A stretch of 47,591 nucleotides of DNA from a virus. Both the position numbers and the translations under genes were made by a program. The notes beneath the pieces were generated by a model. The model did not search any database. It was not told the origin of the DNA and was given only the letters and a program-made list of their open reading frames with translations. The stretch covers positions 1-47,591 of IMG/VR virus record IMGVR_UViG_2162886007_000002; one strand, given 5' to 3'. Positions within the stretch are counted from its first letter, which is position 1; every line of letters begins with the position of its first letter. This document shows, piece after piece, positions 1-47,591 of this stretch.

Positions 1-51
1 GCCGCCCGTTTCCACACGGCTACCCGGAACGGCTACCGCGCCAGCCGCTGC
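1..51. repeat. 51-bp terminal redundancy (left copy)
   Basis: Positions 1-51 are identical to 47541-47591. A reading frame continues smoothly across the joint, so the sequence closes into a 47,540-bp circle. The odd short length is typical of an assembler k-mer overlap on a circularly permuted or circular genome, although a short physical terminal repeat cannot be excluded. Confidence 0.95.
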
Positions 52-414
52 CGAGTTGACCACTTTACCGGTGGGGTCCACATACAACTGGCTGCCGTCA
101 GCGATAGCAGCACCACCGCCGTTTACGACCCACAGATAGCCTTCGCGCAGGATCGAAATCATTTCGGTCAGGCCGTAAGCATCAGTGTTGTTGATGATGG
201 CGTATTGGCTGAGAATGGAGCGAGTAGCAAAACCCACCACCTTGACCGCGCCGACAACGCCGGTACGCGCTTTGGTGCCTTGGATTACCGCGTAGCCAAA
301 GGGCACAACGCCTTCAGCAACCGCACTGACAAGGTCAGCGGTTCCAAAATCCCAGGCGATTACACCCGGCAGGGATTTCTTGATGTTTTTGGTGTAGACT
401 GTTTGTACTGGCAT
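1..414 (-). CDS. capsid cement/decoration-like protein (start and body; end is at the other window edge)
   Basis: Starts MPVQTVYTKNIKKSLPGVIA at 414 and stays open to position 1, then continues at 47540-47490 across the circular joint, giving 154 residues. It is small, rich in Gly, Ala and Val, and lies between the protease/scaffold gene and the major capsid gene. That is the usual slot for the cement or decoration protein (DUF2190 or gp24-like) of phages with a DUF2184 capsid. GGAG lies ahead of the ATG. The structural role rests on position and composition, since no diagnostic motif was identified. Confidence 0.75.
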   Translation of the reverse strand, partial: MPVQTVYTKNIKKSLPGVIAWDFGTADLVSAVAEGVVPFGYAVIQGTKARTGVVGAVKVVGFATRSILSQYAIINNTDAYGLTEMISILREGYLWVVNGGGAAIADGSQLYVDPTGKVVNSAAAGAVAVPGSRVETGG

Positions 415-457
415 GATGCTGTATCTCCAGAAACTTAAGGGTTGGGCCGCGCTGCGC

Positions 458-1618
458 TTACTTGCGCTGGCTACGTGGCAGGTGCATTTGCTTACGGCGT
501 TCGATAGCCGCAGCCCGTGCCTTGTCAGCGTTAGGGAAATCGGCATCAGCAGCCGAGTCGGTGTTTTTGATGGACTGGCGCAGGGCAGCGGTCAGACTAT
601 CAGGGGCAGCAGCCGGGGTGGTAGCCAGTGCGTCAAAGCGCGCACGGACGTAATCGGCGCTATCCAGGTTCTTGACATCCGGGCACTTGGCCGCGACGAC
701 TTCTTTGCGAATAACGTCGTTGGTCTTGCCCTTGTGGTCCAGTTCCGGGAGGATCTTGCGGGCGTGGTCCAGCACTTCTTGGCGTTCATCAACAGCAGCG
801 TCGATGGTTGCCGGGTCAGTCGCTACTGCCAGCTGGGCAGTCAGGCCGACGACTTGGGCCACAGCGGCCTGGGCTTCACCTTGTGCAGCCACTACAGCGG
901 CCTCGGCTTCAGCACCGCTACCGGCTACTTTGGCCATCAGTTCAGACAGTTGGGCTTGCAAGCCAGCAATGACTTGTGCCAGTTGTTCGGTGGCCTCGTA
1001 AGTGACGCCGCCTACAGTTACAGTACCCATGGATGGGTTCTCCTTTACAGTTAATGAGTCCGCAGAATCGGACACTCGGCATATTGAACCGCAGCGGCCA
1101 GCCGCTACAACTGCAACATGATTAGGGCGCAGCCTGAGCTGCTCGCAATCATACACCTCTCCACTCGGGCTGATGCCGGGCGTAAAGTCGTAGCCACTAT
1201 AGTAGCCATTTGAGAGTTCATCCTTACCGGCGTTAATGTCAGCGATGGTAAGGGGATCAGTGAAAAGGACATCCGCCTTGAGCAGTGGGCCTTGCATGTA
1301 CGGCAGGCCGACAACAGAACCGACCTGAAACTTTTTGATGTTGGCGGTGTTGAAGAATTCCGCCGGGTGGTCGTTGGCGGCGGGGGAGCCCTGCCACAAC
1401 GGCACCGATTCAGCCAACGTCGCTTCGGAGCGGTAAACCCGGATAACGTCGTTAGGGTTGCGGTCGTTGTACATACGCGGCTGAAAGTTCCCGGCAGCGT
1501 ACTCTGTCACGCCGGCACGCGAAATGGCGCAGTCCTTGACGAGCATAAAGCCATGCTCAGTCATGGTGCGCTTACTGCCAGTGGTTGACATGGCTCTGTC
1601 GGTAACTTGGAATTCCAT
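458..1618 (-). CDS. prohead protease fused to scaffold (DUF2213 family)
   Basis: 386 residues. The N-terminal half (about 20-190) resembles the DUF2213 head-maturation protease, with GYYSGYDFTPG and the PNHVAVV..GRCG signature near residues 165-180. The C-terminal half (about 200-386) is rich in Ala, Gln and Glu and probably helical, as in a scaffolding domain that is cut during maturation. The gene lies between the minor head protein and the cement and capsid genes, as expected. The catalytic His/Ser assignment is by analogy to the family and not proven here. A candidate promoter with a perfect TATAAT lies about 30 bp ahead of the ATG. Confidence 0.85.
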   Translation of the reverse strand: MEFQVTDRAMSTTGSKRTMTEHGFMLVKDCAISRAGVTEYAAGNFQPRMYNDRNPNDVIRVYRSEATLAESVPLWQGSPAANDHPAEFFNTANIKKFQVGSVVGLPYMQGPLLKADVLFTDPLTIADINAGKDELSNGYYSGYDFTPGISPSGEVYDCEQLRLRPNHVAVVAAGRCGSICRVSDSADSLTVKENPSMGTVTVGGVTYEATEQLAQVIAGLQAQLSELMAKVAGSGAEAEAAVVAAQGEAQAAVAQVVGLTAQLAVATDPATIDAAVDERQEVLDHARKILPELDHKGKTNDVIRKEVVAAKCPDVKNLDSADYVRARFDALATTPAAAPDSLTAALRQSIKNTDSAADADFPNADKARAAAIERRKQMHLPRSQRK

Positions 1619-1644
1619 AACGTGCCCTCTGTGTACTGTTGGCG

Positions 1645-1673
1645 ATTATAACAGCGTAAAGTAGCTCAAGACC
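1645..1673 (-). promoter_or_regulatory. candidate leftward promoter ahead of protease/scaffold
   Basis: A perfect TATAAT (complement of 1645-1650) lies in the 79-bp gap before the protease gene. The matching -35 at a 17-bp spacing is poor (GGTCTT at 1668-1673), and a better TTGAGC is only 13 bp away. It could boost head gene expression inside the late operon. Confidence 0.4.
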
Positions 1674-1709
1674 GCTTACTGCAATAGTAGGGTTCCACTA
1701 TATGCGGTC
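1670..1709. other. nested inverted repeat at end of minor head gene
   Basis: An outer GACCGC (1670-1675) pairs with GCGGTC (1704-1709), and an inner ATAGT...ACTAT pairs inside it. It overlaps the stop of the minor head gene and has no U-run. It may be an RNA processing or stability hairpin, or a weak pause site. Confidence 0.4.
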
Positions 1710-2612
1710 GAACTCAATGACAGCCTCAGCAATGCAACGGCAGCGGTAGTCCTCACCAGGGTGGCCTATGTCGTCAGCTTCTGGGTCCAGCATCACAGAG
1801 CCGTCTTCAAGCTTCTGGCCCACGTCCTCGGGGTTCCAAGCGTAGAACTTACCGTTGCGCTCCTTATGGCTCTCCCGCACTGCGCCATCACCAACGGTGC
1901 GCCAACGGTAACCGCGAATCCCCGCTGCAACCTGCCGCTGTCGGGTGATATCGCCGTTGAGCTTGGCGGTCTGGTCACGGGCAATGAACTCGGCGCGGCG
2001 TTTGGTAACTGGGTAGACTTCCTGAATTTGCTTAATCAGGCTCTCCCCGGTGCGGCCCTTAGTGCCCTCCTGGGTGATAATCATCTCAATCTTGTCGAGA
2101 TAGTCTTTCGGTATCGACTTAATCAGACTAACGTTGGCGGCAATCCCCGCCTCGGTGATATCGCGCAGGCCTTCGGTGTCGATGATCTTGACAAGGTCAA
2201 CGCCCATGGCGTCACCGACCACCTTTTCAATTGCCTTCTTTGTGGTTGCGTCAACCTTGCCAACAAATGCACTGGCTAGCCCGAGCGCGGTCGTATTGGC
2301 AATCTCCCACTGCGCAGTCAGCTTCTTGAACTGGGCCAAGAGGGTGCCAAACAGGCTGTCACGGTTCTGGAACCATTTGGCGTCAACCACTTGCAGCACT
2401 TGACTATCAGCGCGTAGCAGTGGGTAGAGTTCCGCTTCAATGGCTGCATGCATTGCGTCAATATGCTTGTCCAGTTGGTCCCTGTACCAAATGGCTGTTG
2501 TGTTGGACGGGTGTATGCCCGGCGCAATCTTCGTACCTTTGGCGCGCAGCCGGGCTTCTTTGATCTTCTGAATGCGGGAGAGGGGCGACACACGCGCCCG
2601 TACCTGTGCCAT
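1698..2612 (-). CDS. minor head/head morphogenesis protein (SPP1 gp7 / Mu gpF type)
   Basis: 304 residues. The C-terminal third carries the SPP1 gp7 family pattern: a basic stretch (RRAEFIARDQTAKLNGDITR), then GYRWRT..D..VR.SHKERNGK, and a final HPGEDYRCRC motif. These proteins bind the portal and enter the capsid with DNA. The start ATG overlaps the portal stop by one base (TAATG), which implies translational coupling. Confidence 0.88.
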   Translation of the reverse strand: MAQVRARVSPLSRIQKIKEARLRAKGTKIAPGIHPSNTTAIWYRDQLDKHIDAMHAAIEAELYPLLRADSQVLQVVDAKWFQNRDSLFGTLLAQFKKLTAQWEIANTTALGLASAFVGKVDATTKKAIEKVVGDAMGVDLVKIIDTEGLRDITEAGIAANVSLIKSIPKDYLDKIEMIITQEGTKGRTGESLIKQIQEVYPVTKRRAEFIARDQTAKLNGDITRQRQVAAGIRGYRWRTVGDGAVRESHKERNGKFYAWNPEDVGQKLEDGSVMLDPEADDIGHPGEDYRCRCIAEAVIEFDRI

Positions 2613-4084
2613 TACATTGCCAACCGGTCTTCAGCTGGGGTTTTCGGGTCATTGGCTGCCGGCTTCTGCGTAGGGTCGTCCGCTCCCGGTAACGCCAACA
2701 GGTCTTCCGCCTTGTTCGCTGCCTCCACCGCAGCCTTAAGCTTGGCCAAGTACTCGGGCGTCAAGTTGGTATAGGTGCCATCCTCAGCCAGCTGTTGGGC
2801 CACAATATACTCATCAACAACGCCCGCAGCCAAGTAAGCAGTATCACGCACCGACCGCGCCTGCTCAGTGGTAGCTTTTTCCGCGTCCGACATCTGGAAC
2901 AGGCTGTTCCAGGTGAAGCCCCAGTCCTTGAGTTCACTGCCCCACAGGGAGCGCTGCATGATCTTGTCCAGGATACGCAGGTTGGGGTTGAACTCGGTTT
3001 TCTGTGCTGCGCGGATGTTATCGTAGTAGTTGCTCAGGTCGCCTTCACCAGTGGAGTTTAGCCCTTTGGCAGCGCTGCCCAGCAAACGGGTTTCCGGAAT
3101 GTCAGCGGCGCCGGCTACGATGCCAAGGAAGCGGTCAAGCAAGTCACCCAGGCCGCTGAAGCTCTGTTGGTGCTGTTCAAAGGTTTCGTCCTCATCGAGC
3201 AGCATTACGTTGTTGACCGACTTGAGCAGCTTGGCCAGCGCGAAACGGGTTTGGATTTTCTCTTCCCCGCCCGGTTGCAGCAAGAAGTTCGTCAGGCCCT
3301 TGTACTTAATCACGTCAGTGGACGCTTCCGACACTAGACTAGCGCCACCGGCCACAGTCATGTCAGCGTTAACAATGGCCTCGAACACCCGGCGCAGGAC
3401 CGAGGCGCCCCAGTACGCGTGAAACTGCCGCTGCTTCATGTAGTAGGGCAGCTTGATACCGTCAAACGCCAGCACGCGGGAGCGGTGTATGCGAAAGGTC
3501 GAAGCGTTGGACAGCGTGTAGAACTCAGGTTCGCCAAACCCTGGCTGGGTTGGGTCCAGCTGAGTGTAGTCAGGCATGGCTTGAAGGCGGCCACACTCAA
3601 TAACGGTCAAGTGGGTCAGGCAGCCCTTGCCGAGCTTGTTAATGTCCAGCGGGGTGTCAGGCGAGCCGCCTTGAGCCTCATCCAAACCAATGATGATGCC
3701 AGCGCCGCCGTACAACCGGCCCCACTTCAGTGCCTCGTTGAACTTGCCGCAAATGTCCAGGTCCGTTTCCAGCTGGGTAAACTGCTCAATCTTGGCCGGC
3801 GCCGCTTGCGATGAGTCGAATTCGCGCCACTCGCGGGTCATGTCGTCGGGAATGATGTCAACGATCTTGCCCGCCAGCCAGTTTTCAACATACATGGCTT
3901 CAAGCGTGCGGTCGTCAAGCTGGTACTGCTCAACGTATTCGGTATGGCTGCGGCGGTCGTTGCCGGTGCCGAAGTTGGACACGAAGTTTTGCAGCGCATC
4001 AAGCTGCATAAAGAACTCACCCGAAACGGGCTTCTTGGCACTCGGCGTTGTGCGTTTCATGGGAATTACTTGTCCGCTGCTCAT
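2612..4084 (-). CDS. portal protein (DUF1073 family)
   Basis: 490 residues. The portal forms the dodecameric vertex through which DNA is packaged. The sequence resembles DUF1073 phage portals: an N-terminal region with WLAGKIVDIIPDDMTREWRE, a central LLGSAAKGLNSTGEGD stretch, and an acidic, Pro-rich C-terminus. It sits directly after terminase and before the gp7-like head gene. The ATG overlaps the terminase stop (ATGA). Automatic annotation often labels this family 'anti-CBASS Acb1-like'; length and position support portal. Confidence 0.88.
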   Translation of the reverse strand: MSSGQVIPMKRTTPSAKKPVSGEFFMQLDALQNFVSNFGTGNDRRSHTEYVEQYQLDDRTLEAMYVENWLAGKIVDIIPDDMTREWREFDSSQAAPAKIEQFTQLETDLDICGKFNEALKWGRLYGGAGIIIGLDEAQGGSPDTPLDINKLGKGCLTHLTVIECGRLQAMPDYTQLDPTQPGFGEPEFYTLSNASTFRIHRSRVLAFDGIKLPYYMKQRQFHAYWGASVLRRVFEAIVNADMTVAGGASLVSEASTDVIKYKGLTNFLLQPGGEEKIQTRFALAKLLKSVNNVMLLDEDETFEQHQQSFSGLGDLLDRFLGIVAGAADIPETRLLGSAAKGLNSTGEGDLSNYYDNIRAAQKTEFNPNLRILDKIMQRSLWGSELKDWGFTWNSLFQMSDAEKATTEQARSVRDTAYLAAGVVDEYIVAQQLAEDGTYTNLTPEYLAKLKAAVEAANKAEDLLALPGADDPTQKPAANDPKTPAEDRLAM

Positions 4085-5658
4085 CGGCGTTGACCTCCAA
4101 ACTGGTCGTAGAAGTTAGAACGGTTAATCAACAAGTCCTTGATAGCCATCAGGGTGGTGTCAATTTGGTCGTCGTGGGCGTGGGTCATAAGGGGCGTAAA
4201 CGCCGCGAATTCATGCAAGAAGTCACTTATCCACGGGGCGTCAATCGGGATATGCACGTTACCCGCTGCAATTTGGGGTATGCAACCCACCGCTTCGAAG
4301 ACCTTGTCAGTGTTCTTTTGAACGGCTTCGACAGGGATAAAAGTCTTCTTAGCGATATCCTGTATGAGACTCGAACCGCTAGATTTGTCTTCAATCTTCA
4401 CCCCTCGGGCGCCGCAAAAGTTATTGTGTACTGTAGCGTCTTTGTGTTTGTTCCAAAACGTTATCAGCTGGGCCTTGAGATCTGGCGCTTCCCATTTGCC
4501 GCGCACTTGGTCCAAAAGGAAAATGCCCATCGTAGGGCTAAAGCCCCAGCACTGGAATACAGTGAAGTCGTTGTGCTCTGCCGTCTTCTGCGCCGTATCC
4601 CCGTAAATCCACTTGAAGAGAATGTCACGGGGCAGGGCCGGGTATTCACCGTGGTAGGCTTCAGGGTTAACAGCGTAGTACTTCCACCATTTGGCCTTGA
4701 ACAGACCACCGCCGAGCGGGGAGGGCCGCTGCGCGTACTGGGATGCGTAGGTGTAGGGGTCAGCGTCTTTCAGGTGTTGCAGCTGCTCAGTGGTGTGTTT
4801 AAACGGCCACAACGCGCCTGGGGTGTAGTTGTGTTCAATTGGGATGCCGTGGGTGTAGTTCGCCGGGTAGGCTTCCGCAACTTCTTCAATCAAGGCCGGG
4901 AGAGTCAAGTGGTGCCACTTGTCACCCGCGCCCCCCGTGAGTAGGAAGCCGCAGAGGTCGTCTTCGTGCAACCGCTGCATGATGACGATGATGGGCACGT
5001 CCTCAACCGCCAGACGTGACTTGATGGTATTGTTGAAACGGTTGTTCACCCGGCGCCGCTTGGCAGCTGAGTAGGCGTCATCCGGTTTAATCGGGTCATC
5101 GATAATCAGCGCGCCTGTGAAGACATGCTTCTCCATGCGCCCGGCCCGGAAGCCCGTGATGGAACCACCGGTTGCAACCGCCAGCATGCCGCCGCCCTGT
5201 TCCGTAAACCAGCGTTTCTTGGCGCTAACGTCCTCCCGCACCGACATGGGGTACAGCTCTTGGTACTCCACCATGCTGATTTGGTCACGAATCGTTTGGG
5301 AGTTCACCAGCGCCAAGTCGTCGGAGTAGGAACCGTGGATGAACTTGGCTTTCGGGTTGATGGCCAAACCCTGGCTAATGAAGTTAATCACCGCCTTTTC
5401 GGTTTTGGTGTAGCCCGGCGAAATGTTGATGATGAGTCGGGTTATCTCGCCCGTGAACACCTTCTTAAGCGTGTCGGTAATCAGTTCGTGGTGCTTGTTG
5501 GCTAGCCAGCGGCTGCCTTCGCGGGTCTTGAAGAAGTACCGGTCAAAGGCGTTGCCGTCACGGCGCAGGTACTCACGCATGATGCGCTTGAACTGCAAAG
5601 CCAGTTGCGGTGGGAGGTCGTCCAGGTTCTTGCCCCGGATGTCGTCAATACTGAGCAT
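4081..5658 (-). CDS. terL: terminase large subunit
   Basis: 525 residues. The ATPase domain has an atypical Walker A (SPGYTKTEK, about 80-88) and Walker B (ALIIDDP, about 183-189). The nuclease domain begins near WIYGDTAQK (D about 354), and a late HAHDDQIDT near residue 495 may supply another metal ligand. The enzyme powers DNA packaging and cuts the concatemer. It overlaps the small subunit by 14 bp upstream and the portal by 4 bp downstream. Confidence 0.96.
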   Translation of the reverse strand: MLSIDDIRGKNLDDLPPQLALQFKRIMREYLRRDGNAFDRYFFKTREGSRWLANKHHELITDTLKKVFTGEITRLIINISPGYTKTEKAVINFISQGLAINPKAKFIHGSYSDDLALVNSQTIRDQISMVEYQELYPMSVREDVSAKKRWFTEQGGGMLAVATGGSITGFRAGRMEKHVFTGALIIDDPIKPDDAYSAAKRRRVNNRFNNTIKSRLAVEDVPIIVIMQRLHEDDLCGFLLTGGAGDKWHHLTLPALIEEVAEAYPANYTHGIPIEHNYTPGALWPFKHTTEQLQHLKDADPYTYASQYAQRPSPLGGGLFKAKWWKYYAVNPEAYHGEYPALPRDILFKWIYGDTAQKTAEHNDFTVFQCWGFSPTMGIFLLDQVRGKWEAPDLKAQLITFWNKHKDATVHNNFCGARGVKIEDKSSGSSLIQDIAKKTFIPVEAVQKNTDKVFEAVGCIPQIAAGNVHIPIDAPWISDFLHEFAAFTPLMTHAHDDQIDTTLMAIKDLLINRSNFYDQFGGQRR

Positions 5659-6031
5659 TGAACCACGCCTCGAACAAGTCCAGTTCTTCGTCTGTCAAGT
5701 CCGTGACCACAGCCTTGGCGCCCGTTTCGGTGATTTCCAGCGATTTACGCTTAGCGTGCTTATACTCAGCAATGGTCCTAGCCGCTGCTGCCGACACGCC
5801 CAAGGGCACTGGCTGATGGGTATAGTATAGCTTGACCACCCGTTTAATTGACTCCCATTGTTCTTCGTCAGGCGGGTCGCCAAAGTTCTCTTCTTCGATA
5901 GTATCGATAAGTTGCAGAATTTCTGACTTCTGGCGTGGGTCGATGCCCGCCATTACTTGCGCTAGGAACTCAAGTGGTTCCTGGCCTTCTGGCTTACTGT
6001 CGTCCTCTAGTGTCAGGTCAGGCGCGCTCAT
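5645..6031 (-). CDS. terS: terminase small subunit (probable)
   Basis: 128 residues, the first gene of the late operon, overlapping terL by 14 bp. A helical centre (about 75-110: ...GVSAAAARTIAEYKHAKRKSLEITETG) could bind the pac site, and the acidic C-terminus (LTDEELDLFEAWFNAQY) fits a contact with TerL. The call comes mostly from position and size. It lies directly downstream of the strongest late promoter candidate. Confidence 0.7.
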   Translation of the reverse strand: MSAPDLTLEDDSKPEGQEPLEFLAQVMAGIDPRQKSEILQLIDTIEEENFGDPPDEEQWESIKRVVKLYYTHQPVPLGVSAAAARTIAEYKHAKRKSLEITETGAKAVVTDLTDEELDLFEAWFNAQY

Positions 6032-6032
6032 T

Positions 6033-6066
6033 AAAAATCCCCGGAAGCGTTACGCATGCGGGGATT
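6033..6066 (-). terminator. leftward terminator overlapping the late promoter
   Basis: On the minus strand AATCCCCG pairs perfectly with CGGGGATT (8 bp, plus strand 6036-6043 and 6059-6066), followed by a U-run just before the terS start. Its upstream arm lies before the predicted late start site, so the hairpin would form only in transcripts arriving from upstream genes. Confidence 0.7.
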
Positions 6067-6092
6067 ATAGGGTGGCGGGGGTAGGGTGTCTA
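6064..6092 (-). promoter_or_regulatory. late operon promoter, TAGACA-17 bp-TATAAT
   Basis: On the minus strand TAGACA (complement of 6087-6092) is followed after 17 bp by a perfect TATAAT (complement of 6064-6069). The TAG of the -35 box is also the stop codon of the preceding gene. It would drive terminase and the roughly 20-kb structural operon. Confidence 0.75.
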
Positions 6093-6608
6093 GAGTATGC
6101 GGAACGGCTCGCTAGGAATCACCGGTTGCTTGGTCTTAGGGTTGAACCACACCGCCCGCCAGCGCCGTGAATTGACGATGTTGGGGCGTATACGGCTGCA
6201 CTCGAACGGCAGCGGTATCAGGAGTTTCACCAGCGTTGGCAGGCTGTCAACTGCTTCGGCACGGCCTTCCCAACCCGGCAGCAGCTTCGACTTGACCTTG
6301 AGCCAGCTACGACCCGCCCGGCACTTGGCGGCGGCCAGGAACGCCAACTCCAGAAAATAGGTGTTCTTCTTGGACTGGTATTGAGCGTACCAGTATTCGA
6401 AGCAATCCACGTAGCTCCAAAGCGCCATTTCGAGTAGGGTGCCGTCGTAGGGCACGTCCACAACGCGCTTAGCCTTGACGTCGGCTGCGAACTTGGCGCA
6501 GCGGTCCTGCATGGTAGTGATGTCAGGGGTCATTGAGTAGACCTTGTGAACAGGTTTGGTGCCGTCCAGGTCCAAGAGGTCGTCATCTTCCAGCGACAAG
6601 TCCATCAT
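6090..6608 (-). CDS. hypothetical protein, last gene of promoter A operon
   Basis: 172 residues from MMDLSLEDDDLLDLD. I chose 6608 over an upstream in-frame GTG because GGAG is well placed and the ATG overlaps the stop of the previous gene (ATGA). The N-terminus is acidic and the middle and C-terminus basic and Trp-rich (YWYAQYQSKKNTYFLE, RRWRAVWFNPK). No family was recognised. The gene ends in the late promoter -35 box. Confidence 0.75.
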   Translation of the reverse strand: MMDLSLEDDDLLDLDGTKPVHKVYSMTPDITTMQDRCAKFAADVKAKRVVDVPYDGTLLEMALWSYVDCFEYWYAQYQSKKNTYFLELAFLAAAKCRAGRSWLKVKSKLLPGWEGRAEAVDSLPTLVKLLIPLPFECSRIRPNIVNSRRWRAVWFNPKTKQPVIPSEPFRIL

Positions 6609-6805
6609 TGCCCAATCTCCACTTGTACACATTCTGACAAAGCAGGTGGTATAGCCCGCCGCCCCATGAAACCATCAGTCGCGGCGCTGGCTTTCTCAAC
6701 AGCGCGCTGCATGGCTTCGCATTCTACCTTCATAACGGGGGTGGAAGCCGTCCAAGTTGGGCCGGGGGCGCCAGATAACATTACCAGTACATACAAGATG
6801 CCCAT
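6605..6805 (-). CDS. small hypothetical protein, possibly exported
   Basis: 66 residues. The first 12 (MGILYVLVMLSG) are hydrophobic and could act as a short export signal or anchor, and the rest is soluble with two Cys. GGAG lies 6 bp before the ATG. It lies between two unknown genes and overlaps the next by 4 bp. No family was recognised. Confidence 0.65.
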   Translation of the reverse strand: MGILYVLVMLSGAPGPTWTASTPVMKVECEAMQRAVEKASAATDGFMGRRAIPPALSECVQVEIGQ

Positions 6806-6818
6806 GTATCGCTCCAGA

Positions 6819-7250
6819 TTAGGCCGCCTTTACAGCAAACTCAGGCAGGCGTTCGTAGTTGATATGGTAGTCAAGGCGCAGACGTTCGGCGGTCTGGCCG
6901 GTTTTGGTGTCAGTGATGTTGCCCCACCAGTAGTGGCCGTCAAACTCAACAGCCGAGTAGCTGAACCGGTCGGCCCAAACTTCTTTGGCGTACTGCATCA
7001 CAACACCGCTGCTGATGCGGGAGCCAAAGCGGAAACCGTGTAAGTTGCCATTGAGACGGCGCACTTCGATTTTAGCAGCTTGGGCCAGAACTTCGTGTTC
7101 GAAGCGCTTCGACACGACTACAGTACCGTTCTCTTTACACAGCAACCAGCGGTGGGTTTTCACCTTGGTTACGGTGAGCAGTTCGCCCGCGCAGTCCAGC
7201 TTGTAAGCGGCTGCGGCCTGGGCAACGTCAAAGGTAGAGTAGGTAGTCAT
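6819..7250 (-). CDS. hypothetical protein
   Basis: 143 residues, mixed alpha/beta composition, with no family recognised (MTTYSTFDVAQAAAAYKLDC...). It is preceded by the recurrent leader AACTCAACTGGAG, which supplies the ribosome-binding site, and by a GC-rich hairpin in the intergenic gap. That leader also precedes genes starting at 8675, 16256, 16555, 28330 and (altered) 29670, suggesting a shared translation or stability signal. Confidence 0.75.
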   Translation of the reverse strand: MTTYSTFDVAQAAAAYKLDCAGELLTVTKVKTHRWLLCKENGTVVVSKRFEHEVLAQAAKIEVRRLNGNLHGFRFGSRISSGVVMQYAKEVWADRFSYSAVEFDGHYWWGNITDTKTGQTAERLRLDYHINYERLPEFAVKAA

Positions 7251-7279
7251 GTCTTGGCGCTCCAGTTGAGTTCTACTAA

Positions 7280-7304
7280 CTCAGCCCCAGTTAAGGGGCT
7301 TGAG
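7280..7304 (-). promoter_or_regulatory. intercistronic hairpin plus conserved RBS leader
   Basis: AGCCCC and GGGGCT pair around a 6-nt loop (7283-7288 and 7295-7300, with CTCA/TGAG extending the stem). No U-run follows. AACTCAACTGGAG lies immediately downstream. The same module occurs at 16264-16306, so it is probably an RNA processing or protective hairpin rather than a terminator. Confidence 0.5.
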
Positions 7305-7318
7305 GTGGGTAGGGTTGG

Positions 7319-7555
7319 TTAGCCGAAAACGCAACCGATAATTGAGTCAGCAACAAACTCGATTGCTTCGTCGCTGCATTCACCGTCAGCGAAAGGCAAT
7401 TCAGGTTCATTTGTTGCGCAAAGGTCCATCAGGCGAGCGGCGTTAACCATGCCCATTTCTACGGCCTTAGCTTCAATCTGAGGGCCGTAGACTGACATCA
7501 GGCTTTCAAGCTTGGCGGCGTATTTGGTTTCGAATTCGGCCTGAGTCAGTTTCAT
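7319..7555 (-). CDS. small acidic hypothetical protein
   Basis: 78 residues, first gene after promoter A. It is acidic (ADGECSDEAIEFVADSI near the C-terminus), probably helical, and has no recognised family. AACGGAGCAAGACGAA precedes the ATG. As the first gene of a promoter with the shared phage signature it is probably an early host-interaction protein, an inference from position only. Confidence 0.7.
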   Translation of the reverse strand: MKLTQAEFETKYAAKLESLMSVYGPQIEAKAVEMGMVNAARLMDLCATNEPELPFADGECSDEAIEFVADSIIGCVFG

Positions 7556-7603
7556 TTCGTCTTGCTCCGTTGTTCGTTAAGGGCGCGGCGCCCTGTAGAA
7601 CGA

Positions 7604-7632
7604 ATTCTGGTTTACTTCGACAGAGTTGTCCA
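7604..7632 (-). promoter_or_regulatory. promoter A (TGGACA-17 bp-CAGAAT)
   Basis: Minus strand: TGGACA (complement of 7627-7632), 17-bp spacer, CAGAAT (complement of 7604-7609) followed by TCG. It is preceded by GAAAGTGG as in promoters B and D. It lacks the CCGAYCAGCGGTC dyad because a terminator occupies that position. Downstream, GGGCGC/GCGCCC forms a small hairpin (7581-7593). Confidence 0.75.
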
Positions 7633-7645
7633 CCACTTTCTTCAA

Positions 7646-7680
7646 CAAAAATGCCCCTAGCCGACGAACGGTAGGGGCAC
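7646..7680 (-). terminator. leftward terminator of promoter B operon
   Basis: Minus strand TGCCCCTA pairs with TAGGGGCA, followed by five U. It ends the operon whose last gene stops at 7698 and lies directly upstream of promoter A. Confidence 0.85.
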
Positions 7681-7697
7681 GGTGTGTGGGTTAGTGT

Positions 7698-8033
7698 TTA
7701 CAGAACGCGGTAGCCCAACTCTTCCGCTGACTCTACAGCTGCACCAAATGAGGCCCAACTATGAGAAATTACTTCATCGCTGTGCGCATCAAATACAGTA
7801 TACAGCTCTGTGCTGTTATCCCGTACGACACACGCGGGGCGCGCTTCCTTAGTGGTAGGCACCGCAGCGCGGAAGAACATAGCTGTATGGAACTTGCCCG
7901 CCTGGACGGCAAACGGCCCCATTTGCAGAGTCCAGCCCTTTTCATAAAGCTCCTGCATGTCCATGGCAGTGGGTGCTGGGTCGAACAGCACAACGCGGAA
8001 GTTGTCAGTCTTTTCGATGGTTTTGCAGGTCAC
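7698..8033 (-). CDS. hypothetical protein
   Basis: 111 residues, last gene of the promoter B operon, overlapping the previous gene by 29 bp. It contains an ELYEKGWTLQMGPF segment and a C-terminal EVISHSWASFGAAVESAEELGYRVL helix. No membrane segment or metal motif is visible and no family was recognised. Confidence 0.72.
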   Translation of the reverse strand: MTCKTIEKTDNFRVVLFDPAPTAMDMQELYEKGWTLQMGPFAVQAGKFHTAMFFRAAVPTTKEARPACVVRDNSTELYTVFDAHSDEVISHSWASFGAAVESAEELGYRVL

Positions 8034-8406
8034 GGTGGGTTACTCCATTCAGGCGGTTTAGGGTATCTACGGAAACTTGGTTGGCGATTGACAGCACTTC
8101 CTTAACGCTGAAGTACACGACCTCAAGGCCGCCGCTTGCCGCAGGGGCGAGCACCTTAAGGCGCGGCACAGGGAAGCCTTTGGATTGGTCAATGTCAACA
8201 CCCTTGCTGAAGCAGACGGTGTTGAGGAATTCGAACATCTGGCCGTTTGGGAACCAGTCTTCCATAACGCGGATTTGGTTAGAAACGCCTACCCCAGAAT
8301 GAGTTTGTACAGCAGCTGTGCGGCCTGGGCCAAACCCATAAATGGAGCGGGTGAGTGGAGCCGGGCCTTTGCACAGAGCCAAGAAATCTTCACGTTGCAT
8401 GTTCAT
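8005..8406 (-). CDS. hypothetical protein
   Basis: 133 residues from MNMQREDFLALC, with AGAGG 6-7 bp before the ATG. The sequence is mixed, with a basic C-terminus ending DLQNHRKD, and no family was recognised. It follows the 27-residue membrane peptide gene after 9 bp. Confidence 0.72.
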   Translation of the reverse strand: MNMQREDFLALCKGPAPLTRSIYGFGPGRTAAVQTHSGVGVSNQIRVMEDWFPNGQMFEFLNTVCFSKGVDIDQSKGFPVPRLKVLAPAASGGLEVVYFSVKEVLSIANQVSVDTLNRLNGVTHRDLQNHRKD

Positions 8407-8415
8407 AGAAACCTC

Positions 8416-8499
8416 TTAAGCGCACAATACCAGAAGGACAACGGTGAGCGCGGCGTACAGCCACGTCCACCATAAGAGTAGTCGAGTAAATGCCTTCAC
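8416..8499 (-). CDS. 27-residue membrane peptide (GTG start)
   Basis: Reads MKAFTRLLLWWTWLYAALTV then VLLVLCA: a basic N-terminus followed by one hydrophobic membrane segment. The GTG overlaps the stop of the preceding gene as GTGA, a coupling arrangement used throughout this genome. It fills what would otherwise be a 90-bp gap. The small size and alternative start make it less certain than its neighbours; function is unknown. Confidence 0.55.
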   Translation of the reverse strand: MKAFTRLLLWWTWLYAALTVVLLVLCA

Positions 8500-8675
8500 A
8501 GCGTAACGACCAGGATCTTACCGCGCAGCAAGTCAGCTGCATCCATATAGCTTACAGAGAGGGCGTTAGCAACTGCGTCGAGCAACGAGCGGATTGCCAT
8601 AGTTTCGCCGCTGTAGCAAGCGCCTTCGTAGTCCACCCCGTCAAACGAAACCTTGGCTTGGAAGAAAGTGTGCAT
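8496..8675 (-). CDS. small hypothetical protein, first gene of promoter B operon
   Basis: 59 residues from MHTFFQAKVSFDG. The frame is open further upstream to 8747, but that stretch contains the promoter B -10 box, so a longer protein could not be made from this promoter. The chosen start sits right after the leader CTCAACTGGAGATTCACATG, identical to that of the gene at 28330. The protein is probably soluble and no family was recognised. Confidence 0.75.
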   Translation of the reverse strand: MHTFFQAKVSFDGVDYEGACYSGETMAIRSLLDAVANALSVSYMDAADLLRGKILVVTL

Positions 8676-8696
8676 GTGAATCTCCAGTTGAGTAGG
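8673..8696 (-). repeat. 24-nt RBS leader, copy 1
   Basis: This 24-nt stretch, ending CTCAACTGGAGATTCACATG on the minus strand, is identical to 28309-28332 on the plus strand, although the proteins that follow are unrelated. It contains the ribosome-binding site and start codon. Confidence 0.9.
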
Positions 8697-8717
8697 GCAC
8701 CGCTGCCCGTGGACCGA

Positions 8718-8746
8718 ATTCTGGTGTACGTCGACAACCTTGTCCA
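8718..8746 (-). promoter_or_regulatory. promoter B (TGGACA-17 bp-CAGAAT)
   Basis: Minus strand: TGGACA (complement of 8741-8746), 17-bp spacer containing GTCGAC, CAGAAT (complement of 8718-8723). GAAAG lies immediately upstream of the -35 region as in promoters A and D. Confidence 0.8.
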
Positions 8747-8757
8747 CTTCTTTCGTT

Positions 8758-8770
8758 GACCGCTGGTCGG
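8758..8770 (-). promoter_or_regulatory. operator-like dyad upstream of promoter B
   Basis: CCGACCAGCGGTC on the minus strand, 12 of 13 identical to the sites at promoters C and D. CCG and CGG form a dyad around 5 bp. It lies 11 bp upstream of the -35 box. Confidence 0.65.
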
Positions 8771-8780
8771 GTTCTTCGGT

Positions 8781-8901
8781 AAGAACCGGAAGAACACTAA
8801 GACCACTAAATCGGCATCAGATTTGCCCTATATGTATCAGAGCACGAACTTTGCAAAATACCCCATAGAAAGGGCAGCGGTTTAGCGTTCTTCCGGTTCT
8901 T
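8781..8901. repeat. 121-bp intergenic element, copy 1
   Basis: Bounded by AAGAACCGGAAGAACACTAA (8781-8800) and its inverted partner at 8882-8901 (19 of 20 matching, with a perfect 15-bp outer part). A second 121-bp copy lies at 16857-16977 with the same arms and the shared core AGCACGAACTTTGC. No gene overlaps it. Together with 8902-8985 it fills the 310-bp gap between the first gene of operon B and the endolysin. Confidence 0.85.
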
Positions 8902-8936
8902 TTCAGCGCCGAAGCCATATCAGTATAGGTCAAAGT

Positions 8937-8987
8937 CCAGAACACTAAATCCTTCTTAGTGTTCTGGTTAGTGTACTTACGGTTCTT
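8937..8987. repeat. perfect 12-bp inverted repeat and further copy of the arm motif
   Basis: CCAGAACACTAA (8937-8948) and TTAGTGTTCTGG (8956-8967) form a perfect hairpin with a 7-nt loop. They reuse the AGAACACTAA half of the 121-bp element arm. The next 20 bp (8968-8987) are another inverted arm copy, AAGAACCGTAAGTACACTAA on the minus strand, running into the endolysin stop codon. Confidence 0.75.
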
Positions 8988-9522
8988 AAAGTACGACGGT
9001 GTCGGCCTTAATCCTGGCTGTAGGGTCCGTGAAGTTTACATCCTTAACGTAGCGTGCCCAGTTGGTGTCAAAATCCTCTTGGGTGGCCGCGCCCACAACG
9101 CTGTTCCAGTATTTCTTGTAGTACTTCCACATACCTTCTTGGTCACCGAACAGGGGCAGGGCGCCGGGAAAGCGGCGGTAGTTCATGCGAGCCAGGGCCG
9201 TGGCGTAGTTGAGGTTGCCAACCATTCCGATGAGGCTGGGGTATGCCTGCTCGGCGGGGCTGAGGAACTTAAACAGCAATTCGCGCTTGTCGCCTACCGC
9301 GAAGTTCTTGTACAGGTCTGCGATGGTGGCCGGCTCCATTTGCGGCATACCAAGTGCTGGGCCTTTCACTTGCTTAAGGTAGTCGCCGCAGTGGGATTCC
9401 TGGGCAAACGTCGCCAGTAGTAGCTGGCGGGCTGCGGAGCTGTTGTACTCAAACCCGCTGTAAATTTTCATGGCGTCCAGCACCGGGAAAATTATGTAGT
9501 CGTGTAGGACCTGAGGATTCAT
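8986..9522 (-). CDS. endolysin, lysozyme/transglycosylase-like
   Basis: 178 residues with no signal peptide. LLLATFAQESHCGDYLKQ (about 34-51), with a probable catalytic Glu in QES, is followed by GPALGMPQMEP, the pattern of a group of phage peptidoglycan hydrolases. It would need the adjacent holins to reach the cell wall. It reads leftward, divergent from the holin-spanin cassette beginning 81 bp away. GGAG lies 9 bp before the ATG. A TATAAT (complement of 9540-9545) in the divergent gap may be its -10 box, without a convincing -35. Confidence 0.85.
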   Translation of the reverse strand: MNPQVLHDYIIFPVLDAMKIYSGFEYNSSAARQLLLATFAQESHCGDYLKQVKGPALGMPQMEPATIADLYKNFAVGDKRELLFKFLSPAEQAYPSLIGMVGNLNYATALARMNYRRFPGALPLFGDQEGMWKYYKKYWNSVVGAATQEDFDTNWARYVKDVNFTDPTARIKADTVVL

Positions 9523-9603
9523 GTGTACTATCTCCGTAAATTATAGTAGGGGTAGCCTTTTGAGGCTGATGAATCATAACACAACAACTCAGGGGGCTGA
9601 AGG

Positions 9604-9930
9604 GTGGATACAGAAGAGTTTAGAAAGTGGCTGTCGGCGCCGGGGGTTATAGCCCTAACGGCGGCGGCGGTGCGCTTCATGATCACAGGGAAGGAGGAAA
9701 GGCCGGGGAGGGTCTTGGGCTACTTAGTGGCTGCGGGTGGACTCGCTTGGCTGCTCGGCCCTTATCTATCGAAACGCGACTACGGCCCCGAGGAAATTGC
9801 ACTGGCAAGCTGCATCCTCGGATTTGTTATACCCAACTTGCTTGGCGGTGTTATGGGACTGGGGGCGCAGTTCGCTAAAGATCCGGCAGGCTTCGTTATT
9901 GACATCCTTTCGAGGTTCAAAAAGAAATGA
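9604..9930 (+). CDS. holin
   Basis: 108 residues from a GTG start preceded by a purine-rich site. Three hydrophobic segments (about 13-28, 38-56 and 64-86) and a Lys-rich C-terminus (SRFKKK) match a class I holin that permeabilises the inner membrane at lysis. It is the first gene of the rightward lysis cassette, overlaps the next gene by 4 bp, and lies opposite the endolysin. Confidence 0.82.
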   Translation: MDTEEFRKWLSAPGVIALTAAAVRFMITGKEERPGRVLGYLVAAGGLAWLLGPYLSKRDYGPEEIALASCILGFVIPNLLGGVMGLGAQFAKDPAGFVIDILSRFKKK

Positions 9931-10259
9931 CACTACTGTTCGCTTTGGATACATTGAGCTTACTCGCCGCGCTCTGTACGGCGTTGTACACCGTCTTCAT
10001 CATGATCAAGTGGCCGCCTGGGCGCGACCCGAGACCCATGGCCCCGCTGTTGGCTTTGGCGCTCGCCTTCATCGTGCTGAAGATGCACCCGTACATGGGT
10101 TGGGAGGACGCTTACGGGAAGCTACGCGACTACGCTTGGCGCGGGTGGTACATCGTGGCGTTCATTGAGTTCATCTTGCTGATTCGCCTGTTTGGTCGGC
10201 GTCGTGATGGTTGCGGCGTTGGGGCGGCCAGCGCTGTCATTAAGAAGGGGCGCAAATGA
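9927..10259 (+). CDS. second holin-like/antiholin-like membrane protein
   Basis: 110 residues with hydrophobic segments near 2-27, 38-52 and 74-88 and a basic C-terminus (GRRRDG...KKGRK). It lies between holin and spanin with 4-bp overlaps on both sides. Tandem small membrane proteins here often form a holin and antiholin pair; which one triggers lysis cannot be told from sequence. Confidence 0.72.
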   Translation: MTLLFALDTLSLLAALCTALYTVFIMIKWPPGRDPRPMAPLLALALAFIVLKMHPYMGWEDAYGKLRDYAWRGWYIVAFIEFILLIRLFGRRRDGCGVGAASAVIKKGRK

Positions 10260-10786
10260 TGGAAGCCCTCGTAGCGCGGTATCTGTTGCCTGTTGTAGCG
10301 GTTGCTGCGCTACTCGGGGGCGGTTGGCTTTATCTCCACAACTTGCACAGCGATATCACCGACCTGGAAGGGCAGGTGCAGACCCAAACCGACCGCGCAA
10401 ATCTGGCTGTACATGTTGCAGCGAGCAGCACGGCCACAACCCAAATTGTCACCAAAACCGTGGAAAAGGTTGTCGAAGTTAAGGTGAAAGGTGACACCAT
10501 CGTACAGAAGGTGCCTGTTTATGTTACGCAAAAGGCTGATGCCAATTGTGTTGTCCCTCTTGGCGCTGTCAGCGTGCTCAACGCCGCCGCCCGCAACGTG
10601 CTACTTCCCGGAAGTGCCGGCGCAATTCAAGAAGCCCCGAGCGGCGTTGCCCTTAGTACCGTTACCGGCACCGCAGCTGAATGGGCCGGGCGTTACTGGC
10701 AGCTAGCTGCGGAATACGACGGGTTTTTGGAATGGGTCGAAACCCAGGGCGCGTTGGCGCGGGGAGGGGGTTTACAGCAGAAATGA
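10256..10786 (+). CDS. Rz: i-spanin (Rz-like)
   Basis: 176 residues: one N-terminal membrane anchor (about 9-25, LLPVVAVAALLGGGWLYL) followed by a periplasmic region including a probable coiled coil (about 30-75). The class spans the periplasm with an o-spanin to fuse inner and outer membranes. A second gene with a lipobox is nested in another frame (10521-10706), which makes the call firm and implies a Gram-negative host. Two adjacent ATGs are possible starts. Confidence 0.87.
   Translation: MMEALVARYLLPVVAVAALLGGGWLYLHNLHSDITDLEGQVQTQTDRANLAVHVAASSTATTQIVTKTVEKVVEVKVKGDTIVQKVPVYVTQKADANCVVPLGAVSVLNAAARNVLLPGSAGAIQEAPSGVALSTVTGTAAEWAGRYWQLAAEYDGFLEWVETQGALARGGGLQQK
10521..10706 (+). CDS. 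Rz1: o-spanin (Rz1-like lipoprotein) nested within Rz
   Basis: 61 residues, entirely inside the Rz gene in a different frame. MLRKRLMPIVLSLLALSAC gives a basic start, hydrophobic core and lipobox (LSAC); the cysteine is followed by STPPP, and the rest is Pro-rich (PAQFKKPRAALPLVPLPAPQ). That is the hallmark of Rz1. GAAGG lies just before the ATG. Confidence 0.88.
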   Translation: MLRKRLMPIVLSLLALSACSTPPPATCYFPEVPAQFKKPRAALPLVPLPAPQLNGPGVTGS

Positions 10787-10789
10787 AAC

Positions 10790-10815
10790 AAGCCCCTCAC
10801 AGAAGGGGCTTTTTG
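10790..10815 (+). terminator. terminator between convergent lysis and accessory operons
   Basis: AAGCCCCT pairs with AGGGGCTT, followed by a U-run rightward; leftward the hairpin is followed by TTGTTT. It probably ends both the rightward lysis cassette and the leftward accessory operon. Confidence 0.85.
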
Positions 10816-10819
10816 TTGC

Positions 10820-11059
10820 CTAAAGTCTAGCCTTTGTAACCCATTGGAGCGGTATCCAAGACTGCTGAAGCAATACAGCACCGCAGCTGCCGCACTTAAA
10901 CGGGTCACCGGGTTTTGGCTGGGTGCCGTCTGGGAACCATGAGGTCTGCGCTGTCACAACTTCACCGTCGGTTGCTGCGCCCTCCATATAAAACATCACA
11001 CCGCCGCAGCCGTTTCGGTGTATAACTGCGTGCTGTATTTCTTGTTTCCAAGTTTCCAC
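10820..11059 (-). CDS. small hypothetical protein with possible zinc ribbon
   Basis: 79 residues from GTG 11059, chosen because GGAG lies 6 bp ahead; an in-frame TTG at 11071 is the alternative. NGCGG and a later CGSCG could form a Cys4 zinc knuckle. Last gene of the leftward accessory operon, ending just before the shared terminator. No family was recognised. Confidence 0.6.
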   Translation of the reverse strand: METWKQEIQHAVIHRNGCGGVMFYMEGAATDGEVVTAQTSWFPDGTQPKPGDPFKCGSCGAVLLQQSWIPLQWVTKARL

Positions 11060-11060
11060 A

Positions 11061-11237
11061 TCACACTCCAAGAAGGTCAGCGACCTTGTAAATTAAAGGG
11101 CCGAGAAACAGCCCCGCCGCCACTTCACTCAGGTCGTTGTCGTCCTGGCAAATCCAGTACAGCGTTTGGTTGCACTTGATGAAGCTGTAACCAGACAACT
11201 CAATGGCGTGCTGTAAAGCGGCGGTGGGGGTGTTCAT
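11061..11237 (-). CDS. 58-residue hypothetical protein
   Basis: MNTPTAALQHAIELSGYSFI begins the protein, which has two Cys and a hydrophobic C-terminal part (AAGLFLGPLIYKVADLLGV). The ATG overlaps the stop of the preceding gene as ATGA, and the following gene starts 1 bp after its stop. The tight packing supports a real gene. No family was recognised. Confidence 0.65.
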   Translation of the reverse strand: MNTPTAALQHAIELSGYSFIKCNQTLYWICQDDNDLSEVAAGLFLGPLIYKVADLLGV

Positions 11238-12103
11238 TCAGCGACCACTACTTCAGTGGTGTTAATGGTTACGGGCCCGGTGAAGTTCATCACCGTAGGG
11301 CGTTCCAGCAATTGAGCGTTTGCGCGTTGCAGTTGTTCGCGCAACTCAGTGTAGAGGGCGGCGTTTCCAGCGTTGCAAAGCTCAACAGTCCTTCCGTCTG
11401 GGTGCGTTGCAATTTCGTAGCCCTCGGCCACAACAAGCGCAAGGAGTTTATCGTAGTCTTCTTGAACCGCTTGGTAGCTGTCAAGCAATTCGGGGTGGGA
11501 AGGGCCGCCACTTTCCGCAGCCGAATAGATCTTGCGAACTTGGCCAGCGCCATTGTACTCAATACACAACCCAGAAGCGCCGGCAGCTGTGCGCCATGCA
11601 TCCAGGTTGGCCTGTTCAGTCTGTAGCTCCGCAAGCGTTTCGTCAAACCGCTGGCGGGTGGCGCCACCTTCAAACTGTTTAAGCTGTGCACGGCAGTTGG
11701 ACAACTCATCCAATTGCTCTTTCATCCACACGCCCGGCTTAGCGTCTTCTGGCATACCTAAGTCAATCATGGTCTTTTGTATGGCGACACGCATGGCTTG
11801 ATTGCCTTCGCGGTAGGCGTCGTCAGGGTCAATGCTTGCTTTGATGTGTGTTGCGGCAGGGGTGGCCTCGGAAGGCGTGATGCTGTCGCGCATTTCTTCC
11901 ATGATTTGCAGGAAGCTTTCTTCGGTCGCGCATTCCGGCAGGCCGCCCTCTTCCAGGATGTTGCCATCAGTCAGCTCAATAACACGCCCGACAACGCCTG
12001 CGCACACAAGCGTAGAAGAAATCCAGCTAGGGTAGACGAACAGGGCGGTGCGGGCTTTGGAGCCGTCTTGCGGCATACGGCCTTGGATAACGATGTACTT
12101 CAT
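11234..12103 (-). CDS. hypothetical protein with central coiled coil
   Basis: 289 residues. The middle (about 130-175) is rich in Glu, Gln and Leu and likely coiled (QLDELSNCRAQLKQFEGG..RQRFDETLAELQTEQANLD); a second helical part lies near 250-270 (YTELREQLQRANAQLLE). Large phages carry Ead/Ea22-like early proteins of this build, but the match is loose. Its start overlaps the previous gene (ATGA). Confidence 0.72.
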   Translation of the reverse strand: MKYIVIQGRMPQDGSKARTALFVYPSWISSTLVCAGVVGRVIELTDGNILEEGGLPECATEESFLQIMEEMRDSITPSEATPAATHIKASIDPDDAYREGNQAMRVAIQKTMIDLGMPEDAKPGVWMKEQLDELSNCRAQLKQFEGGATRQRFDETLAELQTEQANLDAWRTAAGASGLCIEYNGAGQVRKIYSAAESGGPSHPELLDSYQAVQEDYDKLLALVVAEGYEIATHPDGRTVELCNAGNAALYTELREQLQRANAQLLERPTVMNFTGPVTINTTEVVVAE

Positions 12104-12285
12104 TGTTGGATCTCCGTTGGATCATTGAGGCGGCGAACAAGGATATAAGCGCGGCTGGTGGCTAGGCGCCCGCCGTAGGTTTTAATGGTGGGGCCGGCGA
12201 CTAACCAAAGTTGCAGTTTGCCGTCAAAGTATATGTGCGGTCGGTCGCGGCCAGCGCTTCCAAACGCTCGGCGTGTGCTAATCAT
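12100..12285 (-). CDS. 61-residue basic hypothetical protein
   Basis: Arg-rich (MISTRRAFGSAGRDR...), predicted beta-rich, no family recognised. It is preceded by CAACTGGAG, a variant of the recurrent leader, and by a candidate promoter. Overlaps the next gene by 4 bp. Confidence 0.65.
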   Translation of the reverse strand: MISTRRAFGSAGRDRPHIYFDGKLQLWLVAGPTIKTYGGRLATSRAYILVRRLNDPTEIQQ

Positions 12286-12318
12286 CTTCGGACTCCAGTT
12301 GTAGTTAGGGCCAGTCGA

Positions 12319-12348
12319 AGTGTAAACCCCAACCGGCCCCGTTGTCTA
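12319..12348 (-). promoter_or_regulatory. candidate internal promoter, TAGACA-18 bp-TACACT
   Basis: Minus strand TAGACA (complement of 12343-12348) and TACACT (complement of 12319-12324) in the 73-bp gap upstream of the gene at 12285. It would restart transcription late in the long accessory operon. Confidence 0.5.
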
Positions 12349-12358
12349 GCGTTTTAGT

Positions 12359-12523
12359 TTACCAACCCGGCACCATCCTCAACGCCACGTTGTGTATGAG
12401 CAGCCCGAGCAACACAGCGCATACCAGTAGCAACCACCAATCGGCGGCGTTGCGCGGGTCGTCTTCAACACCACAGGTGCATGGGTCACGGCCTTGCCGA
12501 CAATCGCAGTGTTCACGCTTCAT
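12359..12523 (-). CDS. 54-residue Cys-rich single-pass membrane protein
   Basis: The N-terminal 18 residues hold four Cys (HCDCRQGRDPCTC), followed by a hydrophobic segment (WWLLLVCAVLLGLLIHNVAL). Overlaps the previous stop as ATGA. The Cys cluster could bind zinc on one membrane face. No family was recognised. Confidence 0.65.
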   Translation of the reverse strand: MKREHCDCRQGRDPCTCGVEDDPRNAADWWLLLVCAVLLGLLIHNVALRMVPGW

Positions 12524-12636
12524 ATCCTACCACCCCCTAGGAAATAAGCCGCCACTAGTATTCCAAAGAGGAACAGCAGAAATAGGGCGACTTCGATTAA
12601 CGTCTCTTGCCAGCTTTGGCCGTGCTCAGGAAGCAT
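12520..12636 (-). CDS. 38-residue single-pass membrane peptide
   Basis: MLPEHGQSWQETLIEV followed by a hydrophobic stretch ALFLLFLFGILVAAYFLGGG. GGAG lies 9 bp before the ATG, and the stop overlaps the next start. Second of three consecutive tiny membrane genes. Confidence 0.6.
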   Translation of the reverse strand: MLPEHGQSWQETLIEVALFLLFLFGILVAAYFLGGGRI

Positions 12637-12637
12637 G

Positions 12638-12712
12638 TTATGCGCTCCAACCCTTACGCTGCAAGTACACATAAGTGTATAGCAACGCCAGCCATGCTAG
12701 GTTGACTTTCAT
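12638..12712 (-). CDS. 24-residue membrane peptide
   Basis: MKVNLAWLALLYTYVYLQRK then GWSA: a short hydrophobic helix with a basic end. GGGAG lies 6 bp before the ATG. It fills the space between two coupled genes with a 1-bp gap on each side, so it is probably translated although very short. Confidence 0.5.
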   Translation of the reverse strand: MKVNLAWLALLYTYVYLQRKGWSA

Positions 12713-12713
12713 G

Positions 12714-12932
12714 TTAGTCTCCCGGAAGCCGCTTGTGCCGCCAAGCGCCGTCTTTGAAGTCCACAATCCCCGTGCGGACGTCATACTGGATATCATCGTT
12801 GACTTCGTAGCCGGGGCACTCAGTCGGCAGGGTGACTTCAGCACAACCGCACACGGAGCAGATGAAGAGGGTGCAGGCGTGGCAGGTGCCCATGCAGTCC
12901 TCATCAGTACATTTGAGTTGTACGTGTTTCAT
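12714..12932 (-). CDS. Cys-rich zinc-binding-like phage protein
   Basis: 72 residues with nine Cys in the first 40 (MKHVQLKCTDEDCMGTCHAC, then FICSVCGCAE and TECPG), followed by a short region NDDIQYDVRTGIVDFKDGAW. Small proteins with this CPG-ending Cys pattern are common in phage genomes; function is unknown. It probably binds one or two zinc ions. Confidence 0.72.
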   Translation of the reverse strand: MKHVQLKCTDEDCMGTCHACTLFICSVCGCAEVTLPTECPGYEVNDDIQYDVRTGIVDFKDGAWRHKRLPGD

Positions 12933-13135
12933 TTGCCCTTCCGTGCAGCCTTGGCCATTTGCTTATGTACTTGGCGGCGTTGGTTGCGAGTCATGCCGTC
13001 CAGCTGCGCCTGCATTTTGGCTGCGCGCTCTTGGGCTTCAGTCAACTGGCTTTCAGCTACAGAGCCGAGCGGCCCCAGCGCCTCAGCTAGTTCCAGTCGT
13101 TCGGTTTCTTGCAGGTGTCGTCTTGAAATTTCCAT
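12929..13135 (-). CDS. 68-residue helical hypothetical protein
   Basis: Strongly helical and charged (LTEAQERAAKMQAQLDGMTRNQ), with a very basic C-terminus (KQMAKAARKGK) that could touch nucleic acid. Overlaps the next gene by 4 bp, and its start overlaps the previous stop (TGATG). No family was recognised. Confidence 0.65.
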   Translation of the reverse strand: MEISRRHLQETERLELAEALGPLGSVAESQLTEAQERAAKMQAQLDGMTRNQRRQVHKQMAKAARKGK

Positions 13136-13590
13136 CAGTTAGTCTTCCGTCTTGTACGAGCAGTGCGCGCCAAATCAGCATAGCGTTCATGCTCAGGGTG
13201 GTCTTCTTTAATAACCCGGCCCAAGGCGCAGGCCAGCCAGTAACCCGGTGCTGCTTCAGGGTATTTGTCAACGCCGCACTTGCAGCATACAACAGCGTCG
13301 CCCATACCGCCAAACCCTGATACGTACATGTGATTGCATGGCCCAACTGTGAAGCCTTCTGGCAGCTTTTCTTTCAGCGCCGCTTTCATGTGCAAGTGGT
13401 TAAACACCCGCCGCAGGTAGTAGCCGCGCAGAAGCGACCACACGGTACATCCCAGGGTGGCGTACAGCGTAGCCGTTGGGATGTTGCTTTCCAGGTGGAA
13501 ACAGCTCAGGGTAATGGCGTAGCTACCGAAGAAGCCAACCGCCGTGTTAGTGGCGGTCTCCAAGGCAGAGTGGCGCTTACTTTGGCTCAT
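13135..13590 (-). CDS. membrane protein with C-terminal zinc knuckle (DUF7220-like N-terminus)
   Basis: 151 residues from MSQSKRHSALETATNTAVGF. I chose 13590 because the ATG overlaps the previous stop (ATGA). Two hydrophobic segments (about 16-35 and 38-55), ending SLLRGYYLRRVFN, resemble the small phage DUF7220 membrane family. The C-terminal half adds CNHMY...CCKCG, which could bind zinc, so it may be a fusion of two small proteins. Confidence 0.65.
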   Translation of the reverse strand: MSQSKRHSALETATNTAVGFFGSYAITLSCFHLESNIPTATLYATLGCTVWSLLRGYYLRRVFNHLHMKAALKEKLPEGFTVGPCNHMYVSGFGGMGDAVVCCKCGVDKYPEAAPGYWLACALGRVIKEDHPEHERYADLARTARTRRKTN

Positions 13591-13817
13591 GCGGTCACCG
13601 TTGCGCGGGCGCCGCAGTATTCGCACACTGGCGAGCCGGCTTCGTCAACCCACTTATGAGGGCAGCGGGGTTCAGGTTGGCGCTTTGCACAAGCCAAGAA
13701 GCGGTTGTACAGGACCTCAGCATGTGCGCCTAAGTTCTTGCCGCCGCCATCTGTATCGATCTTGGCGTCTTTAAACACTTGGCAGACTACGGCTGCCTCT
13801 GCGGGTGTGAGTTCCAT
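13587..13817 (-). CDS. small protein with C-terminal zinc ribbon
   Basis: 76 residues from MELTPAEAAVVCQVFKDAKI, with GGAG ahead of the ATG. The C-terminus has CPHKWVDEAGSPVCEYCGA, a short Cys3-His zinc finger. No family was recognised. Confidence 0.65.
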   Translation of the reverse strand: MELTPAEAAVVCQVFKDAKIDTDGGGKNLGAHAEVLYNRFLACAKRQPEPRCPHKWVDEAGSPVCEYCGARATVTA

Positions 13818-13849
13818 GTTGCTTTGCTCCAACGGTTGAGGGTTGTGGA

Positions 13850-13878
13850 CTTATACAGCACGGAAACGGGGTTGGCTA
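13850..13878 (-). promoter_or_regulatory. candidate internal promoter, TAGCCA-17 bp-TATAAG
   Basis: Minus strand TAGCCA (complement of 13873-13878) and TATAAG (complement of 13850-13855), 17 bp apart, in the gap before the gene at 13817. The -35 match is moderate. Confidence 0.4.
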
Positions 13879-14901
13879 GTCGGCGTTCCGCAGCCATTCG
13901 GGCAGTTTGTCGTAGGGGCCGTAGATGATGTAGCCGCAAGAGCAGCGCAGGCGGTTGCCTTCAATCTCTTTCCAGGTGTGGCGAGCACCACTTAAATTGC
14001 AAACAGCGGGTGCCATAGAACGGCGTTCAGCTTCTGGTATCAAAACCGGGTTTAAGAACGGGCGGGGTGGTGTAGCGAAGGTGGCGTTGCACTCTACTAC
14101 GGGGGTGCCGTCAGGGTTGCGCGGCCAAGGCGCTTCATCAACCTGCCGCCGCAGCGCGTTGACCAAACCCTTGTCAATCTTGTACTCTTTGGCCAGGGTC
14201 AGCAGCTGTTTATCAGTCTGGTGGTGCAAGAACTCACGACTGCACTTGATGATGGGCAGCAGCTGTTCAATCACCACTTCACGGGTTGGGCGGGGCGTTT
14301 GGGTGTACTGCTCAAGCCATTCTTCACGGCTGAACGTGCGCAGCTTGTCAAAGTATTGCCCGGCGGCGTGGTCGCTCCAAACGAAGAAGGTGCCTTCTTG
14401 CTTTTGAATGCGCGCTCTGTAACTGTCGTCTGGCTCTTCAGTGTTGCGGGGCAGTTTGGCTTTAGCGCCGTAGTAGTCAAGCTCTGCACCAGTTGCAAGC
14501 GACAGACCTGGGCGGCCCAGCTCAGTGTCCAGACCAAACCCTTCACCGGCTCTCGGCTTAAAGTCCAAGAGGCTCTTTAGCGGCCCCTCAGTCAGCTCTT
14601 TGTATACGTCGCCAATCGAGTGTTCTTTCAGGCCTTGCCCGTAGGGTGCAGCCAAAAGAGGATTGGCGCCGTATACAAAGAGTTGGGCAAAGTTCAACTC
14701 AGCCGCCGGCTCACCGTACACCTTGGCTTGCAGGTAGCCCACAACTGCATAGCGGGCTTGGGTATTTGCGTCTTCACCCACAACCCCAAGCTGTGCTACG
14801 GTTTGACCCAGTGTATAGGCTTCGTGCAGTAGGTGGCGCAGCTTGCCGGCGCGCATACCCAACTTAATCCGGTCTTTACTGCCTTGTTTGAGTGACTTCA
14901 T
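13876..14901 (-). CDS. large hypothetical protein
   Basis: 341 residues, the largest accessory protein, with no family recognised. The N-terminus is helical (MKSLKQGSKDRIKLGMRAGK), and the C-terminus holds CNLSGARHTWKEIEGNRLRCSCG, which could bind zinc and resembles a Cys4 ribbon. There is no membrane segment. It is coupled to the upstream small gene by a 4-bp overlap. Confidence 0.72.
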   Translation of the reverse strand: MKSLKQGSKDRIKLGMRAGKLRHLLHEAYTLGQTVAQLGVVGEDANTQARYAVVGYLQAKVYGEPAAELNFAQLFVYGANPLLAAPYGQGLKEHSIGDVYKELTEGPLKSLLDFKPRAGEGFGLDTELGRPGLSLATGAELDYYGAKAKLPRNTEEPDDSYRARIQKQEGTFFVWSDHAAGQYFDKLRTFSREEWLEQYTQTPRPTREVVIEQLLPIIKCSREFLHHQTDKQLLTLAKEYKIDKGLVNALRRQVDEAPWPRNPDGTPVVECNATFATPPRPFLNPVLIPEAERRSMAPAVCNLSGARHTWKEIEGNRLRCSCGYIIYGPYDKLPEWLRNAD

Positions 14902-15146
14902 GGCATTAGCCCTCCAACCACACGCTGGTCACAGTACACGAGCGCCTTGTCTTGCTGGCCGCGTGACTGGATTTGGCCGCGCAACACGGGTAGGGCGCGT
15001 TCGCAGTTCACCAACTCGGCCTGAACCTGGGCACGGGTGGGGTTTTGTTGAACGGTTACAGCAGAGTGCGGATAACTGCACTGGTCGGGTGCGACTTTGC
15101 CGGCTTCACCGCAGGCAATGCCGACAAGGAGAGTGATTACGAACAT
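14898..15146 (-). CDS. small exported protein (probable)
   Basis: 82 residues. MFVITLLVGIACGEAG looks like a short signal peptide or weak lipobox ending at Cys12; the -3 Gly is not a classical lipobox residue. The rest is soluble with three more Cys. It overlaps DenV by 10 bp and the next gene by 4 bp. Confidence 0.65.
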   Translation of the reverse strand: MFVITLLVGIACGEAGKVAPDQCSYPHSAVTVQQNPTRAQVQAELVNCERALPVLRGQIQSRGQQDKALVYCDQRVVGGLMP

Positions 15147-15610
15147 GGCAACAGCTCCATAAACAAGGGGGTAGCCTCAGCCCGAGGCAGTGGGTGGCGC
15201 TCAATGACAGCAACCAAGAACTGAAACCATTCTACCTGAGTACCTTTCCAGCGTTCTTTCAGGCGGGTTAGACACACAACATGGTCTGTAGGGCTTGGTT
15301 GCCACACTTCAGGCCTACACAAGTCAGGGCGCTTCACCATACAGGTAGCCATAGCGGCGTCCAGGTTCATTACCGGGTTGTACTTGCGGCGGCGCATCTC
15401 AGCCACCAAAGCAGCGTGGCGTTGGTACAGCCAATGCAGCTTGTCACCGAAGAACGAAACGTGACCTGCACCCATGCGGTAGGGCCCCGCAGGCACGCGG
15501 AAAGGGCGTCCAGCTGCCACCCGGTTGATGATGCGCGGCAATTCGCGGTACTCAGCCAGGAGCCAAGGAGAGGGCAGCAGCTTTGGATCAACAGTGTTAA
15601 TGCGCGTCAT
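15137..15610 (-). CDS. denV: pyrimidine dimer DNA glycosylase / endonuclease V (DenV-like)
   Basis: 157 residues from ATG 15610, overlapping the previous gene by 14 bp. MTRIN...LLAEYRELPR matches the N-terminus of T4 endonuclease V, with Thr2 (nucleophile after Met removal) and Glu23 both in place. A second block (AGPYRMGAGHVSFFGDKLHW, then RHAALVAEMRRRKYNP) matches the T4 GKGHVTFFYDKL region. The enzyme cuts the glycosidic bond at UV-induced pyrimidine dimers and nicks the strand. A longer upstream in-frame start gives an unrelated extension and is rejected. Confidence 0.92.
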   Translation of the reverse strand: MTRINTVDPKLLPSPWLLAEYRELPRIINRVAAGRPFRVPAGPYRMGAGHVSFFGDKLHWLYQRHAALVAEMRRRKYNPVMNLDAAMATCMVKRPDLCRPEVWQPSPTDHVVCLTRLKERWKGTQVEWFQFLVAVIERHPLPRAEATPLFMELLPCS

Positions 15611-16256
15611 GAGCAATGGCCTTAGCAGCGTATTGGCGGGCACGCTGAACAGCAGCATCACCAGTGAGGGCTTCAAGAACAGTAAGGTGGCCAAAGCGGG
15701 GCTTGTGCTGTTCAGCAACAACCAAAGCCGCTGCATTGGCTTGGGTGGCGGGGGCGAACGACACCAGCATATTGCCGTCGCGCAACACCCATTCACGGTT
15801 CATCCATTCATCAAGAGTGAGGTTACGCCCGACTACCTGGGTGTCGCGGTTGCGTATGGCGCTGAGGCCGTCATACAGCTCAGCCCAGCGGGCGTTGCGT
15901 GACTGCCGCAACAGCTGTTCAGCGGTGGTCTCCTTGTTGTAGCGGGTGCCCTTGTACGGTGCGAAGTGTTCCCACATTGGCAGGTCGCTAGGGCCAAACC
16001 GCTTTGGCAACTCCTGAAACTCAGGCTTAGTAGGGAAGCGACCAGTAGGTGACAACTTAGGCAAGTTGTCAAACGTGCGCACTGAATGGCGCGGGCCTTG
16101 AATGGTGCCTTTCCACACGAAATCAACCTCTTGGTCCCAGGCGCGCTGGTACTTAGACAGCCAATCAGCAAACACTTCAGGCGAGTAGTACTGAGCTGTA
16201 TCAGGGAAGTCCTCAGCCAGTTTGGCAAGGATGGCGTCAAGAAGGGCTTTGTTCAT
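15597..16256 (-). CDS. hypothetical protein
   Basis: 219 residues, start preceded by AACTCAACTGGAG. The sequence is rich in Trp, Arg and Tyr in the middle (WEHFAPYKGTRYNKETTAEQ) and resembles no family I know. It precedes denV with a 14-bp overlap, so the two are probably co-translated. No membrane segment or obvious catalytic motif. Confidence 0.72.
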   Translation of the reverse strand: MNKALLDAILAKLAEDFPDTAQYYSPEVFADWLSKYQRAWDQEVDFVWKGTIQGPRHSVRTFDNLPKLSPTGRFPTKPEFQELPKRFGPSDLPMWEHFAPYKGTRYNKETTAEQLLRQSRNARWAELYDGLSAIRNRDTQVVGRNLTLDEWMNREWVLRDGNMLVSFAPATQANAAALVVAEQHKPRFGHLTVLEALTGDAAVQRARQYAAKAIAHDAH

Positions 16257-16263
16257 GAGTGTA

Positions 16264-16306
16264 TCTCCAGTTGAGTTGTACTGACGAAGCCCCAGTGAAG
16301 GGGCTT
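16264..16306 (-). promoter_or_regulatory. intercistronic hairpin plus conserved RBS leader, second copy
   Basis: AAGCCCC (16287-16293) pairs with GGGGCTT (16300-16306) around a 6-nt loop, and AACTCAACTGGAGATA follows on the minus strand. The same arrangement occurs at 7262-7300. Confidence 0.5.
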
Positions 16307-16324
16307 GGTAAGTGTAGCGGGGTA

Positions 16325-16555
16325 TCAGTTGGTGCGTGGAACGAAGTCCACTTCTTCCAAGTTAACGCGTTTCCACTTACCGTCAATCCAGGTGAAGAGG
16401 TCACCGTTGCTGTGAAGGCGGGCGAAAGAACCGCTAGCGTCCAGGTCTTCACGGGAGGCGTCTTTAGGGAAGACCTTACCTAAATCGGCAACACCGTGAA
16501 CATGCACAAAGGCTTCCATGGTGCTGAACACTACGTAGTCGTTTGAATTGTACAT
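16325..16555 (-). CDS. small hypothetical protein, first gene of promoter C operon
   Basis: 76 residues from MYNSNDYVVFSTMEAFVHVH. The frame is open upstream to 16639, but that stretch contains promoter C, so 16555 (after CTCAACTGGAG) is the start. The C-terminus (GDLFTWIDGKWKRVNLEEVD) looks beta-rich. No family was recognised. Confidence 0.72.
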   Translation of the reverse strand: MYNSNDYVVFSTMEAFVHVHGVADLGKVFPKDASREDLDASGSFARLHSNGDLFTWIDGKWKRVNLEEVDFVPRTN

Positions 16556-16589
16556 GGCCGTGCTCCAGTTGAGTTGTCTTACAGGGCAA

Positions 16590-16618
16590 AGTTTTGCCGA
16601 AGCTGTCGACGGTGTCCA
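16590..16618 (-). promoter_or_regulatory. promoter C (TGGACA-17 bp-AAAACT)
   Basis: Minus strand TGGACA (complement of 16613-16618), 17-bp spacer containing GTCGAC, AAAACT (complement of 16590-16595). The -10 sits inside a palindrome GGCAAAACTTTGCC (16586-16599). The weak -10 suggests a need for an activator. It heads the long leftward accessory operon. Confidence 0.65.
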
Positions 16619-16639
16619 CCTTTTTCTTCGCGAAAACAT

Positions 16640-16657
16640 GACCGCTGATCGGATTTA
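16640..16657 (-). promoter_or_regulatory. operator-like dyad upstream of promoter C
   Basis: TAAATCCGATCAGCGGTC on the minus strand is identical to 28236-28253 (plus strand) upstream of promoter D. It lies 21 bp from the -35 box, against 11 bp at B and D. Confidence 0.7.
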
Positions 16658-16856
16658 CGGTCGACAGTCAAAGCTTCTTAAGAAGGGCCTCGGTAAACTG
16701 GCGCTGTATACCCAAGAAGGGGTTTCGTTACACAGCGACGTCGACAGCTGGCTTCTTCTTCTTTGGCGCTTCTTCAGGGCGTAAGAAGAAGAACAGCGAG
16801 CCGGCGGGGCGTCTTGCACCCTAGCGTCAAAGAAGGGCCTCGGATCGACAGTTTAT
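16658..16856. other. non-coding stretch with direct repeats
   Basis: No convincing gene. AAGAAGGGCCTCGG occurs twice as a direct repeat (16680-16693 and 16830-16843), and GTCGAC occurs twice. The stretch is rich in CTTCTT and AAGAAG tracts. It separates promoter C from the second 121-bp element. Confidence 0.6.
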
Positions 16857-16977
16857 AAGAACCGTAAGAACACTAAGACCGCTATTTCCGACTGAAAATC
16901 GTGCAATATGGGTCGGAGCACGAACTTTGCTTTTCATTCCATAGTAAGGGGAACGATTTAGCGTTCTTCCGGTTCTT
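16857..16977. repeat. 121-bp intergenic element, copy 2
   Basis: Arms AAGAACCGTAAGAACACTAA (16857-16876) and the inverted partner at 16958-16977 (18 of 20 matching). It aligns without gaps to 8781-8901 at roughly 70 percent identity by eye, with conserved AGCACGAACTTTGC and CCATAG blocks. No gene overlaps it. The remaining 16978-17118 holds further GGTTCTT and AAGAACC copies and no gene. Confidence 0.85.
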
Positions 16978-17118
16978 ATCGGTCTTGGAGCCTATCAGGA
17001 TTAGGGTCACAATAAGAACTATAACTCTACTTTACAGTTCTTCTTATAGTTCTTATGGTTCTTACTTCTTCTTTACCAAACCCACCAAAGAACCGCAAAA
17101 CTATCAAATTTTGGCCGT

Positions 17119-17146
17119 GAAAAAGGGCACCCGAAGGCACCCTTTT
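17119..17146 (-). terminator. leftward terminator of the primase gene
   Basis: Minus strand AAAAGGGTGCC, UUCG loop, GGTGCCCTTTT and a U-run: an 11-bp stem including two wobble pairs, just after the primase stop at 17165. Confidence 0.88.
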
Positions 17147-17164
17147 GCGGTTCTTCCGCCACTA

Positions 17165-19792
17165 CTAACTTTCCCACTGCCCGCTTTCGCTGCTCTCAAC
17201 TTCATTTTGCCACTGCTTATAACGACTCACGAAATGCCGCGCTTCAATGTGGAAGTCGTCAAGATCATCATGAAAGTGGGTCCAGTGAAACCCTTCTGCA
17301 TAGGTTCGAATCTGCTTAGCCGTGAGCCCTGGCATGAGCCAAACCCGGTCCCAAAACTGGACCCCGTGTTTGCCTGTTCTGCGGAACCGGCTTTCCAGCG
17401 CTGTACCGCCACCCAGGCGCGTGAATCCCATAGACTCAAGAGTGTTTGAAAAGTTGCGGCGCGTATGGGCGTCCCCTCCTGATAACTGCTCTGCCAACCG
17501 TTGCTCGTACTGATTAATACTGCTGAACGCCCGCGTGATACTAATCAAATCCGATTCGTACATCAAAGGGGACGTTACATCAAAGGGATTACATGGCTGG
17601 TCCAGCGCTCGGGCTATTGCACAGTGTGGCCAGGAATCGTTTTGCATCTCCATCTCTTTAGTGGCAGCTGTCTTCAGTGGTTCGTTTGGGTCGAACGGCG
17701 TGTTGCGCCAATCCCATTCCTTGAAGAAGTAACGCACCGCTGCTTTGTTGTCCTCATCGTCCAACCAGTCGCACAGGTTGTCATAATAAGCCCGCTCCAG
17801 CTGACGCTTCGGCCCTTCCACCATCACATAGCGGCGGTCACCGGGTTCCAGCTGCATGCGGTCTTCCGGGTTGCGAAAGGCTATCTTGAGACTAAAGTTC
17901 GGCACTTCCTGGTAGTCTTTCTGCATGGCGCGGCGCTGCACGTTCGGGTTAGCAGTGTACTTCTTCAAGAAGTTGTACACCGTGTCGCCGCCGTCGCGTT
18001 TGGTGGGGAACTTGAACTCTTCAAATACGTCAACGTGCGCGTTGCTAATCCAACCCTTCTTGTCGTCCACCAGCATCTCAGCGGTGACTTCCTGCACATT
18101 GGACTCACCGAAGATGGCAGCAAACACACGCTCCCGCAGAATCGACTTACCAATGCCCTTGCCACCCTCAATGATGAACATGTACTTAATCAGCTTGCCC
18201 GGTTGCTGGTACGTGTAAGCAATCATGCTGATGAACCAATCGCGCTCGGCCTTGTTGGGTATCAGGTACTCAAGGTGTTTGAGCAGCGGTTTGACGTTGC
18301 CCTTGGTGATGTCGCCACGCGGCACACGGTAGCGGTTGAGGTACTTGACATCCTTGTATTCGTACACATCGTTCTCAGGCTTGCCTGGGTGGTAGCCCTT
18401 GGCCGAGGCAGTGAGCAGCAGCCGCTTGTCAAAGGCGTATTCACGACCTAACTTAAGCTCTGCGAACACCGCAAAACCGACGCGCTCGGCGCATTGGTCG
18501 TACAGCTCTGCAATGAGGTTCTTAAACGCCGACTTGGGCCGAGGCGTGCCGTCTTCCAGGTCAATGAGGCTGTCGTCCGACAGAATCCACACATACTTTT
18601 GCAGGTGGCGCTTGAGCAGCTTGTCAACGCGCTCGCGCACTTCATTAAGTTCTTCCGCATCACGGGCAACCACTTCCTCGGTCAACTCTTTATAGTGTTC
18701 CTGCACACTTTTAAGAGTGACACCGCGACGTTGCTTAATCAGGTCGAACAACTCTTTGCGTTCCGCCGGGTTGAGCTTGTCCTTGCTGTTGGCCAACTGC
18801 GACATGACCGCGTCGTACACTTCCTTGGACTCAAGGGGCGACGACATAATGGAACTGCGGTGGTGTTCGTAGCCGAATGCGTTGTTGTTGCGCTCGAACG
18901 ACACCCAAACGCGGCGCAGGCCATCCAGCTGTTCTTCATCAAGCGGTTCATCCAGCTTGTCGTTCATGGCCTCAATCTGGACCATAATGTTCTCAAGCGA
19001 CTCGCCGTTATCCTTCTGCCAGCGCATGAACCCCACAAACTGGTTGTGCCGCTCGCCAGCTTCAAACTGCACGCCGGGCTTCATTTCAGCGGGTGACACC
19101 GCGTAGCTGCGACCTGGGTTTGTGCCAGCCATCATCTTGCCAATGGCCAATGCTGTTTCCGGGTCCAAGTGCTCGCCCTTGGTGTTTGCCCAGAAAATAG
19201 CCTCATCGGCGCGGTCTTCAGGGGCGCTGTGCCAGTACATGGGCTGCGACGCCACCTTTGAACACTCATCGTAGGTCTGCGCCACGCCTAAGAACTCGGC
19301 AAAGCCCAACACCACAAACGGCTGGTCACGCGGGCTCACCGGCTCTTTATATGGAACCACCACGCGAAACTTATTTTCCTTGCCGGCGGTCAGCGGGTCG
19401 TAGCTGAAAGTTGTGTACACCGCGTAGGCCAAGCCCTCGGCGTCCAACTTGTCACGAATTTCCTCAGGCGGCGGGGCGTCCGGGGAGTCAATGTCCAAGA
19501 CCACGCCGTAGAAGGCTTCAACACCGTTGTTGCGGCGGTGCATTTCACCGTTCTCGGCTTTGTCCGTGAAATTGGCGAACACAAAGTAGGGGCACAGCTC
19601 CTTTTTCTTGGCAATTTTGAGCTTAGACAATGCGGCTGCGACATCTGCCCACGTTACACTCCTAACCTTTACGGTTGCGTGGACCTTCCGTTTTTCTACT
19701 CCCTTGACGTTCTCAATGTGCTTAATCCCATGCCACAATTGTGGCGCTGTCGCAATCTTAAGTGCCGGGACACCTTTACGCGCATCAGTCAT
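17165..19792 (-). CDS. primase-helicase (primpol-like N-terminus, VapE-type SF3-like ATPase)
   Basis: 875 residues. The N-terminal part (about 65-215) has FYGVVLDIDSPDAPP and YTTFSYD...KFRVVVPY, resembling a primase-polymerase domain with an acidic metal-binding site. The ATPase domain (about 535-640) has Walker A EGGKGIGKS near 540-548 and an acidic DVFEEF stretch, as in virulence-associated E / SF3 helicases. It would unwind and prime the phage origin. It is a monocistronic leftward gene ended by its own terminator and divergent from the other replication genes. CGGAG lies before the ATG. Confidence 0.87.
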   Translation of the reverse strand: MTDARKGVPALKIATAPQLWHGIKHIENVKGVEKRKVHATVKVRSVTWADVAAALSKLKIAKKKELCPYFVFANFTDKAENGEMHRRNNGVEAFYGVVLDIDSPDAPPPEEIRDKLDAEGLAYAVYTTFSYDPLTAGKENKFRVVVPYKEPVSPRDQPFVVLGFAEFLGVAQTYDECSKVASQPMYWHSAPEDRADEAIFWANTKGEHLDPETALAIGKMMAGTNPGRSYAVSPAEMKPGVQFEAGERHNQFVGFMRWQKDNGESLENIMVQIEAMNDKLDEPLDEEQLDGLRRVWVSFERNNNAFGYEHHRSSIMSSPLESKEVYDAVMSQLANSKDKLNPAERKELFDLIKQRRGVTLKSVQEHYKELTEEVVARDAEELNEVRERVDKLLKRHLQKYVWILSDDSLIDLEDGTPRPKSAFKNLIAELYDQCAERVGFAVFAELKLGREYAFDKRLLLTASAKGYHPGKPENDVYEYKDVKYLNRYRVPRGDITKGNVKPLLKHLEYLIPNKAERDWFISMIAYTYQQPGKLIKYMFIIEGGKGIGKSILRERVFAAIFGESNVQEVTAEMLVDDKKGWISNAHVDVFEEFKFPTKRDGGDTVYNFLKKYTANPNVQRRAMQKDYQEVPNFSLKIAFRNPEDRMQLEPGDRRYVMVEGPKRQLERAYYDNLCDWLDDEDNKAAVRYFFKEWDWRNTPFDPNEPLKTAATKEMEMQNDSWPHCAIARALDQPCNPFDVTSPLMYESDLISITRAFSSINQYEQRLAEQLSGGDAHTRRNFSNTLESMGFTRLGGGTALESRFRRTGKHGVQFWDRVWLMPGLTAKQIRTYAEGFHWTHFHDDLDDFHIEARHFVSRYKQWQNEVESSESGQWES

Positions 19793-19843
19793 ACTTCGCT
19801 CCGTTGTGACTCATTCGGACGGGTTGTAACGTTGGGGGTACAC

Positions 19844-19879
19844 GCCCGCTTAGGTTGCTCCACCTAAGCGGGCTTTTTT
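19844..19879 (+). terminator. rightward-facing terminator in the divergent replication region
   Basis: A perfect 12-bp stem GCCCGCTTAGGT / ACCTAAGCGGGC (19844-19855 and 19862-19873), 6-nt loop and six T. Its U-run works only for rightward transcription, yet no rightward gene precedes it. It could stop antisense transcription from the primase gene. In the leftward primase mRNA it would be a 5' UTR hairpin. Confidence 0.75.
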
Positions 19880-19910
19880 ATGCCCGTCTTACAGTGGTTA
19901 AGTGCCGGGG

Positions 19911-19939
19911 AGTATACAGCTCGGCGCTGCCTTTGTCCT
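19911..19939 (-). promoter_or_regulatory. primase promoter, AGGACA-17 bp-TATACT
   Basis: Minus strand AGGACA (complement of 19934-19939) and TATACT (complement of 19911-19916), giving a leader of about 110 nt before the primase start. Confidence 0.6.
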
Positions 19940-20062
19940 ATCCTCATGCCCTGCCCCGCTTACACACTGCCATTCCTTAAGACTATTTATACACGGGTGC
20001 CGCCCACGGCCTAACCGTTGCCGGGTGCTTACACAAACTGTGAAGAAAAGAGCAACAACCGC

Positions 20063-20091
20063 TTGACAAGTGAAGAAGAACGGCACAAACT
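20063..20091 (+). promoter_or_regulatory. rightward replication promoter, TTGACA-17 bp-CAAACT
   Basis: A perfect TTGACA at 20063-20068 and CAAACT at 20086-20091. A 62-bp leader leads to GGAGCAACAAC before the ATG at 20153. The rest of 19940-20062 is GC-rich with several short inverted repeats and no gene. Confidence 0.7.
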
Positions 20092-20152
20092 TGCCGCACG
20101 TCTTCGACGTTCCCCGGCGCTCAAGCCGACCAACTGAATATGGAGCAACAAC

Positions 20153-20764
20153 ATGTCCCTGCAACTCGGCCTCATCGTCCTGCCATCCGACACCGCTGAA
20201 CTGAACAAAGTCCTGGAAGCGCTCTCCAAGTTGGGCGTTTCTTCCGTCGCTGCTCCTGCCGTTGTTAAAGCTGCTGCCGGCAAAGGCAAAACTGCCCCGG
20301 TCGTTGAAGAAGAACCGGAAACCGAAACCCTGCCAGCCGTGACCGCTGACCAAGTCAAAACCGCCATGACCCGCGTTCGTGACGAACTGGGTGACGAAAC
20401 CATCACCGAACTGCTGACCGCCTTCGGCGCCACCAAACTGAAAGACGTTGCCAAAGACGACTGGTCGGCCCTGGTTGCTGCCGCCAACGCCGCGCTGAAC
20501 CCTGCCGCTGGTTCGGGTGACGACGATGACGGTTTCGGCCTGGACGACGACGGTGATGACGGTTTCGGCCTGGACGACGATGACGGCGCAGCTGAAGTTG
20601 ATGCTGAAGAAGTCAAAGTCAACGTGCAAACCTATGCCAAGAAGCATGGCAAGGAAAAGGCTCAGGCCATCCTGACCAAGCACGGCTTGAACACCGTTCG
20701 CGGTCTGGCTTCCGCTGCCAACGACGTGCTGGCCAAAATCAACGCCGCCGCTCTCAAACTGTAA
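20153..20764 (+). CDS. duplicated-domain protein with acidic linker, replication module
   Basis: 203 residues. Two similar helical domains (about 62-115 and 152-200, each with a pattern like LL..FGA..LKDV) flank an acidic linker (about 121-145) with repeated DDDDGFGL units. The linker resembles the acidic tail of the ssDNA-binding protein encoded at 23340. Similar proteins sit beside ssb genes in other phages, so a role in loading or recombination is plausible, but no function is known. It has its own promoter and terminator, so it is probably highly expressed. Confidence 0.78.
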   Translation: MSLQLGLIVLPSDTAELNKVLEALSKLGVSSVAAPAVVKAAAGKGKTAPVVEEEPETETLPAVTADQVKTAMTRVRDELGDETITELLTAFGATKLKDVAKDDWSALVAAANAALNPAAGSGDDDDGFGLDDDGDDGFGLDDDDGAAEVDAEEVKVNVQTYAKKHGKEKAQAILTKHGLNTVRGLASAANDVLAKINAAALKL

Positions 20765-20790
20765 CCCACCCAGTCGTTACATAGACTAAC

Positions 20791-20818
20791 AAAAGCCCGG
20801 CCTCAGTGCTGGGCTTTT
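20791..20818 (+). terminator. rightward terminator
   Basis: AAAAGCCC pairs with GGGCTTTT around a GC-rich loop. It isolates the gene at 20153 from the next transcription unit. Confidence 0.82.
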
Positions 20819-20830
20819 GCCGTTTAAGAG

Positions 20831-20859
20831 TTGACGTTTATACAGCAATGTGCTATATT
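20831..20859 (+). promoter_or_regulatory. rightward promoter, TTGACG-17 bp-TATATT
   Basis: Near-consensus boxes at 20831-20836 and 20854-20859. It starts the run of small genes and the DUF2800 nuclease. Confidence 0.78.
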
Positions 20860-20888
20860 CAGCGTTCAACTTACACGAGGATTGTATC

Positions 20889-21110
20889 ATGGTACTCACT
20901 TGGGTTTTCGCTGTTTGTCTGCTGAATGCACAAGGCGAGTGCCGCGCCTACATTCCGCAGAGCAATTTTGCCTACCTCCCGCTTGAACAGGCGCATGACA
21001 AATGCACTGACCTGCTTAAGATGATGGGCGGAGGCAACCGCAAGAGCGGCCAAATTAACGTGTGCGTGAAAGCGTACCAGTACGATGAGACATTGGGGGC
21101 GTATAAATGA
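20889..21110 (+). CDS. small probably exported protein
   Basis: 73 residues from MVLTWVFAVCLLNAQGECRA, with ACGAGGA ahead of the ATG. The upstream in-frame start at 20850 overlaps the promoter -10 box and is rejected. The hydrophobic N-terminus resembles a signal peptide or anchor, and four Cys could form disulfides outside the cytoplasm. No family was recognised. Confidence 0.7.
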   Translation: MVLTWVFAVCLLNAQGECRAYIPQSNFAYLPLEQAHDKCTDLLKMMGGGNRKSGQINVCVKAYQYDETLGAYK

Positions 21111-21250
21111 GAGCATGGCTGTTGCACTGGCTACGGGTGTTCTTCCCGTCGGTTAGCCTTCCGCAGAACCCGCACCTTAAGCGCAAAGCTGAACGCCGGG
21201 CGCGCTACAAAGAATTGCAACGCAAAGCATTCGAGGGTGGTCACAAATGA
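21107..21250 (+). CDS. 47-residue basic protein
   Basis: MRAWLLHWLRVFFPSVSLPQ begins the protein, which ends with a very basic helix (HLKRKAERRARYKELQRKAF). It overlaps both neighbours by 4 bp (ATGA). It may be a small membrane-associated or nucleic-acid-binding protein; no family was recognised. Confidence 0.65.
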   Translation: MRAWLLHWLRVFFPSVSLPQNPHLKRKAERRARYKELQRKAFEGGHK

Positions 21251-21432
21251 ACAAGACCCCTGAACAAGTACTGCGGGAAATACAAGAAGCGTGCGAACGT
21301 ATGCGGCTTGCCGGCGCACCCGCTGTAACTGAACTTAAGATCATCCGCAGCGAATACTTGCCAGCGGGCACCATGGTTGTTGCCCCTGACGTATACGCCA
21401 TGTTTCAGCAAGTCCCAGGGAAGCAACCATGA
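21247..21432 (+). CDS. 61-residue hypothetical protein
   Basis: MNKTPEQVLREIQEACERMR starts a helical N-terminal half followed by a short beta-like half (TELKIIRSEYLPAGTMVVAP). Coupled to both neighbours by 4-bp overlaps. No family was recognised. Confidence 0.65.
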   Translation: MNKTPEQVLREIQEACERMRLAGAPAVTELKIIRSEYLPAGTMVVAPDVYAMFQQVPGKQP

Positions 21433-21638
21433 CCCTTAAAGCTGATGACCGTTGTAAATGGCCCTTTGTGGCTGAAATAGCTACAGTTCCAGTTGTGTAT
21501 CTGGAACTCGGCGGTAAAATGGTGCAAGTGCTGGAGCTTAAAAACAGCGCTCCGACTACTATGTTGGTGAGTAGCGACATGTTCGAAGCCATGCTAAAGG
21601 AGTTGCGCAATGGCAAAGTCGCCAGCAAAGAAGTCTAA
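21429..21638 (+). CDS. 69-residue hypothetical protein
   Basis: Starts MTLKADDRCKWPFVAEIA and ends with a helix (SSDMFEAMLKELRNGKVASK). The ATG overlaps the preceding stop, and its end overlaps the nuclease gene by 29 bp and carries that gene's GGAG site. No family was recognised. Confidence 0.65.
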   Translation: MTLKADDRCKWPFVAEIATVPVVYLELGGKMVQVLELKNSAPTTMLVSSDMFEAMLKELRNGKVASKEV

Positions 21639-23019
21639 GCCAGCTGGCCCCAGCGGGCACAAACGCTTCGGCGCGTCCAACTCCAAACAGTGGTTGACTT
21701 GTACCGGCGCCCCCGCCCTGATTGAGTCGCTGCCACCCCACGAACGCAAGCGCTCTGACACCATTTGGAGCAAGCGCGGCACATGCGCTCACGCCGTTGG
21801 TGAAATGTCACTGATTTCCTACACCAACAACCCCGCGCATGCGACTGAACCGGAAGACTACCTAGGGCAGCTCGTTGAGGGCGTAGTAGTTGACCAGGAA
21901 ATCGTTGACGGTGCTCAAGTCTACGTTGAGTGGGCACGCAACATCATTGACAAGGCCGACCACGTTGAGATTGAGCGCGGCGGCAGCCTGTACAACTACA
22001 TCACCAGTGTGCAAGGCGAGACGGGCGAGTTCTTATCGCTCAACGGCAACGACTACGGCGGCACGGGTGACTTTGTCGGCGCGCAGATGTTTGGCACGCT
22101 GGACGTAGGGGACTACAAAAACGGGCGTGGCTATGTAGACGCCAACGGCAATACGCAAATGCTCATCTATGCGCTTGAAGCGTTGGTCGGCCTGGGTGCT
22201 GAGTACGACTTTGACGAAGTGCGTATGACCATCATCCAGCCCAATGGGCCGGGCGAATCCATCCGCCCCTGGACGGTGACGCCTGAGTACGTGTTTGAAT
22301 GGGCAATGACCGTACTGCTCCCAGGCGCAGAGCGGGTGATTAAAGCCATTCACGACTTCGCGGATATACAAAGCGCCGAAGATGAGCAGGATTGGGCGGC
22401 ATCGTACCTTGTCGCAGACCTGGAAGGGCATTGCCACTTCTGCCCAGCCAAGCCCCGCTGTGTTGCGGCGCTGAACTCAACTTGCGACAACGCACTGATA
22501 GAGTTCGAAGAAGTCATTGACATGCTTGGCGATGAGCCTGATTCGCTGGCGTTGCGGTTGCCAAACCTGGCGCTCATCACCCCCGAGCAAGAGGCGTTGC
22601 TGTTACAACACGCTGATGGCATCATCGACTTTATCAAGGCAGTGCAGGAGCGGGCGCATGCAAAAGCTGAACGGGGCGAGCGCATCGAAGGCTACAAACT
22701 GGTTGAGAAAGGCGGCGCCCGGCGCAAGTACATTGCCGCTGATGATGCGATTAAGACCGAATGCAAGAAGTTGGGCCTTGTACCGCATGACTATATGGAT
22801 GCGCCAACTCTAAAAAGCCCCGCACAGCTGGAGAAGTCCTTTAAGGCCAAGGGTGTAAACCCTAAACTGGTCAAGGTGTTCATGGATAAGCACGTCGGCA
22901 AAAACGAAAGCGGTGTTGCGTTGGTTAAGGAATCCGACCCGCGCCAGCCTATCCAGTGTAAGCTTGAGCATGAGTTTGCGCACTTGGTCGACAAACCGGA
23001 CGACTGGCTGGAATTGTAA
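21610..23019 (+). CDS. DUF2800 family PD-(D/E)XK nuclease with probable Fe-S cluster
   Basis: 469 residues. The nuclease core has GTGDFVGAQM and GDYKNGRGYVDANGNTQMLI (about 150-190), the usual acidic-Lys-Gln pattern. A cluster CHFCPAKPRC (about 275-284) with a Cys near residue 58 could bind an iron-sulfur centre, as in Cas4 and AddB nucleases. It stands with SSB and DNA polymerase, so it probably resects DNA ends in replication or recombination. Start 21610 has AAGGAG ahead. Confidence 0.85.
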   Translation: MAKSPAKKSKPAGPSGHKRFGASNSKQWLTCTGAPALIESLPPHERKRSDTIWSKRGTCAHAVGEMSLISYTNNPAHATEPEDYLGQLVEGVVVDQEIVDGAQVYVEWARNIIDKADHVEIERGGSLYNYITSVQGETGEFLSLNGNDYGGTGDFVGAQMFGTLDVGDYKNGRGYVDANGNTQMLIYALEALVGLGAEYDFDEVRMTIIQPNGPGESIRPWTVTPEYVFEWAMTVLLPGAERVIKAIHDFADIQSAEDEQDWAASYLVADLEGHCHFCPAKPRCVAALNSTCDNALIEFEEVIDMLGDEPDSLALRLPNLALITPEQEALLLQHADGIIDFIKAVQERAHAKAERGERIEGYKLVEKGGARRKYIAADDAIKTECKKLGLVPHDYMDAPTLKSPAQLEKSFKAKGVNPKLVKVFMDKHVGKNESGVALVKESDPRQPIQCKLEHEFAHLVDKPDDWLEL

Positions 23020-23021
23020 AG

Positions 23022-23050
23022 TTGACAACCGCACCCTGCTTCGGTAGAGT
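23022..23050 (+). promoter_or_regulatory. ssDNA-binding protein promoter, TTGACA-17 bp-TAGAGT
   Basis: A perfect TTGACA (23022-23027) just after the nuclease stop, 17 bp, then TAGAGT (23045-23050). Confidence 0.75.
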
Positions 23051-23339
23051 GCGTGGCTCAAGGGTGTGAAGGTCTTCGGACTTGCCACCTTGGTTGGCGG
23101 ACCACAAAAACCGTTAGCCCGGACGGGGGCTCTAGAAAGTGGTTTAACCCACACCGCCCAAACCCGAACGTCAGTGGTTATTGCGAAAACGGGTGCAACA
23201 ACGGTGTGGTAGGGCACCGGCCAGCAATGGCAACGACGGCAAAACACTCGTCCTGAAGCGTCGTCACCTACCAGCCCTTAAGTGGGAGAAAGCAGCGAAC
23301 CCGCGAATACGCGAACCACACTATACAGAGAATCAGACC
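23051..23339 (+). other. long 5' leader of the ssDNA-binding protein gene
   Basis: About 285 nt between the promoter and the start codon, unusual in this compact genome. It is GC-rich with several local inverted segments (for example GCCCGGACGGGGGC near 23116-23129) and only a weak ribosome-binding site. No convincing gene lies inside; an in-frame extension to 23181 has no SSB-like content. It may fold into a regulatory RNA. Confidence 0.55.
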
Positions 23340-24047
23340 ATGGCAGATGCAAAACCAAATCCCCGTCGCGGCCTCCTGGGCCCAGTTCGTGGCTCGTACG
23401 TAGTACTGGCCAACCCAAAAGCGAACGACCACGGGGAATTGCGTTACTCCCTCCAGATGTTGTTCCCCAAGAAAGACAAAGCCCTCATCGCCAAAGCTGA
23501 AAAGCTCATCAAGGCGGCTATTTTGGCCTGCCCGCTGGCTCAGGGCGACCCGGAAAAAGCTCGCAAGTTGTGGAACAACCCGAAGTTCGGCAAGCCTATG
23601 CGTGACGCCGAAGCCGAGGACCGTGAAGGCGCTGAATACAAAGATCACTTGTTCGCCAACGTCGGCACCAACGACAAGAAAGGCCGCCCTGGCTGCATCT
23701 TGAAGAACGGTACGAAAATTACCGACGCCGACGAAGTCATGGACCACTTCTACAGTGGTGCGTGGTTCCAGGTTTCTGTTACCGCGTTCTACTACGACAA
23801 CAGCGGTAACAAGGGCATTGGTTTCGCGCTGAACAACGTCATGAAGTGGAAAGACGACACCCGCCTTGACGGCAGTGTTGATGCTGAAGACGAATTTGCT
23901 GAGCTGATTAGCGAAGACGATGAAATCCCTTTCGGTGACGACGACGGTTTTGGCGACGATGAGCCGCCGGCCCGTGGCAGTAAGACCAAACCCGTCAAAC
24001 AGGCAGCGACCACCGCTGACGACGATGATTGGGGTTTGGACGACTAA
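23340..24047 (+). CDS. ssDNA-binding protein (DUF2815 family)
   Basis: 235 residues from MADAKPNPRRGLLGPVRGSY. It matches DUF2815 phage proteins with an OB-like core (LLGPVRGSYVVL, FYSGAWFQVSVTAFYY, GIGFALNNVMKWKDD) and an acidic C-terminal tail ending DDDDWGLDD, the kind SSBs use to recruit partners. It lies between the DUF2800 nuclease and DNA polymerase, a conserved phage order. It has its own promoter, a long leader and a terminator, so it is probably strongly and separately controlled. Confidence 0.88.
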   Translation: MADAKPNPRRGLLGPVRGSYVVLANPKANDHGELRYSLQMLFPKKDKALIAKAEKLIKAAILACPLAQGDPEKARKLWNNPKFGKPMRDAEAEDREGAEYKDHLFANVGTNDKKGRPGCILKNGTKITDADEVMDHFYSGAWFQVSVTAFYYDNSGNKGIGFALNNVMKWKDDTRLDGSVDAEDEFAELISEDDEIPFGDDDGFGDDEPPARGSKTKPVKQAATTADDDDWGLDD

Positions 24048-24065
24048 GTAACCCGGCAATACATT

Positions 24066-24090
24066 AATCCCTGCTTCGGCGGGGATTTTT
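24066..24090 (+). terminator. rightward terminator with UUCG loop
   Basis: AATCCCTGC, TTCG, GCGGGGATT and a T-run just after the ssDNA-binding protein gene. Confidence 0.9.
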
Positions 24091-24091
24091 G

Positions 24092-24120
24092 TTGCGCGTT
24101 TAACAGCCGTCGTTTATACT
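24092..24120 (+). promoter_or_regulatory. candidate DNA polymerase promoter, TTGCGC-17 bp-TATACT
   Basis: The -10 is strong and the -35 moderate. It lies directly after the terminator and 40 bp before the polymerase start. Confidence 0.6.
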
Positions 24121-24159
24121 GGCCGGACCTCCCGCGCTGGTATGCTATATGGAGCATTC

Positions 24160-26325
24160 ATGAGTAGCCACAACCCGAAGCTACAGAAAGCCATTGAAAT
24201 GGCCTACAACCCCCGACAACGCCACGCGCTGGATATCCTCAATACGCGTATTGAAGACGCCAAACGCCGCTTGGCTGCCCCGCGCAAGATCATCGACTTT
24301 GAAACCCGCTGCCTCATCGACTTGAAGAAGGTTGGTGCGTATAAGTACAGCCAGCATAAGAGCTGCGAAGTACTTATGATGAGTTACAACTTGACTGGCA
24401 AACCCGGTGACACAAAGTTGTGGCAAATGGGTGACAAACCACCCCAGGGCCTGTTCACCATGCTTAAGAGTGGTGCCATCATGGGCGCCTTCAACTCTTA
24501 TTTCGAGTACTGCATCTGGAAACACGTCTGCGTTGCCAAGCTGGGCTGGCCGGACATCGAACTCGAGGACATGATTGACGTAGCCGACAAGTGCAAGGCC
24601 CTGGCGCTGCCGGCGGGTTTGGCGGATGCTGGCGAAGTGCTGCAACTCGACATGCCTAAAGATGAGCGCGGCAAGGCTCTTATCGGGCTGTTCTGCAAGC
24701 CCAAGAAAGACGGCACATTTAACGACCGGGACACGCACCCGGTTGAGTGGCAGGAGTTCTGCGAATACGCCATTCGCGACACCGACGCCGAACTTGAAAT
24801 TGATATCATGCTGCCTGACCTCAACCCCCTTGAGCAGCTGACAGCATGGCTAACCAATCGCATGAACTGGCGCGGCATCTACATTGACCAAGGCGCAGTG
24901 CGGGCAGCTGATAAGCTTGCGGATCAGGTCAAGGTGCAGTACAACGCCGAGGCCGCCAAGCTCAGCGGCGGTGCCTTCCTCAAATGCACCCAACGGGCCA
25001 AGGTAAAGGCGTGGCTGGCGTTGCAAGGGCTGGTGATGCCCAACATGCAGGGCAAGACCATCACCAAATGGCTGCGCAAGGACTTGAAACCTCATGTTCG
25101 CCGCATGCTTGAGCTGTACACGGTGGCCGGTTCCTCATCAGTTGCCAAGTTCAGCTCAATGCTCAACTACGTCTGCGCTGACGGGCGGGTGCATGAGCTG
25201 CTGAACTACCATAAAGCTAGGACCGGGCGCTGGGGTGGTAAGGGTATACAGATTCAGAACTTCCCGCGCCCCGTGCTGCCCAAGGGCACCGACTACGAAG
25301 ACGTGTTGCGCATGCTCAAGAAGGGCAGCGTGGCAGAGCTGGAAGCCTACGCCCGCAAACTTGAGGCCATGGATAAGAAGAACCGCACCGCCAAAGGCAA
25401 GGCTACATGGTGGACGTTCAACGTTATGCAAATCCTCACGTCCAGTATCCGGTCTGTGCTGTGCGCCATGCTCGGCCACCACTTCAAGAGCGCTGACTAT
25501 TCGGCTATTGAAGCGCGGTTCTTGGTATGGGAAGCCGGTGACGAACGCGCCTTGCAGTTGTTCCGCGAAGGCAAAGACGTGTACCTTGACATGGCGGCTG
25601 AAATCTACGGAGTGCCGTTTGACACGCTCGACAAGGAGTCAGACGAACGACCGCTGGGCAAGGAAACCATTTTGGGCGCGGGCTACGGCATGGGCCATGA
25701 GAAATTCCAAACCCGCTGTGATGAGGTAGCCAACATCCAGATTGACATTGCTATGGCGAAGAAGTCAATCAACACCTACCGCACCAAGTACAAAAGTGTG
25801 GCCGGGCCGAACGGGTTGTGGAAGAAGTTAGAAGCCGCAGCCAACGAAGCCGTTATGCACCCAGGTCGGGTAACCGAGTATCGGGGCTTCAAGTACAAAA
25901 TGGCCAAGTACGGCAAGATGCCCATTTTGCTGTGCCGTTTCCCGTCGGGGCGTTGCACTGGCTACCCATACCCGCGTGTCGTTGAGATTGACAAGTGGGG
26001 CAACGGCAACATGATGTATGAGTTGCGCTACATGGGCCACGACAGTAAAACCCATAAATGGGTTGAGTTGAGCACCTACGGCGGTAAGCTCACGGAGAAC
26101 AACACCCAGGGCGGCAGCCGCGACCTGATGGCGTTCGGTATGTTGCTGCTCGACTGCGTTGGCTACTTCCTCATCATGACCGTACACGATGAGGCGGCCA
26201 GCGAAGATGAGGACGATTTCGGCAGCCTTGAGGATTTCGAAATGCTGCTCTGCACCCTCCCGCGTTGGGCGGTGGGGCTCCCGGTAACAAGTGAGGGTTG
26301 GCAAGGCCCGAGGTACAGAAAATGA
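24160..26325 (+). CDS. DNA polymerase, family A, with 3'-5' exonuclease domain
   Basis: 721 residues from ATG 24160, where GGAG is well placed (an in-frame ATG at 24142 lacks a site). The exonuclease motif is DFETR (about 46-50). Polymerase motifs follow: RTGRWGGKGIQIQNFPRP, motif A DYSAIEARFL, motif B RPLGKETILGAGYGMG and motif C TVHDEAA. This is a replicative phage Pol I type enzyme. It overlaps the next small gene by 4 bp. Confidence 0.95.
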   Translation: MSSHNPKLQKAIEMAYNPRQRHALDILNTRIEDAKRRLAAPRKIIDFETRCLIDLKKVGAYKYSQHKSCEVLMMSYNLTGKPGDTKLWQMGDKPPQGLFTMLKSGAIMGAFNSYFEYCIWKHVCVAKLGWPDIELEDMIDVADKCKALALPAGLADAGEVLQLDMPKDERGKALIGLFCKPKKDGTFNDRDTHPVEWQEFCEYAIRDTDAELEIDIMLPDLNPLEQLTAWLTNRMNWRGIYIDQGAVRAADKLADQVKVQYNAEAAKLSGGAFLKCTQRAKVKAWLALQGLVMPNMQGKTITKWLRKDLKPHVRRMLELYTVAGSSSVAKFSSMLNYVCADGRVHELLNYHKARTGRWGGKGIQIQNFPRPVLPKGTDYEDVLRMLKKGSVAELEAYARKLEAMDKKNRTAKGKATWWTFNVMQILTSSIRSVLCAMLGHHFKSADYSAIEARFLVWEAGDERALQLFREGKDVYLDMAAEIYGVPFDTLDKESDERPLGKETILGAGYGMGHEKFQTRCDEVANIQIDIAMAKKSINTYRTKYKSVAGPNGLWKKLEAAANEAVMHPGRVTEYRGFKYKMAKYGKMPILLCRFPSGRCTGYPYPRVVEIDKWGNGNMMYELRYMGHDSKTHKWVELSTYGGKLTENNTQGGSRDLMAFGMLLLDCVGYFLIMTVHDEAASEDEDDFGSLEDFEMLLCTLPRWAVGLPVTSEGWQGPRYRK

Positions 26326-26507
26326 ACAAGGAATTGGTACGTGTTATGGCTGATATATCAGCTGTAAACGCTGAAATTGAAGGCATGAAGGCAATGAACG
26401 CCGTTGCTGCACTGCGGAACGAATATCCTGTTTATACTCATGACGACTTCTTCCGTGTGTCCGAACGGCTGAATATACTCGGGCAGGAGGCCATTCAATA
26501 TGGCTAA
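26322..26507 (+). CDS. 61-residue hypothetical protein
   Basis: MNKELVRVMADISAVNAEIE begins a helical protein between polymerase and VRR-NUC, overlapping both (4 and 8 bp). The coupling ATG (ATGA) is preferred over an in-frame start 24 bp upstream. It could be a small polymerase- or nuclease-associated factor; no family was recognised. Confidence 0.68.
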   Translation: MNKELVRVMADISAVNAEIEGMKAMNAVAALRNEYPVYTHDDFFRVSERLNILGQEAIQYG

Positions 26508-26808
26508 GGCTAAAGTTGAGAAAATCGTTGAAGACCAGTTCGTTGAAGAGGCGTTTCGGCGTGGCTTCCTAGCGCTGAAAATGGAAATCCCAGGCTGGCG
26601 CAACTGGCCTGACCGTCAAGTGTTGCTGGGCCATGGGTACGTGTACTTCATTGAGTTCAAGCGTCAAGGTGAAGTGCCTCGGCCCGGCCAGCTGCACCGC
26701 CATGACAAACTGCGCGAAAAAGGCTACAGTGTCTACGTGTGTGACACCTTGGCCGACGCGCTTGAGTCGTTGGAAATTGAACTTGGGAAGATGGCGCTAA
26801 TCATATGA
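26500..26808 (+). CDS. VRR-NUC domain nuclease
   Basis: 102 residues, a stand-alone VRR-NUC domain. Glu near 18 (FVEEAF), PGWRNWPDRQVLL (about 31-43) with catalytic Asp, and YFIEFKRQGEVPRPGQ (about 49-65) with the E-X-K core are all present. Such small phage nucleases cut branched DNA and sit beside an SNF2-like helicase, as here (4-bp overlap with the next gene). Confidence 0.93.
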   Translation: MAKAKVEKIVEDQFVEEAFRRGFLALKMEIPGWRNWPDRQVLLGHGYVYFIEFKRQGEVPRPGQLHRHDKLREKGYSVYVCDTLADALESLEIELGKMALII

Positions 26809-28238
26809 AGACGTTCGTACCTCACATGTATCAGGTGAAGGCTATTGCATTGGGGGTACGACGCGCTAACATGGCGTTCTTCTTGGACCCAGGGATGGGC
26901 AAGACCAGCATTTTCCTACGCATCCTCAAGAACCTCATACGCATGAAGCAGGCCAAAGCCGCATTGGTGGTCGCACCGCTGCGCCCCTGCTATACCGTGT
27001 GGCCTAAGGAGGTTAAGAAGTGGACGTTTGCCCTTGGCATGAAAGTGCGAGTGCTACACGGCCCGAACAAGTTATGGGAGTTGAGCCAACCGGCGGATAT
27101 TTATGTAATCAACCCCGAGGGGCTCAAGTGGCTCTTCACCGTGGCACTCAAGGGCAAACGCAACTGGCCCTTTGACGTGCTGGCGGTTGATGAGTCCGGC
27201 AAGTTCAAGAACCCTGACAGCGCCCGGCTGAAGATCCTCAAGCCTCGGCTGCCCAAGTTCACCCGCCGCTACATCTTCAATGGCACACCAGCGCCAAACG
27301 GCCTTGAAGACTTGTGGGGGCAGTTCTTAATTGTCGACATGGGTGTTAAGTTTGGCAAGACCATCGCTGATTATCGGTTGCAGTACTTCAAGCGCGCCGG
27401 GTACAAGGGCAAGGGCTACGAAATCGCGTCAGACCGGCACAAGGACTTCATCTACCGCCGCGCCGCTCATATGTGCATCGTGATGGAAGCCAAGGACTAC
27501 TTGGATATGCCCGAGTTGGTGCTAGTCCGGCGTGAAGTGCAGCTACCCACCCAGGCGCGGCTGCACTACCAACAGGTGGAAGAGGAACTGTTCACTGTTA
27601 TCGCAGAGGATGGCATTGAAATTAAGAACTCGGCGGTTGCAACGGGTGCTTGCCGGCAGGTAACAGGCGGAGCGTTGTATCAACCGAGGCAAGAGGGTGA
27701 AGCGCCTGTGCCGCAGCACCGCCGCCCATTCTACAAACTGCATGATGCGAAGACCGAAGCCCTGATTGACCTGATCGATGAGCTACAGGGTAAGCCGCTG
27801 TTGGTCGCCTATGACTTCCATCACGAACTTACCCGCATAAGAGAAGCCGTAAAGAAGGCGTTTAAGTACGACATCGCACACATCGGCAGCGGTGTTACCC
27901 CGCAACAGGGTATAGCCATTGAGAACGCATGGAACAAAGGCCAAATAAGAGTGCTGGCCGGGCATCCGGGGAGTATCAGCCACGGCCTTAACTTACAAGA
28001 AGGCCCAGGTGCTGACATCTGTTGGTACACCCAAACCTGGGACTTGGAACGATACTGGCAGTACATACAACGGCTTTGGCGCCAAGGGCACAAGGGCCGG
28101 TGTGTGCGGGTCCACCACTTGATAGCTACCGGGACTATCGATGAAGTGATGATGGACCGCCTTGATATAAAGACGCGGAACCAGGCCGACTTCAAGACAG
28201 CCGTTACCCGCTACCGCAACATGAAACTCAGCGCATAA
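26805..28238 (+). CDS. SNF2-type DEAD/DEAH helicase
   Basis: 477 residues. Walker A FLDPGMGKTS (about 26-35), motif II VDESGKFKN (about 128-136, DESG in place of DEAH), and motif VI QRLWRQGHKGR (about 422-432) are visible. It probably remodels DNA with the preceding VRR-NUC nuclease. The stop codon TAA is part of the upstream element of promoter D. Confidence 0.92.
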   Translation: MKTFVPHMYQVKAIALGVRRANMAFFLDPGMGKTSIFLRILKNLIRMKQAKAALVVAPLRPCYTVWPKEVKKWTFALGMKVRVLHGPNKLWELSQPADIYVINPEGLKWLFTVALKGKRNWPFDVLAVDESGKFKNPDSARLKILKPRLPKFTRRYIFNGTPAPNGLEDLWGQFLIVDMGVKFGKTIADYRLQYFKRAGYKGKGYEIASDRHKDFIYRRAAHMCIVMEAKDYLDMPELVLVRREVQLPTQARLHYQQVEEELFTVIAEDGIEIKNSAVATGACRQVTGGALYQPRQEGEAPVPQHRRPFYKLHDAKTEALIDLIDELQGKPLLVAYDFHHELTRIREAVKKAFKYDIAHIGSGVTPQQGIAIENAWNKGQIRVLAGHPGSISHGLNLQEGPGADICWYTQTWDLERYWQYIQRLWRQGHKGRCVRVHHLIATGTIDEVMMDRLDIKTRNQADFKTAVTRYRNMKLSA

Positions 28239-28253
28239 ATCCGATCAGCGGTC
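28236..28253 (+). promoter_or_regulatory. operator-like dyad upstream of promoter D
   Basis: TAAATCCGATCAGCGGTC, identical over 18 bp to the site upstream of promoter C; 11 bp from the -35 box. Confidence 0.7.
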
Positions 28254-28264
28254 GACGAAAGTGG

Positions 28265-28293
28265 TGGACAACCCCACCGCCGTCGACCAGAAT
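28265..28293 (+). promoter_or_regulatory. promoter D (TGGACA-17 bp-CAGAAT)
   Basis: TGGACA 28265-28270, 17-bp spacer with GTCGAC next to the -10 box, CAGAAT 28288-28293 followed by TCG. GAAAGTGG precedes it as in promoter A. Confidence 0.8.
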
Positions 28294-28308
28294 TCGTTTT
28301 GCAAGACA

Positions 28309-28332
28309 CCTACTCAACTGGAGATTCACATG
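28309..28332 (+). repeat. 24-nt RBS leader, copy 2
   Basis: Identical to the minus-strand leader at 8673-8696, ending CTCAACTGGAGATTCACATG. It fixes the start of the downstream gene at 28330. Confidence 0.9.
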
Positions 28333-29421
28333 TCCGCCACGCTTACCGCTGCAACTCACTACCACCCAATCACGAAGACCTTATTCGAGTTGGGCAAGTG
28401 CGGCTTCTGCAATGTAACCGCCGCGCTTACTCCGCGCATTCAGGACTCCATGCCAAGTGGCTCCAAAATTTGGGGCGAAGAAAAGTTGCCAGCCCGCGAA
28501 ATGTTTGCGGAAGACGGGGAAACCATTTGCTGTAGCGTCTGCGAAGGGATTCCGTACTACATTGAAAACGTGAAGTCGGAATGGGCAATCATTCACCGGC
28601 AAACGCAAACGGTGGCTGGTATGAAAAAATCAGAGAAAGGTGCAAGGGAAGCCTGCCGGTTGTTAAACAACCCGCCGGCCAACGACAGTACCCAAGTTGA
28701 TGTAAACGCGGTGGTGGAAGGCGACTTGACAAATGCTTCCACGGCCATTAGACTCCCCGGCATGGTGGTTATCCGGCTCGCTGGCGACTTACCAAACGGG
28801 TTGAAACGTGGCACCCACGTACAAATCCCGATTGACCGCTTAACCTCACTCATTTCAGAAATAGGAGCTACACCCATGGCTAAGCCAACTGATGGTCGCA
28901 AAACCGCTAAAGACCTGATCCGCGCCCTCATCATCAAGAAGCGCACCGACGACCAAATCATTGCCGAAGTCCAGGCCGCGTTCCCTGAGTCCAATGCCGA
29001 CAAGAAGCATTGCACCAAGTACCGCCGCGAACTGTTGGTTGAAGGCCTGATTGGCGCTGACCTTGCCGCTGTCGGCAGCCCGGACCACAAAGAATGGGCA
29101 GCTGCCAACCCGGCCCTGGCCAAGAAAGGCCCGCATGGCGAGTACCACAAAGCCGCCGCCGAAGCCGCGAAAGCTGCACCGGTTGCTAAAGTAGCGCCGG
29201 CCAAACCGGTTGCGAAGGCTGCGCCAGTTGCCAAGGCCGCTGCAAAGCCGGCCCCAAAGCCAGCAAAGGCTGCGTCTGCAAAACCTGCCGCGAAAGCTAC
29301 CCCGGCGCCTGTATCGAAGCCTACCACCGCCGCCAAGAAGCCCGCCGCAGCCAAAGCAGCGCCAAAAGCTAAGGGCGCTGCCGCAAAGCCCGCTGCTCAA
29401 GCTGGTACGCTTGATCTCTAA
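28330..29421 (+). CDS. zinc-knuckle protein with histone-H1-like C-terminal tail
   Basis: 363 residues. The frame is open back to 28261, but that stretch is promoter D, so 28330 after the conserved leader is the start. The N-terminal part has CGFC (24-27) and CCSVC (67-71), a likely zinc site. The middle (about 183-275) is a small charged helical domain. From about 270 to 355 the sequence is repeated Ala-Lys-Pro (KPAKAASAKPAAKATPAP style), like histone H1 or bacterial H1-like proteins, and likely coats DNA. A strong internal start exists at 28876. Confidence 0.75.
   Translation: MSATLTAATHYHPITKTLFELGKCGFCNVTAALTPRIQDSMPSGSKIWGEEKLPAREMFAEDGETICCSVCEGIPYYIENVKSEWAIIHRQTQTVAGMKKSEKGAREACRLLNNPPANDSTQVDVNAVVEGDLTNASTAIRLPGMVVIRLAGDLPNGLKRGTHVQIPIDRLTSLISEIGATPMAKPTDGRKTAKDLIRALIIKKRTDDQIIAEVQAAFPESNADKKHCTKYRRELLVEGLIGADLAAVGSPDHKEWAAANPALAKKGPHGEYHKAAAEAAKAAPVAKVAPAKPVAKAAPVAKAAAKPAPKPAKAASAKPAAKATPAPVSKPTTAAKKPAAAKAAPKAKGAAAKPAAQAGTLDL
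28876..29421 (+). CDS. possible internal product: short histone-H1-like protein
   Basis: In-frame ATG at 28876 (MAKPTDGRKTAKDLIRALII) is preceded by AGGAG with an 8-nt spacing, a better site than most starts here. It would yield a 181-residue protein holding only the helical domain and the Ala-Lys-Pro tail, without the zinc part. Either a real second product or a relic of a two-gene fusion. Confidence 0.5.
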   Translation: MAKPTDGRKTAKDLIRALIIKKRTDDQIIAEVQAAFPESNADKKHCTKYRRELLVEGLIGADLAAVGSPDHKEWAAANPALAKKGPHGEYHKAAAEAAKAAPVAKVAPAKPVAKAAPVAKAAAKPAPKPAKAASAKPAAKATPAPVSKPTTAAKKPAAAKAAPKAKGAAAKPAAQAGTLDL

Positions 29422-29641
29422 GCGGCTACGTATCAGGGTGCGCGGTCACGACGCCGTCGCCCTGATCCGGCATTACCCTGACGACTTCATATGTGTGGTG
29501 GAGGTCGTCACCGATGTCGGAAGAGCCCTCTCAACCTGTCGCGCAAATATGTGGCGGTGCCTAGCCGCCTCCCTCGTTACGAAGCTATACAACGAATCAC
29601 CGGGGCGCATTAAGCTCTCCAAAAGCTGGCTGCAACTGTAA
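29411..29641 (+). CDS. small hypothetical protein, uncertain start
   Basis: About 76 residues if read from TTG 29411 (MISKRLRIRVRGHDAVALIR); a GTG at 29438 is the alternative. The frame fills the gap between two genes and ends KLSKSWLQL. No strong ribosome-binding site is visible. ATCAGGG...CCCTGAT (29432-29466) forms an inverted repeat inside it. Confidence 0.45.
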   Translation: MISKRLRIRVRGHDAVALIRHYPDDFICVVEVVTDVGRALSTCRANMWRCLAASLVTKLYNESPGRIKLSKSWLQL

Positions 29642-29669
29642 CACCCCTCCCGACTCAACTGGATATCGC

Positions 29670-29945
29670 ATGCAAGTTATCGACGTTACTCAATCCCGTG
29701 CTGTATCCGCTGTGCCCCTATATAGTGCTAAACCCGGTCGGGTCGTCTGCTTCGCGGACCTGGAAGGCGTGAAGAACTATTACCTTGTACCAAAGTGGAC
29801 TAAATTGGAGGCTGCGCAAATCTGCGTTCCGGCGGGCAAGCGTATGCTTACCAATCTGGAAACTGGGCGCGTAGTGTTCAAAAGTGAAACGCTCATGGTA
29901 TACTTGACCAGCTGTACCGCTGAAGCCTATCTGCGCAGCGCTTAA
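29670..29945 (+). CDS. 91-residue hypothetical protein
   Basis: Preceded by ACTCAACTGGATATCGC, a variant of the recurrent leader. It is beta-rich and small (MQVIDVTQSRAVSAVPLYSA start). No family was recognised. It lies just upstream of the nucleotide metabolism genes. Confidence 0.7.
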   Translation: MQVIDVTQSRAVSAVPLYSAKPGRVVCFADLEGVKNYYLVPKWTKLEAAQICVPAGKRMLTNLETGRVVFKSETLMVYLTSCTAEAYLRSA

Positions 29946-29971
29946 CCCCTACCCGCAAGAGAGCCCAAAAC

Positions 29972-31291
29972 ATGCAGACGTTTAAAATGTATGACGTAAC
30001 GCCGTATCGTGGTTTGACATTGCTGCAACTGTTGAAGCAATTTCACGACAAGTTTGGCACCCCCTACGATGAGGCACCGCGCCACTTGGGCCGGGCTGAA
30101 TTGGAGTTTCGTTTGGTGTGCCACACCGAGGAAGCGAACGAATACCTGGACGCGGTCAGCGAAGGCAATTTGGTTGAAGCCATCGACGCGCTGGGTGATG
30201 AAATCTATTTCCTTACCGGCACTGCGCATCGTCAGGGCTTTATGGATCTGGTAATCCCAACAATCAACATGGTGCCAATGGACGTTGGCCCGCGCTTCTT
30301 GCCGCTGGCTGCACAAGAGCTGCGCCGGGTGCGCCATAACGAAGTGTTGAAAGAATACGAAGTGCGCGCTCGTACCGGGGAGCTGTGGCAACAGAAGTTG
30401 GCGCTGAAAGAAGCGCTCAACACTTTCTACCGCACTGCAATGATGCACGGCTTCGACATCCAGGAAGCGCTGCTACGCATCCATGCGGCCAACATGGCTA
30501 AGGACGTTGACCCGGCCAAGCAACGCCGCACCAAAGCGCTGGCGGAAGAAGGTATTGACGCTGCGCCAATGCTGGAAATCACTAAGCCCGATGGTTGGCT
30601 AGCCCCGTACTTGGGTGATTTGGTTGGTCTCGGCCCGTACGAAGCGCTGGAAGAAGAGTTCGCCAGCATTGAGCGCGGTTACCTCACCCCACCTTGCCCG
30701 GACTTGTCCAAGCTGCATGGTCTGGTTACCATTGACGGCCCTGATGCTAGCGGCAAAAGCACCTTGGCTGCTCGTATCGCAGAGCTGACCGGCGGGCAGG
30801 TTATTCACTTGACCTGGAGCCCACGCCTTGAAGCTGTGATGGACGAATACCGTACTTCCGCTATCAAGTACGCGGCAGTGCTGGCCCAGAACGGCGTTGT
30901 TGTGCTGGAACGGCCTTGGCTCTCCCACCCGGTTTATGCAGAAGTGTACCGCGACGGCGCTTATCAGGCTGAACACGTTCACAACTGGAAGAACCTCACA
31001 GAGCATAACGCACGACTCAACATCGTCGCGCTGCCGGGCTGTTCCAAGGAATGGCTGAAGAACTACCTCCTGATGTGCAGCCAGCGTGATGAGTTGCACG
31101 GGCCAAACGCCGGTAAGGCTATGGCGGTTTATGAGGGTTTCCGTGACGCCTTCAGCGGTGACGCGGGCCCCGAGCGGCAGCCAGCGTACAACGTTGACGT
31201 GTACGACATGCAACAGTACCCAAACCCTGTTGACATCGACACCTTCATCCTGAACAATGTTGTGCCGCATCTCACCCCTAAGGAGCTGTAA
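29972..31291 (+). CDS. MazG-like pyrophosphohydrolase fused to a dNMP kinase
   Basis: 439 residues. The N-terminal half looks like an all-alpha NTP pyrophosphohydrolase: EEANEYLDA (53-61) and EAIDALGDEIYFLTG (69-83) give the EExxE and ExxD metal-binding pattern. The C-terminal part (about 250-435) is a P-loop deoxynucleotide kinase of the thymidylate kinase type, with TIDGPDASGKST (about 254-265) and a VVLERPW region. The pair could hydrolyse one nucleotide and phosphorylate another. It opens the nucleotide gene group. Confidence 0.82.
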   Translation: MQTFKMYDVTPYRGLTLLQLLKQFHDKFGTPYDEAPRHLGRAELEFRLVCHTEEANEYLDAVSEGNLVEAIDALGDEIYFLTGTAHRQGFMDLVIPTINMVPMDVGPRFLPLAAQELRRVRHNEVLKEYEVRARTGELWQQKLALKEALNTFYRTAMMHGFDIQEALLRIHAANMAKDVDPAKQRRTKALAEEGIDAAPMLEITKPDGWLAPYLGDLVGLGPYEALEEEFASIERGYLTPPCPDLSKLHGLVTIDGPDASGKSTLAARIAELTGGQVIHLTWSPRLEAVMDEYRTSAIKYAAVLAQNGVVVLERPWLSHPVYAEVYRDGAYQAEHVHNWKNLTEHNARLNIVALPGCSKEWLKNYLLMCSQRDELHGPNAGKAMAVYEGFRDAFSGDAGPERQPAYNVDVYDMQQYPNPVDIDTFILNNVVPHLTPKEL

Positions 31292-31295
31292 TCAG

Positions 31296-32264
31296 ATGGC
31301 CTCTCTTGAAGACCTGAAAGTCAACGTAGCTCATATCCCCGCGTTCAGTCATGGGATTGAGTTCCTGTACCCGCGCACTGAAGACGGCCCTTCACTCTAC
31401 GCGCTCCTTGAGGCTTCCTGGACGGTGATGGCGCTCATCCAGGGCATCCGCACTAAGGTTTGGGAAGCTGATATGTCAGTGCCCAACCCGGTTGGCGCTG
31501 CCTGGGCCAAAGCAGGGCTCATCGAAGTTCGGGAACAGCTCGCCACGCCTGACACTGATTATGCCCAGTACGCTGTACTCACCCCGGCTGGGCGCCGGGT
31601 CATTGACTGCGGTGGCTTGCTGGAGTATGAGTTCAGCATGATGCAACAGCAGCTGGACGGCAACCTCAAGACCAGCCCAGCTAAGTACGAAAAGCTGCGC
31701 CAAGGACTGGATAACTACGCGGTGGCCTTCCTACCCGACATGCGCCGCTGGGTAACACAGCAAATCGGCCTGGACGGTGGCAAGATGTTCGATTTCTGCG
31801 GCGGTACTGGCGGCTATCTGCATGAGTTCCTGCGCACTTGGCCACAAGCCAACGGTATGCTGTTCGACAGAATGCCGGGCGTGCTGCAACCCGCAGACGT
31901 GGTGCTGCAAATGGGTGTCAAGCAAGGTGACGCCATGGCAGATGACCGCTTCTTTAAAGAGCAGGCCGGCGCCTACGACATTGTGTTGATGAGCGAGATC
32001 CTGCACTGCAAAGGTCCAGTGGAACGCCACTTCCTGCTGCGCCGCGCCAAGTCGCTGCTCAAGCCAACCGGCGTGTTGTTGGTCATCGAGCAGTACCCAA
32101 ACCTGCGGTTAGAGTGGCGCATGACCGATATGACCGACGGCGGCCAATGCCTTACAGAACAGGACGTTTCCAACGAAGCCTGGGAAGCTGGGTTTCAACC
32201 GCATTCGGGCATTCACAGCCTTAGCCACTACGGTATCCGTTTCGATCAACGAGGTGAAGCATGA
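31296..32264 (+). CDS. O-methyltransferase-like protein (SAM-dependent)
   Basis: 322 residues from MASLEDLKVNVAHIPAFSHG, with AAGGAG ahead (an upstream in-frame start at 31257 overlaps the kinase gene). A winged-helix-like N-terminal domain (about 30-110) precedes a Rossmann core with MFDFCGGTGGYLHEF and a later LMSEILHCKG and LLVIEQYPN, as in plant and bacterial small-molecule O-methyltransferases. Its substrate is unknown. Placement between a nucleotide kinase and a thymidylate synthase homologue hints at a nucleotide or base target. Confidence 0.78.
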   Translation: MASLEDLKVNVAHIPAFSHGIEFLYPRTEDGPSLYALLEASWTVMALIQGIRTKVWEADMSVPNPVGAAWAKAGLIEVREQLATPDTDYAQYAVLTPAGRRVIDCGGLLEYEFSMMQQQLDGNLKTSPAKYEKLRQGLDNYAVAFLPDMRRWVTQQIGLDGGKMFDFCGGTGGYLHEFLRTWPQANGMLFDRMPGVLQPADVVLQMGVKQGDAMADDRFFKEQAGAYDIVLMSEILHCKGPVERHFLLRRAKSLLKPTGVLLVIEQYPNLRLEWRMTDMTDGGQCLTEQDVSNEAWEAGFQPHSGIHSLSHYGIRFDQRGEA

Positions 32265-33049
32265 GTCAGTTGAAACCCCTTTCCATTTCCTGGGAAGACG
32301 TGTACCACGCCAACTTGATGCAGGCGTTCTTGGCCCCAGGCATGGAGCTGGTACACCATACGTTTGACCTCGGTATTCAGTGGGGTATTGATGACCGTAG
32401 CATCATGAACCCGCAGCGCGGTTTCCGCCGTGAGTTCTCCCAGGTTATGGCTGATTGGATTCTGGACGGCAAAGTGCAGGTCAGCGAAGCTATGTTGGCG
32501 CTCAACCCTAACGCCGCCAAGTTCGCCACCGTCCTTGATGACGAAAAGCACGGTTACCACGTTACCGCCTACGGCCCGCGCATCAAGTCGCAAATTCAGT
32601 TCGTTGTCGATGAACTGCAACGCTCCCCAGACAGCCGCCGGGCTTGCATCATGATGCTGGCCCCTTCTGACCAGTTCGTGGCTGAGGCCATGGCGGTTGA
32701 GGCTACCAAGTGCGAATACCTTTGCACCTACGGCTTCAACTTCCGGCTGCGCAGCGGGCGTTTGGACATGCACGTTGCCATGCGCTCCAACAACTACACC
32801 ACGACCGTTTGCCAAGACGTGTATGTGTTTGCGGAGTTGCAAAAGCACATTGCCGGGTTGCTGGGTGTACCTGAAGGTCACTATTTCCACTTCACCACGT
32901 CGGGGCATATCGTTAAGGGGGAAGAAGCCAAGGCGGCTGCAATTCTCAACGCCTACCGCCAAACCGCGCCGTTTGTGGGGCAGTGGCCGAAAGAATGGCA
33001 CGAAGCTTGGGATGCGTTCGAGGCTGTTGAGTGGGATAGATTTGAATGA
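32261..33049 (+). CDS. thymidylate synthase / dCMP hydroxymethylase-like protein
   Basis: 262 residues. SRRA (125-128) matches the phosphate-binding Arg pair of ThyA. Cys155 fits the catalytic Cys, 20 residues before the RSNN block (R175), as in ThyA. In the next motif the residue that is Asn177 in E. coli ThyA is Asp here (CQDVYVF), the change that favours a cytosine substrate in T4 dCMP hydroxymethylase. Overlaps both neighbours by 4 bp. Expected product: 5-methyl- or 5-hydroxymethyl-pyrimidine nucleotide. Confidence 0.8.
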   Translation: MSQLKPLSISWEDVYHANLMQAFLAPGMELVHHTFDLGIQWGIDDRSIMNPQRGFRREFSQVMADWILDGKVQVSEAMLALNPNAAKFATVLDDEKHGYHVTAYGPRIKSQIQFVVDELQRSPDSRRACIMMLAPSDQFVAEAMAVEATKCEYLCTYGFNFRLRSGRLDMHVAMRSNNYTTTVCQDVYVFAELQKHIAGLLGVPEGHYFHFTTSGHIVKGEEAKAAAILNAYRQTAPFVGQWPKEWHEAWDAFEAVEWDRFE

Positions 33050-33471
33050 AACTGGACCTCGTTGAAGCGCTTGCGCATGCCAACGGGTTTGCAGCGGTTG
33101 CGGGGGGTTGCCCCCGTGCTGCTGTTGCAACCTACCTTTATGACCGGGAAGGGATTCGCCGCACCCGCGCTGCTAACGTGCGCTTTGATGGCAAGTGTGA
33201 TTGCAACGACGGCGCTGACACCCTGACCACTGCAAGCTCAACGTGCTGCGCCCAGCATAGTGAAGTGCGGGCTTTGATGACGGCAGCAAAGGAGGGCTGG
33301 TATCCGTTCTTGCACATGGCGCTGGTGACCCGACCGCCATGTATCAAGTGCCTGCCGTACCTCTTGGAGAGCCCCTTAGAAGTGCTGGCAGTTGGGCGGG
33401 AATGGCCTGACCGGGACGGAACCCAGACTATTTGGGAGAAGTTCGGAAGGGATTGGTGCTGGATAGACTGA
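33046..33471 (+). CDS. deoxycytidylate deaminase-like protein
   Basis: 141 residues. HSEVRAL (71-77) and PPCIKC (97-102) form the zinc and catalytic Glu signature of cytidine/dCMP deaminases. Extra Cys residues (KCDC near 50-53, TCC near 67-68) may bind a second zinc as in T4 dCMP deaminase. It ends the rightward operon next to a bidirectional terminator, coupled to the TS-like gene by 4 bp. Confidence 0.87.
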   Translation: MKLDLVEALAHANGFAAVAGGCPRAAVATYLYDREGIRRTRAANVRFDGKCDCNDGADTLTTASSTCCAQHSEVRALMTAAKEGWYPFLHMALVTRPPCIKCLPYLLESPLEVLAVGREWPDRDGTQTIWEKFGRDWCWID

Positions 33472-33475
33472 AATG

Positions 33476-33504
33476 AAAAAGCCCCTCAAGTAGAGGGGCT
33501 TTTT
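33476..33504. terminator. bidirectional terminator between convergent early and late operons
   Basis: AAAAAGCCCCT pairs with AGGGGCTTTTT around AAGTAG-type loop sequence, with A and T tracts on both sides. It ends the replication operon rightward and the structural operon leftward. Confidence 0.92.
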
Positions 33505-33529
33505 ATTGAACGTTAAACAGACCCCTTAG

Positions 33530-33700
33530 TCACGCGGGAGGGCCGAACTCTTCACCGTCGTAGGTGTCCCCGATTGCTACCTGGGAGTCGTCTGGAATCA
33601 AAACAACGAAAGAGCCCTCAGCTGGCTGCCAGCCGGGATTGCCGTCCCAAACGATCAAGTTCTCAACAACACCATCACGTACAACTGCATATCTTGCCAT
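33530..33700 (-). CDS. 56-residue tail-fibre-associated small protein
   Basis: MARYAVVRDGVVENLIVWDG starts the protein, and VAIGDTYDGEEFGPP ends it. This 'M.RYA.v.dG.V.N..vWDG' pattern is typical of small phage tail proteins or fibre assembly factors next to fibre genes. It starts 4 bp after the stop of the Gly-rich fibre gene and ends the late operon. Confidence 0.78.
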   Translation of the reverse strand: MARYAVVRDGVVENLIVWDGNPGWQPAEGSFVVLIPDDSQVAIGDTYDGEEFGPPA

Positions 33701-33704
33701 GTCA

Positions 33705-34982
33705 TCACCACTCCAAAATTACAACACTCGGAGACCCATTGCCCCCGAAATTGCTGTTTGCGCCACCTGCCCCGCCTGCGCCGTAAGCGCCAAACGCAGC
33801 CCCTGGATAGCCCCCACCGCCCGGCAGTCCGCCGCCAAACACAGAATTGCCGCCGTTGCCGCTAAAGTATCCTGAACCACCCCCGTAGAAAGCAGCCTGC
33901 CCCGGCGCGCCTTGCGTATTCAGCGCGGCAAGCACGTTTGCCCCTGAGGTTACAGATACGCTACCCCCCAGCCCTTGCCCGCCTATAGGGGTGCCGCCGT
34001 TTGCGCCAAGAGAGGGACCGCCAGTGAAAACGCTTACTGAGATGCCGGCCCCGGCAATGGTGGTAGTACCTCCAGTATTACCGTTGCCCGTAGTCCCCTG
34101 CGCGCCGTAGGCGCCGAGTGTAATAGTCAATACTGCCCCAGGAGTAACAGCCAGTACCCCCTCGCTGTATGCCCCACTTCCAGCCCCGCCAGCAGCAGAG
34201 TTTGCTGCGTTAGAGCCACCACCGCCGCCGCCTGGGCCAACAGCCCGGTATTTAAGTTTTGTAACGTTTGCCGGGACTACAAATGAGGTGCTCACAGTCA
34301 CCACTTGCATATTGGTTATGAGACTTTGAACCTGCGCAAGCGGCGTGGCGTGCTGGCTTTTTGTAGCGCTAACAACTTGGAGGGCGCCGCCCGTGCTAGC
34401 GACCAGCACCCAAGAGCCCCCGCCAATGGAAGTGTTATATTCGAGCACCAAAAGGCCGGTGGCAACGATTTCACCGCCTTGCAATGCCGTGTGGCCCGGA
34501 CCAACAACCGCCACCCCGTTAAAGGTAGAAGCGCCAGTGTTGGGGTTCAATGCCTTCAACCCAACCTGCAATCCGTTAACGAGCACCAACGCGGGGGTAT
34601 AAACACCAACATAGGCGTTGGCGACACCGGTATCAGTGGCGAAGTCCTTAACCCGTGCAAACAGATCTCGCCAATAAACGTTAGTGGCATTGAGGGCAGG
34701 CGGGGCGTTACCCAGGGTGTCCTGCAATGCAACGTAAATTGTGCCGTTTGCCTTCGCAAAGCCGCTGGTGTAATACTGAGTTAGCGCGTCGTATACGGGT
34801 ACACCCTCTTGGTTTACATGCTTCTGGAAGGCAGAAATCTGTTGAATCATGCCGTTGAAATCGTCGTAGTCTGGAATTTCAGCGACAAAACCCAACGCTT
34901 GCTTGGCTGCATCAACAGGGGAGGCCAAGCCGCCGCTGGCCCATACGGTGTTGACATTTGGTTTTGCTTGACTAGGCATCAT
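33705..34982 (-). CDS. tail fibre / tip protein with glycine-rich domain
   Basis: 425 residues. The N-terminal half probably attaches to the baseplate; the C-terminal half (about 240-425) is a glycine-rich domain with many GGxG runs, ending SVVILEW. Gly-rich tips of this kind act as receptor-binding or adhesin domains. Its position after DUF2612 and baseplate J, at the end of the tail module, supports a fibre. It is the best candidate for host-range determination. Confidence 0.84.
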   Translation of the reverse strand: MMPSQAKPNVNTVWASGGLASPVDAAKQALGFVAEIPDYDDFNGMIQQISAFQKHVNQEGVPVYDALTQYYTSGFAKANGTIYVALQDTLGNAPPALNATNVYWRDLFARVKDFATDTGVANAYVGVYTPALVLVNGLQVGLKALNPNTGASTFNGVAVVGPGHTALQGGEIVATGLLVLEYNTSIGGGSWVLVASTGGALQVVSATKSQHATPLAQVQSLITNMQVVTVSTSFVVPANVTKLKYRAVGPGGGGGGSNAANSAAGGAGSGAYSEGVLAVTPGAVLTITLGAYGAQGTTGNGNTGGTTTIAGAGISVSVFTGGPSLGANGGTPIGGQGLGGSVSVTSGANVLAALNTQGAPGQAAFYGGGSGYFSGNGGNSVFGGGLPGGGGYPGAAFGAYGAGGAGGANSNFGGNGSPSVVILEW

Positions 34983-34994
34983 GAGCCCCCGTGA

Positions 34995-35729
34995 TTAGGT
35001 AGTTGGGATATGTCTTGCGAAAGCGGCGCCGCTTCCTGGAACAGCAGGGTCACCAAAACCCCCGACCGGGAACGGCGCACCGTTAAAACCGAAGGCCTTA
35101 CCCGCCGTAAAGTCACGTACATCATACGTTACGCCTGTTGTACGGGGCATAATATCCGCCCCAGTTAGTAGGTATTGTTCGTTTAGCGTAAGGCGGCGCC
35201 CGAACGCAATCCAGCCGTGGCCGGCACGGGGTTTAGCAGTCTGAACGTAAACCGGCGTGTCGTTGCCGAGGATTAGCTTCAAGAACGTTATGAGTTCATC
35301 GGGGGTGGAGCGGGCGTGATTTTTGAAGATGCGCGCCTGGATAAAGATCCGGTATTCGGGATCGGTTAGCGGCTTGTTGCCCGTGAGTGGCTCTCCCGGT
35401 GAGCGAAAACGCCCGCCCACTGCGGGGTCGAACGGACTGCCAAAGCTCTTGGCTTGAGGGTGTGGCGCGAAACCAAAGAAAGCAATGTTGGCAGCGTCTA
35501 CGATACCCCGTTCTTGCCCCACCAATTTCCCAATCCGATCCAGGTTTTTGCCTTCCTGAGTGTCAATGTTTAGCCGGTCAGCGATGAGGACAAACAGCGA
35601 GTCAATTACGTCATGGTCGCACAAGAGCGCGCCGACGTACCCTTTGAGGTTCGTAGCGGCGCGGTACTCTGTTGCAATTTCGTCCTTGATGAGCTGAGTT
35701 ACATTAAGCGGTTTAAGCTCCATGGTCAA
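34995..35729 (-). CDS. baseplate/tail protein (DUF2612)
   Basis: 244 residues. DRIGKLVGQERG, FRSPGEPLTGNKPLTDPEYR and a DELITFLKLILGN segment match DUF2612 phage tail proteins, which connect baseplate J to the fibre. Coupled to baseplate J by ATGA. Confidence 0.85.
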   Translation of the reverse strand: MTMELKPLNVTQLIKDEIATEYRAATNLKGYVGALLCDHDVIDSLFVLIADRLNIDTQEGKNLDRIGKLVGQERGIVDAANIAFFGFAPHPQAKSFGSPFDPAVGGRFRSPGEPLTGNKPLTDPEYRIFIQARIFKNHARSTPDELITFLKLILGNDTPVYVQTAKPRAGHGWIAFGRRLTLNEQYLLTGADIMPRTTGVTYDVRDFTAGKAFGFNGAPFPVGGFGDPAVPGSGAAFARHIPTT

Positions 35730-36895
35730 GCCCCTACGGTGATGTTCGCAACAAGAAAGGTAGGATACTCCCGCACGGTCATTGGCAAGTTGGCCGTACC
35801 GGCGGGCGCAGGCGTGCGGGCAATGAACACGTCAGTGATATTGTGGTCGGGCACGGTGTTAACTGGGGTGTAAAGCTCAGTCCGCACCACGGTATCACCC
35901 ATGAAGAAGCCCCGCCCCGGAACCAAATCACCGTTGGCGTAATCAACAATCGCTTGCTTCATATCCGCGTCGCCCGTTGCAGGGTAGCCTGGGAGCGTTG
36001 TACGATGAACCGCCACGTAAACCGACACCGCAACAGCGCGGGTGAAGGGTACAACTTGCAAAGTGCCTTGCTTGTCAATAGCGATACCGCTGGTGTTGCC
36101 TTGCCACCCGATGCCGAAGGGGTAGGTGTCCCAAATGGTCTGGGCAATGACGTTGGTATCACCCCCAATAACCACCGCTTCAAAGCTATGTGGTGTAAGA
36201 CCGTTAGCGTCAACAACGTCAGTTTTGTTCTCAATGACGTCTGAACTTACCATGCCTGAAATATTGGCGAGCTTACCTTTCAGCGAGTCAATCATGTTTT
36301 GCGAATTGGTGCCGGTAGAGCGCGCCCGGCGCAACCGCAATTCAGCGTCTGTCTCAACGTCCCGCCCCACGATACCGACAGAGGGGTTGGTTGCCGAAAT
36401 CCACCCGGCTTGGGGGGTGATGATCTTAGTGAAAGTGGTCGCAGCTACTTCGATTGGGCCTGTAATCGTCAGCGCAGCCGCAGCGTTGGCGGTGCCGTCC
36501 ACCGCAAAGGTAAACGGCGCAGTAGTCAGCGCGGTCAGGCTGCCGTCTTCTTCCCCGATAAGCTGGCCGGCGGCTATAGTAACACCCGGCGTGCCTGTCA
36601 ACGCCATAACCAGCATGGTAGGGGCGGGGCCCAGGCGCTCAATAAAGTTGAGTTTTACCAAGTTGGACAGGGTCGCAAAGGTCGCGTTGTCTGGATCAGT
36701 GGCGTTAACCGCGTACTCTGCAATTTGCCAAAGCTGGTCGTCAGAAAGGGCCATGAGTCCACTGATTTGGCCGTCCGCTGTTTCCGGGGCTAAGTTCAGG
36801 TCGGGGCCGAGCGCCGCCAACTGGGCTTGGTTCTTGTCCGCCAAAATCTCGGGCAAGCGTTTGCGTTCAAAACCTTCGGGAGTGTAACCAGCCAT
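35726..36895 (-). CDS. baseplate J-like protein
   Basis: 389 residues, a wedge component at the baseplate edge. The helical N-terminal half and central beta part (GVTIAAGQLIGEED..., FTKIITPQAGWISATNPSVG, GRDVETDAELRLRRARS) match the baseplate J family. It lies between gp25-like and DUF2612 proteins as in other small myoviruses. Confidence 0.9.
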   Translation of the reverse strand: MAGYTPEGFERKRLPEILADKNQAQLAALGPDLNLAPETADGQISGLMALSDDQLWQIAEYAVNATDPDNATFATLSNLVKLNFIERLGPAPTMLVMALTGTPGVTIAAGQLIGEEDGSLTALTTAPFTFAVDGTANAAAALTITGPIEVAATTFTKIITPQAGWISATNPSVGIVGRDVETDAELRLRRARSTGTNSQNMIDSLKGKLANISGMVSSDVIENKTDVVDANGLTPHSFEAVVIGGDTNVIAQTIWDTYPFGIGWQGNTSGIAIDKQGTLQVVPFTRAVAVSVYVAVHRTTLPGYPATGDADMKQAIVDYANGDLVPGRGFFMGDTVVRTELYTPVNTVPDHNITDVFIARTPAPAGTANLPMTVREYPTFLVANITVGA

Positions 36896-37269
36896 TAGAT
36901 CGTTACTCCTTTGAAATTGTTAAGGGTGGCGCCGGCCACAACCCCGTAAGTGGTGTTGGCTTCAAACGCTACCGCAAGTTTTCGGGTTGTGCTGTTGAAG
37001 CTCATTTTGAAGTCCAACAACTCGTTGACACCGGGGGTCAAGATGATGACGGACTTCAGAATGGCCTCAACTTCCGCAAGGTTCATAGGCTTCACGAACA
37101 CCCGCGTGAAATAAGGCACGCCGCTCGTAACCGCCCAAGAGCACTCACCGAGGTAGAACAGCAAGCGGCTGCGCACATGTTGCACCACTTCGGCGCCATC
37201 ACTGACTAGCGCGATAGAGCGGCGGCGTACAAAAATATCATTGTTGCTATCAAGCGCCCGGCTTTTCAT
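36895..37269 (-). CDS. baseplate wedge protein, gp25-like
   Basis: 124 residues. DIFVRRRSIALVSDGAEVVQ and RVFVKPMNLAEVEAILKSVI match the lysozyme-like gp25 or DUF2634 wedge proteins that join the baseplate to the sheath. It shares its end base with the baseplate J start. Confidence 0.85.
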   Translation of the reverse strand: MKSRALDSNNDIFVRRRSIALVSDGAEVVQHVRSRLLFYLGECSWAVTSGVPYFTRVFVKPMNLAEVEAILKSVIILTPGVNELLDFKMSFNSTTRKLAVAFEANTTYGVVAGATLNNFKGVTI

Positions 37270-37278
37270 GACAGCTCC

Positions 37279-37971
37279 TTAAGGCGTTAAGAATGCAGGG
37301 GCGTGGTGTGCGCCCGCCGACGTTACCGTAGAGCCGGTGGTCACTGCGCCTTGCAACTGAGCTATCAACTGGACAGCCAAGTTTGCCAACGTTGTCAAGT
37401 TGCCCGTTACAATTGCCGCACCCAGCGTTGAAGTGTTACCCGTAAATTCAGTAAGGGGGCTGTCAAAGGTAAGCTTTGTACCTGCAAAGATCTTGGCCAA
37501 CCCGCCTTTGCTGACCTGTAGGTAAGCGCTTTGATCCTCCACGCCCGCGTACAGGCTGGTCGGGTCAAAGTTTTGTATAGCGCCCGCTTTCGAGGTGGGG
37601 AACGGTACAAACACCCCGTCAGAGAGCGAATGGAAATGGGTTTCGCGGGGTGGGGCTTTAGCGCCGGTTTCTTTCCAGACGCTCAAACCCCGGTCGCTAA
37701 AGATTATGAGGCCTTCGTCACCAACGGCGACAGGGAGGGTCAGTACAAAACCCCCGGCCTTGAAGAACCCAATAGGTACACGCGGCATAATCGCGATGTC
37801 CTTTGGGATCTCCACACCAGCCTTGACCTGGACGTTTTGTATCTGCGGATCAAGCTCCACCCAGCCGTTAGCGAAGACCTTGGTCACCCGACCTATTGTC
37901 ATGGTCCTGGTGTAAACAAGCGCCCCCCGAATGTGCTTCTGCGCGGCGGTCCCTCTAGTTTCGGAACTCAT
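37279..37971 (-). CDS. membrane-puncturing spike protein, gp138 family
   Basis: 230 residues. The N-terminal OB-fold-like half (about 28-110, GRVTKVFANGWVELDPQIQN, KAGGFVLTLPVAVGDEGLII, FSDRG) matches gp138-type central spikes. The C-terminal half is repetitive and beta-rich, a likely trimeric needle. It overlaps the hub gene by 17 bp. Confidence 0.88.
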   Translation of the reverse strand: MSSETRGTAAQKHIRGALVYTRTMTIGRVTKVFANGWVELDPQIQNVQVKAGVEIPKDIAIMPRVPIGFFKAGGFVLTLPVAVGDEGLIIFSDRGLSVWKETGAKAPPRETHFHSLSDGVFVPFPTSKAGAIQNFDPTSLYAGVEDQSAYLQVSKGGLAKIFAGTKLTFDSPLTEFTGNTSTLGAAIVTGNLTTLANLAVQLIAQLQGAVTTGSTVTSAGAHHAPAFLTP

Positions 37972-38833
37972 TTGTTGTGCCCCATGTAATCAAGTCGTAG
38001 TACCAGTCGATAGCGTTAGTGTCACCAGTCATGCGAATGTCCATGACTTTGTAAAATCCGTCAGCTGTGTTGCGCACTTTGCGGAATTCAATGCCGGCTT
38101 GGCCTAGCTGGCCGTATTTCGAACGCATTTCGACTTGCCTGCCGAGCATTATAGCCGGGTTCAACAATACACGGAAATCAACTCCCAGTTCTGTAATCAC
38201 AGGGCTGCCTATGAGCCCGGTTGCTGGGGTGATGACGTAAGTGGGCTTGTCCTGCAAGGTCTGGCCGCGTGGTAAGGTTATAACCTCCCCTTCGACAATG
38301 TTCCAGTCAAAGTTATAGTCGCGGGCAAGTTGATCCATGACCCGCCTGGAGCTGCCCGACAACGTAACATCCGCCAAGTTCGTAGGCCAGTTCTGGTCAG
38401 TTACCAGGGAGCCCGGTATAACCCCTTCGAAGCTGTTGGCAACGTCGTTAATCATGGTAGCGGCGGGGGTGCCGGCGGTATAGGCTTTGGAAAACGTGCT
38501 GTCTTCCCAAGCAGCCGTGCTAGACTTCACGATTAACGAAAACTCCGACGTAGGAGTTAAGCGCGTCTTGGAGTAGTTCATAATGTTGCCGCGAAACAGC
38601 AACGCCTCAGCCCCAACGTACCCTCCGATCAAGTCTACGCTTGTATAGCGCTTGGTTATCTTCTGTATGTTGGCTTCCCCTAGGTTGCGTATGTTAATTC
38701 GCCCCCGCGCCGGGTAGCCTAGTAGTGTCTTTTGAATGCTGAAACTCATAGACAAGTTCTCCACTATAAGGAACTCGTCTGCGTTTGACAGTATCAACTT
38801 AAGAGCACGGCCAAACTGGTATTGGTCAGACAT
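37955..38833 (-). CDS. baseplate hub protein (gp27-like)
   Basis: 292 residues in the slot between baseplate plug and spike. It begins MSDQYQFGRALKLILSNADE and carries SRRVMDQLARDYNFDW near the middle, with beta-rich halves. Homologues of this size form the central hub that holds the spike. Confidence 0.78.
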   Translation of the reverse strand: MSDQYQFGRALKLILSNADEFLIVENLSMSFSIQKTLLGYPARGRINIRNLGEANIQKITKRYTSVDLIGGYVGAEALLFRGNIMNYSKTRLTPTSEFSLIVKSSTAAWEDSTFSKAYTAGTPAATMINDVANSFEGVIPGSLVTDQNWPTNLADVTLSGSSRRVMDQLARDYNFDWNIVEGEVITLPRGQTLQDKPTYVITPATGLIGSPVITELGVDFRVLLNPAIMLGRQVEMRSKYGQLGQAGIEFRKVRNTADGFYKVMDIRMTGDTNAIDWYYDLITWGTTNEFRN

Positions 38834-39146
38834 TTATTCCGTCCTCAGCAACAAGCTGTACCAGCACTACCCGCGCCCCAAGCTCTTTATAGGTGGCGTC
38901 CAGGGTGCTTTGGCCCAATGGAGCGAAGTACAACCCCCGAGGGATAAGCGGATTGGCGTGCCCGCGAAACAGCTCAGCTCCCATGACTGCCGCTTGACCC
39001 CGCACCAAAACAACGCCCGCCTGTGATAGCGTAATCGTCCATAGTTCAATACGAGGGTTATACACGAAAGTGAAGGTGTAGCGCCCCCGCCCCAGGTCGA
39101 TATCAAAGGTAGTGCTTGAGGCCGGCGTTATATTGATTAGGTTCAT
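38826..39146 (-). CDS. baseplate plug protein (Pam3 gp18-like)
   Basis: 106 residues, beta-rich, with GRGRYTFTFVYNPRIELWTI and NPLIPRGLYFAP, the pattern of small baseplate plug proteins. It overlaps both neighbours by 4-8 bp and lies between the Dit-like and hub genes. Confidence 0.82.
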   Translation of the reverse strand: MNLINITPASSTTFDIDLGRGRYTFTFVYNPRIELWTITLSQAGVVLVRGQAAVMGAELFRGHANPLIPRGLYFAPLGQSTLDATYKELGARVVLVQLVAEDGINV

Positions 39147-39781
39147 GCGAAGAAGTCCCGTACAGATTTTTCAACTGAATCGACAAGCTTAGTGACCTTC
39201 TGCTTAAGCCCTTCTTTCTTTACCGGTTCGCCACCTTCGGCAATTTCCCCCTCTTCAAGGGCCGGGGCTGCTTCGTCATCACTAGTCACCAGCTTGACTT
39301 TGCGGACTTGGCGCAGCGTGGTGTAGAAATGCAACTTGCCCGCCGTCTCTTGGTCCACCATCACCCTGATGTTCAGGATAGCCATGTTCTGCCACAGCCC
39401 CATACCGGTCTGCACGTCGAAGGTTGAGCGTTCTTCCCACAACGATACAAGCGCCTGGAACGCAGCTAAACTGCGGCTGGTGGCGTCGTTCTCAGTTTCG
39501 GTGTCCAGCACTGCGTCTTTAAGGTAGTTGATGACCGTGCTTACTGTTTGCCCGATTTGCTCCAACGCCGCCAAAAGCCCCATAGGGGTGTCAGTGACTA
39601 TGGCTTCCATGACGTAAACACGCGGCGACAGAATTATGTTGTCGCTAATCTCGGAACCCTCATCAACCGGGTGGTCTGTTATTTGGCTGCTCAGGTCGTA
39701 CTGCTCACGGATTATGGCGTCCATCTCAATACCAGCGAACTCCCGGTCAGTGCCGATAAACATACGGGAAAAGAACGACAT
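39143..39781 (-). CDS. Dit-like baseplate/tail protein
   Basis: 212 residues. The N-terminal part (about 1-150: ITDHPVDEGSEISDNIILSP, VYVMEAIVTDTP) matches the Dit-like phage tail N-terminal domain. The C-terminal 60 residues are charged and likely flexible. It follows the tape measure gene, as expected for the protein that initiates the baseplate hub. Confidence 0.86.
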   Translation of the reverse strand: MSFFSRMFIGTDREFAGIEMDAIIREQYDLSSQITDHPVDEGSEISDNIILSPRVYVMEAIVTDTPMGLLAALEQIGQTVSTVINYLKDAVLDTETENDATSRSLAAFQALVSLWEERSTFDVQTGMGLWQNMAILNIRVMVDQETAGKLHFYTTLRQVRKVKLVTSDDEAAPALEEGEIAEGGEPVKKEGLKQKVTKLVDSVEKSVRDFFA

Positions 39782-39784
39782 GGA

Positions 39785-41587
39785 CTACCTCACTATTGCA
39801 TCTTTGGCTTCATTGCCCATAAGGGTGTTTTGTTCTTCTTCGGCTTGGCGCATGATACTTTCAATTTCCGCTTGGCGCAGGCCGTTGAAGGTGTTGTTGA
39901 TTGTTTTGTTGGCTGTTGAGCTGCCGCTAGCCGCCAAACCGCCTTGCGGGTCGTAGGTAGGTGGGAGGATGCCAGCCTTATCATTCAACACGTTTTGGGT
40001 GTAATCACGGGTTTCCTTGTACGGGATCTTCTTGATCCAATCAGCCATGGAAATCCCCCCGTTGCGCGGGTCGCCGTTTTGCTCAAGCCAGTTGTCAACC
40101 GACCCAGGCCCGGCGTTATAAGCCGCAACCGCTAGCCCTTCGCTACCAGTGTACTTGTCGAGCATTTTCTGCAAATACGCAGTGCCGAGGGTTTTGTTAT
40201 ATTCGGGGTCGCTGGTTAGGCGGTCCTTGTCGTAGGGGAGACCAAGTTCTCGGGCGGTTTCCTCTGCGGTCCCCGGCATGAGCTGCATAAGGCCACGGGC
40301 GCCTTTGCCGGACACCGCGTTAGTATCGCCAGCCGACTCCCGGCCAATCATGGCATCGCGTAGTGCGTTCGGGTTGCTATCAGGGTAATCTTCTGGGTGC
40401 GCCAGCTTGGCGGCTGCGTATTCAGCCTGCATGGCTTGGTTGTTCAAGTACGTAGTACTAGGCGACCAGCCGTCTTGGCGCCCGCTATAGCCAGGGCGAT
40501 TCGGGTCGTTCTTGCCGGCGCGGGTGCGTGTAAAGTCCGTACCTTCTTCCAAGCCGATAAGGCCAAGGGCGTTGACCAAGAAATCGCCAACTTGGTCGGC
40601 AAACTCTTCATGGCCTGACTGTAGGGCCTTACCGCCTAAGTAGCCCCCAGCTGCGGCCCCTGCTAATAGCCCGCCACGCGCAAACTTACCGGCAGCTCCC
40701 GCCGCCCCCGCGAACCCGCCAGTCACGCCCCCGAGGATTTTAGCCAGCAAGCCTAGGGTGCCAATAAGCGCCGGTATGGCTACGATAGCCAACCCACCAA
40801 TGACCTTGTCCCAACCCCCCATGCGGTCAATGAATTCGTCCATGATGGGGAAACCCTCATCCTGCACCCACTCAAGGCCGTCCTCTAGCACGATGAAGAA
40901 TTTGGTGAACGTAGGCAGCGCCCGTTGCGCCAACATGTTGCTGGCGCCTTCAAGCCGCACGCCTGCCCCGTCCCAAGCGTCTTGGAACTCTTTGCCCTTC
41001 TTCGTCAAATCATCCGACACTTTGCCGAACTTCACGAACTCCTGTTGATAGGCACGCAATTTAGTGATTGGGGTATCCAGGAACTTGACATCAATACCCA
41101 GTTCACGCAACCCAGACTGGGCCGAAGCCCGGTCCAGGGTCTGCGCCTTCTCAATGATGCCGTCCAGGGCGTCGGAAACGTCTACTGCCCCGCTGGCGAT
41201 ACCCTGCCAATCAACGTCCAATTCCTGGAACGCACGAAAAGGCCCAGTGCCAGAACGCACGGCCTCTTGACTCGCCTGCTTTAGCCCTTGCAACATGCCC
41301 ACTACAGCATTGCCGTCAACCCCCACCTTTTTGGCCGCAAACTGCCACTTTCCCATGGCCTCGGCGGACGTATCGATAGAGGTAGCAATGCGGTCGTTGT
41401 TGGCGGCCATCGCGCCTTGCTGTTTGGACAAGGCGAACAAGGCGGTGAGCGCCGCAGCGGCAGCGGCACTGAGGGCGTTGAGGGAGGATGAAATGCGTTC
41501 AGTTTGCTTTTTGTAGCGCTCCCCGTCTTCACCCTCGAACCGGAAGCCCAGCCCGACGATGAATTCTTCAATCATGTTGCTAGCCAT
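39785..41587 (-). CDS. tape measure protein with lytic transglycosylase domain
   Basis: 600 residues. The helical N-terminal and central part, with a hydrophobic stretch (about 268-320), is a tape measure that sets tail length and enters the cell. The C-terminal part (about 405-520) is an SLT-type lysozyme domain: IGRESAGDTNAVS with catalytic Glu near 416, GARGLMQLMPGTA and AVAAYNAGPGSV. It would cut peptidoglycan during DNA entry. It overlaps the frameshifted chaperone end by 8 bp. Confidence 0.92.
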   Translation of the reverse strand: MASNMIEEFIVGLGFRFEGEDGERYKKQTERISSSLNALSAAAAAALTALFALSKQQGAMAANNDRIATSIDTSAEAMGKWQFAAKKVGVDGNAVVGMLQGLKQASQEAVRSGTGPFRAFQELDVDWQGIASGAVDVSDALDGIIEKAQTLDRASAQSGLRELGIDVKFLDTPITKLRAYQQEFVKFGKVSDDLTKKGKEFQDAWDGAGVRLEGASNMLAQRALPTFTKFFIVLEDGLEWVQDEGFPIMDEFIDRMGGWDKVIGGLAIVAIPALIGTLGLLAKILGGVTGGFAGAAGAAGKFARGGLLAGAAAGGYLGGKALQSGHEEFADQVGDFLVNALGLIGLEEGTDFTRTRAGKNDPNRPGYSGRQDGWSPSTTYLNNQAMQAEYAAAKLAHPEDYPDSNPNALRDAMIGRESAGDTNAVSGKGARGLMQLMPGTAEETARELGLPYDKDRLTSDPEYNKTLGTAYLQKMLDKYTGSEGLAVAAYNAGPGSVDNWLEQNGDPRNGGISMADWIKKIPYKETRDYTQNVLNDKAGILPPTYDPQGGLAASGSSTANKTINNTFNGLRQAEIESIMRQAEEEQNTLMGNEAKDAIVR

Positions 41588-42208
41588 TGCGTCTCGCCTC
41601 TTCCCGGTCGTGTGCTATCAGCGCTTCCTTGAGGTCTAGAAACTCGTGGAAGTCTTGCACATCATCAATGCTGTAGGTGCCGTCCTGCATCTCTTTCATG
41701 GTGCAGAGGCCGGCGGCTATTGGGCGCCAGATGAAGGGGTTGATGGTTGGGGCGACTCGTTCTGCGAGCTTAATTCTTTGGCCATGGCTAGGCGGAACTT
41801 GGCCATCAACCCTTCCAGCCCGCCGACGCCGAAAAAACTTTCGAAGTTCACACCACAAACCCAGAAGAACACCTTGTACATATCCGACAGGTATTCGCCC
41901 TGGAAGTGTGTATTGATAGCAATACGCTCCCCGTCGACTTTAGCGGTTGTCACCACTTCGGCCATCAGGTTGAAAATTTCTTGTTCGGTAGCATTGGCGA
42001 ACAGCGCCCCGATTGCCCCCGCCATAGCCGCAGCCCGCTGGCCGCCGTCCATTTTGGAACTGGCAGTGAGCGCAGGAGCCATAACGCCAATTGCCCCGCC
42101 CAAAATCTTGGTCAAGCGCAGCTGGATGAGAAAGGCTTTCTCGGGGGGCATCTGGATGACGTAGTACGTGCGCCCGTTGATGATCTTTTGTTCGTCTTTT
42201 ACAGCCAT
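41580..42208 (-). CDS. tail assembly chaperone, -1 frameshift product (G-T type)
   Basis: Predicted fusion: 126 residues of the upstream frame, then a -1 slip at TTTTTTC (complement of 41831-41837, codons TTT TTC after AGT) into a frame running to 41580, for about 209 residues. The added part begins RRRRAGRVDGQVPP and ends REEARRNG. The downstream frame has no good start of its own. The arrangement directly before the tape measure gene is that of lambda G-GT chaperones. Confidence 0.75.
41717..42208 (-). CDS. tail assembly chaperone, short form
   Basis: 163 residues from MAVKDEQKIINGRTYYVIQM. It lies between tail tube and tape measure genes, the chaperone slot. A helical centre with GGAIGVMAPALTAS and KVFFWVCGVNFESFFGVGG is followed by a Ser/Pro-rich end. 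The slippery heptamer lies within its FESFFGV segment. Confidence 0.82.
   Translation of the reverse strand: MAVKDEQKIINGRTYYVIQMPPEKAFLIQLRLTKILGGAIGVMAPALTASSKMDGGQRAAAMAGAIGALFANATEQEIFNLMAEVVTTAKVDGERIAINTHFQGEYLSDMYKVFFWVCGVNFESFFGVGGLEGLMAKFRLAMAKELSSQNESPQPSTPSSGAQ
41831..41837 (-). promoter_or_regulatory. slippery heptamer for -1 frameshift
   Basis: Minus strand T TTT TTC in the zero frame (AGT TTT TTC GGC), a canonical X XXY YYZ site. The -1 frame stays open from here to 41580. Confidence 0.75.
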
Positions 42209-42263
42209 GGGGTAATGCTCCTAATAAGGTATGCGGCGCAGTTGCCTACGCCGCATTATAGCC

Positions 42264-42692
42264 TTAAACGTCCTGACCACCTTGCAACAGGAAGTCCATA
42301 CGCTCAACGACAATGCTCCAAGCCTGGGAGCCCGTGGCAGTACCGCGTTGAACATCGGCGGGCTTGCGCAGATAGCCCCGGTTACCGGTGATGAGGTCAC
42401 CACCGAGGTTGTCTTTGTACATAACCGCGATTGGCACGAACAGGCCGTTCTCAGCTGCCGACATGGCAATGCTCAAGCGGCTGTTGTCAGAACTGGTCTG
42501 CATCAACTTGAACACGATTTCGCCCGCACGGCTGGCGCGCATCCAAACAGCCATTTCCCCCTTATTACCAATTTGGTGGCCCATGCTGTCTTCCAGCCGG
42601 CGCATAACGATAGAGTCGTCAGACTCATCGAACCCGGTTACCTCGATCCCGTCCAGGATCAAGGTGGTCTCTTTAAAACTGTAAAATTTCAT
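42264..42692 (-). CDS. tail tube protein (DUF3277, KPP10-like)
   Basis: 142 residues. MKFYSFKETTLILDGIEVTG and the ending SIVVERMDFLLQGG match the DUF3277 tail tube family. It lies directly after the sheath gene. Confidence 0.88.
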   Translation of the reverse strand: MKFYSFKETTLILDGIEVTGFDESDDSIVMRRLEDSMGHQIGNKGEMAVWMRASRAGEIVFKLMQTSSDNSRLSIAMSAAENGLFVPIAVMYKDNLGGDLITGNRGYLRKPADVQRGTATGSQAWSIVVERMDFLLQGGQDV

Positions 42693-42701
42693 GGCTGCCC
42701 C

Positions 42702-44165
42702 TTAGCGCTGGAAGTTGCCGATAATGTCGATACCGTGAATAGCGCCGGCACCGATACAGGTGAAGGAAATTGGCGGGGCTTGGCGGGCTTCCTTATCCGA
42801 TTGGTTGTGGTCCTTCATCGGGATGGTAGAAGTCACGTAACCCTTCGGCAGATAAGTGCCGTCCAACAAGAAGCCCGGCGCCAAGAGGCCGTTGTTAACA
42901 CCCTGGTCAAGCCCTTTCTCGACCATTTGTTGCAAGGTAGCAACACCCGAATCGGTCATGGCTGTCTTGGTGATGTCGGTGTACAACTTGCCGAACACGT
43001 TGGTTTCAATGGCGTTTTGCAGCCAGTCAATACCATGCACTTCATCGAAGAAGCGCCCCCCGAACACGGTGCCTTCGCCCATCATGATGTTGCCACCGAC
43101 ATCGTAGTAGGCGTTCATGTGAACTGCATCAAGGCCCGCTTTCTGGTTGGCGTCAATGCCGGCAGGCGTGATGGTCGGCAACTGTTTGAACTTCAGCGTC
43201 AGGGTGGAGTTTGGCGCATTGAAATTGACAATGAACGCCCGTGCCAGCGCGGAAACAGAAGCGTACTCACCGGCAGTGTCGTTGAACATACCCAGGGTGC
43301 GGAAGTAGCCCCCTTGATCCAACTGATAGCCAATGCTGGTGGTGTTGGTCGGGTCCAGGTTCTCACGGTCTTCGCTGTCATAGCCGAACACCTTAACACG
43401 GGCCTGGGTCCAGGCAGCAGCGTCCAGGATTTGCACGTTATCGCGCATTTCCTTGGTAACCGTCCAGCCGTACCAGTCTTGGTTCACAGCTTGCGAAGCC
43501 TGCGCCGCCTGTACGATGGTTTCAGTATCGTAGCCGGTAGAGACACGAGCGTTACCCGCAGCGTCCCACTGCAACAACACTGCAATTGGGACGCCAGCTG
43601 CGGCAGGGGTGGCCAAATCGATGGTGGAGGCTGCGCCCGTCTCGCCCGAGGTCAAGTAAAAACGACCCGCCTTGTACTGCACAGTGGCAGCCGTAAACGC
43701 AGCGCCGGGCTTGGCGCGGATGCCGACTTGAATAACCGCCGCCACCGCTGGCAGAGTGTTAGCCGCCGAGAAGTCCAAGCCCGTTACATCTACCGCCGTG
43801 CCGCCAATGCTTACATTCAGCGAGCCGGTAGTAATGGCCTGCCACGCGGGAATACTGATTTGCGGGTTGGCCCCGCCACGCAGCTCTGCCCCGATTGGAG
43901 CCGCAACGCGCCGACTGATAATAAGCTGGCGGGGTGCAGGGTTCTGGCTGTAGTAGACGTTAGCCGCCCGGCCTTCTTCAGTGAGCAGGTCGAAACCCGC
44001 TGCCACTACGCCATCAATGGTGTTAAACACGCGGGACCGTTCCAGCGCACCGATAATGGTGGAAGGGCCGATGATGTTCAGCGTACCAAAACCTTTCCGG
44101 GTCGGGAAGGTAGGCGACGTGCCAATGGTTACGCGAACCACGCTAGAAACAGGAATATCACCCAT
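42702..44165 (-). CDS. tail sheath protein (DUF3383)
   Basis: 487 residues. The family pattern includes VRVTIGTSPTFPTRKGFGT at the N-terminus, GRAANVYYSQNPAPRQLII, and a C-terminal FTCIGAGAIHGIDIIGNFQR. The sheath contracts around the tube and defines this as a myovirus. The ATG shares one base with the previous stop. Confidence 0.93.
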   Translation of the reverse strand: MGDIPVSSVVRVTIGTSPTFPTRKGFGTLNIIGPSTIIGALERSRVFNTIDGVVAAGFDLLTEEGRAANVYYSQNPAPRQLIISRRVAAPIGAELRGGANPQISIPAWQAITTGSLNVSIGGTAVDVTGLDFSAANTLPAVAAVIQVGIRAKPGAAFTAATVQYKAGRFYLTSGETGAASTIDLATPAAAGVPIAVLLQWDAAGNARVSTGYDTETIVQAAQASQAVNQDWYGWTVTKEMRDNVQILDAAAWTQARVKVFGYDSEDRENLDPTNTTSIGYQLDQGGYFRTLGMFNDTAGEYASVSALARAFIVNFNAPNSTLTLKFKQLPTITPAGIDANQKAGLDAVHMNAYYDVGGNIMMGEGTVFGGRFFDEVHGIDWLQNAIETNVFGKLYTDITKTAMTDSGVATLQQMVEKGLDQGVNNGLLAPGFLLDGTYLPKGYVTSTIPMKDHNQSDKEARQAPPISFTCIGAGAIHGIDIIGNFQR

Positions 44166-44698
44166 TACGGTTTCCTCAGTTCAATTGTATCGTCCACACT
44201 GCCGAAAGCGCCCCGGTAGTGCCCATTAATATCGATGCTCTCAATCGACAACATCGTTGCTTCAATGCTCTGCACCGTTGTGTAGAACGCATCAAATTGG
44301 AAACGCGGTTCTTCAGCAGCGTCAACCGGTTGTGTTAAGTCGCGAACTGCCCCAATATTCTTGAAGGCCAGCCCGTACGAAAGCATGTGTTCTCTAGCGG
44401 CGGAACCGTGAAGTTGTAGCCGAATGCCCTCAGCTCGGGTGCCTGCGTCCAGGAGCGCAGTGTTGCGTACAACTTCAACCGAATACATGACCTCATGCAT
44501 GGCTTCGACCTTTTCAATCAGGTCTGGGCCGGCTAAGGCGTTAACGTACCGCACGGTAGCCTGCCCAACTGGTGTTGTACTCGGCGCCGCCACCACGATG
44601 AATTGACCCGGCAACTTAACGCCATCCTGGAACGCCAACACGGCGTCGTCACCGAGGTAGCGCGCAAGGGCTTTGGCAAGTAGCTTCTTAGGGGTCAT
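44165..44698 (-). CDS. neck/tail terminator protein (LIC_12616 type)
   Basis: 177 residues. QFIVVAAPSTTPVGQATVRY and the C-terminal SIEATMLSIESIDINGHYRG resemble the phage neck terminator family found just before the DUF3383 sheath. It would cap the tail and join it to the head. Confidence 0.8.
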   Translation of the reverse strand: MTPKKLLAKALARYLGDDAVLAFQDGVKLPGQFIVVAAPSTTPVGQATVRYVNALAGPDLIEKVEAMHEVMYSVEVVRNTALLDAGTRAEGIRLQLHGSAAREHMLSYGLAFKNIGAVRDLTQPVDAAEEPRFQFDAFYTTVQSIEATMLSIESIDINGHYRGAFGSVDDTIELRKP

Positions 44699-45063
44699 GG
44701 TGCTGTCTTCCTGAACTTCTGAATTTGGTAACTGTTATGGCGGTCGCCAGCGCCCCACTCTATAGCCTGTATGACGCGCCAATCAAAGCCCAACAGTCCG
44801 ACAATAATATCGCCTATAACACCCAACTTGTCGTCAGCGGCAAACAATTTATCGTCACAATTTACCATGCGGTAGTAATCAGCGCGCTGGCCTTCGGGTA
44901 GGAAGTCAGTTTCCTTTTTGGTCAGTGGGCGCTGGCTGGCGTAAATGGTGCGAGCCGGTTGTTGCACATTTACATATTCGTGGTCCACCAACGTCGAAGT
45001 CACGCTGGAAACCTTCAGCGGGCCTTTCTTGTTGCGTAGGATTCGACTACTGCGGATTGTCAT
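44695..45063 (-). CDS. head-tail connector/neck protein
   Basis: 122 residues from MTIRSSRILRNKKGPLKVSS, start chosen because GAGG precedes this ATG (an in-frame GTG 12 bp upstream overlaps that site). The sequence contains DLFAADDKLGVIGDII-type and FDWRVIQAIEWGAGDRHNSY segments. It lies between the gp10-like and neck terminator genes; the exact role is inferred from position. Confidence 0.72.
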   Translation of the reverse strand: MTIRSSRILRNKKGPLKVSSVTSTLVDHEYVNVQQPARTIYASQRPLTKKETDFLPEGQRADYYRMVNCDDKLFAADDKLGVIGDIIVGLLGFDWRVIQAIEWGAGDRHNSYQIQKFRKTAP

Positions 45064-45574
45064 TCTGCGCCTCACTTATCACGTAGCGCACCGAGGCACG
45101 CATATGACCAGTAACGATGAGTGGTTTGGTGTAGCCCCTGGTTAGTTTCCAGGCCGCGTAGCTGCCTTGGTTGTCGGCCCATTCACCTTCCGAAATGCTG
45201 TTCTTTATGTCGCCTTCCATCTGGTGGCCGAGCAGTGCAAAGGCGTTGACCGGGTCTTTACCACTTTTCACCAACGCCTTCATTATGCGGCGGGCGGTCT
45301 GCAACCATTTGTCCCGATTTTGGTGTGCCCCCGTGCGAAGCCAGGACCGGGCAGGGACTTCGCCATCAGCGCTACCAAATTCGTTCCAGAACCCTACCAT
45401 AATGACACTAGTGCCATCAGGGTAGGGCATGGAACCTTTAGGTAGGCCAACCGCCAACCGGGGCATGCGCTCCTTGAACATCTTCGTCAGGTCATCGACC
45501 TTCTTGCGCGTGACCTCAAAGTCTTTCGAACCTCGGCGCACATTGATGATTGGCCCAATATCCCGACTAGCCAT
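45047..45574 (-). CDS. neck/tail completion protein (HK97 gp10 / Mu gpG-like)
   Basis: 175 residues from MASRDIGPIINVRRGSKDFE, starting 1 bp after the previous stop (TGACATG). GFWNEFGSADGEVPARSWLR is typical of HK97 gp10-like proteins (WxEFG..x.PARPF). Basic overall. A GTG 30 bp upstream is the alternative start. Confidence 0.85.
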   Translation of the reverse strand: MASRDIGPIINVRRGSKDFEVTRKKVDDLTKMFKERMPRLAVGLPKGSMPYPDGTSVIMVGFWNEFGSADGEVPARSWLRTGAHQNRDKWLQTARRIMKALVKSGKDPVNAFALLGHQMEGDIKNSISEGEWADNQGSYAAWKLTRGYTKPLIVTGHMRASVRYVISEAQNDNPQ

Positions 45575-45575
45575 G

Positions 45576-46049
45576 TCAGCGGCGCTGCCAGCCGAACGGC
45601 CCACGACGACTGTTCTGCGGCCCTGCTATGTGTACAAAACCCGTACTGGTGACGCCCGGCACGACGAATTGGCGCATGGCCCAGTACTCTTGGCCGTAGC
45701 TGCTCAAGTTCAGCCAACCCTCAAGGCCACCCGCTGCAATGGCGTCTGAAGTCACGTAGCTTTGGCTGCTATCACCCTCGGATTCGCTTGCCAACAGCCG
45801 AACCGCTTCGCCGCCCCCGCCAATAGGTGTACCACCGTCCTCGTATCCCTCGTAGAACGGCTTGCCCAGAAACAAGTAATGGGCTGCCAACAGCGCCTGA
45901 GCTTTCGGCCCTCGGGCGTCGAACAAGTCAAAGTTAACCTCGTTTGCCGAGTCGAGAATGTACATCTCAATAATAGAATCGGGATACGCAGTGGTATCCC
46001 GAAACTCGGCAAAACGGGCGCGGAACTGGGCGACCGTTATGTTTTGCAT
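45576..46049 (-). CDS. head-tail adaptor (DUF4054)
   Basis: 157 residues. MQNITVAQFRARFAEFRDTT, a helical AANEVNFDLFDARGPKAQA-like stretch with AAHYLFLGK, and a Gly-rich middle match DUF4054 connectors that follow the capsid gene. It starts 3 bp after the gene upstream. Confidence 0.87.
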   Translation of the reverse strand: MQNITVAQFRARFAEFRDTTAYPDSIIEMYILDSANEVNFDLFDARGPKAQALLAAHYLFLGKPFYEGYEDGGTPIGGGGEAVRLLASESEGDSSQSYVTSDAIAAGGLEGWLNLSSYGQEYWAMRQFVVPGVTSTGFVHIAGPQNSRRGPFGWQRR

Positions 46050-46052
46050 GGC

Positions 46053-46451
46053 TTACTCATCCAGCGACAGGTCGGAGCCGGCAGCGTCGCGGGCTTTAAG
46101 TTGGGCCTTGGTCCAGGCTTTGCCAGTTTCCGGGTTGATGTTCGGGTCTTTCGACTCGGTTTCGGTCGGCACCACACCGGCGGCAGCAGTCGGGATGACC
46201 AGTGAGTTGGCAACTTTTTCGCGGTCAGCTAGTTCACGCTCTGCGTCAACGTCGGCTTTGGTCTTGCGAGCACCCACCACAATAGCGCCCTCGGCTTCCA
46301 GAATGGCAACGTGTTTGTTCGCCAGAAGGATTTTCCAGGTTTCGTCGTCAACGATGTTGAAGCCTGGGTTGAGGGTTACGTGAACGATGCCAGCGGCGTT
46401 GCGGCCACGAAGGTCCAACTGGCGGGCGGTTTTGTTGATGATGCCGGTCAT
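46053..46451 (-). CDS. structural protein downstream of the capsid gene
   Basis: 132 residues from MTGIINKTARQLDLRGRNAA, with AGAGGA ahead; an in-frame start 42 bp upstream lacks a site and overlaps the terminator region. A beta-rich N-terminal half is followed by a charged C-terminal tail. It is probably a virion or connector protein of unknown fold. Confidence 0.75.
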   Translation of the reverse strand: MTGIINKTARQLDLRGRNAAGIVHVTLNPGFNIVDDETWKILLANKHVAILEAEGAIVVGARKTKADVDAERELADREKVANSLVIPTAAAGVVPTETESKDPNINPETGKAWTKAQLKARDAAGSDLSLDE

Positions 46452-46480
46452 GGTGAAATCCTCTAAACGAATTCGGGGAG

Positions 46481-46506
46481 AAAACAACCCCACCTTTCGA
46501 TGGGGC
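46481..46506 (-). terminator. weak terminator after the capsid gene
   Basis: Minus strand CCCCA pairs with TGGGG, followed by TTGTTTT. The short stem suggests partial termination that would lower downstream expression relative to capsid. Confidence 0.55.
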
Positions 46507-46517
46507 TGGCGCCGGGC

Positions 46518-47447
46518 TTAGATGCCGTAGGCGAAACGGATGGAAAGCGGCTTGTAGATGATAACGCCGCCGGTCTTACCCCAGGCCGGTACTTCGAAGG
46601 TCAGGCCGATTTCCTGCGGTGGCAGGAATTGGAGTTCCAGCGGGATCTCCATGGTCAGCTTGTCCGGGTCCGGGGTGTAAATCGCCATCATGTCAGCGCC
46701 GCCAGTGCCCGCGCCGTCCATTTCGTTAACGGCAACGATGTCGTCCAGCGAAGACAGCCAAGGGCTGTTAGCCACCAGATAGCCCGCGATGGTGGTGTCA
46801 GAGTTCTCCGAACGTGGAGTACTCATAATGTAGTTCCATTGCAGAACCGGCAGGAGCAGGCGGTTAGCGCGCTCTTTCTTGAGGGTCACCGAATACATGG
46901 TGCCGAACAGGTTGTTAACGTCGGCCAGGATTTCGCCGGGGGTTTTCAAGGCCCAGGTGGTGCTGGTACTGACGCCCGGCGCAACAGGCCCAGTTGGGAT
47001 GTTCGGGTTAGTGAGGAAACCCGGCAGACCGGTAGCCGCGTCACCGTACCACGCCACCGTATCGATGGTTTCTTCGCTGCCGCGCTGCACGGCGTTAACC
47101 CGGCGCTGCTCCAGGTTTTTGCCGACCGCTTGGGCCGTCATGATTTCGTCCACGGTGTAGGCGAACGACAGACCGATAGGGCGCACCGGGCTGGTGATTT
47201 GCTCACCGCTAACGTCAGCGCGTGGCAGGTCTTTGGCATAGGAGCTGATGATTTGCGCCATGCCGACACGGTCGTACTGGGTGAAGGTGATGAGTTGGGC
47301 GTAAGCACCGGCTTCGCTGGACACCGGGAACAACTGGCGTGCCATCAAGTCTTGGTACTCGATGTCGTAGGACTTGGCCTTGACGTGCTCCAGTTCGCGG
47401 CGGAAGAAGATGGACGAACTAGCGTCCAGGTTTTTGAACTGTTCCAT
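46518..47447 (-). CDS. major capsid protein (DUF2184, HK97-like fold)
   Basis: 309 residues. The sequence fits DUF2184 phage capsids: an N-terminal helix (SSSIFFRRELEHVKAKSYDI), AQIISSYAKDLPRADVSGEQ, a central DTVAWYGDAATGLPGFLTNP and a beta-rich C-terminal part. Position after protease and cement genes and before DUF4054 supports it. A weak terminator follows. Confidence 0.92.
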   Translation of the reverse strand: MEQFKNLDASSSIFFRRELEHVKAKSYDIEYQDLMARQLFPVSSEAGAYAQLITFTQYDRVGMAQIISSYAKDLPRADVSGEQITSPVRPIGLSFAYTVDEIMTAQAVGKNLEQRRVNAVQRGSEETIDTVAWYGDAATGLPGFLTNPNIPTGPVAPGVSTSTTWALKTPGEILADVNNLFGTMYSVTLKKERANRLLLPVLQWNYIMSTPRSENSDTTIAGYLVANSPWLSSLDDIVAVNEMDGAGTGGADMMAIYTPDPDKLTMEIPLELQFLPPQEIGLTFEVPAWGKTGGVIIYKPLSIRFAYGI

Positions 47448-47489
47448 ATGGGTACTCGCTCTGTAAAGTGTTGGGAAGTTGGGGCCGCG

Positions 47490-47591
47490 TTACGCTACGG
47501 CGTCGGCTTTAACGCGAATGAGCATCAGCGCACCAACTGCGCCGCCCGTTTCCACACGGCTACCCGGAACGGCTACCGCGCCAGCCGCTGC
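47490..47591 (-). CDS. capsid cement/decoration-like protein (C-terminal end)
   Basis: The last 16 residues and stop (AVGALMLIRVKADAVA) of the gene that starts at 414. Bases 47541-47591 repeat 1-51, so this part is the same gene read across the circular joint. It ends 42 bp before the major capsid start. Confidence 0.75.
   Translation of the reverse strand, partial: AAAGAVAVPGSRVETGGAVGALMLIRVKADAVA
47541..47591. repeat. 51-bp terminal redundancy (right copy)
   Basis: Exact copy of positions 1-51; see the left copy. Confidence 0.95.

Follow-up and report, generated by a model that had tools for sequence, protein, structure and literature searches.

The best-supported reading of the sequence analyzed here, with a probability of roughly 0.7, is that this phage carries a bipartite iteron origin of the P4/PICI type beside the gene for a PrimPol-SF3 primase-helicase. 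The window, by which we mean the whole 47,591-nucleotide stretch (virus record IMGVR_UViG_2162886007_000002), has a terminal repeat of 51 bp (1-51 = 47541-47591), as expected for a complete circular assembly. The putative origin comprises two copies of an iteron element, one of them in a non-coding block bounded by the minus-strand primase gene and a small minus-strand gene. The relevant features are:

8673-8773, minus strand: promoter-like module TGGACA-N17-CAGAAT beside element 1
8780-8988, minus strand: element 1, the other copy of the iteron element, in the same orientation as element 2 and 8.1 kb from it
16556-16655, minus strand: degenerate promoter-like module, aligned by eye, with the Shine-Dalgarno leader of the gene that follows
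16656-16855, no strand: window-specific spacer with two AAGAAGGGCCTCGG copies, GTCGAC sites and a hairpin (16753-16793)
16856-17064, minus strand: element 2 (crr-like), facing arrays of AAGAACNNT units spaced by about 9 bp, identified as the densest cluster in the genome and by self-match
16856-16882, plus strand: array arm A, TAAGAACCG TAAGAACAC TAAGACCGC, units at 16856, 16865 and 16874
16883-16957, no strand: spacer between the facing arrays of element 2, 57% AT
16958-16986, minus strand: array arm B, facing arm A, units at 16963 and 16972
17009-17064, no strand: outer units (17013 plus; 17037, 17049 and 17058 minus) and a small inverted repeat (AAGAACTAT / ATAGTTCTT)
17120-17146, minus strand: terminator-like hairpin downstream of the primase gene, with a T run and a TTCG loop, by eye
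17165-19792, minus strand: proposed initiator of 875 aa, a primase carrying an SF3/VapE-type helicase domain (PHROG, Pfam)
21610-28238, plus strand: exonuclease, annealing protein, DNA polymerase, VRR-NUC-sized ORF (102 aa, assigned by size) and SNF2-type helicase

A preliminary description had reported a gene-free block of about 460 bp at this site. The block is indeed gene-free, but since the small gene to its left probably starts at an ATG near 16555, behind a Shine-Dalgarno site, it is longer than first given, about 609 bp (about 16556-17164). The 14-bp direct repeat reported there was recovered as AAGAAGGGCCTCGG, present exactly twice (at 16680 and 16830), as were two GTCGAC sites (16660 and 16740; a further copy at 16605 falls just beyond the interval then considered) and the AAGAACC/GGTTCTT copies (16857, 16971, 17057, 17088 and 17149). 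The reported 121-bp element fits the part of element 2 that holds the facing arms (about 16856-16979), but the repeat shared with 8780-8988 is longer, at 209 bp. Neither the 14-bp repeat nor any GTCGAC site falls within this 209-bp element, and the 200 bp at 16656-16855 gave no match in a translated comparison with the relative G001 described below. The GTCGAC sites at 16605 and 16660 lie in or beside the promoter-like module that recurs at 8673-8773 and 28236-28332, and GACCGCTGATCGGATTTA is common to the 16556-16655 module and 28236-28253. No match was obtained when the window DNA was compared with cultured phages by similarity search.

In a self-match, elements 2 and 1 aligned with 72% identity over 211 columns (209 bp, E 4e-25). 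Counting units with at most one mismatch to TAAGAAC, we found 10 per 230 bp in element 2, the genome maximum, and 9 in element 1, compared to 4 in the next-best interval and a genome mean of 0.7; the spacing of the units in both elements is mostly 9 bp. TAAGAAC at 16856 also forms the top 7-mer cluster of the genome, with a score of 12.5, while 60 shuffles under a dinucleotide model gave a mean of 2.9 and a maximum of 9.6; the repeat cluster in element 2 is not a product of chance. Arms A and B of element 2 are 22 nt each and 91% complementary, with 81 nt between them. The AT content of the spacer exceeds the 44% of the genome modestly, and the 150-bp stretch with the highest AT content in the genome (16964-17113, 63% AT) overlaps element 2. 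The cumulative GC skew of the window turns at a peak at 17006, and that of G001 peaks at 33217, about 0.6-0.9 kb past its primase-side element; in both genomes its sign is the reverse of that conventional in bacteria, and the skew was not counted as evidence for an origin.

The proposed initiator matched PHROG primase families at E 1e-28, and a domain search detected DUF5906 and a VapE-like domain, so that the gene product has an SF3-type helicase fused to a primase, as a P4-type initiator requires. Compared with P4 alpha, a profile match spanned 103 columns with a probability of 85%. The Pfam search did not recover a TOPRIM domain, and the profile of the C-terminus matched neither the origin-binding domain of P4 nor any Pfam family. 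A helix-helix-strand pattern, looked for as a sign of a C-terminal winged-helix origin-binding domain, was present only in AlphaFold models of low confidence, one for the whole primase and one for its C-terminus. The terminator-like hairpin is conserved in G001; the window hairpin was not listed by the terminator scanner. The replication genes at 21610-28238 are ordered as in Casjensviridae. A near-exact 30-bp direct repeat (20519-20590, core GATGACGGTTTCGGCCTGGACGACGA) was also noted within the ORF at 19898-20683.

This arrangement closely resembles that of P4, whose record places alpha at 4636-6969 (minus strand), a terminator at 4604-4628, crr at 4291-4590 and ori at 9086-9809. Both genomes have, in order, a primase-helicase gene, a terminator or terminator-like hairpin, an iteron region 3´ of the gene and a second iteron locus some kilobases away. 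The type 1 repeats of P4 crr are 9 bp apart and occur in both orientations, facing each other as in the window, and the same repeats recur in the distant ori; the window likewise has short direct and inverted iterons, at one locus 3´ of the primase-helicase gene and at another kilobases away. The DUF5906 helicase core is common to P4 alpha and the window primase, whereas the primase domains differ: P4 alpha combines a TOPRIM/Zn primase with a Pox_D5 winged helix, while the window protein has a PrimPol-type N-terminus and no detected Pox_D5. The repeat units also differ (AAGAACNNT in the window, GGTGAACA in P4). Since no TOPRIM domain was recovered, we do not place the window system within the P4 alpha system and regard it only as working like it.

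The origin of PICIs directly follows rep on its 3´ side and has an AT-rich region between two iteron sets, an organization said to occur in no other known bacterial replicon (PMC6092414). SaPI Rep and Cch2 each bind to repeats situated downstream of the gene that encodes them (PMC7581432). Element 2 has the PICI layout, with two iteron sets around an AT-richer region 3´ of the initiator gene (PMC6092414). However, PICIs are satellites with a single described origin locus, whereas the window is a phage of about 47 kb with its own polymerase and two loci. If the window origin is real, it would qualify the statement that the PICI organization is unique (PMC6092414).

An origin had been suggested in the preliminary description from the adjacency of the block to the primase-helicase gene, and this suggestion appears strengthened by the facing 9-bp arrays, by G001, by P4 crr/ori and by arrays in cultured phages. 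The sequence most likely to matter is 16856-17064 together with the second copy at 8780-8988, which the preliminary description had left out. We propose that elements 1 and 2 probably form the two halves of one replication origin. The PrimPol-type primase with its SF3 helicase domain would most likely bind the AAGAACNNT units, assemble as facing oligomers on the inverted arrays, melt AT-richer DNA lying between these arrays or next to them, and prime synthesis for the phage's own polymerase. Element 2, 3´ of the primase gene, would take the role of P4 crr and element 1, 8 kb away, that of P4 ori, and the two loci may cooperate. On the specific point that the units are bound by the phage's own primase-helicase, we lean slightly towards yes.

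Using the primase as query, we searched for relatives and obtained G001 (L004, IMGVR 3300047322_000336, 48,345 bp) and G002, whose sequence stops inside the primase gene. In G001, units are present 3´ of the primase (32273-32500) and at a second locus about 8.5 kb away (40766-40968), with densities of 7 and 5 per 230 bp and 3 in the next interval. Thus, the window phage and G001 each have only two unit clusters, in matching places. When the window elements were aligned with those of G001, they were 68% identical to each other and 61% (c1 to g1_b) and 56% (c2 to g1_a) identical to their positional counterparts. That the two window copies are closer to each other than to their counterparts suggests that both are read by one genome-specific factor, though gene conversion could also have produced this likeness within the genome. 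Searches for further relatives through the polymerase, a sheath-like protein, the element core and GTDB genomes did not provide a complete new one. A AAGAACNNTAAGAACNNTAA pattern search of viral contigs gave many AT-rich contigs among the matches listed. Two contigs, L021 and L104, were rejected as relatives, as their loci look like simple tandem repeats; in L104, AAGAACGAT-type 9-bp repeats at 5160-5210, a simple tandem repeat by its look, precede a small ORF.

We also surveyed the region 3´ of the homologous primase in 12 cultured phages, which were picked from the tblastn list before their repeats had been seen. Clear facing arrays were present in five (phiAxp-2, AH2, AhaSv, pEp_SNUABM_08 and LP.1), each with a different repeat sequence; in AhaSv the array sits beyond a small ORF 3´ of the primase. 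The E21 region was ambiguous, and an array was absent from the stretch examined 3´ of the primase in RDJL3 and in KPP23, even though KPP23 has the closest cultured primase by score. For MD04, D63, phiM5 and ctvy9321, a dense-cluster scan placed the top cluster elsewhere than 3´ of the primase. With clear arrays in 5 of 12, an array 3´ of the primase is not a general rule. A de novo 7-mer scan placed the top cluster just 3´ of the primase in the window, G001, P4, AH2, pEp_SNUABM_08 and LP.1, as did a scan with 8-mers in phiAxp-2. The tabulated unit spacings are a description of spacing and not a significance test, since the core sequences were taken from the arrays themselves. The Casjensviridae phages AH2, phiAxp-2 and pEp_SNUABM_08 share with the window both the gene order primase, exonuclease, annealing protein, polymerase, VRR-NUC and helicase and the repeat arrays 3´ of the primase; the repeat sequence, in contrast, changes from phage to phage, and the scan recognized no second same-unit cluster in them. 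Such arrays may have been described in an earlier publication.

The alternative nearest to an iteron origin is a stem-loop origin of the pRN1 kind, in which the initiator recognizes a foldable structure and not the repeated unit. In pRN1, the origin takes the form of a large stem-loop located 3´ of a PrimPol-SF3 gene, an arrangement that the authors of that work also proposed for phage BIP-1 (PMC4234260); the window shares with pRN1 ORF904 both the PrimPol and SF3 initiator and a large stem-loop 3´ of its gene (PMC4234260). The 22-nt arms and 81-nt loop of element 2 resemble the 21-nt stem and 58-nt loop of pRN1, and in the minus-strand sense element 2 folds better than shuffles (z -5.7), as do all four elements of the window and G001 (z -5.7, -7.3, -4.6 and -4.5). 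Among facing units, the variable letters match the stem partner at 16 of 18 positions (P 0.0007 by random reassignment), although units and partners were assigned by hand after the folds had been seen and the fourth element was left out, so that the test was not blind. Palindromy thus seems to be maintained in addition to the unit. However, the pairing partners vary between elements, while the unit sequence and the roughly 9-bp phase are kept, and pRN1 was reported without iterons, whereas the window stems are made of them. We consider recognition of structure alone unlikely; as it would still be an origin, it differs from the iteron origin only in the recognition signal, and the probabilities of the two overlap.

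Arrays are also known among phage operators, and the units could instead bind a phage repressor or activator controlling promoters next to the two elements: a promoter-like module is found on the strand of element 1 at a distance of about 40 bp, and a degenerate one follows element 2. We regard this as quite unlikely, given that promoters of the same family at 7632 and about 28270 have no units nearby, that the G001 promoter is >600 bp beyond the primase-side element, and that facing 22-bp arrays by a primase gene fit P4 and PICI origins better.

The folding and the 16 of 18 matching positions would also be compatible with a structured regulatory RNA transcribed from the minus strand, but the opposite strands tested fold well too (z -4.8 and -6.7), as inverted iterons must. 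The outermost TAAGAACNNTAAG units are invariant across the four elements despite inconsistent pairing, the terminator-like hairpin separates the primase gene from element 2, and Rfam and tRNA/tmRNA searches gave no match, all of which make such an RNA improbable. A packaging, partition or recombination site, which can carry inverted repeat arrays, is very improbable, as no ParB- or integrase-like neighbor was recognized in the set of proteins searched, and about 3 kb separate element 1 from the terminase-like gene (4081-5658, identified only by eye).

Returning to the bipartite iteron origin, we tentatively extend it, at somewhat less than even odds, to a PrimPol-SF3 initiator that uses two distant iteron-built stem-loop origins, joining the P4/PICI and pRN1 models, a principle that some of the Casjensviridae and related phages would share, each with its own unit. 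Origins usually go unassigned in phages known only from metagenomes, and a rule of facing arrays of ~9-bp units 3´ of a PrimPol-SF3 gene would allow origin prediction in part of the group. The pair of initiator and unit, varying from phage to phage, would also be a natural system for the evolution of initiator specificity.

Several other repeated sequences were noted. Copies of TGGACA-N17-CAGAAT occur in the window at 7632 (minus), 8746 (minus), about 28270 (plus) and about 16615 (minus, degenerate) and in G001 at 33214, 41019 and 42091, with a box like GACCAGCGGTCGACGAAA ahead of some. A 43-bp repeat (88%) at 7260-7302 and 16265-16307, in front of genes, combines a small hairpin with the Shine-Dalgarno stretch ACTCAACTGGAG, which is found again in G001. 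Finally, two plus-strand ORFs at 9927-10786, holin- and spanin-like by appearance, lie amid minus-strand genes.

What the first reader, a model, noticed from the sequence alone, without database searches (positions are those of the whole stretch)
29972..33471. Four-gene nucleotide cassette with signs of modified-base synthesis
MazG-dNMP kinase fusion, O-methyltransferase-like protein, ThyA-family protein and dCMP deaminase-like protein are tightly coupled. The ThyA homologue keeps the Arg pair and catalytic Cys155 but has Asp in place of ThyA Asn177, the known switch in T4 dCMP hydroxymethylase. A kinase and a pyrophosphohydrolase are the partners needed to build one dNTP and remove another. 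Inference: phage DNA may contain a 5-substituted pyrimidine, possibly further altered by the methyltransferase.
Basis: partly seen in the sequence, partly recalled or inferred. Interest (0 to 1): 0.75.

Follow-up and report, generated by a model that had tools for sequence, protein, structure and literature searches.

The report
Phage cytosine hydroxylation-and-methylation gene cassette
An uncultured phage carries a four-gene set that most likely replaces cytosine in its DNA by a capped form, probably 5-methoxycytosine, using a flavin-type cytosine hydroxylase and a methyltransferase that is not found in any of 50,697 phage records searched.

Summary
The four coupled genes are real: MazG–kinase fusion, methyltransferase (MT), thymidylate-synthase-like (TS) protein and dCMP-deaminase-like protein. 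The window is a terminally redundant 47.6-kb myovirus genome. The same cassette recurs in four related phage contigs. A fifth, unrelated contig has a rearranged version with a homologous MT and a TS–MazG fusion.

The Asp-for-Asn177 observation is right and points to dCMP. The T4 analogy is not. The TS lacks the folate-activating Glu58 (Met63) and Asp169 (Asn178), which T4 gp42 keeps. It groups with RB69-type 5-hydroxy-dCMP synthases. Its top sequence and fold match in the PDB is AfhB ("dCMP hydroxylase", "monooxygenase dependent on riboflavin", 9iqc/9iqu). All five residues I find diagnostic of that class are present.

The MT matches phenol-type O-methyltransferases (top fold hit: tyrosine O-methyltransferase MfnG), with the catalytic His and Glu invariant across relatives.

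Best reading: dCMP → 5-hydroxy-dCMP → 5-methoxy-dCMP → DNA. Known phages cap 5-hydroxycytosine with sugars; here a methyl group takes that role. The enzyme classes are well supported; the 5-methoxy product is inference. 5-methoxy-dC has the same mass as 5-hydroxymethyl-dC, so mass alone cannot settle it.

The parts
29972..31291 (+). MazG-like nucleotide pyrophosphohydrolase (aa ~15-220) fused to a P-loop deoxynucleoside monophosphate kinase (aa ~250-439)
   Evidence: PF01503 1.3e-8; phrog_671 2e-20 and phrog_761 kinase 1.2e-10; Walker A GPDASGKS and EExxE/DxxxDE acidic residues invariant in relatives; the kinase in the Thanatos 5-hydroxy-dC cluster is also phrog_761
31296..32264 (+). SAM-dependent O-methyltransferase, PF00891 (Methyltransf_2) type, 322 aa; start refined from 31257 to 31296
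   Evidence: PF00891 1.5e-10; Foldseek top hit MfnG tyrosine O-methyltransferase 2.3e-14; DxxGGxG, His237 and Glu265 invariant in 6 members; Shine-Dalgarno AAGGAG
32004..32006 (+). MT His237, position of the general base of phenol O-methyltransferases
   Evidence: aligned with His of MfnG, AlpH and 6clw; invariant in 6 members
32261..33049 (+). TS-superfamily dCMP C5-hydroxylase (AfhB / 5-hydroxy-dCMP synthase class), 262 aa
   Evidence: profile match to 9iqc/9iqu 5e-34, versus MilA 8e-22 and T4 dCMP hydroxymethylase 1.3e-6; Foldseek top 9iqc 4e-11; tree
32447..32449 (+). Met63 in place of the folate-activating Glu58 (E. coli ThyA) / Glu60 (T4 gp42)
32723..32728 (+). Cys155 (nucleophile) and Thr156 (ThyA His147)
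32792..32794 (+). Asn178 in place of ThyA Asp169; 15/15 in the AfhB class, 1/12 outside it
32816..32818 (+). Asp186 in place of ThyA Asn177 (dCMP specificity)
33046..33471 (+). dCMP-deaminase-like protein with intact zinc site (His71, Glu73, Cys99, Cys102)
   Evidence: phrog_174 5.5e-4; invariant residues

Best explanation
The cassette makes a capped 5-hydroxycytosine, most likely 5-methoxy-2'-deoxycytidine, that replaces cytosine in the phage DNA. Proposed path: the MazG domain hydrolyses dCTP to dCMP. The TS-like enzyme, with Asp186 selecting cytosine and Cys155 as nucleophile, hydroxylates C5 of dCMP with flavin and O2 to give 5-hydroxy-dCMP. The O-methyltransferase methylates that phenol-like hydroxyl with SAM to give 5-methoxy-dCMP. 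The fused kinase phosphorylates it, a host kinase makes the triphosphate and the phage PolA incorporates it. The deaminase removes leftover dCMP as dUMP. Shown by sequence: gene set, coupling, catalytic residues and class assignment of the TS and MT. Inferred: flavin chemistry (from PDB titles of relatives), methylation at O5 and at the mononucleotide stage, and degree of replacement. Confidence by step: modified-cytosine cassette 0.85; 5-hydroxylation rather than hydroxymethylation 0.75; methyl cap on that oxygen 0.6.
For: TS: Asp177, Thr147 and Cys146 as in dCMP enzymes, but Glu58 to Met, Asp169 to Asn and Gly173 to Thr, as in RB69, Thanatos, CHI14 and Maestro (Phe, Asn, Val), not as in T4, M6, AXL3 or ThyA. 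Five class-specific residues (L133, D137, E152, Y153, N178) are 15/15 inside the class. With the diagnostic columns removed, the Glu-less enzymes form one clade, support 91/94. Best PDB match by profile is 9iqc/9iqu at 5e-34, against 8e-22 for MilA and 1.3e-6 for T4 dCMP hydroxymethylase. Best Foldseek match is 9iqc, 'Monooxygenase dependent on riboflavin with dCMP and FAD'. 9iqc is nearly identical to RB69 ORF048. Mosigvirus DNA (RB69, NP) carries sugars on 5-hydroxy-dC made by a '5-hodCMP synthase' (PMC13390438). MT: O-methyltransferase fold with conserved His237/Glu265. The MT+TS+MazG+deaminase set recurs in L001, L002, L003 and L036 and, rearranged, in the unrelated L021, whose MT is specifically related to this one (62.8 bits, and no PDB match). 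No glycosyltransferase was found among the window ORFs scanned.
Against: No chemistry is known for this phage; it is uncultured. Identity to RB69 ORF048 is only 24%, and the Glu-less clade support (91/94) falls just short of the strict threshold. Several window ORFs have no family match, so another tailoring enzyme could be missed. The MT could methylate a different atom or act on polymerised DNA. Both structure models have modest confidence (pLDDT 62-65, 5-sequence alignments), so the fold rankings are supportive only.
Confidence: 0.5

Rival explanations
1. T4-like route: the TS-like enzyme is a folate-dependent dCMP hydroxymethylase and the MT makes 5-methoxymethyl-dC or acts elsewhere.
For: Asp177 and Thr147 match T4 gp42. 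Modified-cytosine contigs carry TS + PRA-PH + deaminase sets (PMC8670742). AXL3 has a comparable cassette with a hydroxymethylase-type TS and its DNA resists 35 of 37 enzymes (PMC7504290).
Against: The glutamate conserved in all TS/CH/dCH enzymes for folate activation (PMC6400193) is Met in this family, Asp169 is Asn, and the enzyme is much closer to AfhB than to T4 dCMP hydroxymethylase.
Confidence: 0.2
2. The TS makes 5-hydroxy-dCMP, but the MT is not the capping enzyme; 5-hydroxy-dC stays bare or is capped by an unrecognised glycosyltransferase, and the MT methylates another atom or product.
For: Known AfhB-class phages glycosylate (PMC13390438). Some window ORFs have no family match.
Against: MT lies between the kinase and TS and is coupled to TS in all five family members and in unrelated L021; no glycosyltransferase or sugar-nucleotide genes were found; the phrog_3891 gene that follows TS in RB69-like phages is absent from the cassette.
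Confidence: 0.2
3. Ordinary pool enzymes: a divergent thymidylate synthase with dCMP deaminase, kinase and MazG boosts dTTP and the MT is unrelated.
For: Database names for relatives are mostly 'thymidylate synthase'; the gene set resembles a dCTP to dTTP route.
Against: Asp177, Thr147, and loss of Glu58, Asp169 and Trp80 do not fit known dUMP methylation.
Confidence: 0.07

Closest known systems
AfhB / RB69-type 5-hydroxy-dCMP synthase (PDB 9iqc, 9iqu; RB69 ORF048)
   Same: TS superfamily, Asp177/Thr147/Cys146, loss of Glu58, Asp169 to Asn, E152-Y153 and D137 signature; neighbouring phrog_761 kinase in Thanatos
   Different: about 24% identity; the RB69-type locus has a phrog_3891 gene and sugar genes next to it, and the DNA is arabinosylated; here an O-methyltransferase takes that place and MazG is fused to the kinase
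T4 gp42 dCMP hydroxymethylase
   Same: TS fold, dCMP-selecting Asp, catalytic Cys and phosphate-binding Arg
   Different: T4 keeps Glu60 and the Asp169 equivalent of the folate enzymes; 16% identity to the window protein
Stenotrophomonas phage AXL3 gp27-gp31 and ctUtU524 cassette
   Same: methyltransferase, MazG, kinase, TS-like and dCMP deaminase genes in one block; AXL3 DNA resists enzymes with G/C sites
   Different: hydroxymethylase-type TS (Glu58, Asp169 kept); MT of a different family (Methyltransf_23/phrog_4752), separate MazG and kinase genes
MetaGPA 5-carbamoyloxymethyl-cytosine clusters (PMC8670742)
   Same: TS with Asp177 plus PRA-PH and deaminase domains; an extra enzyme caps the new oxygen
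   Different: carbamoyltransferase caps a hydroxymethyl group; methyltransferases are not mentioned in that paper's main text
MfnG and other PF00891 phenol O-methyltransferases
   Same: two-part architecture with a C-terminal Rossmann domain, catalytic His and Glu positions
   Different: cellular secondary metabolism; about 18% identity; no match for this MT in PHROGs or the phage records

Membership tests
AfhB-class dCMP 5-hydroxylase (5-hodCMP synthase) | TS fold with Cys nucleophile and Asp at position 177 | tested here: met
   Cys155, Asp186
AfhB-class dCMP 5-hydroxylase (5-hodCMP synthase) | loss of folate-activating Glu58 and of Asp169 | tested here: met
   Met63, Asn178
AfhB-class dCMP 5-hydroxylase (5-hodCMP synthase) | groups with RB69/AfhB in a tree with diagnostic columns removed | tested here: inconclusive
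   one clade, support 91/94, just under the strict 95/80 star
AfhB-class dCMP 5-hydroxylase (5-hodCMP synthase) | FAD binding and +16 product from dCMP | not testable with these tools
   needs protein; only PDB titles of relatives
T4-type dCMP hydroxymethylase | Glu60 for methylene-tetrahydrofolate activation (PMC6400193) | tested here: not met
   Met63 in the window, Met in the 4 close relatives
T4-type dCMP hydroxymethylase | Asp179 (ThyA 177) for dCMP | tested here: met
   Asp186
Thymidylate synthase (ThyA) | Asn177, His147, Glu58, Asp169 | tested here: not met
   Asp, Thr, Met, Asn
PF00891 O-methyltransferase | profile score above Pfam gathering cut-off | tested here: met
   41.2 bits against 22.3
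PF00891 O-methyltransferase | catalytic His and Glu | tested here: met
   His237, Glu265 invariant in 6 members and His aligned to MfnG/AlpH/6clw
PF00891 O-methyltransferase | O-methylation of 5-hydroxy-dCMP | not testable with these tools
   needs assay
dCMP deaminase | HxE and PCxxC zinc site | tested here: met
   His71, Glu73, Cys99, Cys102; overall profile score below Pfam cut-off
MazG/PRA-PH pyrophosphohydrolase | Acidic metal-binding residues and profile match | tested here: met
   E53 E54 E57, D72, D76 E77 invariant; PF01503 35.5 bits against 21.3

The most novel reading that the evidence does not exclude
A phage DNA base not described before in the literature I could search, 5-methoxy-2'-deoxycytidine, made by flavin-dependent C5 hydroxylation of dCMP followed by SAM-dependent O-methylation.
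Probability: 0.42. Interest if true: 0.82.

Novelty: new variant of a known kind. Interest (0 to 1): 0.72.

Why it matters
Sugar-capped 5-hydroxycytosine in phage DNA is a very recent discovery. A methyl-capped version would add a new viral DNA base, a new role for phenol-type O-methyltransferases, and a base that host restriction and sugar-directed defences should handle differently. It also gives a simple rule: a missing Glu58 and an Asn at ThyA position 169 separate dCMP hydroxylases from hydroxymethylases among the hundreds of phage proteins now labelled thymidylate synthase or dCMP hydroxymethylase. 5-methoxy-dC and 5-hydroxymethyl-dC are isomers, so mass-only identifications of hmdC deserve a second look where the TS is of this class.

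Tried and rejected
Nucleotide search of half the window against phage records: no match. MT against 50,697 phage records: no match for the window MT or the L021 MT, and no PHROG. The only genome-contig scan gave one short, unconvincing match (L022). A mixed alignment of eight TS proteins was too divergent for pattern search. I considered that AXL3 might be the same system; its TS keeps Glu58/Asp169 and its MT is of another family, so it is analogous, not the same. I considered that the 300-aa gene after TS in RB69-like phages might be required and have a counterpart here; it is phrog_3891, unknown function, with no solved relative, and no counterpart was seen in the cassette. The preprint on biosynthesis of glycosylated 5-hydroxycytosine and the Cell Host Microbe paper on arabinosyl-hydroxy-cytosine are cited by PMC13390438; the preprint is not held and I did not find the other, so I rely on that paper's summary. 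No paper held combines 5-methoxycytosine and phage, and none describes PDB 9iqc/9iqu.
Full report
What is there. The window is a virus record of 47,591 bases with an exact 51-base terminal direct repeat, so it is probably a complete genome. Structural genes include a tail sheath and baseplate, so it is a myovirus; replication genes include a PolA-type polymerase, SNF2-type helicase, exonuclease and primase. At 29972-33471 four coupled + strand genes encode a MazG–kinase fusion, an O-methyltransferase-like protein, a TS-superfamily protein and a deaminase-like protein. The MT most likely starts at 31296, not 31257 (AAGGAG upstream; conservation begins there).

The TS-like protein. In the MetaGPA study, positions 177 and 147 were the two most associated with modified-cytosine contigs, with mostly Asp at 177 (PMC8670742). 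[quoted passage not shown]), and here it is Met63. ThyA Asp169 is Asn178 and Gly173 is Thr182. Loss of Glu58, Asn at 169 and loss of Gly173 are also found in RB69 ORF048, Thanatos TH1_062, CHI14, Maestro, three Rhizobium/Agrobacterium phages, PAU and PTm5, and not in T4, M6, Ab19, AXL3, ctUtU524, vipetofem, GodonK or one of the two BF486P3 proteins. Five positions (L133, D137, E152, Y153, N178 in window numbering) are identical in 15 of 15 Glu-less proteins and rare outside. A tree built without the diagnostic columns puts the Glu-less proteins on one side of a branch, support 91/94; support is good but not beyond the strict threshold.

Function of that class. Mosigvirus phages (RB69, NP) carry arabinose directly on 5-hydroxy-dC, whose monophosphate is made by a "5-hodCMP synthase" of the TS superfamily (PMC13390438, section 7). 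Thanatos carries a deoxypentose O-linked directly to cytosine (PMC12838424). PDB entries 9iqc ("Monooxygenase dependent on riboflavin with dCMP and FAD") and 9iqu ("phage HY126 dCMP hydroxylase-AfhB") are nearly identical to RB69 ORF048. The window family profile matches them at 5e-34, ahead of MilA (8e-22), ThyA (1.8e-12) and T4 dCMP hydroxymethylase (1.3e-6); Foldseek ranks 9iqc first, though the model is of modest confidence (mean pLDDT 62.5). Loss of the folate residues is what a flavin enzyme would show. Inferred mechanism: Cys155 adds to C6 of dCMP as in TS, C5 attacks a flavin hydroperoxide, and elimination gives 5-hydroxy-dCMP.

The methyltransferase. It passes the Pfam cut-off for PF00891. 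Its model (mean pLDDT 64.7; Rossmann core mostly 80-94) matches MfnG, a tyrosine O-methyltransferase, then plant and bacterial phenol O-methyltransferases. The SAM motif, His237 (aligned with the His of MfnG, AlpH and 6clw) and Glu265, 28 residues further, are invariant in six members; in caffeic acid O-methyltransferase the catalytic His269 and Glu297 have the same spacing (own knowledge). Phenol-type chemistry suits 5-hydroxycytosine, an acidic ring hydroxyl, better than the alcohol of 5-hydroxymethylcytosine (inference). A cap would also hide a base that is otherwise known as an oxidative lesion (own knowledge; inference).

Recurrence. The same four genes in the same order occur in L001, L002 and L003 (TS 57-71%, MT 41-63% identity) and in more distant L036 (TS 43%, MT 37%), where all diagnostic TS residues and the MT His are kept. 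L021, a 34.9-kb contig with no match to the window's polymerase or helicase in the 12.4 kb held, has MT, then a TS of the same class fused to MazG, then a dCMP deaminase. Its MT is specifically related to the window MT (62.8 bits over 166 residues with the shared SEILHCK motif) while it has no PDB match at 0.01. In the tree L021 TS is not the sister of the window TS, though that part is weakly supported, so MT and this TS class have either been joined more than once or moved together. The MT family is absent from 50,697 phage records.

Pool enzymes. The kinase domain belongs to phrog_761, the family of the kinase in the Thanatos cluster. MazG acidic residues and the deaminase zinc site are intact. 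A dCTP pyrophosphatase, a dCMP deaminase and a TS-like enzyme are also the candidate modification genes of Thanatos, at separate places in its genome. Assigning the MazG domain to dCTP is inference.

Comparison. AXL3 shows that a similar cassette can go with whole-genome protection: 35 of 37 enzymes fail and only two A/T-only enzymes cut (PMC7504290). Yet AXL3 and ctUtU524 carry the hydroxymethylase type of TS and another MT family, so the two cassettes look like parallel solutions.

Verdict.

Noticed in passing
L005 (MT536174.2, AXL3) 6569-10603; L006 (MW202621.1) 6709-10604: AXL3 'thymidylate synthase' gp28 and ctUtU524 'pyrimidine hmase' have Asp177, Thr147, Glu58 and Asp169: predicted dCMP hydroxymethylases, with a phrog_4752-type methyltransferase nearby. 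AXL3 DNA resistance to G/C-site enzymes would fit a methylated or otherwise capped 5hmC.
   Followed up: partly
L012 25460-26362, L013 3055-3966, L016 3043-3987, L010 5618-6649, L032 3701-4708: A ~300-aa protein of unknown function (phrog_3891) follows the AfhB-class TS in T4-like and Rhizobium/Agrobacterium phages; conserved motifs (HPFRISDK, TDPND, FHPGLAEFIYF) look glycosyltransferase-like to me but no match was found. In RB69 two shorter ORFs lie in its place.
   Followed up: partly
L021 6512-7537: Natural fusion of an AfhB-class TS with a MazG-like pyrophosphatase.
   Followed up: yes
phages collection, 483 records matching the window TS: Many AfhB-class proteins are annotated as thymidylate synthase or dCMP hydroxymethylase (e.g. 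Maestro, Atu_ph04); the Glu58/Asp169 rule suggests many of these names are wrong.
   Followed up: partly
L027 (Papyrus) 2875-3876; L029 (BF486P3) 1039-1800: Odd TS homologues: Papyrus has Asn177 with Arg at 58 and Asn at 169; BF486P3 has a second TS with Leu at 58 and Asp at 177. Their chemistry is unclear.
   Followed up: no
L015 (Sphingomonas phage PAU) 4890-9971: AfhB-class TS next to dTDP-sugar biosynthesis genes, suggesting another sugar on 5-hydroxycytosine.
   Followed up: no
window 1-51 and 47541-47591: Exact 51-base terminal direct repeat, suggesting a complete genome.
   Followed up: yes
window 28261-29421: 386-aa protein with a long Ala/Lys/Pro-rich C-terminal tail; similar proteins lie upstream of the cassette in L001, L003 and L036; no confident family match.
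   Followed up: no
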